DNA from: an uncultured Sulfurovum sp.
Lineage (GTDB): Bacteria; Campylobacterota; Campylobacteria; Campylobacterales; Sulfurovaceae
DNA: 43,980 bases
Assembly: GCA_902727895.1 (NCBI GenBank)
Contig: CACVAP010000017.1
Span: forward strand, 1-43,980
Reading direction: 5' to 3'
The notes under the pieces: generated by a model
The model's database searches: none
The model's input: only the letters and a program-made list of their open reading frames with translations
Told to the model about the DNA's origin: nothing
Part shown: one piece after another, positions 1 to 43,980 of the stretch
Layout of the letters: every line of letters starts with the position of its first letter
Numbering within the stretch: position 1 is the first letter of the stretch
Position numbers and translations under genes: made by a program

Positions 1-1716
1 TAACGAGATATTGTCGAAGTCTCCACCAGCTGAGGTAAAGAGGGTAATTCCTAATAACTCATTGTCTGGTTCAAGAATTCTAAGTTTCTCTTCAATATTT
101 ATTTTATAGTGTACAAAAGAACCATCTTTAGTATCTAAGTAGTAGTCAGTTGGCCCAGGGTGGTTATGAAGATAACCATCTAGCGTCATTGGATCTGTAG
201 GAACTGCATTACCACTAAAATCATTACGACCATTAGTCATGTGATTCATGTAAGAAGAAAAGATAATTCTTCGATTACCATTGGCAGTTTTTAGTTTTAC
301 CCCAAAGTTACCAACATGTGAGGCTGTTCCAATTCTTGTATCTAGTACTAAGTATCTCAATTTTTTATCAGGGTTATTAAAGGAAAAGTAAGAGAAGTCT
401 CCCCTTTGAGCGCGCACTGAATGTGCACTTCCTTCTGCGCCGACATTAATGAGGGAAACAGGTGTACCATTATGGAACCATTCCTGCTGGAAACCATTTT
501 CAGGGTTTTCAGCATTTTCATAGTGAATAGTAGTCGCTTCTACATCTTGTACCGTAAAGTTAATGGTTTTTCTATAAGATGTTGCAAAGTAAGCACGAAT
601 TTCATAATTACCAGGAAGTAGCCCATCAAAGTTGAGTGTACCAGATACAGAACTTTGTGCATATTTCCATTGAATTGCATCTTCATGCTCATGACCTGAG
701 CCTGCTGTAAAGACACCAATCCAGTCACTACCTGTTCCACGCATTTTATCAAAGTCAACATGTATTAATTCTTGTGGATCATAAACTTCTTTATGACTCG
801 TTAAAACAACTTCTGTATTTTCAACAGAAAAAGCATGACTGGCTTCTATGTTGTATGAATTGTTAAAGAATGCACGTACTTCATAATCTCCTTCAGGCAA
901 AGCTTCAAATGTTTGGCTTCCAGATACGTTACTATTTGCCCATTCCCATTGAATTACATTAGCCCAATTACTCACACTTCCTGCTGGATAAATAGCTATC
1001 CAATCTTCTTCATTTCCTGACATATCATCAAATACAGTAACAATCTGTTCATCGTGTGAATAGGTGTCTTTGGTTGTTTCAATAGTTGCTACAACATTGT
1101 TAGCTGTAACAGAAAAAGGTTGGCTGGCTTCCATTATAAGTGAATTGTTAAAGAAAACTCTTGCTTCATAGTCACCCACGGGTAAACCTTGAAATGTTTG
1201 TGTTCCATTTATTTCAGCAGCTATCCATTCCCATTTAACCATGTTTTGCCATGCTGTAGTACTTCCAGCAGGATAGATTCCTATCCAGTCATTGGCATTA
1301 CCTGCCATATTGGCAAAGCTTGTCGTAACTAGCTCATTGAGTAAATATGTTTCTTTATCTGTTGTGACTGTTGCTGCAACAAGATTTGGCTCAACAGTAA
1401 ACTTTTTACTGGCTTCTAAAACAAATGAGTTATTATAGTAAGCTCTTATTTCATAGTCTCCTGCAGGCAAGGCATTAAAGGTAACAGTACCTGCTGCTAT
1501 GTCATCTGTCCAATCCCACTGAATCATGTTAGCCCAAGTATTCTCACTACCTTCTGCGTAAATTCCAATCCAGTCATCATTTAGTGATTCTAAGTCGCTG
1601 AAAGTTACAGTAATCTTCTGATTAGGGGTATAAGTATCTTTATTTGTTTCTACTGTAGCTGCATGAAGCATACTTATACAGAACAGTAAAAATATAGTTA
1701 TAAATCTGCGTGTCAT
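1..1716 (-). CDS. Secreted protein with four tandem beta-sandwich repeats (3' end outside window)
   Basis: This reading frame is open from an ATG at 1716 to the left edge (572 codons, no stop), so the C-terminus is missing. The first 19 residues (MTRRFITIFLLFCISMLHA) form a signal peptide. Four tandem units of about 94 residues follow, starting near 1656, 1374, 1092 and 810. Each opens with a segment like T-x-K-x-x-Y, then has a D-W-I-G-I-Y-x-A-G-S block, a Q-W-x-W/Y block, and a G-D/N-Y-E-x-R-A segment ending in an F-T/S-V strand. The pattern suggests an Ig- or SKICH-like all-beta fold. The last 180 visible residues are a different domain rich in Asn, Gly and aromatics, of unknown function. 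The gene lies at the end of the leftward polysaccharide arm, 107 bases after the acyltransferase, so it may be co-transcribed. An exported adhesin or enzyme-carrier role is a guess. Confidence 0.8.
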   Translation of the reverse strand, partial: MTRRFITIFLLFCISMLHAATVETNKDTYTPNQKITVTFSDLESLNDDWIGIYAEGSENTWANMIQWDWTDDIAAGTVTFNALPAGDYEIRAYYNNSFVLEASKKFTVEPNLVAATVTTDKETYLLNELVTTSFANMAGNANDWIGIYPAGSTTAWQNMVKWEWIAAEINGTQTFQGLPVGDYEARVFFNNSLIMEASQPFSVTANNVVATIETTKDTYSHDEQIVTVFDDMSGNEEDWIAIYPAGSVSNWANVIQWEWANSNVSGSQTFEALPEGDYEVRAFFNNSYNIEASHAFSVENTEVVLTSHKEVYDPQELIHVDFDKMRGTGSDWIGVFTAGSGHEHEDAIQWKYAQSSVSGTLNFDGLLPGNYEIRAYFATSYRKTINFTVQDVEATTIHYENAENPENGFQQEWFHNGTPVSLINVGAEGSAHSVRAQRGDFSYFSFNNPDKKLRYLVLDTRIGTASHVGNFGVKLKTANGNRRIIFSSYMNHMTNGRNDFSGNAVPTDPMTLDGYLHNHPGPTDYYLDTKDGSFVHYKINIEEKLRILEPDNELLGITLFTSAGGDFDNISL

Positions 1717-1823
1717 CTGTCATCCTTGTATTTTTATATGTTTTATAATATTATTTAACATGTAATTATATTATATTTTATTTAAAAAATCCTAAAGATA
1801 CACTTACTTTAAGATTAATAAAT

Positions 1824-2798
1824 TTATTTAGGGTAAAGAATCTTGTTAATATTGAAGTGATAAACTATTTTAATAATTATAGAAGTGATTATGAGAACTA
1901 GTAAAAATTTCACTATGCCTTCGGTAAAAGTTGTCCACTCATAAAAAAGGTTTAATGCTTGAATAATAAAAGGATGAATGGTAAAAATAGCCAAAGAATA
2001 TTTTCCAAACTTTGTAAAGAAGTTTATGTTTTTACTCCATGAAATAAGGGTAAAAAAGCTTAGAATCATAATAATGTCTTGTAAAATAAAATTAAAAGGA
2101 TTGTCCCAAATATTAGGAAAAATAGCAGATGCTAAAGAGAAGTCTGAACCGTAGGAAAGGTAAAGGCTTAAAAGAAAAAGACTACTTACAAGCCAACTAG
2201 GATATTTTGTATAATTCACATTTTTATAGATATATTGAACAACAACACCAATAACAAATAGATAAATAGAGATATAGGAGCTTAATGGAAAATAGAAGAG
2301 ATAGGCTTTAGGTATAAATGGAATAAGTATATGTCCTAGAAACATGAGTGAAAAAAAGATAATTTTGATTTTTTTAGATAGGGTATTAAAAAGCATAATT
2401 AATAAAACGGTAAACATTAATGCAGGGAAAAACCATAAGATTCTAAAACCTGTATCTATTTTAAGTAGAGCTGAACTTCCTATAGCCCAAGAGCTTAGGG
2501 CTGAAATAGGATTAAATTGTTGTTCTAAAATACTATAGGCTAATAAGGCAATGAGAAAAAATATGGTGTATGGTATGTAGATACGTTTTAGATTCTTTTT
2601 AATAGTTTTGTAGTTTAAAGTATCGTTATTAAATAAAAATGGAAGTAGTAAAAATGAAACAACATGAAAAGAATAAAGGGTGGAATGAAGAGAACCAACC
2701 TGTTCTAGAAGTTGTGAAATATGTCCAAAAACTATGAGTAGAATAAGCAGACCTTTGAATCGGTCTGTTTCTTGAAAGGTGAGAGTATTAGAGCTCAA
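1824..2798 (-). CDS. Acyltransferase-3 family membrane protein
   Basis: This is a multi-pass membrane protein with many hydrophobic segments. It opens with the family hallmark D-R-F-K-G-L-L-I-L-L-I-V-F-G-H, whose His is the conserved acceptor-site residue of acyltransferase-3 (NodX/OafA-like) enzymes. Such proteins O-acetylate or otherwise acylate sugars of surface glycans at the inner membrane. Its place in a polysaccharide locus fits. Start choice: an ATG at 2876 would overlap the preceding gene by 89 bases and add a polar leader absent from the family. A TTG at 2798 overlaps by only 11 bases and places the hallmark near residue 8, so I prefer it (324 aa), although its ribosome site is weak. 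The acyl donor and target cannot be read from the sequence. Confidence 0.8.
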   Translation of the reverse strand: MSSNTLTFQETDRFKGLLILLIVFGHISQLLEQVGSLHSTLYSFHVVSFLLLPFLFNNDTLNYKTIKKNLKRIYIPYTIFFLIALLAYSILEQQFNPISALSSWAIGSSALLKIDTGFRILWFFPALMFTVLLIMLFNTLSKKIKIIFFSLMFLGHILIPFIPKAYLFYFPLSSYISIYLFVIGVVVQYIYKNVNYTKYPSWLVSSLFLLSLYLSYGSDFSLASAIFPNIWDNPFNFILQDIIMILSFFTLISWSKNINFFTKFGKYSLAIFTIHPFIIQALNLFYEWTTFTEGIVKFLLVLIITSIIIKIVYHFNINKILYPK

Positions 2799-3618
2799 TC
2801 TCGTGCCATGCTTGGGTATTGCACTCTCTAAAGGAAGTGAGTGCTTGGTCAATTTCATAAGACCAATGAAGAACAATAGGGTGAATAGTTGCAGTGGTAT
2901 GAGTTTGACTATAGATGTCTACCCCTAAACGTACTCTTTGGTATTCATGAAACTGTTCTGAAAATGAGACAAATAGTACATTGGTGTCTGATTTCTGATG
3001 TAGTCTATCGTTAGCAAATTTAGCAACCATGTCTAAAAAAGAAGTTAAAATTAATCCACAACGTGGGATAATTTTTCCATCATCATTGACAAATCCTGCT
3101 GCTAAATCGTGTTTATACTCATCATCTTTTAGAAAAGCTTTACCATCAATATTAATAAAGCTGTCAGCAAGCTTTTCATTTTTTTTGAGGGCTTTGAAGG
3201 CTCTGTTTTTTAGATTACGTTCAGAAACTAAACGAATAGACTCTGAGCGAATGTATTTTTGTCCTTCAACCATTTCATCAATGAACTCTTCAGCAGTAAC
3301 CATGGCATCTTCATCTAAGTTATTGAGTAAAATAGTTGGAATAATTTTAAATTTATGTTGATGCTCTTGGATTATTTCTCGACAAAGTTCATTCGCAAAA
3401 CTCATATTTCTTTTTGCCCATACTTTATTTTCTTCTTCTATAGGTAAAGAAAAATGTGCAATTTCAAGAACAATAACCATAGGTTCTTGTCTTTGTTGAA
3501 GTTGTTTATTAATGAGATTTTTTAGAGCAGCAAGTTTAGTACTTAACCACTCCTCATAGCTTACGGTTGGAGCCGAATAGTTTTTTTCATTAGTGGGTGT
3601 GAGACAGACTTCTATAAT
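2788..3618 (-). CDS. Putative GT-A-like glycosyltransferase (rhamnosyltransferase-like), probable ATT start
   Basis: The first in-frame ATG is at 3480, but clear coding sequence extends upstream to 3618, directly after the stop of the previous gene and in the same frame. There is no ATG, GTG or TTG between 3618 and 3480. An AAAGGA ribosome site (spanning the upstream stop region) sits about 3 bases before an ATT codon at 3618-3616. The added residues contain Y-E-E-W-L followed by L-I-N-K-Q and then V-I-V-L-E. This resembles the start of putative rhamnosyltransferases, and N-L-D-E-D-A-M-V further on could be their D-x-D-D-A metal motif. The length (277 aa with the ATT start) suits that family. 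The family call is weak, but a sugar-transfer role fits the context. Readthrough of the upstream TAA is the alternative to ATT initiation. Confidence 0.55.
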   Translation of the reverse strand: MIEVCLTPTNEKNYSAPTVSYEEWLSTKLAALKNLINKQLQQRQEPMVIVLEIAHFSLPIEEENKVWAKRNMSFANELCREIIQEHQHKFKIIPTILLNNLDEDAMVTAEEFIDEMVEGQKYIRSESIRLVSERNLKNRAFKALKKNEKLADSFINIDGKAFLKDDEYKHDLAAGFVNDDGKIIPRCGLILTSFLDMVAKFANDRLHQKSDTNVLFVSFSEQFHEYQRVRLGVDIYSQTHTTATIHPIVLHWSYEIDQALTSFRECNTQAWHEIEL

Positions 3619-5358
3619 TTATCCTTTAGATTTTTTTGAGGTAAAATGTTCATACCAAAGTTGGAAAATAAATATTCTCCATAGTTTATATTTATAGGCA
3701 TCATTGCCAGCATAAAATTGATTTCGAATGTTGAGTATAGAGGCAGTATAAAAGATATTATCTTTATCTAACCTTTCTTTATTAATTTGTGAATATAAAA
3801 TTTCTTTAAGTTCATTTTTCATCCATGAGCCAAAAGGAATATTAAATCCACATTTTGGACGTTCTATAAGTTCTTTTGGAATATATTGATAGGCAATTTC
3901 CTTGAGTAGATATTTTTTAGTTCCGTTCTTAATTTTAATACTAGAAGGTACTTTTGCCATGTAATCTACAAGTTCTGTGTTTAGATAAGGAGTTGAAAGT
4001 TTTATGTTTTGATGGTTCATTGAGGCATAACTTTTAATCAATTCTCCATCAACCATAGTGGTTTTAAAATAAGTCCCAATGATTTCATCAACCGACTCTG
4101 CTGAACCTTGAAAATTGATTTTATCAAAACTTGTTAAGATAGGTTTATTATAATCTTTTATATGTAAGTGTAGCTCTTTTTCTAAAAATAGTGTATTTCG
4201 TGCTTGTATCATTTGTGGAATATTTTTAGCCAAAAGAATTTTCATTAACTTATTGTACTTGTTGGGAAAGTTGTTGTGGTTTTTTAAATAAGGAATTTTA
4301 TCTATAGGAACTTTTTTTAAAGGCTGGGCGATAAACTGCTTAAGTAAGTAAGGAACTTTTTTGAGTCGCTCAAAGGTATGCACATCTGCAGCTGTTGCAA
4401 ATACCTCATCCCCACCATCTCCTGCTATAAGATTGTCAATATTATTTTTTTTAAGAAGTTGAGCTGTTAGCATGGTAGGAGAAGAAGCATGATCTGCAAA
4501 TGGTTCATCATATACTTCACATATTTTAGGAATAAGCTCTAACGCATCTTTAGCTGTAAAATAATGTTCATTATGATTGGTACCTAAATGTTTAGCAACC
4601 TCTTTAGCATAGGGAGCTTCATTCATCTCATTATGATGAAACCCAATGGTAAAAGTATTGATTTTTGTATTACTTTGTGCTTGTGCAATGGCGACAAGGG
4701 TAGAACTATCATATCCTCCACTAAGTGCAACTCCATACTGAGTATTGCGAGTATTTTGTGCAATACTACTTTTTAAAAGCTCATGGGCAGTATAAAGGGT
4801 TTCTTTCTCATTACTTATATGCTTTTCTTGATTGTAACAGGACTCTAATTTCCAATAATTATGAGAGGAGTAGCTAGTTGTATTTATATCACATAGAATA
4901 TATTCTCCTGACTGAACCTTGTAACAGTCCTTGAAAATAGTGTTAGGTTGAAGCACAAATCCAAACTGTAAATAGTTTGCCAAAGAATTAGGATTAATCG
5001 TTAATTGAATCTCTTCTGTGTTGTCAAAATCTTGCAGATGCGTACCAAAAACAAAACTTTCATGACCCTGAGAATAGTAAAGAGGTTGTATCCCAATTTT
5101 ATCTTTAGCAATAAAGAGTTGTTTTTTTTCTTTGTCATAAATAATTAAAGAGAAGCTTCCCTCTAATTCTTGTAAAAAGGTTATTCCTTTTTCTTCATAG
5201 GCTTTAGCCAATAGTTCAATTTTATTTATACTATTAAATAAAGTCCCATTAAAGAGTAAGTAAAATTTTTCATTATCTATAATATTGATATTTTTTGACT
5301 TATTTAGTAGTAAAAGTTCTTGAGTTTTATAATTAATAGTTGCTAAGAATGTTTGCAT
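3619..5358 (-). CDS. Asparagine synthetase-like protein lacking the glutaminase cysteine
   Basis: The protein has 579 residues and both domains of glutamine-dependent asparagine synthetase, but starts M-Q-T-F instead of M-C-G-I. The Cys2 nucleophile that hydrolyses glutamine is therefore absent. The synthetase half is well kept: the ATP-binding loop A-L-S-G-G-Y-D-S-S lies near residue 212, and G-D-G-G-D-E-V-F follows about 100 residues later. It ends in the usual L-W-Y-E-H-F-type tail. It could still adenylate a carboxylate and use free ammonia or another amine. It is close to the complete AsnB at 8956 and abuts the next synthetase-like gene with TAA directly followed by ATG. Homologues in polysaccharide loci are thought to amidate uronic acids or related sugars; that role here is inference. 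Confidence 0.88.
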   Translation of the reverse strand: MQTFLATINYKTQELLLLNKSKNINIIDNEKFYLLFNGTLFNSINKIELLAKAYEEKGITFLQELEGSFSLIIYDKEKKQLFIAKDKIGIQPLYYSQGHESFVFGTHLQDFDNTEEIQLTINPNSLANYLQFGFVLQPNTIFKDCYKVQSGEYILCDINTTSYSSHNYWKLESCYNQEKHISNEKETLYTAHELLKSSIAQNTRNTQYGVALSGGYDSSTLVAIAQAQSNTKINTFTIGFHHNEMNEAPYAKEVAKHLGTNHNEHYFTAKDALELIPKICEVYDEPFADHASSPTMLTAQLLKKNNIDNLIAGDGGDEVFATAADVHTFERLKKVPYLLKQFIAQPLKKVPIDKIPYLKNHNNFPNKYNKLMKILLAKNIPQMIQARNTLFLEKELHLHIKDYNKPILTSFDKINFQGSAESVDEIIGTYFKTTMVDGELIKSYASMNHQNIKLSTPYLNTELVDYMAKVPSSIKIKNGTKKYLLKEIAYQYIPKELIERPKCGFNIPFGSWMKNELKEILYSQINKERLDKDNIFYTASILNIRNQFYAGNDAYKYKLWRIFIFQLWYEHFTSKKSKG

Positions 5359-6840
5359 TTAATTATCTCTTTTTATATATTTATTTTTATTATACCAAGT
5401 ACTAATTAGATAAAGTCGTTGAATTAGTATACGACTTTTTTTGTTACTATGACTGTCTTTAAATAGTTTGGTTAACAATTTATTTATAGTATTTTCATTC
5501 CAAAGTCTACTATGAATTATTTCATCAGTTACTTCTTCTTTCATCACTTCTAAAATGGAAAAAAAGTCAAAAGAAAATGCTTTTTTACCAAGTTTATCAG
5601 AGTCTAATCCAATTTTATCTTTAAGAATTTTTCGTAAAATAAGTTTGTTTTTTAACTTGCGCCTATCAAAAAGATATTTTTCTGGTACTTTAGTAAAGTA
5701 GGCTGCAACTTCAGTATCACACCATGGTAGTATAAGGTTTGCATTGTTAAGCGAAGCAAGATTTCGTACTTTTCTAATAACCCTATCTGACTCTACAAAG
5801 GATCCCCACGTATCAGCTCTAATATCAAGGTAGTCCCAATCTTTTCGTTCTTGCGTAGATGCTTTCCAATGGGGGTAGACACTGGAAGCTTTTGAAAACA
5901 ATTTTTTACTATCAGAGAAAGAGAAACCACTTAGTCCAGCCCATTCACTTTTAGTAAGCGTAATATTTCGTAATTTATTGGTTGAACTTAAGGTATCGGT
6001 AATCTTTCTAAATTGATGTAAATTAGAGAAGAACTTTTGATGACGATATTCTGCTTGGCTTGGGATATGTCCTATATAGACATCATTGCCACTTCCATCT
6101 ATAATATTACTATGCTTAAATTCAATTTGCGTTTCATAGATTGGATAAGCAAGGGTGACATTATCAATGGAAGGAAGAGGTATATTTTCAAAATAGCTGT
6201 GAATACTTTGAATATGTTGGGGTAGGATTTTTTTTGGAATATAAAGCTTTTGATGTTTAAAGCCTAATTTCTTAGCTATTTTTTCTGAAATTTCACTTTC
6301 ATCATTCTCATTATTACTTTGATGGGTAATACAAGTAATATTGTTTTGATAACCAGCTTCTGCTAAAGCCAGTGCTATCATGTTACTGTCTTTCCCTGCA
6401 CTGTGAAAAAGATAGGAGTCTTGTTGAATATCGAGTGTAGAGAGTGTTGCCTTTGTTAATAACCCTAGGATATATTTTTCATCAATATCCATTTCTTTTT
6501 TACGTTCCTCATTTTTAAAAGGGAACTTATGAGAGAAGCTCAGTTCAATAGTATTATTTTTACTTTCTACTTTTGCTATATCTCCTATACCTACAATAAA
6601 AATATTTTCATAAACAGTATGAGGTAAAGGTACTATTCCTGACTGTAGAAGAAAAGAGATACTTTCATCTCTTACTTGTAAAGGGGTGATTACTTCTGGA
6701 TGTTCTAATAATACTTTAATAGATGTACCGTATAAAAGGTGTTTCTTATCGCTTGATAGATAAATATAGACAGGAAACTGAGCTGCTAAATCAGAACGAA
6801 TGGTTATACTGGGATTATTTAAACTATATTTGCTAATCAT
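5359..6840 (-). CDS. Degenerate asparagine synthetase-like protein
   Basis: This 493-residue protein is a more divergent member of the asparagine synthetase family. The N-terminal hydrolase domain is reduced to its second half (segments such as P-V-Y-I-Y-L and L-L-Y-G-T-S), with no catalytic Cys. The ATP loop is altered to S-A-G-K-D-S (residues 147-152) from the usual S-G-G-x-D-S. The D-G-G-D-E-V-F block has become D-G-S-G-N-D-V-Y. PP-loop chemistry may survive with a changed substrate, or the protein may be a partner for the neighbouring synthetases. The start overlaps the flippase stop by 8 bases and its stop abuts the next start, so it is firmly inside the operon. Confidence 0.8.
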   Translation of the reverse strand: MISKYSLNNPSITIRSDLAAQFPVYIYLSSDKKHLLYGTSIKVLLEHPEVITPLQVRDESISFLLQSGIVPLPHTVYENIFIVGIGDIAKVESKNNTIELSFSHKFPFKNEERKKEMDIDEKYILGLLTKATLSTLDIQQDSYLFHSAGKDSNMIALALAEAGYQNNITCITHQSNNENDESEISEKIAKKLGFKHQKLYIPKKILPQHIQSIHSYFENIPLPSIDNVTLAYPIYETQIEFKHSNIIDGSGNDVYIGHIPSQAEYRHQKFFSNLHQFRKITDTLSSTNKLRNITLTKSEWAGLSGFSFSDSKKLFSKASSVYPHWKASTQERKDWDYLDIRADTWGSFVESDRVIRKVRNLASLNNANLILPWCDTEVAAYFTKVPEKYLFDRRKLKNKLILRKILKDKIGLDSDKLGKKAFSFDFFSILEVMKEEVTDEIIHSRLWNENTINKLLTKLFKDSHSNKKSRILIQRLYLISTWYNKNKYIKRDN

Positions 6841-8116
6841 TTTTAATCTTTACTTTTTTATTTTTTTCTTCTTGAATTGCTTGGTTTACGTAGTACCATA
6901 AAAACAGAGTATGAACAAATATTATAATTAAAAAAGAGATAACTAAGCCCGTTTCTTTAAAAAAATAAATACTAAGTGGAACAATGAGTAAGTCAACTAA
7001 AACAGTATAGTTCATTACTCTAATAAATTCTTGTTTACGGTGCATAATAATAAGTGAATTTGAGAGTAAAGCCCCAAAAGGTAATATCAATATACGTAAT
7101 AAAAAGATGCTTAATAAAAAAGATATTTGTGCGTTATATTCACCATGTACTAGCTGAATTATCTCTTCAATAAAGTATTGAGAAAAGAGGAGAAAGACTG
7201 AGGCTAATGCTATGAAAATAAGTGATACTTTTTTAAGAAAATCAACATAAATCTCAAAATTATCTTTAAATTTTCTGGCTAAATAAGGATAAATAGTTTG
7301 GTTTATGGGATTGAAAACTCCTCCAATAGCCAACACAATCTTTTCTACAATAGAGTAATATCCAACGGCTACATTATTTGTCATTACTCCTAACAATACG
7401 ATATTTGTAGTGGTATACATAGAAACATAAAATCTTGACAAGAAGACATGCCAGCCATCAATAAGGTAATGGGTAATGGTTGCCCAATTTTGAAATTTAA
7501 AAGAGAGGTTAAATTGTTGTTTTATTAGAACGAGAGAAGCAATTCCTGCAATGATAGAACCTACTGAGAAAAATAGAGGTACAAGGTACGCATCATTTTG
7601 TTCTTGAACAAAAACAAAAATCGCAATGGTAAATATAAGTTTTGATAAAAAGTTTAGATAAGTAATGTATTTCATTCTTTCCATACCTTGAAAAAACCAA
7701 ACTGGAAATAAAAACTGCCCAATAACTGACCCAAAGGTTAAGAGATAGATTTCCCAGTGGGCTGAAAGTTTGTTAAAGCTAAATACAATAGCTGTTAAAA
7801 GAAAAAGACTTATGAGTAATAATAGAAACTTGATGCTCATAACTGAAGAGAATATTTCAGTGATTTTAAGATGATTTTTTCTGTGTATGGAAATCTCTTT
7901 TGTGGCTGTTAAATTAAATCCATAATCCGTTAAAATTCCAAAATAGGCAATGGTAGCTGTAGCAAATGCTAAAAGACCAAAATATTCGATACCTAGTACT
8001 TTTACCAAGTAAGGTAAAGTAAGAAGTGGTAGAATATAATTTCCAGCCTGTAATAAAGATAAAGATACAAAATTAGATTTCATTGTACTGTATTCTTTTT
8101 TTGTTGATTGACTCAT
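6833..8116 (-). CDS. Oligosaccharide flippase (Wzx-like, polysaccharide transport family)
   Basis: The protein has 427 residues with about twelve hydrophobic segments and the typical N-terminal pattern N-Y-I-L-P-L-L-T-L-P-Y-L, then Y-F-G-L-L-A-F-A and D-Y-G-F-N-L-T-A-T. These are standard in Wzx/RfbX flippases that move lipid-linked oligosaccharide units to the periplasmic face of the inner membrane. It is the first gene of the leftward arm, divergent from the methyltransferase at 8248, with promoters presumably in the 131-base AT-rich gap. Downstream it overlaps the first synthetase-like gene by 8 bases. An in-frame ATG at 8083 is an alternative start that would remove a polar leader. Confidence 0.9.
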   Translation of the reverse strand: MSQSTKKEYSTMKSNFVSLSLLQAGNYILPLLTLPYLVKVLGIEYFGLLAFATATIAYFGILTDYGFNLTATKEISIHRKNHLKITEIFSSVMSIKFLLLLISLFLLTAIVFSFNKLSAHWEIYLLTFGSVIGQFLFPVWFFQGMERMKYITYLNFLSKLIFTIAIFVFVQEQNDAYLVPLFFSVGSIIAGIASLVLIKQQFNLSFKFQNWATITHYLIDGWHVFLSRFYVSMYTTTNIVLLGVMTNNVAVGYYSIVEKIVLAIGGVFNPINQTIYPYLARKFKDNFEIYVDFLKKVSLIFIALASVFLLFSQYFIEEIIQLVHGEYNAQISFLLSIFLLRILILPFGALLSNSLIIMHRKQEFIRVMNYTVLVDLLIVPLSIYFFKETGLVISFLIIIFVHTLFLWYYVNQAIQEEKNKKVKIKND

Positions 8117-8247
8117 TTCTTAACTAATCCTAATTACATCATTTAATTTCTTTATAATATTAACACAAAATAATATAAAGTAATATAAAAAAAAGCTTAA
8201 ATATGTCATAATTCATCTTTAACTTAAGAAAAAATAAAGAGGTAATT

Positions 8248-8943
8248 ATGAGAGAAACACATACTAATGCAGATATGTCACACCAAAATGGAATTTTATA
8301 TAAAATAAGTGTTTTTTTTACATCATTAAAAAATAATGGCGTACTTCCTACTATTCGTAAAATTTCGCAGCGTATTGAATATAAACGAAAAGGCATCGAC
8401 TTTTCAACACAAAATATTTATGATTTAACGCGAACTGGAGAGTATCAAGAGCATGGTACAGCTTTGGTTTCTACCTCAATTGATTTTTTAACACAATTGT
8501 TAAATGATTTAGAAAAAGCTGTGGGAAAGCCAATAAATAAAGATGTTTTTGTGGATTATGGAAGTGGTAAAGGTGCTGCTATTATTCATGCTAAGCAACT
8601 GGGGTTTGAAAAAAGTATTGGCGTAGAGTTTGCTAAAGAATTGCATGACCAAGCTGAGCAAAATATAAAGAAGTTAAATTTAGAAAATGTTCACTCTTTA
8701 TATGCTGATGCGACTACTTATGTATTACCTAATGATATTTCTGTCATTTATTTATTTAACCCTTTTGATGAGGTGGTTATGACTAAGGTAATTGAAAACA
8801 TACAAAAACAACAAGAAAGCTTTGAAAGTGACGTTTATGTCATTTATGGTAATGCCTCTTGTACCGTACTTAGAGAAACATTTGAATTATTAGATGAACA
8901 AGTTTACCCCAGTGGTGCAAAAGCAGAATTTTATAAGATATAG
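8248..8943 (+). CDS. Class I SAM-dependent methyltransferase
   Basis: The central part carries a Rossmann methyltransferase signature: motif I V-D-Y-G-S-G-K-G-A-A, then G-V-E-F-A-K-E-L with the acidic residue that binds SAM ribose, A-D-A-T-T for the adenine-binding turn, and an N-P-F block after strand 4. The N-terminal 80 residues are charged and not recognised. The ATG is preceded by AGAGG at a spacing of about 6. A possible -10 box (CATAAT, 8207-8212) lies upstream. It is the first gene of the rightward arm and sits 12 bases before asnB. It may methylate a sugar or the product of the synthetases; the substrate cannot be inferred. Confidence 0.82.
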   Translation: MRETHTNADMSHQNGILYKISVFFTSLKNNGVLPTIRKISQRIEYKRKGIDFSTQNIYDLTRTGEYQEHGTALVSTSIDFLTQLLNDLEKAVGKPINKDVFVDYGSGKGAAIIHAKQLGFEKSIGVEFAKELHDQAEQNIKKLNLENVHSLYADATTYVLPNDISVIYLFNPFDEVVMTKVIENIQKQQESFESDVYVIYGNASCTVLRETFELLDEQVYPSGAKAEFYKI

Positions 8944-8955
8944 GGGAAGAAGTTA

Positions 8956-10851
8956 ATGTGTGGAATAGTAGGTTTTTGTGATTTTACAAAGAAGAGTAGG
9001 GCTGTTGAATTAGCAGCAATGACAGAGGTTATTGAACATCGTGGACCAGATGCGAAGGGAGAGCTTTTTCATGACTTGGCAGGGGTAAATATAGGTTTAG
9101 GACATAGACGACTTTCTATCTTAGATCTTTCATCTGAGGGTGTGCAACCGATGGTTTATGAGAACTTAGAGATTATATATAATGGAGAGGTATATAATTT
9201 TAAAGAAGTAAGAAATGAACTTAAAACAGAAGGCTATGACTTTAATTCACAAAGTGATACAGAAGTTATACTCAAAGCTTATCATTGTTGGGGATTGGAT
9301 GCTCTTGAAAAATTTAATGGTATGTTTGCCATAGCGATTCTTGATACAAAAAATGAAAGCTTAACCCTTATACGTGACAGAGCAGGAGTAAAACCTCTTT
9401 ATTGGTATTTTAAAGAAGGATTATTTCTTTTTGCTTCTGAGTTAAAGAGTTTTCATGAACATCCAAATTTTCAGAAAGTTATTAACAAAGATGTTTTAGC
9501 TCAATACTTACAACATGGTTATGTTTTACAGCCTTATTCTATTTTTGAAGATACAGAGCAACTAGATGCTGGATATTCTTTGCTCTTAGATTTAAAAACT
9601 CAAGACATTGAGAAAAAACAATATTGGTCTGTTTCAGAGTTTTATGAAAAGCCAAAACTAATTTTAAATGATGATGAGGCAGTTTCTCAGACAGAAGAGA
9701 TTTTAAAAAAATCCTTTGATTATCGAATGGTGTCAGATGTTCCCGTAGGTACATTTTTAAGTGGTGGATATGACAGTTCTTTGGTCACAGCATTACTTCA
9801 AGCTGACCGTGAAGAGAAGATAAATACCTTTACCATTGGATTTAAAGAAAAAGGTTATGATGAAGCCCCACATGCAAGAGCTGTGGCAAAACATTTGGGT
9901 ACTAATCATACGGAGTATTATTGTACACACAAAGATGCTTTGGAAGTTATTCCTAAGTTAGCAGAAATTTATGATGAACCTTTTGGGGATGCTTCTGCCA
10001 TTCCTACAGTTTTGGTTAGTCAGTTAGCACGTGAAAAAGTAAGTGTTTCATTAAGTGCTGATGGTGGAGATGAAATATTTGCAGGTTACTCAGCCTATGA
10101 TAACCTTACAAATATCGAAAATAAATTTCAAAAAATTCCTTATACTTTAAGACGTACTGCTGTGGGCATTTTAAATATGGTTAATCCAGCACATGTTCCA
10201 TTTACAGATAATCAGTACAACTTTGAAATACGTTATGAAAAGATTAAGAAAATGTTATTGGCAGAGAATGCTGCTGAGCTTTTAGAACAGAGTTATGAGC
10301 AGTATTCACAAAATGAGTTGGATAAGCTTTTAATTAAAAAAATAAGTAAAATAAAAACAGGGTTTGATACAGACGTTTCTAAAATAACAAATAGTTTAGA
10401 TCAAATGTTAATGATTGATTATAAAACGTATATGGCAGATGATATCTTAACCAAAGTAGACCGAGCAACCATGTCCGTTGGTCTAGAAGGAAGAGAACCA
10501 TTTTTAGATACCAGTATTATTGAGTTTGCAGCACAGTTACCCAATGAAATGAAGTACCGTAATGGCGAAAAAAAGTGGGTGCTTAAAGAGATTACGCATA
10601 AGCATATACCCAAGGTAATGATGGATCGCCCTAAGATGGGTTTTTCTCCTCCTATTGCTGAATGGTTTAGAGATGAGTTAAAGTCTTACTTCTTAACTTA
10701 TTTGAGTTATGAACGTTTGGAAAAAGAAGGTTTGTTTAATCCTGATGAGGTTATTCGTTTACGTGATCAATACCTTGATGGAAAGAATGTTTCAGTACAT
10801 AGGCTTTGGTTTATCTTGATGTTTGAAATGTGGTATGAACGATGGATGTAA
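8956..10851 (+). CDS. asnB: Asparagine synthase (glutamine-hydrolysing), AsnB type
   Basis: This is a complete 631-residue enzyme. It starts M-C-G-I-V-G-F with the Cys2 nucleophile for glutamine hydrolysis, continues with H-R-G-P-D-A and H-R-R-L-S-I-L-D-L-S in the glutaminase domain, and has Y-N-G-E-V-Y-N. The synthetase domain shows L-S-G-G-Y-D-S-S (ATP pyrophosphate loop) and S-A-D-G-G-D-E-I-F-A-G-Y. All motifs for ATP-dependent amide formation with glutamine are present. Position inside a glycan locus, between a methyltransferase and a glycosyltransferase, suggests it may amidate a sugar acid rather than serve general asparagine supply. Glutaminase activity could also feed ammonia to the two relatives lacking it; that is inference. 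Confidence 0.93.
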   Translation: MCGIVGFCDFTKKSRAVELAAMTEVIEHRGPDAKGELFHDLAGVNIGLGHRRLSILDLSSEGVQPMVYENLEIIYNGEVYNFKEVRNELKTEGYDFNSQSDTEVILKAYHCWGLDALEKFNGMFAIAILDTKNESLTLIRDRAGVKPLYWYFKEGLFLFASELKSFHEHPNFQKVINKDVLAQYLQHGYVLQPYSIFEDTEQLDAGYSLLLDLKTQDIEKKQYWSVSEFYEKPKLILNDDEAVSQTEEILKKSFDYRMVSDVPVGTFLSGGYDSSLVTALLQADREEKINTFTIGFKEKGYDEAPHARAVAKHLGTNHTEYYCTHKDALEVIPKLAEIYDEPFGDASAIPTVLVSQLAREKVSVSLSADGGDEIFAGYSAYDNLTNIENKFQKIPYTLRRTAVGILNMVNPAHVPFTDNQYNFEIRYEKIKKMLLAENAAELLEQSYEQYSQNELDKLLIKKISKIKTGFDTDVSKITNSLDQMLMIDYKTYMADDILTKVDRATMSVGLEGREPFLDTSIIEFAAQLPNEMKYRNGEKKWVLKEITHKHIPKVMMDRPKMGFSPPIAEWFRDELKSYFLTYLSYERLEKEGLFNPDEVIRLRDQYLDGKNVSVHRLWFILMFEMWYERWM

Positions 10852-10852
10852 A

Positions 10853-11974
10853 ATGCAATTAGACAAACCAAAACGACTGGTAGGACTCATTCATGCTTTA
10901 GATGTTGGTGGAGCAGAGCGTATGATGATAACCATTTTGAATTATTTTCTAAGTGAAAACTTTGAAGTGCATTTAATTATTTTTGATAATAGAGGGGCTT
11001 TAAAAGATGATTTAAATGAAAACATAATTGTTCATGATTTACTCACTCCTTCTGTGATGAAAGGTATGCCTAAATGTTTACAGCAATTAAAAATCATAAA
11101 AGCAGACATTATTTTTACAGGTATTGGACATTTAAATATTGCGTTGGCACCATTTGTTTCATTGATGAGACTGTTTTTACCTCAGTCAAAATGGATTGCA
11201 AGAGAGACGAACATTGTAAGTTTACAAAATCAAAGTTCTAAGTATCCAAAGGTTTTTGACTTTCTTTATAAACATACCTATAGTAATTATGATGTAATCA
11301 TTGCCCAATCAGAAGACATGAAAGAAGACCTAGCAGAAAACTATTCTATTGTTGAAAAAGTTTTTGTTATTAATAACCCTATAGACCATGAGCGTGTTAC
11401 TGAACTTTCTAAGAGTGTAACTCCCTTTTCTTTTGATAAGAATAAAGTAAACCTTTTAACCGTAGCCAGACTCCGTGAAGAAAAGAGACATGATTTAATG
11501 TTGAAAGCCTTAGCCCTATTGTCAGATAAATATCATCTGACGATTGTCGGTGCTGGAGAAAAAGAAGCCTCTTTAAAAGAATTAAGTAAAAGTTTAAACC
11601 TAGAGAAACGGGTTACTTTTGAGGGGCAACAGTCTAACCCCTATACTTATATAAAAGAGGCAGACTTATTTTTATTGACTTCTCAAAGGGAAGGGTTTCC
11701 GAATGTATTACTTGAAGCAAATGTGTTAGGATTACCCATTGTTGCTTTTGCTTGTAAGGGAGGCATAACAGAAATCATTGAAGAAGGGGTCAATGGACGT
11801 TATTGTGATTTTGAAGATATTGAATGCTTAGCGAAAAAAATAGACGAAGCAAGTATGGACAATAGTTTTAATGAAGAAGTAATCATTAAGAGAACAATAG
11901 AAAAATATAGTAAAGATAGCATTTTAAATAGCTATAAAAACATATTTTATAATAGTCAATTGACTAAAGGTTAA
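10853..11974 (+). CDS. GT4-family glycosyltransferase
   Basis: This is a GT-B fold enzyme of family GT4. The N-terminal domain opens H-A-L-D-V-G-G-A-E-R, the usual acceptor-side loop. The C-terminal domain has V-A-R-L-R-E-E-K-R-H for the phosphate site and E-G-F-P-N-V-L-L-E-A, the E-x7-E nucleotide-sugar motif. A start at 10823 would overlap asnB by 29 bases. The ATG at 10853, one base after the asnB stop, gives a 373-residue protein starting just before the conserved domain, so I chose it. It presumably adds a sugar to the lipid-linked repeat unit on the cytoplasmic face. Donor and linkage are unknown. Confidence 0.9.
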   Translation: MQLDKPKRLVGLIHALDVGGAERMMITILNYFLSENFEVHLIIFDNRGALKDDLNENIIVHDLLTPSVMKGMPKCLQQLKIIKADIIFTGIGHLNIALAPFVSLMRLFLPQSKWIARETNIVSLQNQSSKYPKVFDFLYKHTYSNYDVIIAQSEDMKEDLAENYSIVEKVFVINNPIDHERVTELSKSVTPFSFDKNKVNLLTVARLREEKRHDLMLKALALLSDKYHLTIVGAGEKEASLKELSKSLNLEKRVTFEGQQSNPYTYIKEADLFLLTSQREGFPNVLLEANVLGLPIVAFACKGGITEIIEEGVNGRYCDFEDIECLAKKIDEASMDNSFNEEVIIKRTIEKYSKDSILNSYKNIFYNSQLTKG

Positions 11975-11977
11975 CTT

Positions 11978-13627
11978 GTGAATTTTAAACTACTCCTCAA
12001 TAATATATTGACTTTTTTTATACTTTTAATTTTACTAATGCTCATTCAATCAATGTTTAATCCCTTATCTGTAACAAAAGAGTCACTATTTCATTTTGAA
12101 CTTTTTGATTTAAGAGGTTTAGCAAAGGGAGGCATCTATGTATTCACTTATCTTTTAGCTGTTATTCCTTTATTTATACTGGTTAAACTCAAATCATTGA
12201 AGACTTTTTTAGCACTTTTATGTGTAGTTTTCATTTTTTTATCCATAGATTTTTTTATACAACTCTTAGGTGTTTCTCATGGTTTTTCTTACGATGAATA
12301 TACCTTAGCCATGAATGAAGCTGGTAATTATAAATATTTAATTACTTATCTTGATAGTATTGGAAAAACCCTAGTATTGGCAATGATTACGGTTCTAATT
12401 GTATATTTTATCAGACAAAAGATTAGCCACAATAATTTAACAAATCGGTTTTTGTTTTTAGCTTTAGTGCCTATGTTTATTATTTATGTTGCTTGTTATA
12501 AAATCAATACTTTTAAATTAAGCTCTTATCCTGCCATGTTGAAAATTCCTAATATTGCTGTGGCTTATTTTCAGTTTTCAAAACCCATTACAAAACGTAT
12601 TTTAGAAAAAGACATAGAAGTAAAAAATGAAAGTAAATTTAGAAACATAGTATGGATAATAGATGAATCGGTTACAGGCACATATTTGTCAGTAAATGGT
12701 TATGATAAAAAGACAACACCTTATTTGGAAAGACTAGATACGACAAGTTCTGATTTTGTTAATTTTGGAACGGTTAATTCTATTTCTAACTGTTCAGCAA
12801 ATTCAAATCTTTTTTTACGAATTGGTATGAATCCAAAGAAACATGAATTAGAAAATATCACTTCACTTCCAACGATCTTTCAATATGCCAAACGGGCAGG
12901 GTATAAAACGTGGTTATTTGATTCTCAAACGAGAAAAGACCACCTACAAAACCATTTAACCATTTATGACAAAGACAGTATTGATAACTTTGAAACCTTA
13001 GGTTCTGAAGTAGAGAGGGTACAGCGTGATGAAAGTTTTTTAAATAGAATGTTGAGTTTAGTTAATGATGGAACCTCTACGGATAAAAACTTTATAGTAC
13101 TGGTTAAGTATGGGGCTCACTTTCCTTATTTATTAACTTATGATCAAAAATTTACTTCATTTAAACCTGTATTGGAGAACTCTTATGGAGGGATGAATTT
13201 TGAGAATCGTGAGAAACAGCTCAATACTTATTTGAATTCACTCTATTTTAATGTGGATTTATATTTGAAAAAAATGTTAGAGAAAATTGATTTAAAAGAG
13301 AGTGCTATTTTTTATACCTCTGATCATGGACAAAATATTTTAGAAAGTGAAGGTTTATCCCGTCCTCATTGTAATAATGAAAATGTGGTTAAAAATGAAG
13401 TAAGCGTACCTCTTTTTTTATTTTCTAATAAAGCTAAAGAACTGTTTCCTAATAAAGAAAATAAATTTTATTCGCAAATTCAAATGTTTCCCACAACACT
13501 CTCTTTTTTAGGTTATTCAAGTGAAATAGTCAATGCCTATGGAAAAACTTTAAATGAAGGTTTTACTACAAGTACTGAGCGACAATACATACTCTCCTCA
13601 TCAAAAGAGTCAAAGGTTTATGAATGA
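11978..13627 (+). CDS. EptA/MCR-like membrane phosphoryl transferase (paralogue 1)
   Basis: The start is GTG with AAAGG 7 bases upstream. About five hydrophobic segments in the first 200 residues precede a periplasmic alkaline-phosphatase/sulfatase-fold domain. I-I-D-E-S (about 227-231) supplies the metal-binding Glu. S-V-N-G-Y-x(3)-T-T-P-Y-L matches the family. N-C-S-A-N-S-N (271-277) lies at the nucleophile loop. T-S-D-H-G-Q supplies Asp-His metal ligands. A G-A-H-F-P-Y block and a late P-H-C block match the substrate and zinc sites of phosphoethanolamine transferases. At the position of the catalytic Thr (fourth residue after the Cys) there is Ser276. It likely transfers phosphoethanolamine or a similar group to the glycan or lipid A. 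Overlaps the next paralogue by 4 bases (ATGA). Confidence 0.8.
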   Translation: MNFKLLLNNILTFFILLILLMLIQSMFNPLSVTKESLFHFELFDLRGLAKGGIYVFTYLLAVIPLFILVKLKSLKTFLALLCVVFIFLSIDFFIQLLGVSHGFSYDEYTLAMNEAGNYKYLITYLDSIGKTLVLAMITVLIVYFIRQKISHNNLTNRFLFLALVPMFIIYVACYKINTFKLSSYPAMLKIPNIAVAYFQFSKPITKRILEKDIEVKNESKFRNIVWIIDESVTGTYLSVNGYDKKTTPYLERLDTTSSDFVNFGTVNSISNCSANSNLFLRIGMNPKKHELENITSLPTIFQYAKRAGYKTWLFDSQTRKDHLQNHLTIYDKDSIDNFETLGSEVERVQRDESFLNRMLSLVNDGTSTDKNFIVLVKYGAHFPYLLTYDQKFTSFKPVLENSYGGMNFENREKQLNTYLNSLYFNVDLYLKKMLEKIDLKESAIFYTSDHGQNILESEGLSRPHCNNENVVKNEVSVPLFLFSNKAKELFPNKENKFYSQIQMFPTTLSFLGYSSEIVNAYGKTLNEGFTTSTERQYILSSSKESKVYE

Positions 13628-15255
13628 AATATTGGATTTTTTTAGTTTTTATTGTATTTTTTATTTTTGAGAATATATTTATTGAAGATATTTATATGAG
13701 AATGAACCATCTATTTAATAGTAAAGGTATCTATATCTCAGCCTATTATATTTTTGTAACTTTTGTAGGTTTTTTGAGTATAGCATTTTTATTTTTTATT
13801 AGAGAGAAGTTTTATTTCTTCTTAGCCATGACCCTACTGTTACTAAGTTATACTATTACACTGGTCTATAAACAGATTAATGGTACAGGGTTTACTTTAA
13901 ATGATTTAGCCATTGTTTTGAATGAAGCAGATGCCTTTGCCTTAGATGCCTTGATTACTTATGGTTCTTCTATTAAAGAAGCATTACTTATACTTGTATT
14001 TGTTTTAGTGTTTATATTTGTATTACGTAACGTTATTGTGAAAAACAAGATGTTTATTGGGATTAAGTATGTGATTGTGTCCTTTGTTGTGGCATTACTC
14101 TTGGCTTATTCTGTTTTTTATAAAACAACAGGGGGTACACAGACTCGACCAAACCTTATAAAAGTTTTGAATACAAGTATTTATTATGCTTTAAATAAAC
14201 TTTATTATGGGGAGAGAGAAGTGTTAGAAGAAAAAGCTCTTTTAGCATCAAAATATCAAAATATTATTTTAGTTGTTGACGAAAGTATAGGGGGAAAGTA
14301 TCTTTCTATTAATAGTTATGAAAAAGAGACGACTCCGTATTTAAAAAGTATTGAAAATCATTTTATTAACCTTGGATTAGCTTCTTCAGGGGCGAACTGT
14401 TCAGCTACGAGTAATCTTATTTTAATGAGTGGTATACAGTTAGAAGCCTTGCCTGATAAAGAGAATAGAACATTAAAAAAAGCAACAATTTTTCAATATG
14501 CAAAAAATTCAGGTTATAAAACACACTATATCTCGGGACAGGGATTAGGGTTAAAGTTTCAGAATCATATGAGTAAATATGATTTAAAATACATTGATAA
14601 CTTCTCACAATTAAAAGAGCCGTATCATCATAAAAGTATGCCCGAAGAAGATATTATCTTAGAGACTCAAAAAGTGTTAGCGAATTCAGAAAAAAACTTT
14701 ATTTTTATTGTTAAGCATGGTTCTCATTTTGAATGGGAAGATAGCTATCCGAAAGAAGAAAGATTTTTCTTACCTACACTAGAAGCTTCTGATGCTTTAT
14801 CTTTAGAGAAAAGAGAAGAAGCTTTGAATTCTTATTTAAATTCTATTAGATATAACGTTGATCTATTTTTTAAATATTTTTTGAAAGAGATTAACTTTTT
14901 TGATAGAGAAGATACGCTTATTATTTACACAGCAGATCATGGACAATCAATTTTAGAAGATGGACGAACTTCTACCCATTGTGACAGTACAAACCCTCCT
15001 TTATCACAAGGGATTGTTCCCTTGTTGTTGTTTACAAGTAAAGAGGATAAAGTATTTCGAGCAGTAGATTTTCAAATAAACAGTTATAACCATTACCAAT
15101 TATTTCCAACCATTCAAAAACTAATGGGTTATGAGGGGATTAAAGCACAAACACTTTTTGATAAAGTAACAGAGTCGCCTAGTCAAGTTTTTGTTTCAGG
15201 TGATATTTTTGGACGTGTCTCACTTCAAAGAAATGACATACAGTTTGAGAATTAA
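13624..15255 (+). CDS. EptA/MCR-like membrane phosphoryl transferase (paralogue 2)
   Basis: This protein is a tandem paralogue of the preceding gene with the same layout: about five membrane segments, then the sulfatase-fold domain. It has V-V-D-E-S, S-I-N-S-Y-x(3)-T-T-P-Y-L, N-C-S-A-T-S-N at the nucleophile loop (again Ser at the fourth residue after Cys), K-H-G-S-H-F-E-W, and T-A-D-H-G-Q followed by T-H-C-D. All metal-ligand positions appear intact, so both copies should be active. Divergence between the copies suggests two acceptor sites or two transferred groups. Translation is coupled to paralogue 1 by an ATGA overlap. A strong hairpin terminator follows. Confidence 0.8.
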   Translation: MKYWIFLVFIVFFIFENIFIEDIYMRMNHLFNSKGIYISAYYIFVTFVGFLSIAFLFFIREKFYFFLAMTLLLLSYTITLVYKQINGTGFTLNDLAIVLNEADAFALDALITYGSSIKEALLILVFVLVFIFVLRNVIVKNKMFIGIKYVIVSFVVALLLAYSVFYKTTGGTQTRPNLIKVLNTSIYYALNKLYYGEREVLEEKALLASKYQNIILVVDESIGGKYLSINSYEKETTPYLKSIENHFINLGLASSGANCSATSNLILMSGIQLEALPDKENRTLKKATIFQYAKNSGYKTHYISGQGLGLKFQNHMSKYDLKYIDNFSQLKEPYHHKSMPEEDIILETQKVLANSEKNFIFIVKHGSHFEWEDSYPKEERFFLPTLEASDALSLEKREEALNSYLNSIRYNVDLFFKYFLKEINFFDREDTLIIYTADHGQSILEDGRTSTHCDSTNPPLSQGIVPLLLFTSKEDKVFRAVDFQINSYNHYQLFPTIQKLMGYEGIKAQTLFDKVTESPSQVFVSGDIFGRVSLQRNDIQFEN

Positions 15256-15278
15256 AAGTTTAATGTTATTCTAAACTA

Positions 15279-15308
15279 AATACTATGATTCGACACATAG
15301 TATTTTTT
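15279..15308 (+). terminator. Rho-independent terminator of the rightward arm
   Basis: A perfect 9-bp inverted repeat (AATACTATG / CATAGTATT) with an 8-base loop is followed by a run of seven T. It lies 24 bases after the stop of the second phosphoryl transferase. It overlaps the last codons and stop of the converging glycosyltransferase gene, so part of that protein's tail sequence is shared with the hairpin. Confidence 0.8.
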
Positions 15309-16443
15309 TGTACTTGTTAATGATTTTTTCCAATGTATATTCGTTACTTTTTTCAAGACCATTATTTTTATAGAGTGTTTGTCTTTCTTTATCATCGAGC
15401 AGTGTTGTAATGGCTTTGATCAAACTCTCTTGATTATCCACAGGATATAAAAGACCATTCTCAGCCAATTCAATGTCAGATTTTAATTGAAAGTTAATGT
15501 CTGTGTTTGGTGCTAAAATCTCTCGTGGTCCAGAGATACAATCTGTAGAAATTACAGGGGTAGAACAAATCATCGCTTCAACAATGACATTAGGGAAACC
15601 TTCCCCCTTGGATGTTAAAACAAATAAATCTGAATGTTTCATATACTTAAATGGGTTTTCTTTTCTTCCTAAGAAATGAACACGTTCTCCAAGTTTGTTT
15701 GCATAGGTATACTCTTTTAAGTTAGCTTCTTCACTACCTTCACCAATTAAAATAAGTTCGATGTTAGAATCTAAACTCTCTAATGCTTTAATAAGTGTTA
15801 TGTGCCGTTTTTCAAAGGTGAAACGACCCACGGTTACAATGTACTGCTTTTCTTCCTTAAAGTTAAAGTCTTCAACTATTTGATTAGAGGCTAATTGAAT
15901 TTTTTCAATGTCATAGGGATTATTAATAACTGTATAGTTCTTAATTAGTGGAATACTTTTAAGAAACTCTTCTTTCATACGTTCTGCTTTAAAGACAATT
16001 AAGTCAGCTTTAGTATAGAGTAATTGTATAAGCATGAAGTTAATCTTTTTTGAGAATGAACCATCTTTTAGATTGTTAATACTGGTTACTTCAACAACTT
16101 GTACTTCATGTTTTGAACCAAATATTTTGGCTAAAATATTGGTGAAATTAGCTCTATAGATATGGCTTTGTATACGCGTTATTTGATGTTCCTTGGTATA
16201 CTTTTTGAGTTTTAGTGCTAGGTAGGGTAGATAGAGTAGTTTTTTTAGACTAGAGTCATGTTTTGTTAAATTAGATAGATAGGTTATTTTTACTTCTTTG
16301 GGTAAGACATAGGCATGATCTTTTTCTATACAAAGTAAATTTACTTCTATATTTTGTTTAACCAGCTCGGTAGCAAGAATAGAAAGTACCCGTTCTGCTC
16401 CACCTAAAGTTAATGAATTTATAAATAGTGTGACTTTTTTCAT
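15283..16443 (-). CDS. GT4-family glycosyltransferase
   Basis: This is a 386-residue GT-B enzyme of family GT4. The N-terminus reads F-I-N-S-L-T-L-G-G-A-E-R-V-L, the classic acceptor-side glycine loop. The C-terminal half has V-G-R-F-T-F-E-K-R-H, G-E-G-S-E-E, and G-E-G-F-P-N-V-I-V-E-A with the E-x7-E motif, then S-G-P-R-E-I-L. It is a separate leftward unit, converging with the phosphoryl-transferase genes and lying 50 bases after the Wzc-like gene, with which it is probably co-transcribed. The likely role is adding a hexose or related sugar to the repeat unit. Confidence 0.9.
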   Translation of the reverse strand: MKKVTLFINSLTLGGAERVLSILATELVKQNIEVNLLCIEKDHAYVLPKEVKITYLSNLTKHDSSLKKLLYLPYLALKLKKYTKEHQITRIQSHIYRANFTNILAKIFGSKHEVQVVEVTSINNLKDGSFSKKINFMLIQLLYTKADLIVFKAERMKEEFLKSIPLIKNYTVINNPYDIEKIQLASNQIVEDFNFKEEKQYIVTVGRFTFEKRHITLIKALESLDSNIELILIGEGSEEANLKEYTYANKLGERVHFLGRKENPFKYMKHSDLFVLTSKGEGFPNVIVEAMICSTPVISTDCISGPREILAPNTDINFQLKSDIELAENGLLYPVDNQESLIKAITTLLDDKERQTLYKNNGLEKSNEYTLEKIINKYKKILCVES

Positions 16444-16493
16444 TAAGACTCCTTTGGAGTAATTATAGCCTATATGTTATTTTATGTTAATTA

Positions 16494-18800
16494 CTATCTT
16501 AGTTGTGATGGAACTTGTCTTTGTACTGATGGATCATTACTCATAGAAGAAGCCATAAGTAACTCATGTTTATCCTCTTTCTTTTCTTTAATGATAGATT
16601 TTAGAACAAGACCCATATTCTTTAAGTTCTTTTCATAAATGATTTTATCAAGCTCTACTAGGGTTGATTTTTTTGAAACCTTTTCTCTTAGTACAATGAG
16701 ATTCATGGTTGTAAATTGCATGAGGTATAATGTCTCTTCTGCTGTATCATAGGGACCTGTATCAATGAAGATATAATCATATTTCTTTTTTAAAATCTCA
16801 AAAAGTTCAGGTAAACGATTTGACAGTACTAGTTCGTAGGGGTTAGGAGGAACTGGTCCAGCTGAGATAATATCTAGATTATTGTAATTGGTTGAGAAAA
16901 TGATATTACCAATATTATCTCTTTGACTTAGATAGGTACTCATTCCTGAATATTGCTGTTCTATTCCAAAGTGACCATGTAATGCTGGTTCTCTCATATT
17001 TAAATCAATAACAATGGTTTTGTATTCAGAGTTCTGAAAGACACCAGCTAGGTTAACTGTGGTGGTTGTTTTACCTTCACCTTGTTTTTGTGAAGAGAGT
17101 AAAATAATACTTCCAACATTTTCTTTTTTTGAAAATTGCAAGTTCGTTGCTAACTTATGATATGCCTCTTTCAGTTTAGAAGTTGAAAATAGGTGATCCT
17201 TATAAATGGGAATAACACCATAAACAGGAAGCTTTGTCATAACTTTAATGTCTTTATGCGCAGCAATTTTATCTACAAATAAGGCACGTAATAATGAAAT
17301 TAATAGTGCTAGAAAAAAACCAATTATAGTAGCTATAATAAGTGCTATAAAACGTTTTGGTTTAATTGGTGATAATGGAGTATAAGCTTTATCAATAATC
17401 TCATAGTTTGAAACAGAAGCTACCTTGATTAATTCATTTTCAGATTTTTTTTGTAAAAGATAGGTATACATTTTTGAGTTCACTTCGTAGTCTCTTTGAA
17501 AATGAACCAACTTTTTTTCTTTTTTAGGAAGTTCTTTTAAAATACGCTCATATTTGCTTTTTTGTTTTTCTAAACTTTCACGTTTTGCAACAAGGGTAGA
17601 CTTTAGGTTTTTGATATTCAGCATGATTTTGGTCTTAATCTTCCTGATTCTTTTCTTTAGACTAATTAGTTTTGGATATTGGTCTGTAAATTCAAGTTTT
17701 AGTTCATCTTCTTCTTGTTGTAGTTCTTCAAGTCTATCGATAAATTTAATGGTCGCTTGATCATTAAACTCTAAAAGTGTAGGACCAATGGCATCTAGGT
17801 TTCTATTGTTTCTTACAAAAGAAACAAGGTTTTTAGCCAGTTTCTCTTTGAGTGTTAGTTCCGATAAGTCTAGGTCAATAGCACTTAATTTTTCAAAAGA
17901 ATCTTTTGATTTTACAGTTGGCTCAACGCTGTTAAGTGTTTTATAGCTCTCTAATTCATTTTCAGATTTTTCTAGTTTTCCTTTAATCGTTTGTAATTGG
18001 GTATCTAAGAAATTTAATACCTTACTATTCGTATCATCTTTCTTTTGAAGGTTTTGACTTAGGTAAATATTGACTAAAGCATCAATATAACTGTTTGCAC
18101 GTGCAGGAACAGTATCTTGAAATGAGATTTTAATTAAATTAGCATTTAAATCTATTTGGCTAACTGATAACCTACTGCGAATAATACTTTGATAAATATT
18201 ACGGGCATTTCCATTAAATTTAAGATAAACAGGTTCAGTAAATTGTTGCTCTATACTAACAATACCTGTAAAGTAAGGAGTCTCTACCTCTGTATTAAAT
18301 GCATAAAGATCAGATACTTTATTCTCTTTAGTTGTAATCGTAAAGCCTTCACCTTTTGGAGTCAAGACTGTTTCAGGATGAATATTATGCAGGTTTACTT
18401 CTTTTGTTAATTCTATATGTATTGGAGAATCTTTATAAAGTTCAAGCATTTTATATTTATGCTTTTGAAAGTATTGAACGGAAAAATCAACTTCTTTTAA
18501 TGCTTCTCTATTTGTTTTAAAAGTCTGTAAACCAAGCATTTCTTGCTTAATTCCAATGGTACTAGCACTGTTAAGACTGTCACGTACAAGGTCTCTTGTC
18601 TGTGCTGAATTATGGTCAGTTTTTACTTTAATAATTGAAGATGATTGATAAGTTGAGGGTATAAAATAGAGGTATAGGAAGGTTAATGAAGTAGTCAATA
18701 GGGTAATAAATATAATTGACCACTTATAAGGTAGAATTGTTTTAAACAATTCAATAATATAGTTTTCATTTGATATAGAGTCTTTTTGAGTCGTTTGCAT
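16494..18800 (-). CDS. Wzc-like polysaccharide chain-length/export protein with altered BY-kinase domain
   Basis: The protein has 768 residues. An N-terminal membrane segment (about residues 30-50) and the Wzz domain are followed by long coiled coils rich in Lys/Glu/Leu, a second membrane segment before V-D-K-I-A-A-H-K, and a cytoplasmic P-loop ATPase. Walker A is G-E-G-K-T-T-T. Walker A' reads I-D-L-N-M-R-E-P, with Asn where the second Asp is usual. Walker B is Y-I-F-I-D-T-G-P-Y. The C-terminal tail has no tyrosine cluster (it ends in a Ser/Gln-rich stretch), so classical tyrosine autophosphorylation is unlikely. It probably forms the periplasmic co-polymerase ring that sets chain length and couples to export. 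Confidence 0.87.
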   Translation of the reverse strand: MQTTQKDSISNENYIIELFKTILPYKWSIIFITLLTTSLTFLYLYFIPSTYQSSSIIKVKTDHNSAQTRDLVRDSLNSASTIGIKQEMLGLQTFKTNREALKEVDFSVQYFQKHKYKMLELYKDSPIHIELTKEVNLHNIHPETVLTPKGEGFTITTKENKVSDLYAFNTEVETPYFTGIVSIEQQFTEPVYLKFNGNARNIYQSIIRSRLSVSQIDLNANLIKISFQDTVPARANSYIDALVNIYLSQNLQKKDDTNSKVLNFLDTQLQTIKGKLEKSENELESYKTLNSVEPTVKSKDSFEKLSAIDLDLSELTLKEKLAKNLVSFVRNNRNLDAIGPTLLEFNDQATIKFIDRLEELQQEEDELKLEFTDQYPKLISLKKRIRKIKTKIMLNIKNLKSTLVAKRESLEKQKSKYERILKELPKKEKKLVHFQRDYEVNSKMYTYLLQKKSENELIKVASVSNYEIIDKAYTPLSPIKPKRFIALIIATIIGFFLALLISLLRALFVDKIAAHKDIKVMTKLPVYGVIPIYKDHLFSTSKLKEAYHKLATNLQFSKKENVGSIILLSSQKQGEGKTTTTVNLAGVFQNSEYKTIVIDLNMREPALHGHFGIEQQYSGMSTYLSQRDNIGNIIFSTNYNNLDIISAGPVPPNPYELVLSNRLPELFEILKKKYDYIFIDTGPYDTAEETLYLMQFTTMNLIVLREKVSKKSTLVELDKIIYEKNLKNMGLVLKSIIKEKKEDKHELLMASSMSNDPSVQRQVPSQLR

Positions 18801-18896
18801 AATATATTAGGTCGCTTTATAGGATAAATAGATAATAACCATTTATAACTTTGGTTTTACTTTTATAATTAATCTAAAATTAAAGTAAATATATTC

Positions 18897-18933
18897 TATA
18901 AGATTAAACCTAAATTTTAGGTTTAATCTTATA
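18897..18933. repeat. Perfect 37-bp palindrome between divergent genes
   Basis: Two 18-base arms (left 18897-18914, TATAAGATTAAACCTAAA; right 18916-18933) are exact reverse complements around a single central T. The palindrome sits in the 171-base gap between the divergent wzc-like and DUF89 genes and overlaps the expected -35 region of the DUF89 promoter. A transcription terminator is not expected between divergent starts, so an operator for a dimeric regulator, or an insulating or attenuating hairpin, is more likely. Confidence 0.75.
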
Positions 18934-18946
18934 ATTTTGATTTAGA

Positions 18947-18952
18947 TATAAT
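18947..18952 (+). promoter_or_regulatory. -10 box of the DUF89 gene promoter
   Basis: There is a consensus TATAAT 19 bases upstream of the DUF89 ATG, giving a predicted leader of about 12 bases. No good TTGACA is visible at -35; that area is occupied by the right arm of the palindrome. Confidence 0.5.
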
Positions 18953-18971
18953 TTACTCAAAAAGAAATAAT

Positions 18972-19820
18972 ATGAATTTAAAACCTGACTGTCTTTCCTG
19001 TTTATTAAATCAATCCCTTCGTGTTGCTAAAAATCTTAACTTAGATGATGAAACATCAAAGAAAATGATGCAAATTGCTTCAACTTCTATAGGCACTTAT
19101 GGAGAGGTTTCTCCTCCTGTTGCAGCAGCTGACCTATATCCTAAGCTAGCATCATTTACCGATAGTGATGATGTCTATAAAGAATTAAAAGCATTGTCTA
19201 CCAAAGAAGCATTAAAACTTTTGCCTTCGGTAGAGCGTAAAGTAAACTCACTATCTACTGCTATTAAAGCAGCTGTAGCAGGTAATGTAATTGATTTTGC
19301 TACACCTCATCATTTTGACTTAAATACTGAATTTGAAAAAGTTTTTGAAACAGATTTTGCCATTGATGATGAAGAAGTTTTTTTAGAACGTCTTCAAAGG
19401 GCAAAATCTCTTATGATTATAGGTGACAATGTGGGTGAGCATGTTTTTGATAAATTACTTTTAAAAACCATATCAGAAGCTTACCCGAATGTAAAGCGCT
19501 ATTATGCTGTAAGAGGAAGACCTATTATAAATGATGTAACACTCCTAGAAGCCAAAGAATTAGGTATGGAAGAAGTAGCTACTGTTGTAGACTCAGGAGT
19601 ACCAACACCAGGTTTAGATTATGATTATGCCAGTAAAGAGTTTATGAAACTTTATAAGAGCATGGATTTAATTATTGCTAAAGGTATGGGTAATTATGAG
19701 TGTTTAGAAGGAGTAAAAGATGAAAGAATATTTCATCTTTTTAAAGTGAAGTGTAATGTTGTTTCCAACGATGTTGGAGAAATACTTGGTTCACTTATCT
19801 TTATGCAAAACAAGGTTTAG
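18972..19820 (+). CDS. DUF89 (ARMT1-like) metal-dependent phosphatase family protein
   Basis: The protein has 282 residues. It starts with the family's C-L-S-C-L-L-N-Q element and has the conserved metal and phosphate-site blocks I-I-G-D-N-V-G-E-H, A-V-R-G-R-P-I-I-N-D-V-T and the late S-N-D-V-G-E. DUF89 proteins are cobalt/nickel/manganese-dependent phosphatases proposed to remove damaged phosphometabolites. An invariant G-x-D-N followed by E and the N-D-V-T block form the active site, and both are intact. It is a single gene, not part of the glycan operon, divergent from it and converging with the repeat-protein gene 3 bases away. Confidence 0.9.
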   Translation: MNLKPDCLSCLLNQSLRVAKNLNLDDETSKKMMQIASTSIGTYGEVSPPVAAADLYPKLASFTDSDDVYKELKALSTKEALKLLPSVERKVNSLSTAIKAAVAGNVIDFATPHHFDLNTEFEKVFETDFAIDDEEVFLERLQRAKSLMIIGDNVGEHVFDKLLLKTISEAYPNVKRYYAVRGRPIINDVTLLEAKELGMEEVATVVDSGVPTPGLDYDYASKEFMKLYKSMDLIIAKGMGNYECLEGVKDERIFHLFKVKCNVVSNDVGEILGSLIFMQNKV

Positions 19821-19823
19821 CTT

Positions 19824-21221
19824 TTAGAAAACATTGAGTGACTTCATTGTTTCAATAGAAAGTTTTAGGGTAAGGGCTAGACCTTTTTCTTTTTGGTAAG
19901 CTCTTGTTGCTGATTTAGAGTTTAAATCCCAGAGTCCAGTAAGTTCACCGTTGTAGAACCCTTGAGTTTTGAGTGCTTGTTGTACTTTTCGTATTATCTT
20001 TGGTGTTAATTGCTCTTCACAAATCATAGGCATCCATTTTGAATATCCTTTGGTTCTTTCTCTTTCTGTAACTACGGTTATATATTCAGAAGGGATACTT
20101 ACTTTTTTAAATGAAGCTTCTTTTAGAATTTTTTTAACTTTGACTGTAGTATATTTTGGAGGTGTTGTAACTTTTTTACTTTGTGCAGGTGTTACAACGA
20201 CTTGCTTAGAAATGGTTTTGTATTTTGCTGGTGTATCTATTAAACAAATCTTATTACATTGACTACGAAGACGTGTTGACGCATGTTTTCCTAAACTATT
20301 TGTCCAAAAATACTTTTCATCTTCTACTTTATTATTTTGTTGAATTGTTTTATATTTAGCTGGGATAGTAATAATCTTTTGACTTGCTGGCACCGTCATT
20401 TCTTGAACTTGTACAGTTTTATAAGTAGGCGTTACAGATACTTTTTTTTGAACTGCTGCTTGTAAAACAATTTTTTTGGTTACTTCTTTATAGACTGTAG
20501 GTCTCTCAACTAAACAAACTACTTCTGCTTGATTACAGCCTTTGTTATTCTCACAGATCGTTTTTTCCCATTCTGTTCTCGCTGGTTCTACCACAACTTT
20601 ATCTTTAATATTTTTATAAACAGCTTTTGAAGGTATCAATTTTGCACTCGTACTGTCCGTAAGAATTTTTTGTGTAACGGTCTTGTATTGTGCTGGAATC
20701 ACCTCTATTCTTTGACTACTTTCTGACGCTAGTATCTTTGAAGTTGTAGTACGATACTTTTCTGGTTGATAATGTTCATAGTAGCAAGTACCTACTTGTG
20801 CATTTTGAGTGTCCATTCCCATCTTAGAAGCACTTTCTACACATGAGCCAAATGACTTCTTAGCTTTTGGATTTAATTCTCTTCTCCAAGACTTTTTTGC
20901 TGGTTCTACTAAAATACGTTCAGTGACAGTTTTATAAACAGCAGGAGTAGTAATAATCTTTTCAGTTCCATCTGAGATTTTAACTTTTTGATTATGAATA
21001 GAATATTTTGCTGGAATTACGTCATATCTGATACTTTCATCAGTTAATAAAACACGTTTTTTAGATTTTATTCTTGTTGTTTTTGTGTATTGTGGTGGAT
21101 AAAATGATTTTGTAAAACATTGTCCTGGTTTGGCTTTTATAGGCATATGTTCTTTTGTATTTGCTGGTTCAGCATGGCTAACGGTTAGTAGTGTGAGTAA
21201 TGTTATTATGGTTTTGTTCAT
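19824..21221 (-). CDS. Exported repeat protein with C-terminal peptidoglycan-binding domain
   Basis: The first 17 residues are a signal peptide. The body is about four units of roughly 95 residues. Each starts near a Cys followed by an aromatic or Leu (Q-C-F-T, T-C-Y-Y, V-C-L-V, I-C-L-I), carries repeated Y-K-T-V-T and V-x-P-A segments, and ends near a Trp (K-S-W-R, T-E-W-E, Y-F-W-T, S-K-W-M). The last 60 residues form a PG_binding_1 domain (V-Q-Q-A-L-K-T-Q-G-F-Y-N-G, then G-L-W-D and T-R-A-Y-Q-K). It is likely periplasmic or outer-membrane-associated and held to the cell wall. The paired Cys residues probably form disulfides. The function is unknown. Confidence 0.8.
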   Translation of the reverse strand: MNKTIITLLTLLTVSHAEPANTKEHMPIKAKPGQCFTKSFYPPQYTKTTRIKSKKRVLLTDESIRYDVIPAKYSIHNQKVKISDGTEKIITTPAVYKTVTERILVEPAKKSWRRELNPKAKKSFGSCVESASKMGMDTQNAQVGTCYYEHYQPEKYRTTTSKILASESSQRIEVIPAQYKTVTQKILTDSTSAKLIPSKAVYKNIKDKVVVEPARTEWEKTICENNKGCNQAEVVCLVERPTVYKEVTKKIVLQAAVQKKVSVTPTYKTVQVQEMTVPASQKIITIPAKYKTIQQNNKVEDEKYFWTNSLGKHASTRLRSQCNKICLIDTPAKYKTISKQVVVTPAQSKKVTTPPKYTTVKVKKILKEASFKKVSIPSEYITVVTERERTKGYSKWMPMICEEQLTPKIIRKVQQALKTQGFYNGELTGLWDLNSKSATRAYQKEKGLALTLKLSIETMKSLNVF

Positions 21222-21246
21222 TATTTATTCCTATGTGCTATATCGT

Positions 21247-21720
21247 TTATTTATTTTTTTGAAACTGAATTTTTAAGATTCCATCTTTAAAACTCTCTTC
21301 CATTGTTTCTGGATTTACATCATTAGGTAAGTAGAGGGATGTAGTGGATTGACTGGTTGTAGTTTCGTAACTACTTCCATGTTTATCGACAGTTTTTTCT
21401 TTTGTCTCTTTAGTTGTTGAAATGGTTAGAATTTCATTTTTTACAGTAAGCTCTATTTTGGTGTTATTACTATCATGGATTTTACGTTCCAATCTATATC
21501 CATTTTGAGTTTCTTCAAAGTCTTCTATTTTGATTCTAGTTTCATCTTCATTATATTCTATGCCATTATGTTGGGCAATTAGTCGATTCATTTTTTCATC
21601 AAATGCCATCATTTCTTCAGCTGCAGAATAAACATTCTCTTCTAAATTTACTTCTGCTATAAGTCCTACTGTACTTAAAGAAGAAACAATTATGAAATAT
21701 TTTATTTTTTGTTTTAACAT
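21247..21720 (-). CDS. Exported Hsp20/alpha-crystallin-like protein
   Basis: The protein has 157 residues with an N-terminal signal peptide (charged start, then I-I-V-S-S-L-S-T-V-G-L-I-A). The C-terminal 90 residues have the shape of an alpha-crystallin domain. N-G-Y-R-L-E-R leads into a strand-rich region with I-E-L-T-V-K-N-E-I-L-T-I, then S-L-Y-L-P-N-D-V-N-P-E-T-M, and a closing F-K-D-G-I-L-K-I-Q, the equivalent of the family's A-x-x-x-n-G-V-L pattern. Cytoplasmic small heat-shock proteins are common; an exported one implies a periplasmic holdase. It lies 25 bases upstream of the repeat-protein gene on the same strand, so the two are probably an operon. Confidence 0.72.
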   Translation of the reverse strand: MLKQKIKYFIIVSSLSTVGLIAEVNLEENVYSAAEEMMAFDEKMNRLIAQHNGIEYNEDETRIKIEDFEETQNGYRLERKIHDSNNTKIELTVKNEILTISTTKETKEKTVDKHGSSYETTTSQSTTSLYLPNDVNPETMEESFKDGILKIQFQKNK

Positions 21721-21847
21721 TAAAACTACCTTTATTAATTTGAAAAATAATTAATATAAAATAATATTTTATATTAATTTATATTATTTATTATTATATA
21801 TAAAAAAATATGTTAAGTTACTGAAATATATATCTAAAGGAATTCAA

Positions 21848-22555
21848 TTGAAAAACACCCTAGTACTATTGTTATTAAGTTCTATCTACTTAGTAGCAAG
21901 TAATTCATCTATCAACATGGAGGATACAATTTCTAAAGAGAAGCAAATGGCAATTCATTTGCAAAAAATCTTAAAAAATGTCAAAACTTATAAAAATAAT
22001 AATATTAATAAAACTAAAAAACTTTTAGATGAATTAGACATGATGAAAAAAGAGTTGTTAGAAGTTAATAGGCAATTAGAGCTTAAAGACCAAAAACTTT
22101 CAAAGACACAAAAAGAATTGCTAAAAGTTCAAAATAAAGTTAATAAAAAATTAAAGCTTAAAGATCAAAAACTTGCTAAGACACAAAAAGAATTGCTGAA
22201 AATTCAAAAAAATATTACGAGGAAAGAAGTACAACATAAACAAGAATTAGAAAGTGTAAAAGCTCTACAAAAGATAAAAAAAGTAGAAATACCTCAGGAA
22301 GTCCTTATTCATAAAGTAATTAACGTTCAAAAAGAATTGCCAAGGGTTCCATGGGTAGAAGTTACTGTTGAAAATGATATTAATATTTATGATCTTGCCT
22401 TAAAGTACTATGGTGATTCTCAACAATATGAAAAAATTTATACAGCTAATCAAAATATGATTAGTCAAGATTATCAAATTTCTAACGGAATGTCTTTAAT
22501 TATACCTATTACTGATACTTTTGAAGAACAACCTATGTTCATTAATAAGCACTAA
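21848..22555 (+). CDS. Exported coiled-coil protein with C-terminal LysM-like domain
   Basis: The start is TTG, chosen because AAAGG lies 7 bases upstream and a signal peptide (K-N-T-L-V-L-L-L-L-S-S-I-Y-L-V-A-S) follows at once. Residues about 60-125 are a Lys/Leu/Glu coiled coil with an internal repeat: L-K-D-Q-K-L-S-K-T-Q-K-E-L-L-K occurs twice with little change. The C-terminal 50 residues (D-I-N-I-Y-D-L-A-L-K-Y-Y-G-D through G-M-S-L-I-I-P) match a LysM domain, a peptidoglycan binder. It is probably a periplasmic spacer or cell-wall-bound factor. Divergent from the Hsp20-like gene. Confidence 0.78.
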   Translation: MKNTLVLLLLSSIYLVASNSSINMEDTISKEKQMAIHLQKILKNVKTYKNNNINKTKKLLDELDMMKKELLEVNRQLELKDQKLSKTQKELLKVQNKVNKKLKLKDQKLAKTQKELLKIQKNITRKEVQHKQELESVKALQKIKKVEIPQEVLIHKVINVQKELPRVPWVEVTVENDINIYDLALKYYGDSQQYEKIYTANQNMISQDYQISNGMSLIIPITDTFEEQPMFINKH

Positions 22556-22782
22556 AGTTTCGTCTTATCCCCATAATCTTTTAAGTAAGCAATTAGCAAA
22601 TGTGATATTTGTATTTAATTGTTTTTTAGCCTAATATAAATTTACATAAATAAGAGTAATTATAATTTCTTATCATTTTTATAATAACTTTTAGTTATAT
22701 TAAGTATAAATTAAGCTAATGAGCTATAAAATTTTCTCATCAATTTAAAATTCACAAATATGATTGTATACGAAGGATAATA

Positions 22783-23466
22783 ATGAAGAAAATATTACAA
22801 ATACTACTTGGGTTTTTACTCATTTTAGTGTTGGCATATTTTAGTTTTTTAGAGATTTCTGGCAAGATTAAAGATGATTTACTCTCAAAAACAAAAAACA
22901 AACTTATAGACAAAGGCATAGTGGGAATTAATGCTGAGGTAGAAGGTGAAGGTTTAGCGCTAAGAAGAACAGTGGTTTTGACTGGTACAGTAGGTTCAGA
23001 AAAAGAGAAAAGTAAGATTGTTTCTTTTATGGAAGAGCTTGAAGGTGTGGGTAGTGTGAACAATAAAATTCTAGTAGAAGCACGTGTTTATGGTATTCCT
23101 AATGTTGTAGAAGTACCTGTTGTAAAAAAAGTAAAAGCTGTTGTTCCTGTTGCTAAAGTAGCTGTGAAATCAGTGGTCTTAGCAGAGAAGAACGAAGTAA
23201 ATGCTACTAAAACGGCAGAGGTTCTACCTAGCGTACCAGCTGTGAAAGCAGTTACAGAGCCTATATCCGTAATTGAAGTTAAGAGACAAGAAACAGTGCC
23301 TAGTCAAGTTGTTGTAAAAGTTCCAACTGTTCCTGTTGTTGCTGAAAACATTATAGAAGTACCAAAAGTTATTGAAGTAATAACGGTACCTATACCTGTA
23401 GAAGCAGAAAAAGCAATCGTTCATGAAGAAGTAAAGAAAAACATAAAAACGCAAGGAGTTGAATAA
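22783..23466 (+). CDS. Membrane-anchored BON-domain protein with Val/Pro-rich tail
   Basis: A single membrane helix (residues 5-25) is followed by a BON-like domain of about 65 residues, ending in V-L-T-G-T-V-G-S-E-K-E-K and V-G-S-V-N-N-K-I. That is the typical beta-alpha-beta pattern of lipid-binding BON modules. The remaining 120 residues are low-complexity, rich in Val, Pro, Glu and Lys, with repeated V-P-V-V and E-V-P-K elements, probably an extended periplasmic linker. An AAGGA site lies 8 bases before the ATG. It overlaps the next gene as TAATG, so the two are co-translated. Role unknown; envelope maintenance is inferred. Confidence 0.75.
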   Translation: MKKILQILLGFLLILVLAYFSFLEISGKIKDDLLSKTKNKLIDKGIVGINAEVEGEGLALRRTVVLTGTVGSEKEKSKIVSFMEELEGVGSVNNKILVEARVYGIPNVVEVPVVKKVKAVVPVAKVAVKSVVLAEKNEVNATKTAEVLPSVPAVKAVTEPISVIEVKRQETVPSQVVVKVPTVPVVAENIIEVPKVIEVITVPIPVEAEKAIVHEEVKKNIKTQGVE

Positions 23467-24095
23467 TGGTTTATTTATTAGCAGAAATAGTATTATATTT
23501 AGTGGGAGCAGGTCTAATTGGATTTGTTGTGGGTTGGTTTGTAAGAGGTGAGTTTATAAATAAAACAGCAGTAGTACCTACAGAGAATGTAGAAAAAAAA
23601 GTACCAGTGACAGAAACTAAAGAAGTCACTAAAGATGAGCCTGTAAAAGAAGCAGTAGTTGAAGTAACGACTCCAGAAAAAGTGTTAGAAACTACAGAAA
23701 TTATGAAGGAAGAGCTTATTGAAGAAGCTGTGACTGAAGTAAAAAAAGAAGAAAAAGTTGAAGTGGCTACTCCAGCAGAAGTATTAGAAACTACAGAAGT
23801 TATTAAAGAAGAACTTACAGAAGAAACGGTAACTGAACCTTCTTCTGAAGAGACAAATAAACCAATGCTTTTTACTGAAGCACCAGCAACAGGAAAAGAT
23901 ACACTTTCTGCTCTTAAAGGACTTGGTCCTGCATTGGAAAAGAAATTAAATAAATTAGGTATTTATACTTTTGAGCAGATAGCATCTTGGAATTCTGAGC
24001 AAGAATTATGGATTGGAACTCAAATAGCATTTCCAAACAAAGTTACTAAAGAAGAATGGGTTAAACAAGCTAAAGAACTTTTAGAAAATAAGTAA
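23466..24095 (+). CDS. Membrane-anchored acidic protein with C-terminal helix-hairpin-helix domain
   Basis: One N-terminal membrane helix (about residues 4-26) is followed by a long Glu/Val/Thr-rich segment with an imperfect internal repeat (E-V-L-E-T-T-E and E-E-L-x-E-E occur twice). The C-terminal 60 residues have L-K-G-L-G-P-A-L-E-K-K-L-N-K-L-G and F-E-Q-I-A-S-W, the helix-hairpin-helix fold often labelled as a predicted 5' DNA nuclease domain. In such proteins the fold usually binds DNA non-specifically; catalytic acids are not evident. The start codon overlaps the stop of the BON gene. A hairpin follows the stop. Confidence 0.75.
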   Translation: MVYLLAEIVLYLVGAGLIGFVVGWFVRGEFINKTAVVPTENVEKKVPVTETKEVTKDEPVKEAVVEVTTPEKVLETTEIMKEELIEEAVTEVKKEEKVEVATPAEVLETTEVIKEELTEETVTEPSSEETNKPMLFTEAPATGKDTLSALKGLGPALEKKLNKLGIYTFEQIASWNSEQELWIGTQIAFPNKVTKEEWVKQAKELLENK

Positions 24096-24113
24096 AAATT
24101 CTTAGCCTTTGGA

Positions 24114-24134
24114 GTAAGACTATAGCAGTCTTAC
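24114..24134 (+). terminator. Probable terminator after the BON/helix-hairpin-helix pair
   Basis: An 8-bp perfect stem (GTAAGACT / AGTCTTAC) with a 5-base loop lies 18 bases after the stop. It is followed by a C/T-rich stretch rather than a clean T run, so termination efficiency is uncertain. Confidence 0.5.
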
Positions 24135-24212
24135 TTCTCCCCCTTTCTCTCGTAAAAAATTCCTCTTCCCTTACTATTTTAAGTATAATCTTGAAAATCT
24201 AAAAGGACAGTT

Positions 24213-24470
24213 ATGTCACAAATAGAATTCACAAAAGATGAAAAAGAACGACTCGTTCAAAAATTAAAACACTATTTTACAAATGAACTAGACCAAGACA
24301 TAGGACAGTTTGATGCAGAGTTTCTTTTAGAGTTTTTCTCTAAAGAGATAGGTGTGTATCATTATAATAAAGGCTTACAAGATGCTCAAGATATTTTTAA
24401 AAGTCGAGTAGATTCTATGACCGATGCTATCTATGAACTTGAACTTCCTACAGAGTTTTCAGGTAAGTAG
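24213..24470 (+). CDS. DUF2164 family protein
   Basis: This 85-residue protein matches the DUF2164 pattern: a charged helical N-terminus (L-V-Q-K-L-K-H-Y-F), D-Q-D-I-G-Q-F-D-A-E-F-L-L-E-F-F, and the diagnostic Y-H-Y-N-K-G-L-Q-D-A near residue 52. The function is not known. The ATG is preceded by AAAGGA with a 6-base spacing. It appears as a small monocistronic gene just left of the accessory region. Confidence 0.78.
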   Translation: MSQIEFTKDEKERLVQKLKHYFTNELDQDIGQFDAEFLLEFFSKEIGVYHYNKGLQDAQDIFKSRVDSMTDAIYELELPTEFSGK

Positions 24471-24479
24471 GGCTTTGAA

Positions 24480-24596
24480 ATGCAGTATGATATAGACCTA
24501 AAAGGAGAATTCTCCGATATCTTCAAACACATACGAAAAATTTTCCTCTCTTATCTACAAATCAAAGAACTAAAAAATGCCCATCAAACTTCTTAG
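24480..24596 (+). pseudogene. Truncated DUF1801-like remnant (38 codons)
   Basis: An ATG reading frame begins M-Q-Y-D-I-D-L-K-G-E-F, continues I-F-K-H-I-R-K-I-F-L-S-Y and ends L-K-N-A-H-Q-T-S before TAG. This resembles the first 38 residues of DUF1801-type proteins, which normally run past 100 residues. Nothing like the rest of the domain follows; the sequence turns into AT-rich DNA and then the NLR module. It sits 9 bases after the DUF2164 stop. I read it as the broken left edge of an insertion or deletion. Confidence 0.5.
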
Positions 24597-24668
24597 AATC
24601 ATTTATTGTTTATTATGAGATAGTATTTAAAAAATTAGCTGTTATTTTTTTAAATAGCAAGTTTTATG

Positions 24669-24674
24669 TATAAT
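24669..24674 (+). promoter_or_regulatory. -10 box of the NLR-module promoter
   Basis: A consensus TATAAT lies 32 bases before the ATG at 24706, preceded by TG one base upstream (extended -10). AGGGA at 24694-24698 is the ribosome site. The local AT content rises sharply here. Confidence 0.5.
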
Positions 24675-24705
24675 CAATAATAAAAAATAAAATAGGGAAA
24701 CTCAA

Positions 24706-25308
24706 ATGACGATAGAAACAATAAAAAATCAAAAAAAAGAGAATTTTAAAAATGGTTTAATTGGTTTTTTAGAAGAGTATCAATCAGCTAAAAATAACCC
24801 AAGTAGTTTCAATAGACATAGTGATAATTGTGGAAATCAAGCACGAAAAGTTGCAGAAGCTTTTTGTCGATATATTATTTTAAACTCAGATAAACCAGAT
24901 GGACAAAAGCTAAATGAAATTGAGGGAACATTAGGAACTCTTCATGAAAAAGTAACACGAAGTTCTAATGTATATATTGATGAAAGTAGAGAAAGAGAAG
25001 TTTTAAAAACTCGTTTGAACCGTATCTTAGATATTGGAAATGAAGCTTCTCATGATAATAATATTCTTACAACGCAATATGATTTAGATGAAATTAAAAA
25101 TAATCTTTTATATTTTTCTGAGTATTTATTTGGTCAAGATTATATAGACAACATAACTTCTAATAATGTAAATAACGCTTCTACAAGTACATTAGATAAT
25201 AGTCTTGAAGATATTGAAGAATCTAAAATTACAATTAAACTAGGAGAAGATACTACTTTCAAAGATAGTGTTAAAAAGATTAAAAACTCAACAATAAGGA
25301 TTGGCTAA
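24706..25308 (+). CDS. DUF4145/HEPN-like putative effector with two C-terminal amyloid-like motifs
   Basis: The protein has 200 residues. Residues 1-145 form an all-helical domain resembling DUF4145: A-R-K-V-A-E-A-F-C-R-Y-I-I-L (46-59), L-N-R-I-L-D-I-G-N-E-A-S-H-D (104-117) and a closing L-L-Y-F-S-E-Y-L-F-G. The R-x9-H stretch with G-N-E-A-S-H is the conserved block of that family, which is related to HEPN domains, many of which are RNases. Residues 150-163 are an Asn/Ser/Thr linker. Residues 165-180 and 187-200 are two copies of a short motif ending exactly at the C-terminus. The next gene's protein starts with a third copy. The stop overlaps the next start (TAATG). I infer an effector triggered by the downstream NLR; enzymatic activity is unproven. 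Confidence 0.7.
   Translation: MTIETIKNQKKENFKNGLIGFLEEYQSAKNNPSSFNRHSDNCGNQARKVAEAFCRYIILNSDKPDGQKLNEIEGTLGTLHEKVTRSSNVYIDESREREVLKTRLNRILDIGNEASHDNNILTTQYDLDEIKNNLLYFSEYLFGQDYIDNITSNNVNNASTSTLDNSLEDIEESKITIKLGEDTTFKDSVKKIKNSTIRIG
25198..25305 (+). repeat. Codons for two tandem amyloid-like motif copies (effector C-terminus)
   Basis: Copy 1 (residues 165-177) is N-S-L-E-D-I-E-E-S-K-I-T-I, followed by K-L-G. Copy 2 (187-199) is D-S-V-K-K-I-K-N-S-T-I-R-I, followed by G as the last residue. They share [DN]-S-h-x-x-I-x-[EN]-S-x-I-x-I (h = hydrophobic), the strand-turn-strand style of HET-s-type amyloid motifs. Confidence 0.6.
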
Positions 25309-27497
25309 TGGATATTAACGATAGTTTTAATAATATTATTGACTCTACAGTTACAGTTCATTTAGCTGAACATAAAACACCAAGGCAACTAACCTCAAAA
25401 CTAGGTAAAGATACCATTATAGGTAGAGCGAAAGAGTTAGAAGACATAGACACTCTATTAAAAGAATCAAGCTCTTTACTTCTTATAAATGGTATTGGAG
25501 GTATTGGTAAATCAACCATTGCAAGTTATTATTTGCATAGTCAAAAAGAAAATCTTGATTATTATGGTTTTTTTGAGGGATTAGAAAGTTTTACTTCTGA
25601 ACTTCGTGAGCCTTTGGCTTTGAAACAAGAAAAAGAAAGTGATGCTTTTCTAGAATCTCTTACAAATCTTAGAAACTTAAAGGGCAACAAGCTTTTAGTT
25701 TTTGATGATGTTAAGGATATAGATGAAAACCAAGAGAAAATAGAAAAAATCTTAGCTTTAAAAAATCGTGGTTATAAAATTCTTTTTACTTCTCGTGAAG
25801 AGATTGAAGATATAGAACCGTATTATTTAGATGTTCTATTATTAGAAGATGCTAAAAAGCTGTTTAATTCTATTTATAAAGTAGAAGATGAGGAATTACT
25901 TGAAGATATTTTAGGTTATTTAGATTGTCATGCTTTTTTTGTAGAGATGACGGCAAAAACTTTGAAATGTAAAAGTACTTTAACTCCTGAAATAATCAAA
26001 GAGAAATTTGAAAATGGAGAGTTCTCAACCATTAAACGAAAGAGAAAAGAGAGTTTTAATAATTATTTGAATGAGCTTTTTTCTTTTGATGAGTTAGATG
26101 ACGAAGAGATTCTGATGTTGAAACAGCTTTCTGTTTTACCTTCTATTGAGATAGAGTTTGAGTTTTTACAAGAGATATTTGATAAAAAAGATGATGAAGA
26201 GTTTGAGGAGATTTTGAATTATCTTTGTGAGAAGGGCTGGTTAGGTTATTCAAAGGGAAGTTATAAACTTCATCAGGTGATTAAAGAGTTTATACTTTTT
26301 AATCATACTATAGTTTTTGAAGAGTTGGAGATAATAATAGATTGTTTTTCTAACTTAATAAAAAGAAGTGATGATATACAAGTGGCTGTGGATAATCGAA
26401 ATAATATTATTTACTTTGATGCGTTAGTTAATGTATTTGATATATTAAAGATAAAAAATGCAAAAATAGGATTTTTCTTCCTTACTTTAGGGAATATAAC
26501 ACGTTCTTTGAATATATATAGTAAGGCAGAAATACTATATTATAAAGCTTTGAGTATACACAAAAAGATATTAGGAGAAGAACATCTTTATACAGTAAGT
26601 ACATATAATAATTTAGCAACACTCTATTATTCAATGGAGATTTATGAAAAAGCAGAAGCTTTTTATCTTAAAGCATTAAATATATGGGAAAGGACATTAG
26701 GAGAAGAGCATCCAAATACTGCTGATTTATATAATAATTTAGCATCACTTTATAATATACAAAGATTTTATAAAAAAGCTATACCTTTTTACTTTAAATC
26801 ATTAGAAATCAAAGAAAAAGTATGGGGAGAAGAACATACTAATACAGCTGATTCATATAATAATCTAGCTTTGTTATGTCAATCAATAGGGGATTATAAA
26901 AATACTGAACTTTTCTTGATTAAAGCATTAAAAATAAGAGAAAAAGTATTGGGTGTAGAACATCCAGTTACAGCAGGTTCATATAATAATTTAGCAGAAT
27001 ATTATAGACTTGTAGAGTCATATAATAAAGCAAAACCACTCTACTTTAAAGCTTTAAATACATATGAAGAAGTACTTGGAGAAGAACATTCTTTAACTGC
27101 AAATATTTATAATAATTTAGCATTACTTTATAAGTCGATGGGAATTAATGATAAAGTAGAATATTTTTATATTAAAGCTTTAAAGATATATACGAAAGTA
27201 TTTGGAGAAGAACATTCTAAGACAGGAAATTCATATAATAATTTAGGGGCTTTTTATTATACTCAAAAGGATTTTGAAAAGGCTAATAGACACATGAAAA
27301 AAGCTGTTGCTATATGGACAAAAACTTTACCTGAAAATCATCCTCATCTAATAGGTTCTAAAACATGGTTAGATATGATTGAAAAAGACATATTAAAAAG
27401 AACTCCTCTCAAATTATCTAAAAAAATAGCAAGAAACGACCCATGCCCCTGTAACAGTGGAAAAAAATACAAAAAATGTTGTGGAAAAAGTAATTAA
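25308..27497 (+). CDS. NLR-like STAND ATPase: N-terminal motif, NB-ARC, TPR array, SEC-C tail
   Basis: The protein has 729 residues. Residues 5-17 carry a short motif matching the C-terminus of the upstream protein. The NB-ARC module follows: I-I-G-R (37-40), P-loop G-I-G-G-I-G-K-S-T (62-70), Walker B L-L-V-F-D-D-V (129-135), sensor F-T-S-R (160-163), and a winged-helix part with Y-K-L-H-Q-V in the MHD position. From about residue 395 there are around seven 42-residue kinesin-light-chain-type TPRs with repeated Y-N-N-L-A and G-E-E-H elements; these are the likely ligand sensor. The last 20 residues (N-D-P-C-P-C-N-S-G-K-K-Y-K-K-C-C) are a zinc-binding SEC-C motif. Known NLR-like proteins in bacteria detect phage proteins and oligomerise; signalling to the upstream effector is inferred from the shared motif. 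Confidence 0.88.
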   Translation: MDINDSFNNIIDSTVTVHLAEHKTPRQLTSKLGKDTIIGRAKELEDIDTLLKESSSLLLINGIGGIGKSTIASYYLHSQKENLDYYGFFEGLESFTSELREPLALKQEKESDAFLESLTNLRNLKGNKLLVFDDVKDIDENQEKIEKILALKNRGYKILFTSREEIEDIEPYYLDVLLLEDAKKLFNSIYKVEDEELLEDILGYLDCHAFFVEMTAKTLKCKSTLTPEIIKEKFENGEFSTIKRKRKESFNNYLNELFSFDELDDEEILMLKQLSVLPSIEIEFEFLQEIFDKKDDEEFEEILNYLCEKGWLGYSKGSYKLHQVIKEFILFNHTIVFEELEIIIDCFSNLIKRSDDIQVAVDNRNNIIYFDALVNVFDILKIKNAKIGFFFLTLGNITRSLNIYSKAEILYYKALSIHKKILGEEHLYTVSTYNNLATLYYSMEIYEKAEAFYLKALNIWERTLGEEHPNTADLYNNLASLYNIQRFYKKAIPFYFKSLEIKEKVWGEEHTNTADSYNNLALLCQSIGDYKNTELFLIKALKIREKVLGVEHPVTAGSYNNLAEYYRLVESYNKAKPLYFKALNTYEEVLGEEHSLTANIYNNLALLYKSMGINDKVEYFYIKALKIYTKVFGEEHSKTGNSYNNLGAFYYTQKDFEKANRHMKKAVAIWTKTLPENHPHLIGSKTWLDMIEKDILKRTPLKLSKKIARNDPCPCNSGKKYKKCCGKSN
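25320..25364 (+). other. Codons for the matching motif at the NLR N-terminus
   Basis: Residues 5-17 read D-S-F-N-N-I-I-D-S-T-V-T-V. Against copy 2 of the upstream protein, five of 13 positions are identical and most others are conservative. The motif lies ahead of the NB-ARC domain, where bacterial and fungal signalling amyloid motifs are found in NLRs. Confidence 0.6.
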
Positions 27498-27522
27498 ATT
27501 TTATAAAAAAGAAACTATATGA

Positions 27523-27528
27523 TATAAT
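27523..27528 (+). promoter_or_regulatory. -10 box of the DUF4143 ATPase gene; possibly leaderless
   Basis: TATAAT ends only 7 bases before the ATG at 27536. Initiation at normal distance would fall on or next to the start codon. No ribosome site is seen between them, which fits a leaderless mRNA. Confidence 0.45.
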
Positions 27529-27535
27529 TTTCCTT

Positions 27536-28828
27536 ATGAAAAAGAAAATAAAACAAATAATTAGAGATTTTCACTTACAAAAGCCTTTTGAAGTTCATAG
27601 TCGAGAGCTACAACTTCCCATAAATACTCAAAAAATTATAACCCTTATGGGTGTTCGTCGTTGTGGTAAAACTTCTATTTTATATGAGACCATTAACCGA
27701 CTGACAGAAACCATTGATAAAAAAAGAATCTTATTTTTTAATTTTGAAGATGAACGTTTTGAGTTAAATCAAGAGAGTTTAGACCTCATACTTCAAGCCT
27801 ATATGGAACTGTACCCAGAAATAGAGATGAAAGATACTTATTTGTTTTTTGATGAGATTCAAAATGTGGATGGTTGGGAGAAGTTTGTTCGACGTGTTTA
27901 TGATGGAGTGAGTAAAAATATCTTTATTACAGGTTCTAATTCTAAACTCTTAAGCCGAGACATTGCTACCTCTTTACGTGGTCGAACTATTACCTATGAA
28001 GTCTTTCCCCTTTCATTTTCTGAATACTTAGCCTTTGAAAACATAGAAGTTGACCTCTACAGTACTAAAAGTTTAGCACTTATAAACAACCGTTTAGAGA
28101 AGTTTTTACAAAATGGAGCATTTCCTGAAACTGTTTTGTTTGATGAAAAGCTTAGAGAGAAGATTTTACAAGATTACTTTAATGTCATGATTTATAAAGA
28201 TTTGATTGAACGTTTTTCAATTAAAAACATAGAAGCATTGAAGTTTTTCTTGAAGCGTATTTTAGCTTCTTCGACAAAGTTGGTTTCTGTTAATAAAATT
28301 TATAATGACCTAAAGTCAAGTGGTTTTAAAATTGGTAAAAATAGTCTGTATGAGTATTTAGGTTATGTAGAAGACATCTATTTGAGTTTAACACTTGATA
28401 GATACAGTCATAAAATTAGCATCCAAACAGACAAAAAAGTTTACAGCATAGATATTGGTTTTAATAATACACTACTTTATAAGTTCTCAGATAACATTGG
28501 GAAGTCTATGGAAAATGCTGTCTTTTTAGAACTCCGACGACGAGAAAAAGAGATATATTATCATACTGATAGAACCTCAGAATGTGATTTTGTAGTTGTT
28601 GAAAAAGGAACTGTCGTACAAGCTATCCAAGTAACTTATGAAATGGATAGTGAAAAGACAAGAGATAGAGAATTTAAAGGCTTGGTTAATGCTTGTAAAG
28701 AATACAATCTTGATAGAGGTTTAATTATAGCCTATGAAGAAGAAGGTATTTTTGAACAAGATGGTGTAAGTATTGAAGTTATATCTTTGGTATCTTTTCT
28801 TTTGGATGATAAACTGAGAAATCACTAA
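27536..28828 (+). CDS. AAA ATPase with DUF4143 domain
   Basis: The protein has 430 residues. The N-terminal AAA_14 ATPase has Walker A G-V-R-R-C-G-K-T-S, Walker B T-Y-L-F-F-D-E-I-Q-N, I-T-G-S-N-S-K-L-L-S as sensor 1, and L-R-G-R-T-I-T-Y-E as the arginine-finger region. The C-terminal DUF4143 part has E-N-A-V-F-L-E-L and E-C-D-F-V-V-V, which resemble the acidic residues of a PD-(D/E)xK-like nuclease fold. This large family is common and patchily distributed in bacteria; its role is unclear, with defence or plasmid-type functions suggested. It is separated from the NLR by 38 bases that hold its own promoter. Confidence 0.85.
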   Translation: MKKKIKQIIRDFHLQKPFEVHSRELQLPINTQKIITLMGVRRCGKTSILYETINRLTETIDKKRILFFNFEDERFELNQESLDLILQAYMELYPEIEMKDTYLFFDEIQNVDGWEKFVRRVYDGVSKNIFITGSNSKLLSRDIATSLRGRTITYEVFPLSFSEYLAFENIEVDLYSTKSLALINNRLEKFLQNGAFPETVLFDEKLREKILQDYFNVMIYKDLIERFSIKNIEALKFFLKRILASSTKLVSVNKIYNDLKSSGFKIGKNSLYEYLGYVEDIYLSLTLDRYSHKISIQTDKKVYSIDIGFNNTLLYKFSDNIGKSMENAVFLELRRREKEIYYHTDRTSECDFVVVEKGTVVQAIQVTYEMDSEKTRDREFKGLVNACKEYNLDRGLIIAYEEEGIFEQDGVSIEVISLVSFLLDDKLRNH

Positions 28829-28839
28829 AGGACAATCAC

Positions 28840-29190
28840 ATGAACTTCAAACAACTAGATGACTATCTCCTCTCTAAAAAAGGCACAACTTTCGACTACC
28901 CCTTTGATGAGAAAGTAAGGGTTTATCGTATTGGTGAAAAAATATTTGCATTAACTTCAGAAGAAAAACCTTTACGTGTTAACCTAAAATGTAATCCTAT
29001 CTATGCTTTAGAATTGCGTAGTATTTATGAGGGAATTATTGGAGGTTATCACATGAATAAAAAGCATTGGAATACCGTTTATGTGGAAGATTCAGATGTG
29101 GATGATGAGAGTCTTGAAGAGCTTATTGACCATTCTTATGATTTGGTTTATGCTAGTTTAACTAAGAAAAAGCGTGCAGAGTTAGGGTAA
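28840..29190 (+). CDS. MmcQ/YjbR family protein
   Basis: This 116-residue protein of the MmcQ/YjbR (CyaY-like fold) family has F-D-Y-P-F-D (residues 18-23), K-I-F-A-L near residue 35, L-R-V-N-L-K-C-N-P, and the late H-M-N-K-K-H-W-N-T-V. Family members are DNA-binding-like proteins of unclear role. It has AAAGGA upstream of the ATG and lies 11 bases after the DUF4143 gene, so the two are probably co-transcribed. Confidence 0.85.
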   Translation: MNFKQLDDYLLSKKGTTFDYPFDEKVRVYRIGEKIFALTSEEKPLRVNLKCNPIYALELRSIYEGIIGGYHMNKKHWNTVYVEDSDVDDESLEELIDHSYDLVYASLTKKKRAELG

Positions 29191-29288
29191 GTTTTAAATT
29201 AGTGATTTTTAGAAAAAGCATGACAATCTGACACTTTTCAACTTTTCTTTTTAAAACTCTTGTAAAATAAAGAAAAAAAGAAGAGCTG

Positions 29289-29378
29289 ATGCCTAAAAAA
29301 ACTTATCCTAAACATCCCAAAAAAAGGGAAGAAGTGTGTTTATTGGGTAGTGAATTAGTCGAATATATGTTTAGGTAG
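29289..29378 (+). CDS. Possible small basic protein, 29 aa
   Basis: This short ATG frame lies 11 bases before the alkC-like gene, in the same direction. It starts M-P-K-K-T-Y-P-K-H-P-K-K-R-E-E-V-C and ends V-E-Y-M-F-R. A purine-rich AAGAAGAG lies upstream. It could be a real small protein, a leader peptide, or a relic of a longer gene. There is no recognised homologue. Confidence 0.35.
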   Translation: MPKKTYPKHPKKREEVCLLGSELVEYMFR

Positions 29379-29389
29379 AAGGATAATAA

Positions 29390-30520
29390 ATGGCAGAAAA
29401 ATTTTCATTAAAAGATGAACTCTTTAACGCTAAGAAAGTGAATCAAATAGCTTCTGAAATTAAAATGGCTTATAGTCTTTTTGAGCAAGAAAAATTTGAA
29501 GAAGAAGTTCTTGGTAAGTTTGATGAGCTTGAACTCAAAGAGAGAATTGCACACATACGTGATATGTTTGCAAAGTATCTACCTGATGATTATGTAGAGG
29601 CAACAAGCATTTTACTTAAGGCACTTCCTCCAGAGCTTGACCCTAGTAAAAAAGATGATGATTTTGGAGAATTTATTTATGCTCCGTACAGTGATTTTGT
29701 GGTTACTTTTGGGTGTACAGAAGAACATTTAGACTTTTCACTTGAAGCACTACGAGAGATGACAAAACGATTTTCTGTTGAGTACGCTATTCGTGACTTT
29801 ATAAACTTTTTTCCTGAACAGACATTTGAGATGCTAAAGGCTTGTTCTTTGTCCGAAAATTATCATGAACGGCGTTTGGCTTCTGAAGGATGTAGACCTA
29901 AACTACCTTGGGGGAAAAAGCTTATTACTTCTTATTTAAGACCTATAGCGTTACTAGATAATTTGTACAGTGATAAAACACGTTTTGTGACACGTTCTGT
30001 AGCGAATCATTTGAATGACATCGCCAAACTAGATGCTTCTTTGGTTGTTAGTACGCTCAAACATTGGCAAGAATCTAAAAAACAAAATGAAAAAGAAATG
30101 GATTTTATTGTTTCTCATTCACTTAGGACGCTAGTAAAAGATGGAAATGTAGAAGCGTTAGTACTTTTAGGTTATGGGGCTAATCCTGCTATTAATGTTC
30201 AAGGTTTTAAAGTAGATAATTTAAAAGTTAGCGTAGGGGAAGCGTTAGAATTTTCTTTTGAGATAGAAGCGAAAGAGGATGAATCATTAATGGTGGATTA
30301 TGTACTTTACTTTCAAACAAAAGCTGGGAAGCTAACGCCTAAAGTTCATAAGATTAAAAAGTTAAATGTTAACAAAGAGAAGTTAGTAAGTATTTCTAAA
30401 AAACATTTCTTTAAAGCAAACATGACAACGCGAAAACTATACGCTGGTGAACATAAGTTGGCTTTACAGATTAATGGAAAGATTTATGAGGAAGTTACTT
30501 TTAATTTGAATATTACATAG
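29390..30520 (+). CDS. alkC: AlkC-type DNA alkylation repair glycosylase with Ig-like C-terminal domain
   Basis: The protein has 376 residues. The first 265 are HEAT-like helical repeats with the blocks E-G-C-R-P-K-L-P-W, F-V-T-R-S-V-A-N-H-L-N-D-I-A-K and H-S-L-R-T-L-V-K, typical of the AlkC/AlkD superfamily that removes 3-methyl purines and related lesions without base flipping. The last 105 residues (K-V-S-V-G-E-A-L-E-F-S-F-E-I, then D-Y-V-L-Y-F-Q-T-K) are an Ig-like beta domain, as in the longer AlkC subgroup. GAAGGA precedes the ATG. A strong hairpin overlaps the stop. Confidence 0.82.
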   Translation: MAEKFSLKDELFNAKKVNQIASEIKMAYSLFEQEKFEEEVLGKFDELELKERIAHIRDMFAKYLPDDYVEATSILLKALPPELDPSKKDDDFGEFIYAPYSDFVVTFGCTEEHLDFSLEALREMTKRFSVEYAIRDFINFFPEQTFEMLKACSLSENYHERRLASEGCRPKLPWGKKLITSYLRPIALLDNLYSDKTRFVTRSVANHLNDIAKLDASLVVSTLKHWQESKKQNEKEMDFIVSHSLRTLVKDGNVEALVLLGYGANPAINVQGFKVDNLKVSVGEALEFSFEIEAKEDESLMVDYVLYFQTKAGKLTPKVHKIKKLNVNKEKLVSISKKHFFKANMTTRKLYAGEHKLALQINGKIYEEVTFNLNIT

Positions 30521-30547
30521 GAGTCTGGTGAAGACTCCTAATTTTTT
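30518..30547 (+). terminator. Rho-independent terminator of the alkC gene
   Basis: The 9-bp stem TAGGAGTCT / AGACTCCTA has a 5-base loop and includes the alkC stop codon. A run of six T follows. The converging aquaporin gene ends at the T run, so the same hairpin lies just past its stop too. Confidence 0.8.
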
Positions 30548-31244
30548 ATGAATCTTTTTCTGAGCCTAGCCATTTCCAAAGAACACCAGCAATAATAGCT
30601 CCTACAATAGGTGCTAGCCAAAAGAGCCAAAGTTGACTCATGGCTGCTGTGTCAGCGAAAAATGCTACGGCAGTACTTCTTGCAGGATTTACAGAAGTAT
30701 TGGTTACAGGGATTGAGATTAAGTGAATAAGTGTTAATCCAAGTCCAATAGCGATGGGTGCAAAACCTGCTGGAGCTTTGTCTGAAGTTGAACCTAGAAT
30801 TATAAATAAAAACATAAATGTAAGAACAAGCTCAATGAGTAGTGCAGAAGTCATGCTAAATCCATCAGGAGATAATGCACCATAACCATTAGAGGCAAAA
30901 CCACCTACTTCAAAACCAGCTTTACCTGTGGCTATAAGATAAAGAACAAATGCACCAACTGTACCACCAATAACTTGGGATGCAATATAGGGTAAAAGCT
31001 CTTTTGTTTCAAATTTACCAGCTGTCCATAAACCTATGCTTACAGCAGGATTCAAGTGACAACCTGAAATATGACCAATGGCATATGCCATGGTTAATAC
31101 AGTTAAACCAAAGGCTAAAGAAACCCCTACAAAGCCTATGCCTAGTTCTGGAAAACCAGCTGCTAAAACAGCTGAACCACAACCTCCAAAGACCAACCAA
31201 AATGTTCCAATGAACTCTGCTACTAATTTTTTACTTAATGACAT
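30546..31244 (-). CDS. aqpZ: Aquaporin Z-type water channel
   Basis: This 232-residue MIP-family channel has six membrane helices. It has the two pore motifs: H-L-N-P-A-V (first half) and S-V-N-P-A-R-S (second half). The start [16 protein letters not shown] is characteristic of bacterial AqpZ. A Thr/Ser-rich selectivity region with Arg after the second NPA favours water over glycerol. It is monocistronic, with its own upstream gap of 113 bases. Confidence 0.94.
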
Positions 31245-31302
31245 ATATATTCCTTTTTATTTTAAAATATTGAAATATATTATATCTTGATTATTCTTTT
31301 AG

Positions 31303-31334
31303 AAGCCTCTTTAAATCTTAGAAAAAAGAGGCTT
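31303..31334 (-). terminator. Hairpin downstream of tonB
   Basis: A 10-bp perfect stem (AAGCCTCTTT / AAAGAGGCTT) with a 12-base loop sits 24 bases past the tonB stop. Neither strand has a strong T run after it, so it may be a weak terminator or an mRNA 3'-end stabiliser. Confidence 0.5.
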
Positions 31335-31357
31335 TATAACACTATAGGATTGAGTTT

Positions 31358-32212
31358 TTAACGAATATTGAAATGTAGGACAACGGAAACATCTGAAATA
31401 GGAAGCTCAGCTCTTACTTCACTAGGAATACTCATAGGAAAGGTTCTTTCTAACGTTTTTCTGATACTTTTATGAAAGACACTTTTACCATTAATAAAAC
31501 GAATATTAGAAACAGTTCCTTGTCTTGTAATATCAAAACGTACTTTCACAGAACCTTCAATGTGTCTTCTTTTGGCTATTTTTGGATACTTTTTATTGGC
31601 AATAATATTAGAGCGAACATTACGTAGAAAAGCTTTTTTATGATGATCATTATTAACAACTGGCTGAGGTGCAACAGGAGCTGGTTTAGGAACAGCTTTT
31701 ATTACAGGCTGAGGCGCTACATAGACAGGAGGAGCCACATAAGTAGGAGGAGCTATAGGGGGAGGAACATATCTTTCTATCGGTTCAGGCTCTCTTTTTA
31801 CTGGTTTTGGAATAACCTTTTTTGGGATTACTTTAGGTTGTACTTTTTTAACAATTTTCTTTTTAATAACTTTTTTCTTGACTACTTTTTTAATTATTTT
31901 CTTCTTGATGACTTTTTTCTTTATAATCTTTTTTTCGACTATTTTCTTCTTAATAATTTTCTTAGGCTCTTTTTTTTCTATTTTTTTGACAACAGGCATA
32001 GGTATAATAACTGGAGGAGTAGGAACTACAGGAGGTTTGACTATGGGCTTAGGAATCTCTTTAATTGGCGTAATAAGTGAAACCTTAATGACTTTTGAGG
32101 GTGCTGGTTGTAATTTCTTTTCTATTTGAGCCAAAGAGAGTGCAGCAAAGTAGAGTCCTAAAAAAGTTAAAGCGCTTAATAGAAAAGCATTAAGGTATCG
32201 TGATTGAATCAT
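31358..32212 (-). CDS. tonB: TonB energy transducer with Lys/Ile-rich linker
   Basis: The protein has 284 residues: an N-terminal membrane helix (about 10-30), a Pro-rich stretch (V-K-P-P-V-V-P-T-P-P), then some 50 residues made almost only of Lys, Ile and Val, then another Pro/Val/Ala-rich stretch. The C-terminal TonB fold has K-Y-P-K-I-A-K-R-R-H-I-E-G-S-V-K-V and ends S-V-V-L-H-F-N-I-R. It links the ExbBD proton channel to outer-membrane receptors such as the one at 41978. The unusual linker is almost purely basic/aliphatic rather than Pro-Glu/Pro-Lys. It overlaps exbD by 4 bases. Confidence 0.92.
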   Translation of the reverse strand: MIQSRYLNAFLLSALTFLGLYFAALSLAQIEKKLQPAPSKVIKVSLITPIKEIPKPIVKPPVVPTPPVIIPMPVVKKIEKKEPKKIIKKKIVEKKIIKKKVIKKKIIKKVVKKKVIKKKIVKKVQPKVIPKKVIPKPVKREPEPIERYVPPPIAPPTYVAPPVYVAPQPVIKAVPKPAPVAPQPVVNNDHHKKAFLRNVRSNIIANKKYPKIAKRRHIEGSVKVRFDITRQGTVSNIRFINGKSVFHKSIRKTLERTFPMSIPSEVRAELPISDVSVVLHFNIR

Positions 32213-32589
32213 TTTTTAGTAATAATCCCTAAATTTTCATATTCATGTTTTTTCAAAATATCTAATATAAAGACAAAGTTGTCGAACTTAGCATTTTTAT
32301 CTGAGTAAAGGTGAATAGGGTTCTTTTTGTCATGTGTTAAAAGATGTTTTTCAACAGCATCTTGTGCTACTTTATCTTGGTCAAAATAGATATCACCATT
32401 TTCTTTAATAGAAATTTTGAGTTCTTTTTTGGGTTGTTCTTCTATTTTAGAAGACCCAGTAGGCAAGTCTAGTTTAATAAGACCCGTCTGTATAAATGAA
32501 GCTGTTGTTAACACAATAACCAAAAGAACCAACATAATATCAATGAATGGTACAACATTGATGTTGTCAAACTTTGCAGAACGTCGCAT
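32209..32589 (-). CDS. exbD: ExbD, TonB-system proton channel subunit
   Basis: A start at 32616 is possible, but the ATG at 32589 is better. It overlaps the exbB stop as TAATG, has AAAGGA 6 bases upstream, and gives the standard ExbD beginning M-R-R-S-A-K-F-D-N-I-N-V-V-P-F-I-D. The Asp in F-I-D-I-M-L-V-L-L is the conserved proton-path residue in the single membrane helix. The periplasmic C-terminal domain completes a 126-residue protein. Confidence 0.92.
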   Translation of the reverse strand: MRRSAKFDNINVVPFIDIMLVLLVIVLTTASFIQTGLIKLDLPTGSSKIEEQPKKELKISIKENGDIYFDQDKVAQDAVEKHLLTHDKKNPIHLYSDKNAKFDNFVFILDILKKHEYENLGIITKK

Positions 32590-33023
32590 TAGTTTTCCTT
32601 TTGGTGAATAATCCACTTATTAATAAGTACTTCAACTTTTCTATTTAAATGATTATAAAAGAAAATTGCAGGAATAGCTACAACTAAACCCATAGCTGTT
32701 GCTTTTAGTGCAAGTGCAAGAGAAGTCATAATATTTTGAACATCCATTTGTGCAGTTTGTCCCATGGTATGAAAAGTAATAATAATTCCCAGAACAGTTC
32801 CTAGGAGTCCAATATAAGGTGCATTTGCACCAAAACTAGAGATGATAGAAAGGTTATTTGTTACATCTATTTCTAGTTCTTCGACTGTCTTGTATTTTTT
32901 AACATCTACGCTTCTATAGAAGAAAAGACGTTCAAGCCAAAAGAAGAGCGTTAAAAAGCTCATAAAAGCAAGAAGTCCCAATACTCCGTAGTCAACTATC
33001 TCGCTCATTAATTCTATATTCAT
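32589..33023 (-). CDS. exbB: ExbB, TonB-system proton channel subunit
   Basis: This 144-residue, MotA/TolQ/ExbB-family protein has three membrane helices. It carries the diagnostic A-P-Y-I-G-L-L-G-T-V-L-G-I-I and A-L-K-A-T-A-M-G-L-V-V-A-I-P-A-I-F-F-Y-N blocks that line the proton channel. The short form (about 145 residues) is typical of Campylobacterota. It is the first gene of exbB-exbD-tonB. Confidence 0.92.
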   Translation of the reverse strand: MNIELMSEIVDYGVLGLLAFMSFLTLFFWLERLFFYRSVDVKKYKTVEELEIDVTNNLSIISSFGANAPYIGLLGTVLGIIITFHTMGQTAQMDVQNIMTSLALALKATAMGLVVAIPAIFFYNHLNRKVEVLINKWIIHQKEN

Positions 33024-33251
33024 GATTTTCCCTCATTATTTTTACTAATAAGTATTATAATATAAAAAGATGAGAGGAAAATGAGTTTTATAGAAAAGGT
33101 AAAAGAAGAAGGGGATTCTTGTAAACTTTAGTAGAAAAACAAGCCTAAGATAAAGCTTATAATTGTTTTTTTTTATTTAAAATTATGTTTTTGTATTCAG
33201 TTTAAGTTAGAAGTTGATATAGTGTTTATATTAATCACAAAAGGAGCTAGT

Positions 33252-33542
33252 ATGCTAAAATATTTAATCGTAAGCATGTTAATAGGAGTTAATACTATAC
33301 ATGCAACTAATGTTCAAAACCTAGATAAGTTAGAGGCAGAGAAGAAAGCTTTAGTTTTAAAATTAGAAGCTTATACCATTCAGAAGAAGATTATTGAAAT
33401 GGAAAACTTTATTGAACAAGATAAAGTGGAAAAAGAAAAGGTGCGTGAACGCGAAAAAGCATTACTTCAGTTAAAAAGTGATTTAAGAGCCGATCGTAAC
33501 AGAGCAAAACGTAGCCGTGTAGAATATATAGAGCTACGTTAA
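33252..33542 (+). CDS. Small exported coiled-coil protein
   Basis: I chose the ATG at 33252 because AAGGAG lies 5 bases upstream and a signal peptide (L-K-Y-L-I-V-S-M-L-I-G-V-N-T-I-H-A) starts there; an ATG at 33222 would add ten poorly fitting residues. The mature part (about 78 residues) is a charged coiled coil, very rich in Lys, Glu and Arg, ending E-Y-I-E-L-R. The family is not recognised. It is probably periplasmic. Confidence 0.6.
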   Translation: MLKYLIVSMLIGVNTIHATNVQNLDKLEAEKKALVLKLEAYTIQKKIIEMENFIEQDKVEKEKVREREKALLQLKSDLRADRNRAKRSRVEYIELR

Positions 33543-33634
33543 ACTTATTCAAAAACCTTATGATGTATCTTTCATTTAAGTAGACCTTCAACAATAGAGG
33601 TTAAACTATAGTTGATAATTATAAAAGGAATTCT

Positions 33635-34396
33635 ATGATGAAGAAAATAATTACTACAATGGCTACAGTAGCCCTATTGAGTACAGGAGCAGTAGCAGAG
33701 AGTGTCTCTACTTATTTAATTGGAGCAGCAGCATCTCTATCTGATGTTAAATCAAAATTACAAGCAAATGGATTTGAGGTATTAGCAACAACTGGTAATG
33801 TTGTGACCATTACAAATCCTGAACTTCAAGCAACGAACACTTACTTGGCAACACTCCAAGTTCATGCTAATTCTTCTGATGTACGGGTACAGAATCCAGC
33901 TTATTTTGGTGCTGCTTATCTTGATGATAAGTATAAAAAAGGTCAGTTTTCAGGAACAGTTGATTCCTTAACTAAAGCACTTGGAAATTTAAGTGCTTCT
34001 ACTGAACAATTAGAATCTGATGATCTTGGTGGATATCACTTTATGATGGGTATGCCTTATTTTGATGAACCTATTATTGTTAGTACAGCAAGTAAGGTAT
34101 ATGAAAAAATAGCTGGAAATGACAATATTAGTTATAGTTTAAGGTTACCAAATGGTAGTATTTTGGTAGGTCATAAATTGAGTTCAGCTACTAGTGGATT
34201 TCTAAAGGTACTTAATCAAACAGCCAATGCACAAATTTTACCTTATGAAGCATTGGTATTTTCCAATCAAGTTAAAATGATGAATCCTAAATTCTATTTA
34301 GCACTTTCATTACCTCAGTTAAGTATGGGTCAGTTTATGAAAATTTCTGATATTCCAGGTAAGATTGAAGATGATGTTACAAATGCATATAAATAA
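33635..34396 (+). CDS. Exported protein of unknown function
   Basis: The first 22 residues form a signal peptide ending A-V-A-E. The mature 230 residues are an alpha/beta mix with few Cys. Recognisable patches are G-F-E-V-L-A-T-T-G-N-V-V-T-I, G-M-P-Y-F-D-E-P and N-P-K-F-Y-L-A-L-S-L-P-Q-L-S-M-G-Q-F-M. I do not recognise the family. An AAAAGGA site precedes the tandem ATG ATG; either could be used. Confidence 0.65.
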   Translation: MMKKIITTMATVALLSTGAVAESVSTYLIGAAASLSDVKSKLQANGFEVLATTGNVVTITNPELQATNTYLATLQVHANSSDVRVQNPAYFGAAYLDDKYKKGQFSGTVDSLTKALGNLSASTEQLESDDLGGYHFMMGMPYFDEPIIVSTASKVYEKIAGNDNISYSLRLPNGSILVGHKLSSATSGFLKVLNQTANAQILPYEALVFSNQVKMMNPKFYLALSLPQLSMGQFMKISDIPGKIEDDVTNAYK

Positions 34397-34409
34397 TTTG
34401 TAAGATTTT

Positions 34410-34434
34410 AACCCTAAGCTTTATAGCTTAGGTT
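34410..34434. terminator. Hairpin between convergent genes
   Basis: Stem CTAAGC / GCTTAG is extended by AAC/GTT with a one-base bulge, around a 6-base loop. It lies 14 bases after the exported-protein stop and overlaps the stop of the converging gene at 34421. The T runs are short. Confidence 0.4.
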
Positions 34435-34882
34435 CTGCAACACGACAGAAAAAAAGTAAGTTACAAGAACTATCACCTTGCCCTGCATTTACAAGTGCAT
34501 AGGTAACTCCTTCTACAATCCAAACAGCAAGTTCTGTGTCACCATAAGTTAGGTTTCTAAGAAGTGGGGAAAGTGCATCATAGCCTCCTAATGTATCTGA
34601 CACTTCTGTTTGAAGTATAGGTACAGTATTTAGAACTTTTAATGATATGGCTTTTTGTGCCTGTAAATATTTAATATGAAATTCTCGGTCTTTTTTTGCA
34701 CTGTTTTTCATTTTCATACTAAAGTTTAGAAGTTTAATCTCTCCAAAGTTCGCATGTTTTTTTTGTTTTCTAGGTACAGCATAAGGATTAAACTCTTCAA
34801 CATAGTCTTCTAGTAACAAATTTCCATCTTCAGTAAAAATATCTTCTCGTATAATATCAAAGTGCCTGTTTTTATTTATCAT
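34421..34882 (-). CDS. Cytoplasmic protein of unknown function
   Basis: The protein has 153 residues and no signal peptide or membrane helix. The N-terminal third is acidic (D-I-I-R-E-D-I-F-T-E-D-G), the middle is basic (P-R-K-Q-K-K-H), and the C-terminal third is hydrophobic (A-V-W-I-V-E-G-V-T-Y-A-L-V) with two Cys (S-C-N-L-L-F-F-C). The family is not recognised. Confidence 0.55.
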   Translation of the reverse strand: MINKNRHFDIIREDIFTEDGNLLLEDYVEEFNPYAVPRKQKKHANFGEIKLLNFSMKMKNSAKKDREFHIKYLQAQKAISLKVLNTVPILQTEVSDTLGGYDALSPLLRNLTYGDTELAVWIVEGVTYALVNAGQGDSSCNLLFFCRVAEPKL

Positions 34883-35044
34883 TTTGTCAACCTTTTACAT
34901 TTTATATTCAATATTATATCAAATTAGAATTTAAAAAATATAAAATATTTCAAATTGTCATATTTATTTTTAAAAATAGACCTATTAACTAATCATTGTC
35001 TTTTGATTGTTTGTTGGTTGATGTTCTTATATTATAATACACTT

Positions 35045-35165
35045 ATGAAAGATATGGAATCACGATTTACTCCTTTGAAGGATTCCATAATTGAGTTGAG
35101 GTAGCGTAATTTACAATCTCCTTTGTATAACCCCTTTTAAAAATATAACTTCAACTCAATCTTTC
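35045..35165 (+). ncRNA. Candidate structured small RNA
   Basis: A TATAAT at 35033-35038 would place a transcript start near 35045. Two perfect inverted repeats follow: TATGGAATC (35053-35061) with GATTCCATA (35081-35089), and ATTGAGTTGA (35090-35099) with TCAACTCAAT (35151-35160). The second hairpin starts directly after the first, as in compact regulatory RNAs. No clear terminator was found and the family is not recognised. Confidence 0.3.
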
Positions 35166-35296
35166 CTAATCTCATTTTTCATCTTCGAGTTTATAATTGA
35201 TAATATAGTACATGGGTAATGATAAGTTATTCGAATATTAAAAAAGTAAGTAATTTAGAAAATAAGAAAAAGAGAGTTTAACCCCAAATAGGGATT

Positions 35297-35325
35297 AGTA
35301 TAAAGAGACAATAGCTCTTTATACT
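35297..35325. terminator. Hairpin downstream of the amphipathic-helix gene
   Basis: An 11-bp perfect stem (AGTATAAAGAG / CTCTTTATACT) with a 7-base loop lies 15 bases past the stop of the leftward gene at 35341. No T run follows on the minus strand, so it may terminate weakly or protect the mRNA end. Confidence 0.45.
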
Positions 35326-35340
35326 GTAGTTATAATAATA

Positions 35341-35721
35341 TTATTTTTTAGTTAAGTCTTCTGACTCGCTAACAACAGCATCTTTAGCTTCGTTAACATC
35401 ATTTTTTATATCCATTGCAGAATTTTTAGCGTTGTCACCTAAATCAGAAGCATCATCTTGAACATCTGAAGCAGTTTCTTGAGCCTCAGATTTAACATCA
35501 GAAGCTTTGTCTTTGATGTCTGTTGCAGAATCTTTTACATCATTAGCAGCATCTGTAGCCGAATCTTTCATATCTGTTACAACATCAGTCATTTCTGTTT
35601 TCATTTCTTTTGCAGCATCAGTCATTTCTTTCATCATATCACCCATTGAGAACATACCCTCAGCAGAAGCAGTTGTAAGTGTAGTAGCAGTTAAAAGTGC
35701 AATTAGTGTAAGTTTTGTCAT
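35341..35721 (-). CDS. Exported amphipathic-repeat (LEA/apolipoprotein-like) protein
   Basis: A 20-residue signal peptide (ending T-T-A-S-A) is followed by about 100 residues built almost only from Asp, Ala, Lys, Ser, Glu, Thr, Val and Met. A 7+4 residue periodicity is visible (K-D-S-A-T-D-A / A-N-D-V, K-D-S-A-T-D-I, K-D-K-A-S-D-V). This 11-residue pattern is typical of LEA group 3 and apolipoprotein-like helices that lie on membranes or stay disordered until dehydration. The protein is probably periplasmic. AAGGA precedes the ATG. Confidence 0.7.
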   Translation of the reverse strand: MTKLTLIALLTATTLTTASAEGMFSMGDMMKEMTDAAKEMKTEMTDVVTDMKDSATDAANDVKDSATDIKDKASDVKSEAQETASDVQDDASDLGDNAKNSAMDIKNDVNEAKDAVVSESEDLTKK

Positions 35722-36037
35722 CGTAAATCCTTGTGTTATGTATTTTGAATAAAGTATTGTATACTAAAAATTTATAAAATAAGTTAAAATAAGATTATCT
35801 TAGATTATAATATATATAAATGTTACTTATCTATACAGTAAAAATTTTCAAAGTATTATTTTTAAAGCTGTAAATTTATTTGATTAAAAGTGACTATTTT
35901 ATAAATTATTAGTCATGTCTAATGAAGGCATAGTAGTAGATATAAGTAGAGTATTTGTGGAATAGGTGAAGCGTTTTTTACTCCTCAAAAAGATTTTACA
36001 TGAAGGGTGATTCTTGAATTGATGAATGCCAAGATGG
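35722..36037. other. 316-base gap without a gene
   Basis: This AT-rich gap carries the promoter of the leftward gene at 35721 on its left side and the region past the cobQ stop on its right. I see one short imperfect inverted repeat around TGACTA/TAGTCA near 35890-35914 and no credible gene. Confidence 0.5.
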
Positions 36038-37378
36038 TTAGTCTAGACTTTTTAGAATTCTTTCTACCTCTAATTTCTCTTTCATGGTATTGACAAAGGT
36101 ATTAATGGTTTTTTCTTTATATGATTGAAATACTTCGTTTTCAAAGAGTGCATGTATAAAGGTTCCTTTTATATTTCCTTCGAAATAATAGAGAGGATAC
36201 TTCTTACTTGTTCCATGATGAATCTCAAAACCTATAAGCTCTGTTCCCCATAGACAATACTCCCCCTTGTTTAAGATTTTATTTGTTCTATAAAAAATGT
36301 CATCATCAATATGCCCTAACGCTTTCATAGACTTAGGCTCTTCACTTTCTATGGCGTAATGGTCATGAATATTTTTAAATAACATTTGATAGCCACCACA
36401 AATACCGAAAATATCTTTTGTTCTTTTTTGAAGTTGTTCAAAAAGCCCTATCTCTTTTAGCCATGTTAAATCTTTCATGACCTGTTTAGAACCAGGTAAG
36501 ATAACTAGCTCATAGTTTTCAAGTAAAACATTAGAGGTAACAAAATCAATATGCATCTTAGGATTAGCAATGAGAGGTTCTAGGTCATTGTAGTTTGACA
36601 TACTAGGGTAGGCAAGAACAGCAATTTTTTTGGCATTACTTTCTGTCTCTTGTTGGTAGTTAAAAAGAGATTGAGAATCTTCAAAGCCTAAGTTAAAAGG
36701 GACATAGGGAAGAACACCTAAAACAGGAATATTAAATTCTTTTTCAATAATCTCTATGCCCTTGTCAAACAAACTAAGGTCACCTCTAAATTTATTAACA
36801 ATAACACCGATGACATTTTCTTGTAGTTCTTTAGGTAAAAGGTTATAGACACCCCAAATAGAAGCAAAGACACCTCCTTTTTCAATGTCTGCGACTAAGA
36901 TGATTTTGGTTTTGAACTTTGTTGCCATGTAAATGTTAGAGAGGTCTTTGTCCATAAGGTTTAGTTCAACAGGACTACCAGCACCTTCACAAATAACACA
37001 ATCATAACGTTCATCTAAATAATTAAAAGCATGGTCAACAGCTGGTTTTAAGAGGTCAAGGTCTCGGTAGTATTCATGTACATCCTTATTTGCAATGGCT
37101 TTACCATTGACTATAAGTGAAGCAGAATTCTTTTTTCCAGACTTTAGTAATATAGGATTTAAGTGGTAAGAAGTGGGTACGCCTAACACTTCTGCTTGAA
37201 AGTATTGCGCAATCCCAATCTCAGAGTTGTCATCACAAACATGTGCGTTGTTAGAGACATTTTGTGCTTTAAATGGGGCTACACTATAGCCTGCTTCTTT
37301 AACAATACGCCCAATTACAAAAGTAAGGGTAGATTTTCCAGCATCAGAGGAAGTTCCAAAAATAGAGATATTATGCAA
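36038..37378 (-). CDS. cobQ: Cobyric acid synthase (amidotransferase)
   Basis: The protein has 446 residues. The N-terminal dethiobiotin-synthetase-like ATPase domain has G-T-S-S-D-A-G-K-S-T-L (P-loop) and A-P-F-K-A-Q-N-V-S-N-N, diagnostic for CobQ. E-G-A-G-S-P-V-E-L-N-L follows. The C-terminal glutaminase has the nucleophile Cys in F-G-I-C-G-G-Y-Q-M-L and the His in T-F-I-H-A-L-F. It amidates four carboxyl groups of adenosylcobyrinic diamide in cobalamin synthesis or salvage. The start is TTG at 37378, preceded by AAAGG at a spacing of 7. It lies in the same stretch as a BtuBFCD-type uptake operon. Confidence 0.95.
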   Translation of the reverse strand: MHNISIFGTSSDAGKSTLTFVIGRIVKEAGYSVAPFKAQNVSNNAHVCDDNSEIGIAQYFQAEVLGVPTSYHLNPILLKSGKKNSASLIVNGKAIANKDVHEYYRDLDLLKPAVDHAFNYLDERYDCVICEGAGSPVELNLMDKDLSNIYMATKFKTKIILVADIEKGGVFASIWGVYNLLPKELQENVIGVIVNKFRGDLSLFDKGIEIIEKEFNIPVLGVLPYVPFNLGFEDSQSLFNYQQETESNAKKIAVLAYPSMSNYNDLEPLIANPKMHIDFVTSNVLLENYELVILPGSKQVMKDLTWLKEIGLFEQLQKRTKDIFGICGGYQMLFKNIHDHYAIESEEPKSMKALGHIDDDIFYRTNKILNKGEYCLWGTELIGFEIHHGTSKKYPLYYFEGNIKGTFIHALFENEVFQSYKEKTINTFVNTMKEKLEVERILKSLD

Positions 37379-37426
37379 GCTTAACCTTTATGGTATTTTA
37401 AGACGTCAAGTTTAATGAAAATAGAT

Positions 37427-37432
37427 TATAAT
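37427..37432 (+). promoter_or_regulatory. -10 box of the sppA gene
   Basis: TATAAT lies 31 bases before the TTG start of sppA, in the 85-base gap shared with divergent cobQ. AAAGGA (37452-37457) is the ribosome site. Confidence 0.5.
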
Positions 37433-37463
37433 CTTATGAATTATATACTATAAAGGAAATTCT

Positions 37464-38441
37464 TTGCAAGAGCCAAAAGAGTATCAAAATAATGTGGACA
37501 AACCACAAGATTATGAGCGTGAACTTTTTAACCAAAAAGTAGAAGTACATAAACAAGAAGTTAAGTCATTAAAGAAGCAAATCTTTGTTTCAAATTTAAA
37601 AGCATGGATTATTGGGCTTATTTTAATAGCACAAATTATTTTCATAGCTTCTTATTTTAAAAAGTCAGGTCTTTTTGGAGATGTTAGTACTTCGGTTAAT
37701 AAAATAGCTGTTATTAATTATAACAGAGAAGTAACAGAAGCATACACCACAACAGTTATGGAAAAGATGGATGAGATACGTGAAGATGAGAACTTTAAGT
37801 CGGTTCTTTTTATTATGGGTTCACCTGGTGGATCTCCGACGGCAAGTGAAGAGCTTTCTGAATACTTAAAAGATTTTCAAACTGATATGAATGTAACAAT
37901 GTATGTAGATTCCATTGCTGCCTCGGGGGGATATTATATTGCTTCAGCAGTGAAACCTCTTATTGCAAACAAGAATGCTATTGTTGGTTCTATTGGGGTG
38001 ATTATGCCTCATTACAATCTTGGTGAATTAGCAAAAAAAATTGGGGTAGAAGAAGACTTTTTAGCAGCTGGAAAGTTTAAAAAACCTATTTCTATGTTTG
38101 CTAAGATTGATGATGAGAACAGAGAATATATGACAAAGAATTTACTTAAACCAACATATGACAACTTTGTACAATCTGTAGCCGACAATCGTGGTTTGAA
38201 AAAAGAAGATATTTTAGCTGTGGCAGAGGGTAGAATTTTTGTTGCTAATGTTCCTGAAATTCAAGGTATTTTAGTTGATGAAATTTCATCGTTATACAAA
38301 GTTAAAAAACAAATTCGTGCATCTTATAAAGATGAGGTTGACTTTGTCAAAGTAAGTTTAGATGGAAAAGAGTCGTTTTTCCCATCTGTTAAAGTAGATG
38401 TAGGTTTAGACACAGCCTTGTCAACGTTAACAAGACAATAG
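37464..38441 (+). CDS. sppA: Signal peptide peptidase SppA-type membrane protease
   Basis: The protein has 325 residues, matching the short (non-duplicated) SppA form. It starts at TTG with AAAGGA 6 bases upstream. One membrane helix lies at about residues 45-65. The serine protease domain has M-G-S-P-G-G-S-P, the catalytic Ser in S-I-A-A-S-G-G-Y-Y-I-A-S, and the general-base Lys in A-G-K-F-K-K-P. It degrades leftover signal peptides and membrane fragments. Its stop is one base before the convergent YdcF-like gene. Confidence 0.9.
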   Translation: MQEPKEYQNNVDKPQDYERELFNQKVEVHKQEVKSLKKQIFVSNLKAWIIGLILIAQIIFIASYFKKSGLFGDVSTSVNKIAVINYNREVTEAYTTTVMEKMDEIREDENFKSVLFIMGSPGGSPTASEELSEYLKDFQTDMNVTMYVDSIAASGGYYIASAVKPLIANKNAIVGSIGVIMPHYNLGELAKKIGVEEDFLAAGKFKKPISMFAKIDDENREYMTKNLLKPTYDNFVQSVADNRGLKKEDILAVAEGRIFVANVPEIQGILVDEISSLYKVKKQIRASYKDEVDFVKVSLDGKESFFPSVKVDVGLDTALSTLTRQ

Positions 38442-38442
38442 A

Positions 38443-39156
38443 CTAAATTTTACCTTGTAACTTATAAAAAAGTATTCCTAAGTACTCATGCCAAGCACGT
38501 TCAGTATTTTTTAGTTGTTTACTTTGTAATACTGTTGCATAGCCTGTTTCTTCAGGTCGGTTAAAATCTGCTGGAGCAGCAATAGGGTTTAGCCCAGCTT
38601 TTTTAAAGAGCTTCATTGCACGAGGCATGTGGTAGGCAGCTGTTATTAAGATAAAAGGCTTTTCTCCTACACGTTCCTTCATGTGTTGTGCCTCTTCAAA
38701 AGTTGTTTTCGCCATTGCCTGCATAAGTACTCTTTCCTCTGGAATACCTGATTCAATAAGTTTTGTAGCTGTTTTCTCAGCATCTGAAATGGGGTCATGC
38801 AAAGAGTGTCCTGATGTAATGATTTTTACATTAGGGATTTTATGATAAAGTCTTAAAGCTTCCCATGCACGATTGTTTCTGTCTCCACCCAATAGTAAAA
38901 TATATTCTATATTTTCTGGAATATTTTCCAATCTTTCATAACTACTTTCCAATGGTTTTAATGCCAAGTTCGCAAAGGGTGCCCAACTTATTAATATGAC
39001 CCATAAGATAGAGATAGTTAGGTATTTTTTTGCTTTTTGAATCTTATGTCTATAGAGAAAGAAAAGAGCAAGTAGGGACAATAGGATAGCTATAGACCAA
39101 GGCATTAAGGCGACTGATAACATTTTTTTTAGCATGAAACTTAGTTCAACATTCAT
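38443..39156 (-). CDS. YdcF/ElyC-like (DUF218) membrane protein
   Basis: The protein has 237 residues. Two N-terminal membrane helices precede a DUF218 domain. That domain has Y-I-L-L-L-G-G-D-R, I-I-T-S-G-H-S, D-A-E-K-T-A, T-F-E-E-A and the hallmark I-L-I-T-A-A-Y-H-M-P-R-A. In E. coli, ElyC of this family supports envelope integrity and undecaprenyl-phosphate lipid carrier metabolism. An ATG at 39132 is an alternative start. Confidence 0.85.
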   Translation of the reverse strand: MNVELSFMLKKMLSVALMPWSIAILLSLLALFFLYRHKIQKAKKYLTISILWVILISWAPFANLALKPLESSYERLENIPENIEYILLLGGDRNNRAWEALRLYHKIPNVKIITSGHSLHDPISDAEKTATKLIESGIPEERVLMQAMAKTTFEEAQHMKERVGEKPFILITAAYHMPRAMKLFKKAGLNPIAAPADFNRPEETGYATVLQSKQLKNTERAWHEYLGILFYKLQGKI

Positions 39157-39234
39157 TCATTTACTCATTATTAATTTGTCTACAAGTATAACAAATATAA
39201 GAAAAAATTTACACTTTATTTACAGTTGCATTGT

Positions 39235-39240
39235 TATAAT
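39235..39240 (+). promoter_or_regulatory. -10 box before the small exported peptide gene
   Basis: TATAAT (39235-39240) lies 60 bases before the ATG at 39300. A second one occurs at 39246-39251. The leader would contain the hairpin at 39257-39280. Confidence 0.4.
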
Positions 39241-39256
39241 TCAATTATAATTATTA

Positions 39257-39280
39257 AAAAGAGAGTTTTTAATCTCTTTT
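39257..39280. repeat. Hairpin in the leader of the small peptide gene
   Basis: An 8-bp stem (AAAAGAGA / TCTCTTTT) surrounds an 8-base loop. On the plus strand it is in the predicted leader; on the minus strand its right arm runs into a T-rich stretch, so it could serve as the terminator of the leftward uptake operon. Confidence 0.45.
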
Positions 39281-39299
39281 ATGAATAGAAGGATTTATT

Positions 39300-39449
39300 A
39301 TGAATATTATTAAAACAGTAAGTATTGCTTTAGCCTTAATGACAAGTACAGCATTCGCAGACTTTACAATAAAAGATTTATTTATATCTGGTGGAACAGA
39401 TAAACCTGTTAAGAGTAAAGATGCAGCCACGGGGCATGACTGTCAATAG
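39300..39449 (+). CDS. Very small exported peptide, 49 aa
   Basis: This gene has an AAGGA site 6 bases before its ATG. The first 20 residues form a clear signal peptide (I-I-K-T-V-S-I-A-L-A-L-M-T-S-T-A-F-A). The mature peptide is about 29 residues and ends A-T-G-H-D-C-Q, with a His and a lone Cys that could bind a metal or a thiol. It is antisense-oriented and 14 bases away from the permease gene of the uptake operon. The family is not recognised. Confidence 0.6.
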   Translation: MNIIKTVSIALALMTSTAFADFTIKDLFISGGTDKPVKSKDAATGHDCQ

Positions 39450-39463
39450 TTAGTCTTTTTTAC

Positions 39464-40402
39464 TCATCTTCTTCGTATAATTAAATAAATAAAAAATGGA
39501 CCACCCAAAAAGGCAGTAATAATGCCTATGGGAAGGTCTGTGTTTACCCCTATATTTCGAGAAATCAAATCTGAAATCACTAGAAATACTCCTCCATAAA
39601 AAAAGATAGGTAAGATAAGCTGTTCAGCAGACTTTTTATAGATACTTTTAACAATGTGAGGAATAATCAAACCTACAAAACCAATGGGCCCAGTTAAACT
39701 AACACAAACACCTACAGCCACAGAAACAGCTACTAGTAATATGGTATTTACTTTTTTAACGTCTACACCTTTTAAGTAAGCATAGTTATTAGAAGTGAGT
39801 AGTAGTTTTAATTCTTTTTTATACAAGTGTGCAAGTAAGAGTAGGGCGATACTGCTAAAAAATATAGGTAATGTTTTCTCTAGTCCTACAACATCAACTG
39901 AACCCATAGTAAAACGAATAATCTCAAAACTTTGTGATTCATCACTAAGATAAAAAAGAATCATCAAAGCTGCATTGTAAAAAAATGCCAATGCAATTCC
40001 AACTAACAGTAATGCATTGGTTTCATATGATTTTAGTTTTACTGTTAAAGTAAAAAGAACGATGACGGTGAATAATGCTCCAAAAAATCCAAAGAGAGAT
40101 ACCATAGAGGGAAAGCCAAAGACAATGGCAAAGGCAACACCGAGGGTACTACCACTTGCTACACCTAACGTATAGGGTGTTCCCATAGGGTTTTTGAAGA
40201 GTGACTGAAAAAGCAAACCCCCAAGGGCTAGAATAGCTCCTGCAAAAAATGCCACAATCACCCGAGGTAAACGAATGTCCCAAAAGAGTTTATAGTCTAC
40301 GGTTTCTGGATTGCTAAGGTTGTTAAAGTCTATGGGTACTTGACCGAAGAATGGGGCTGAGATTATAATGACTAAAGCCAATAAAAAAGTGAAGTATCTC
40401 AT
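39464..40402 (-). CDS. FecCD/BtuC-family ABC transporter permease
   Basis: The protein has 312 residues with about nine to ten membrane helices. It has the family motifs D-I-R-L-P-R-V-I-V-A-F-F-A-G, N-P-M-G-T-P-Y-T-L-G-V-A-S-G-S and G-P-I-G-F-V-G-L-I-I-P-H-I. This is the type II importer fold used for cobalamin, heme and siderophores. It overlaps the ATPase gene by 4 bases, and the four-gene order receptor-binding protein-ATPase-permease is read leftward. Confidence 0.9.
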   Translation of the reverse strand: MRYFTFLLALVIIISAPFFGQVPIDFNNLSNPETVDYKLFWDIRLPRVIVAFFAGAILALGGLLFQSLFKNPMGTPYTLGVASGSTLGVAFAIVFGFPSMVSLFGFFGALFTVIVLFTLTVKLKSYETNALLLVGIALAFFYNAALMILFYLSDESQSFEIIRFTMGSVDVVGLEKTLPIFFSSIALLLLAHLYKKELKLLLTSNNYAYLKGVDVKKVNTILLVAVSVAVGVCVSLTGPIGFVGLIIPHIVKSIYKKSAEQLILPIFFYGGVFLVISDLISRNIGVNTDLPIGIITAFLGGPFFIYLIIRRR

Positions 40403-41091
40403 AAGTTCACCATAATTTCATCTTCAATCTTCTTGACGGATAAGCCAAAAAAGTCATTTAAATTTGACTCAGTAAAGAACTTTTCAGAAGTATCAAAAAA
40501 TACTATTTTCCCTTCATCTATATAAAGTACTTTATACCCTAAACGGTAAGCTAAATTTAGGTCATGGGTGATAATGATTTTAGATTGAAAAATATTACTT
40601 TTAAGTAAGAAGTAGACATCACGACTTTTTTTTGGATCAAGGTTTGCTGTGGGTTCATCAAATATAGTAATTTTTGCATTATGTAGGACAGCTGTGCCCA
40701 ACATGGTGAGTTGTTGTTCTCCTGAGCTTAGTTGCTGGCAAGGCTTCTCTTTTAGTTTATGGATGTCTAAAAGCTTTAACATGTTCTTTGGCTCTAGTAA
40801 ACTATGTAGACGACTTAGGTTTAAGTACTCATCTAAGCTAATGTATTCATCAAATATCTCTAATTTTGCAGGTATGTAGTTAATGAGTTTCGTACGTTCT
40901 TTGTTAGTAAATTTATTTAGGTTTATGCCATTGATACTTACTTCATTTGAAGGAGTGATACCACAGAGTACTTTGGCTAAGGTAGATTTTCCAGCACCAT
41001 TGGAACCTAAGATAATAAGGTTTTCATTCTCTTCTAGCCCAAAGGATATATGTTTTAAAATAGGGTTATTATAGTTTTTAATTTTTAGCAT
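40399..41091 (-). CDS. ABC transporter ATPase (BtuD/FecE-like)
   Basis: The protein has 230 residues. Walker A is G-S-N-G-A-G-K-S-T, the signature is L-S-S-G-E-Q-Q, Walker B is I-T-I-F-D-E-P, D-loop N-L-D-P and the switch His in I-I-T-H-D. It is the energising subunit for the adjacent permease. The start overlaps the binding-protein gene by 14 bases, indicating translational coupling. Confidence 0.92.
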   Translation of the reverse strand: MLKIKNYNNPILKHISFGLEENENLIILGSNGAGKSTLAKVLCGITPSNEVSINGINLNKFTNKERTKLINYIPAKLEIFDEYISLDEYLNLSRLHSLLEPKNMLKLLDIHKLKEKPCQQLSSGEQQLTMLGTAVLHNAKITIFDEPTANLDPKKSRDVYFLLKSNIFQSKIIITHDLNLAYRLGYKVLYIDEGKIVFFDTSEKFFTESNLNDFFGLSVKKIEDEIMVNL

Positions 41092-41923
41092 TGTTCTGGG
41101 AACTTTTTATTTTATAATCTTCTAAAACATTACGAAAATCTTTTAAAAACAAGACAAGTCGGTCACTTGGTAAGCCAGCATAAATATTATCATTAATATA
41201 AATGGCTTTAGTCTTCGCAGCTGAGATAGGTAACTTTAACCAAGGTTCAATAAGCCCTTCATTGGTGATACCATCATTTTGATAACGGGCTAAGAGTAAC
41301 ACAATGTCAGGGTTACAAGCAATAATGTTTTCCATATTTAAAATGGGTTGACCTTTTCTTGTGGATTGTAGGGCATTGGTATTGTTACTTTCGTTGATTA
41401 TCTCATCAAAATAGAGGTTTTGTCCTGCTACAAAAACATTTTTAGCGAGTTCTTTGTTTCTTCCAAATACGATTAGAATTTTTTTCTCATCGATAATATT
41501 CTGTAACTCTCTTAATCCACTATTAATATTTTCCACTATTTTTTTAGCTTCTTCTTTTTTGTCCACGATTGTACCAATTTGGGTGATGGCATCTTTAATA
41601 TTAGCAAGTGTATCTATTTTTATGATTTTTGTTTTAATACCCAGTCGTTCAAGTTTGAGGCTAAGCTTATGGTTGTTCTCTTGCATAATAACTAAGCTTG
41701 GTTTGAGTACGACAATTTTTTCTAAAGAGGGTGAAAAATAACCACCCACCTTTGGAAGCTTAACTGACTCGGGAGGATAGAGAGAATATTCTGTATTGGC
41801 AATGACTTTATCACCAGCATCTAGGGCAAAGATTATTTCATTGATGGAAGGGCTTAATGCAATGATTCGTTCATTAGCATTGGCAAGAACTGTTGTTAAA
41901 AGTAGTAAAATTAATTGTTTCAT
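41078..41923 (-). CDS. Periplasmic B12/siderophore-binding protein (BtuF-like)
   Basis: The protein has 281 residues with a signal peptide (K-Q-L-I-L-L-L-L-T-T-V-L-A-N-A). The start of the mature part, E-R-I-I-A-L-S-P-S-I-N-E-I-I-F-A-L, and V-I-A-N-T-E-Y-S-L-Y-P-P are typical of BtuF, and the family's V-G-G-Y and P-D-I-V-L blocks follow. It is a class III binding protein with no Cys lipid anchor. BtuF-like sequence together with CobQ favours a corrinoid ligand, but iron chelates remain possible. Confidence 0.87.
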   Translation of the reverse strand: MKQLILLLLTTVLANANERIIALSPSINEIIFALDAGDKVIANTEYSLYPPESVKLPKVGGYFSPSLEKIVVLKPSLVIMQENNHKLSLKLERLGIKTKIIKIDTLANIKDAITQIGTIVDKKEEAKKIVENINSGLRELQNIIDEKKILIVFGRNKELAKNVFVAGQNLYFDEIINESNNTNALQSTRKGQPILNMENIIACNPDIVLLLARYQNDGITNEGLIEPWLKLPISAAKTKAIYINDNIYAGLPSDRLVLFLKDFRNVLEDYKIKSSQNNAKN

Positions 41924-41932
41924 TATAAATCT

Positions 41933-41960
41933 TAATAGAGGTCTTTAAAGACCTCTATTA
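41933..41960. repeat. Perfect 28-bp palindrome between receptor and binding-protein genes
   Basis: Arms of 14 bases (41933-41946, TAATAGAGGTCTTT, and its exact complement) meet with no spacer. It lies in the 54-base gap between the receptor stop and the binding-protein start, in the leader of the latter. It has no T run on the minus strand. It could lower transport-gene expression relative to the receptor, or protect the upstream mRNA. Confidence 0.65.
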
Positions 41961-41977
41961 TAACAAAAAATGTTGAC

Positions 41978-43837
41978 TTAGTAGGTCAATTTTATTCCAG
42001 CATAAACAGCTCTAGGGCTAGCAGCATATCCATAAACAGTTTGATATTCTTTATCTGTAATGTTATCTACTTTTCCATAAACGCTCATGTGTTTGTCCAC
42101 TTCATAGTTAGCTGTAAAGTTAGCTACCGTGTATTTTCCTGTTTCTACTGTTGCATAAGTTGCAAAATCAGTGTCTTCTCTTTCTCCGATGTACTGACCA
42201 TTTATCCCAAGGTGTAAGTCATCTGTTGCATAGTAGTCAAGTGCAAATTTTACAGATTCATTTATGCGTCTTTGTAAGTCATTACCATTGTGGTCTTTTG
42301 CATCTATTTTGCTGTAGCCCAGTGTAAGACCTACCGTATCAGCAATGGTTGTACTGTACTCTGCTTCAAAACCTTTTAGTTTAGATTTTTCTTGAACGTT
42401 TGCATATTTCTTAGTGGAAAAATCATAATCTATAATATCTTCTATTTCATTGTTAAAGTACGTAAGAGAGAGATCTTTATAGGCAATATTTACGTCATAT
42501 CCTTTAGTAATTTCTGGTTTCATATCAGGGTTACCATAAAAAGAATAGAGTTGAAAAGATGAGGGAACATTGTAGGCTGTTCCATAGTTTAGCGCTGTTG
42601 AAAAGCCTTTCAGGTAGTTAGGTGAGTATTTTAATCCTATTTTTCCTGTGGTTTCATTGTCAAACTCATCATACATGTCATGTCTTAGTGATTCGGTGAT
42701 AATGGCATCTCCTCCTAGGACATTATTAAACTTATTGTAGTTGGTAACAAAAACGGCTTTGTTTGTAAATGACTTATTAATACTTCCTTTGTCTTCAAAC
42801 TTTTTATAGTCTCCACCCCATAAAACAAAACTCTCTTTGAGATAAGGTATTTTAGATTTTAATCCATATTCTTTGACTTCACCTTCATAGAGTGAAGTGA
42901 ACTCTTGAGGGTTATTTCTTTTAAAATCAGATTTTTTTGCATAAACATCAACTTCATTAAAACTGTCTATGTGATTAAAATTGATAGAAGATAGAGTCGC
43001 TTTATTATGTGAAACAGCCTGACTGTTTGCTGATGCTGTTCTGTTTAAAGTTGAGTTTGGAAAGATACCCTCATAAACACTTTGGTCATAAGATTTTTGT
43101 GAATCTATCACGGTATGTGAAATGTCTATTTTATTAGTAGGAGTGATGTTGAACCCAGCTTTTAGATTTGAGGTTTTATTGTTGTATCCATCATCTTCAA
43201 ACTTATCTAGCTCTTCACCTTCTGGAGCTTGTGAGGTAAATGAATCACTGTCTACAACATTATGTGAGGCTTTGATATAAAAGTTATCATTTTTGTAGGA
43301 ACCTCCAACATTAGTACTTAAACTTTTAAAGCTACCAAACTCTTGAGTGGCATGAAAGTTTAATCCTTCTTTTGCACCTTTAGTAATAACATTAATAACA
43401 CCAGCAGCAGCATCTGCACCCCATACACCAGATTGTGCACCTTTAAGAACTTCAATACTCTCTATATCAGATGCCATAAGATGCCCAAAAGTTGCTCCAG
43501 CACTGCTAGAAATGTCATTGTAACGAATACCGTCAACAATTACGAGTACTTTACTGTTGTCAAAACCTCTTATCTTTATACTAGAAGTAGCACCTAATCC
43601 ACCATTAGAGGTAAAAGAAACTCCTGCTAAAGCGTTTAGTGCTTCATTCACTGTTGTGTAATGTCTCTCTTCAATTTCTTGTGCTGTAATTACATTTATA
43701 TTTGAAGTTACATCAGAGAGTTTTTGAGATGTTTTGGTAGCCGAAGTAACAGTAATCTCATCAAGTGTTTCTCCTGCGATGAGGTGAGTGTTAAGTAGTA
43801 GCGTAGTTAATAGACTGAGTTTTATTGTTGTATGCAT
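41978..43837 (-). CDS. TonB-dependent outer-membrane receptor, BtuB-like
   Basis: The protein has 619 residues with a signal peptide of about 21 residues. The TonB box region is L-D-E-I-T-V-T-S-A. The plug domain has V-N-E-A-L-N-A-L-A-G-V, I-K-I-R-G-F, V-L-V-I-V-D-G-I-R-Y-N and I-E-V-L-K-G-A-Q-S-G-V-W-G-A-D-A-A-A-G-V-I-N-V. The barrel ends in a C-terminal aromatic (A-G-I-K-L-T-Y). This is the BtuB/cobalamin-receptor subgroup by length and plug. It likely binds a corrinoid, delivering it to the binding protein and permease. ExbBD/TonB energy comes from the operon at 31358-33023. Confidence 0.9.
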   Translation of the reverse strand: MHTTIKLSLLTTLLLNTHLIAGETLDEITVTSATKTSQKLSDVTSNINVITAQEIEERHYTTVNEALNALAGVSFTSNGGLGATSSIKIRGFDNSKVLVIVDGIRYNDISSSAGATFGHLMASDIESIEVLKGAQSGVWGADAAAGVINVITKGAKEGLNFHATQEFGSFKSLSTNVGGSYKNDNFYIKASHNVVDSDSFTSQAPEGEELDKFEDDGYNNKTSNLKAGFNITPTNKIDISHTVIDSQKSYDQSVYEGIFPNSTLNRTASANSQAVSHNKATLSSINFNHIDSFNEVDVYAKKSDFKRNNPQEFTSLYEGEVKEYGLKSKIPYLKESFVLWGGDYKKFEDKGSINKSFTNKAVFVTNYNKFNNVLGGDAIITESLRHDMYDEFDNETTGKIGLKYSPNYLKGFSTALNYGTAYNVPSSFQLYSFYGNPDMKPEITKGYDVNIAYKDLSLTYFNNEIEDIIDYDFSTKKYANVQEKSKLKGFEAEYSTTIADTVGLTLGYSKIDAKDHNGNDLQRRINESVKFALDYYATDDLHLGINGQYIGEREDTDFATYATVETGKYTVANFTANYEVDKHMSVYGKVDNITDKEYQTVYGYAASPRAVYAGIKLTY

Positions 43838-43869
43838 TTGTATCCTTTGAAATTCTTAAGAATATGGAC

Positions 43870-43884
43870 TTGATTTTTAATCAA
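43870..43884. promoter_or_regulatory. Short inverted repeat upstream of the receptor gene
   Basis: TTGATT-TTT-AATCAA lies 33-47 bases before the receptor ATG, between the likely promoter and the ribosome site (AAAGGA). It could be a small operator. The 143 bases upstream of the gene that are in the window show no convincing cobalamin riboswitch. Confidence 0.3.
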
Positions 43885-43980
43885 AGAGCCAATGAAATCT
43901 AATTGTGTTAAAATATGTTATAGTAAATAAAAGGCATACAAGTAGGGTGGAGAAGTCTTATACTCTTGATATTCAAAAGT

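Follow-up and report, generated by a model that had tools for sequence, protein, structure and literature searches.

An AsnB-like protein family without the glutaminase cysteine, linked to an undescribed protein with a candidate AUC/AUA start codon, in a glycan locus of Sulfurovum

The window, by which we mean the whole 43,980-nucleotide stretch analysed here, contains three homologues of asparagine synthetase B (AsnB), designated P1, P2 and P3. Their open reading frames lie at one locus just as the first-pass annotation had stated, and all three match Pfam Asn_synthase PF00733 (248.5, 43.3 and 349.3 bits for P1, P2 and P3, respectively, cut-off 21); a fourth match in the assembly scored 23.5 bits, with no further one among the matches listed. 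The features of the locus are as follows.

1824..2876, minus strand: acyltransferase (Acyl_transf_3), start uncertain, overlapping the end of w2788
2788..3615, minus strand: w2788, partner gene of P1, undescribed family, 275 aa from a conserved Ile codon
3613..3615, minus strand: ATA, candidate non-AUG start codon of w2788
3622..3627, minus strand: AAAGGA, Shine-Dalgarno-like, immediately 5′ of the P1 stop codon
3619..5358, minus strand: P1, AsnB-like protein, 579 aa, glutaminase Cys absent, ATP site intact, dyad Tyr replaced by Ala
4390..4401, minus strand: 'FATA' of P1, residues 320–323, the last two being G-Y in 26/26 comparators
4702..4722, minus strand: PP-loop SGGYDSS of P1, residues 213–219
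5359..6840, minus strand: P2, AsnB-like, 493 aa, strongly divergent, truncated glutaminase domain
6385..6402, minus strand: altered PP-loop SAGKDS of P2, residues 147–152
6833..8116, minus strand: Wzx-type flippase, on the same strand as P2, P1 and w2788 and upstream of them
8248..8943, plus strand: class I methyltransferase-like protein, with homologues near the P1 unit in other species
8956..10851, plus strand: P3, canonical glutamine-dependent AsnB-type amidotransferase as judged by its motifs, 631 aa
10823..11974, plus strand: GT4 glycosyltransferase
11978..15255, plus strand: two adjacent genes for EptA/CptA-like phosphoethanolamine transferases (11978–13627 and 13624–15255)
15283–16443, minus strand: GT4 glycosyltransferase
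16494–18800, minus strand: Wzz/BY-kinase-type chain-length protein

Promoter-like sites in the region 1700–9200 were about as frequent as expected by chance (41 found, 39.4 predicted).

Catalytic residues are numbered as in E. coli AsnB with Met omitted, and the roles of C1, R49, N74, E76, D98, the PP-loop and K449 are presumed to be those in AsnB. P3 keeps C1, R49, N74, E76, D98, SGGYDSS, D351, E352, Y357 and K449, so the residue alignment agrees with the earlier statement that the AsnB at 8956 has every catalytic motif. It scored 481.7 bits against the profile of glutamine-hydrolysing AsnB (TIGR01536, cut-off 267.1) with all required residues in place, and is 50% identical to the AsnB of the E. 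coli O65 O-antigen cluster; a search of viral contigs gave no match to it. Judged from its sequence, P3 belongs to the canonical, glutamine-dependent amidotransferases of AsnB type and is perhaps the only asparagine synthetase of the cell. Annotation usually assigns genes of this type to asparagine synthesis or, within glycan loci, to uronamide formation, and the AsnB homologues WbqG and PGN_1234 are described as required for uronamides (PMC7468200). P3 resembles WbpS, WbqG and PGN_1234 in having all catalytic motifs and in lying at a locus with Wzx and glycosyltransferases, and by this analogy it could possibly make a sugar uronamide as WbpS-type enzymes do; however, in the comparison with WbpS, which was by profile, motifs and locus, it stayed below the cut-off of TIGR03108 (eps_aminotran_1, WbpS; 558.2 bits, cut-off 816.9). 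P1 and P2 differ from WbpS, WbqG and PGN_1234 in having no glutaminase nucleophile.

Regarding P1, the alignment confirms that the protein at 3619 is devoid of the glutaminase Cys and keeps its ATP site: Gln stands in place of C1, and most of the Gln-binding residues are gone as well, with no counterpart to R49, Thr for E76 and Lys for D98, N74 remaining; SGGYDSS, GDGGDE and K449 are retained. A further loss, additional to those noticed before, is that of Tyr357, which is Ala in P1. Thus P1, like P3, shares with E. coli AsnB the domain family, the PP-loop, D351, E352 and K449, but differs from it in the absence of C1, R49, E76, D98 and Y357, and its score against TIGR01536 was below the cut-off (247.4 bits against 267.1). 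The same pattern extends over the 26 rows of the P1 clade, where the glutaminase Cys was found in 0 rows (two being gapped there), R49 in 0, E76 in 1, D98 in 9 and N74 in 6, as against SGGYDS, D351 and K449 in all 26 and E352 in 25. Position 357 is Ala in 25 rows and Gly in one, whereas Tyr is retained in 26/26 comparators, among them E. coli AsnB. Across rows the two losses go together: Tyr is present in 24/24 Cys-bearing rows and, P2 excluded, absent from 25/25 Cys-less rows whose N-terminal end is intact, and three rows cut at the N-terminal end have Tyr (two) or Ala (one). In a further set of loci, in which frames were readable in 28/30 (all except L135 and L144), the 10 Cys-bearing genes, one of them counted before, have G-Y and the 4 new Cys-less ones are without the Tyr. 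In PesC, an AsnB-like enzyme, the pair Glu363-Tyr368 is reported to matter, and the Y368F substitution abolished activity (PMC13060819). When E352-Y357 is equated with this dyad by motif spacing, the Glu is kept in 25/26 P1-clade rows and the Tyr in 0/26. Other positions have been re-set, G356 being Thr in 26/26 rows and a Tyr standing at P1 residue 430 in 24/26, and this conservation looks more like new specificity than decay.

The Cys-less rows, P1 among them, form a single clade, an old and conserved one: 25 of them separate from 26 Cys-bearing rows with support 100/100, and the clade spans three families of the order. This tree omits the three P2 rows, the cut rows L032, L043, L012 and L093, L034 with its altered 3′ end, the near-duplicates L038, L036, L010 and L009, and the long-branch Cys-bearing rows L013, L017, L019 and L023; in a broader tree that includes most of them, the Cys-less label needs three changes, two of which are L008, in which the ORF caller overlooked the Cys, and L012, cut by a contig end. 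The dN/dS of P1 was 0.14–0.21 in three pairs, with dS saturated in the P1 and P2 pairs except for two close P1 pairs (dS 0.24 and 0.65), and P1 is under purifying selection. The gene looks interrupted in one genome (G019), and its 3′ end is altered in another (G003). A plasmid search with P1 gave 389 records, all below 60% identity (29.7% at best among the matches listed) and either annotated as asparagine synthase or unlisted.

P2 stands apart. It is without C1, R49, E76, D98 and Y357 and, unlike P1, also without E352, and it has SAGKDS in contrast to E. coli AsnB. The altered ATP loop had been recognized correctly in the first-pass annotation; the loss from the hydrolase domain is not half but about 60%, since residue 205 of P3 is aligned with residue 85 of P2, i.e. 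~120 of 205 glutaminase residues are missing. With these ~120 N-terminal residues absent, P2 reached 53.9 bits against TIGR01536 (cut-off 267.1). SAGKDS is identical in 3/3 P2 orthologues; two of them, one from Vibrio, are 63% and 47% identical and have the same SAGKDSN loop, and dN/dS was 0.18 and 0.28 in two pairs with saturated dS. In the tree P2 branches far from P1, and it was found in only 2/34 genus genomes, so that P1 and P2 do not form one set. At E 1e-15 a P2 profile found the window alone in 199 genomes of the order, and a search of plasmids and viral contigs gave no match. The best hit of a PDB profile search was QueC, a PP-loop protein (E 0.028), and a structure model from two sequences had a mean pLDDT of 37. 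P2 would be a third, rare PP-loop enzyme of the AsnB superfamily with a separate role.

The gene w2788 adjoins P1 in 22/27 loci and lies at most 5 kb from it in 25/27. P1 is directly upstream of w2788 in 13/13 genus loci; in family f6 the two are neighbours in 9/12 loci and within 5 kb in three more, and in the two loci of family f22 no P1 gene stands beside w2788. Conversely, no w2788 was seen in two P1-bearing genus genomes, in which P1 is cut by a contig end (G004) or altered at its 3′ end (G003). The adjacency may reflect shared regulation alone. The dN/dS of w2788 was 0.05 over 230 called codons. In 397 genomes of the phylum its profile had two matches, the own genome and one of family f6, and plasmids and viral contigs gave none. 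A PDB profile search returned no usable match (best E 0.12), and members compared with Pfam and NCBIfam gave scattered weak matches (best E 0.006 and 0.016), the one at E 0.006 being an inactive receiver domain in 3/26 members. A single-sequence AlphaFold2 model had a mean pLDDT of 49, and Foldseek with this model found no match at E ≤0.001. At one locus (L082) the three neighbours of the P1 unit that were scanned are lipase-like, Suv3-helicase-like and methyltransferase-like, with no glycosyltransferase among them, so the glycan link of the unit may not be universal.

The start of w2788 is unusual. In 12/13 genus loci there is no ATG at the start, nor any ATG, GTG or TTG in the first 31 codons, and in 12/13 the arrangement AAAGGA-stop-NNN-ATC/ATA-GAA is conserved and aligns with the ATG of relatives. 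From the candidate start on, substitutions number 1200, 802 and 1873 at codon positions 1, 2 and 3, so that absence of the usual starts, a Shine-Dalgarno-like sequence upstream and a coding pattern are found together. In the genus, translation of w2788 probably begins at an AUC/AUA codon just past the end of P1, and this start may keep its output low. Alternatively, readthrough of the P1 stop codon could yield w2788 as a fusion to P1, given that w2788 is in frame with this stop in most genus loci and separated from it by one codon; we regard this as very unlikely, because in one locus (L047) P1 crosses the junction in another frame and yet AAAGGATAANNNATCGAA is retained, and because an ATG stands at that place in one genus member (L109) and in 10/12 f6 relatives. 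Non-canonical starts are described for infC (ATT in E. coli, ATC in Streptomyces) and sigR (GTC), where they have regulatory meaning (PMC5472188). The w2788 start is likewise none of ATG, GTG and TTG, but w2788 encodes no translation factor and no sigma factor, and its start, known here from sequence, lies directly behind the end of the partner gene. The candidate AUC/AUA start, retained in twelve genomes of one genus, offers a compact case in which to ask how common such starts are beyond infC and sigR. It also exemplifies how gene callers can clip proteins of this kind: the ORF caller places w2788 at 2788–3480, and ~31 to 70 residues may be lost from w2788-like proteins.

We tentatively favour, at somewhat less than an even chance, the reading that P1 is a glutamine-independent carboxylate-activating ligase working with w2788. 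P1 would descend from AsnB, activate a carboxylate with ATP and draw no ammonia from glutamine, and P1 and w2788, encoded directly downstream, would be the halves of a two-gene unit. The locus encodes a flippase, glycosyltransferases and a Wzz-like protein; the activated carboxylate may be that of a surface-glycan residue of the uronic-acid type, the acceptor an amine or another nucleophile rather than ammonia, and an amidated glycan is a possible product. Fold and family searches gave nothing usable for w2788, and what it does can only be guessed: it might supply or position the nucleophile or the missing proton relay. The earlier proposal of variants that join other amines to carboxylates survives as a live reading, because P1 and P2 are constrained and have no working glutaminase site. 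It is conceivable, though we would not expect it, that P1 and w2788 constitute a new class of two-protein ATP-dependent ligase, in which an AsnB scaffold without glutaminase and dyad Tyr is completed in trans by w2788 as the source of nucleophile or base, the two being made in unequal amounts via the conserved AUC/AUA start. The P1 branch, with ammonia source and Tyr lost, ATP site kept and an undescribed partner, puts the active-site needs of AsnB to the test.

With its dyad Tyr lost, P1 may just as well have given up amide chemistry. The main rival reading, doubtful but to be taken seriously, is that P1 is an ATP-binding, non-catalytic pseudoenzyme that acts for w2788 or P3 as a scaffold or regulator sensing nucleotides; the disappearance of the glutaminase nucleophile as well as the synthetase-site Tyr, and the regular association with a second protein, are as it predicts, but retention of the PP-loop, K449, D351 and E352 in 25–26 of 26 rows and the re-set Thr356 and Tyr430 argue against it. 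A division of labour over ammonia, in which P3 hydrolyses glutamine and P1 and P2 put the ammonia on other carboxylates, is improbable. Cys-bearing AsnB genes do often lie near P1-clade genes (the window, G010, G013, G012, G030, G077 and others) or on the same contig (G140, G218, G074, G057), and PesC, like canonical asparagine synthetases, is reported to accept free ammonia (PMC13060819). However, no Cys-bearing homologue was seen in 3/13 w2788 genomes outside the genus, all with P1-type genes (G163, G174 and G196; 95, 89 and 85% complete, drafts that may miss a gene, with neither unreadable locus coming from them), the P1 dyad Tyr is lost, and the 21-kb stretch with the Vibrio injensis P2 orthologue contains no further AsnB homologue. 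These observations weaken the idea of one glutaminase supplying nitrogen, and the three genomes weaken an obligatory supply in trans. That P1 and P2 are functionless, decaying duplicates of AsnB is scarcely credible: catalytic residues are lost and P1 looks damaged in G019 and G003, but selection and conservation contradict it, namely one P1 clade over three families with low dN/dS and the ATP site in 26/26 rows, and the P2 loop shared as far as Vibrio.

Beta-lactam synthetases, carbapenam synthetases and lasso cyclases are AsnB-family enzymes that form amide bonds without glutamine ammonia. P1 differs from them in having no Tyr at 357, and we know of no partner like w2788 in those systems. 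P1 matches the PDB sequences 1q15 (E 5.8e-8) and 1jgt (E 1.4e-7); as a lasso peptide cyclase (NF033535) it was rejected, at 131.1 bits against a cut-off of 525. Lactam and lasso enzymes of this family are described as making amide bonds without ammonia from glutamine (PMC13060819). Several AsnB homologues in one polysaccharide cluster are already documented: psc1 of Rubrivivax gelatinosus has three genes labelled asparagine synthase (wbpS), a likeness to the present locus by gene labels alone (PMC3684757). New here are the single P1 clade with its loss of Tyr, the purifying selection on P1 and the linkage to w2788. In the HS:2 capsule of Campylobacter jejuni, Cj1438C is reported to join an amine, serinol-P or ethanolamine-P, to the uronic acid of a glycan at the expense of ATP, releasing ADP (PMC11800397). 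Its likeness to P1 is by product alone, this being of the kind proposed for P1. AsnB-type enzymes, unlike the ADP-yielding Cj1438C, are AMP-forming.

The three AsnB homologues of the window lie in a surface-glycan locus at the positions given in the first-pass annotation, and the Asn_synthase domain was found in all of them:

3619-5358, minus strand: P1, Asn_synthase domain
5359-6840, minus strand: P2, Asn_synthase domain
8956-10851, plus strand: P3, Asn_synthase domain
3613-3627, minus strand: candidate AUC/AUA start of w2788, the gene downstream of P1, behind AAAGGA (conserved in 12/13 genus loci)

A family search of the 2.96-Mb assembly (96.2% complete) returned P1, P2, P3 and one place of 23.5 bits. 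The minus-strand order was flippase, P2, P1, w2788 and acyltransferase, with the first three overlapping or gapless, and the plus-strand order was a methyltransferase-like gene (w8248), P3, GT4 and two phosphoethanolamine-transferase-like genes, beyond which a GT4 and a Wzz/BY-kinase-type gene both lie on the minus strand. The two neighbouring EptA/CptA-like phosphoethanolamine transferase genes (11978-15255, plus) differ from each other, and homologues of one or both recurred near P1 in G010, G004, G032 and G033. At 1-1716 (minus), a secreted-looking protein truncated by the contig end has repeat units every 285 nt (95 residues); related glycan loci carry homologous segments.

Active sites were compared in an alignment with E. 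coli AsnB and related proteins, in which 26 rows belong to the P1 clade, 3 are P2 and 26 serve as comparators (E. coli AsnB numbering without Met). C1, R49, N74, E76, D98, the PP-loop and K449, positions with known roles in AsnB, were all present in P3, bearing out its description as having every catalytic motif. P1 had been described as lacking the glutaminase Cys with the ATP site kept, and this held across its clade: Cys1 0/26 (2 rows gapped), R49 0/26 (17 gapped), E76 1/26, N74 6/26 and D98 9/26, with SGGYDS, D351 and K449 each 26/26 and E352 25/26. Beyond that account, G-Y at positions 356-357 in all comparators (26/26) is T-A in P1 (clade: Thr356 26/26; residue 357 Ala 25, Gly 1). In PesC, an AsnB-like enzyme yielding amides and nitriles, Glu363 and Tyr368 are described as a dyad, Y368F abolishing and E363A reducing activity; the dyad occurs in all five enzymes compared by its authors, whose Discussion names a Tyr-Asp dyad (PMC13060819, preprint). 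The residue spacing equals that of E352/Y357, which we infer to be the equivalents. Residue 430 of P1 (4069-4071, minus) is Tyr in 24/26 P1-clade rows versus Asp in 25/26 comparators, and could be a relocated catalytic tyrosine.

Tyr357 was present in 24/24 rows with Cys and in 0/25 rows that lack Cys and have a complete N-terminus (three rows cut there: Tyr 2, Ala 1), and both residues were missing from all three P2 rows. In 13 further genomes, 10 genes with MCG/MCA/MCS (one counted before) all retained G-Y, and four new Cys-less genes (L138, L141, L146, L147) had no Tyr (0/4). Since the rows are related, this co-loss is the history of one clade rather than many independent events. In a tree of 51 rows, built without P2, cut or near-duplicate rows, L034 and four Cys-bearing rows on long branches, a branch supported at 100/100 separated the 25 Cys-less rows, from the window's genus and two more families of the order (f6, f22), from the rest. 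The L141 and L147 genes (G140:C17, G218:C257), which adjoin Cys-bearing ones, formed their own branch within the P1 clade.

Because the ATP site is retained and the pocket re-set, we favour a reading in which P1 would activate a carboxylate to be joined to a nucleophile other than ammonia, with w2788 as a putative helper. That P1 is a pseudoenzyme is a serious rival reading. Its dN/dS was 0.14 and 0.21 for two pairs with unsaturated dS and 0.19 for a dS-saturated pair; dS-saturated comparisons gave 0.18 and 0.28 for P2 (against G010 and Vibrio), 0.11 for P3 and 0.05 for w2788 (230 codons).

P3 resembles enzymes of O-antigen loci, being 50% identical to an AsnB of an E. coli O65 cluster; it scored under the TIGR03108 cut-off and thus is not classed there. 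P3 may double as the asparagine synthetase of the cell. Uronamide formation is reported to be abolished by PGN_1234 deletion and by WbqG loss, and the same role is assigned to WbpS (PMC7468200). Four places in the assembly exceeded the PF03721 (nucleotide-sugar dehydrogenase) cut-off, making uronic acids plausible. An ADP-forming enzyme is reported to decorate uronic acids of the C. jejuni capsule with amines (PMC11800397), and a polysaccharide cluster with several AsnB homologues is already known (PMC3684757). Our literature search, which covered a minority of subscription journals, gave no evident account of an AsnB branch that lacks both Cys and Tyr and is paired with a w2788-like protein.

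Regarding P2, a loss in the hydrolase domain was correctly noted, but 'half' understates it (~85/205 residues remain); the altered loop SAGKDS recurred in 3/3 orthologue rows. E352 and Y357 are lost, and D238, D351 and K449 kept. Among 33 other genus genomes the sole orthologue was in G010 (63% identity), and nothing in the order sample (198 genomes besides that of the window) matched strongly. One contig scan, sensitive to close relatives only, found an orthologue in Vibrio injensis (47%); its stretch has genes resembling glycosyltransferases, and a further AsnB homologue was not found there. P2 has probably undergone horizontal transfer.

The proposal that one glutaminase supplies nitrogen to the set agrees with the Cys-bearing homologue often found near P1-clade genes. 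The need for it does not: three of the 13 non-genus genomes with w2788 (G163, G174 and G196; 95, 89 and 85% complete) showed Cys-less homologues only, so that, within draft-genome limits, P1 would not seem to require an AsnB glutaminase acting in trans.

w2788 was present in 13/34 genus genomes and 14/199 genomes of the order sample. P1 lies immediately upstream in 13/13 genus loci (interrupted in G019), adjoins it in 9/12 f6 loci (the other three at 3.9-4.9 kb) and is next to it in 0/2 f22 loci; in total, 22/27 are adjacent and 25/27 less than 5 kb apart. In G003 and G004, P1 had no visible w2788 (G004 P1 is cut by the contig end). P1 looks interrupted in L057 (G019), and L034 (G003) carries a P1 whose 3' end looks changed, either by assembly error or by recent damage. 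Homologues of w8248 lay on the P1 stretch in 8/15 genus and 5/12 f6 loci, both counts limited by contig ends, and at L082 none of three neighbours scanned was a glycosyltransferase. w2788 had no match in Pfam, NCBIfam or PADLOC at E 0.001 (single members: weak scattered matches, best E 0.006), and its profile reached only E 0.12 against PDB sequences. Among the features shared by 26 homologues is an invariant PRCGLI stretch.

The ORF caller started w2788 at 3480, but homology to relatives begins directly behind the P1 stop. In 12/13 genus loci the junction reads AAAGGA, TAA/TAG, one variable codon, ATC (10) or ATA (2), GAA; L109 has ATG in place of ATC/ATA. The first 31 codons in those 12 loci contain no ATG, GTG or TTG (CTG at codon 28 in two), and codons 2-46 showed a coding pattern of substitutions (1200, 802 and 1873 at positions 1, 2 and 3). 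In 10/12 f6 loci, all except L086 and L093, ATG stands 1-2 codons ahead of the same conserved Cys. Readthrough of the P1 stop would also yield a product from this region, but the evidence speaks against it, since in L047 P1 passes the junction in a different frame and the junction sequence is nonetheless conserved. The conserved candidate AUC/AUA start belongs to the finding and is also of interest by itself; reported precedents are ATT (E. coli) and ATC (Streptomyces) for infC and GTC for sigR (PMC5472188).

Elsewhere in the window, a 430-aa protein (27536-28828, plus) strongly matched PDC-S01, a candidate defence family in PADLOC, with 368 bits, and the adjoining gene (25308-27497, plus; 729 aa) encodes an NB-ARC-like ATPase that also has TPR repeats and, at its C-terminus, a SEC-C motif.
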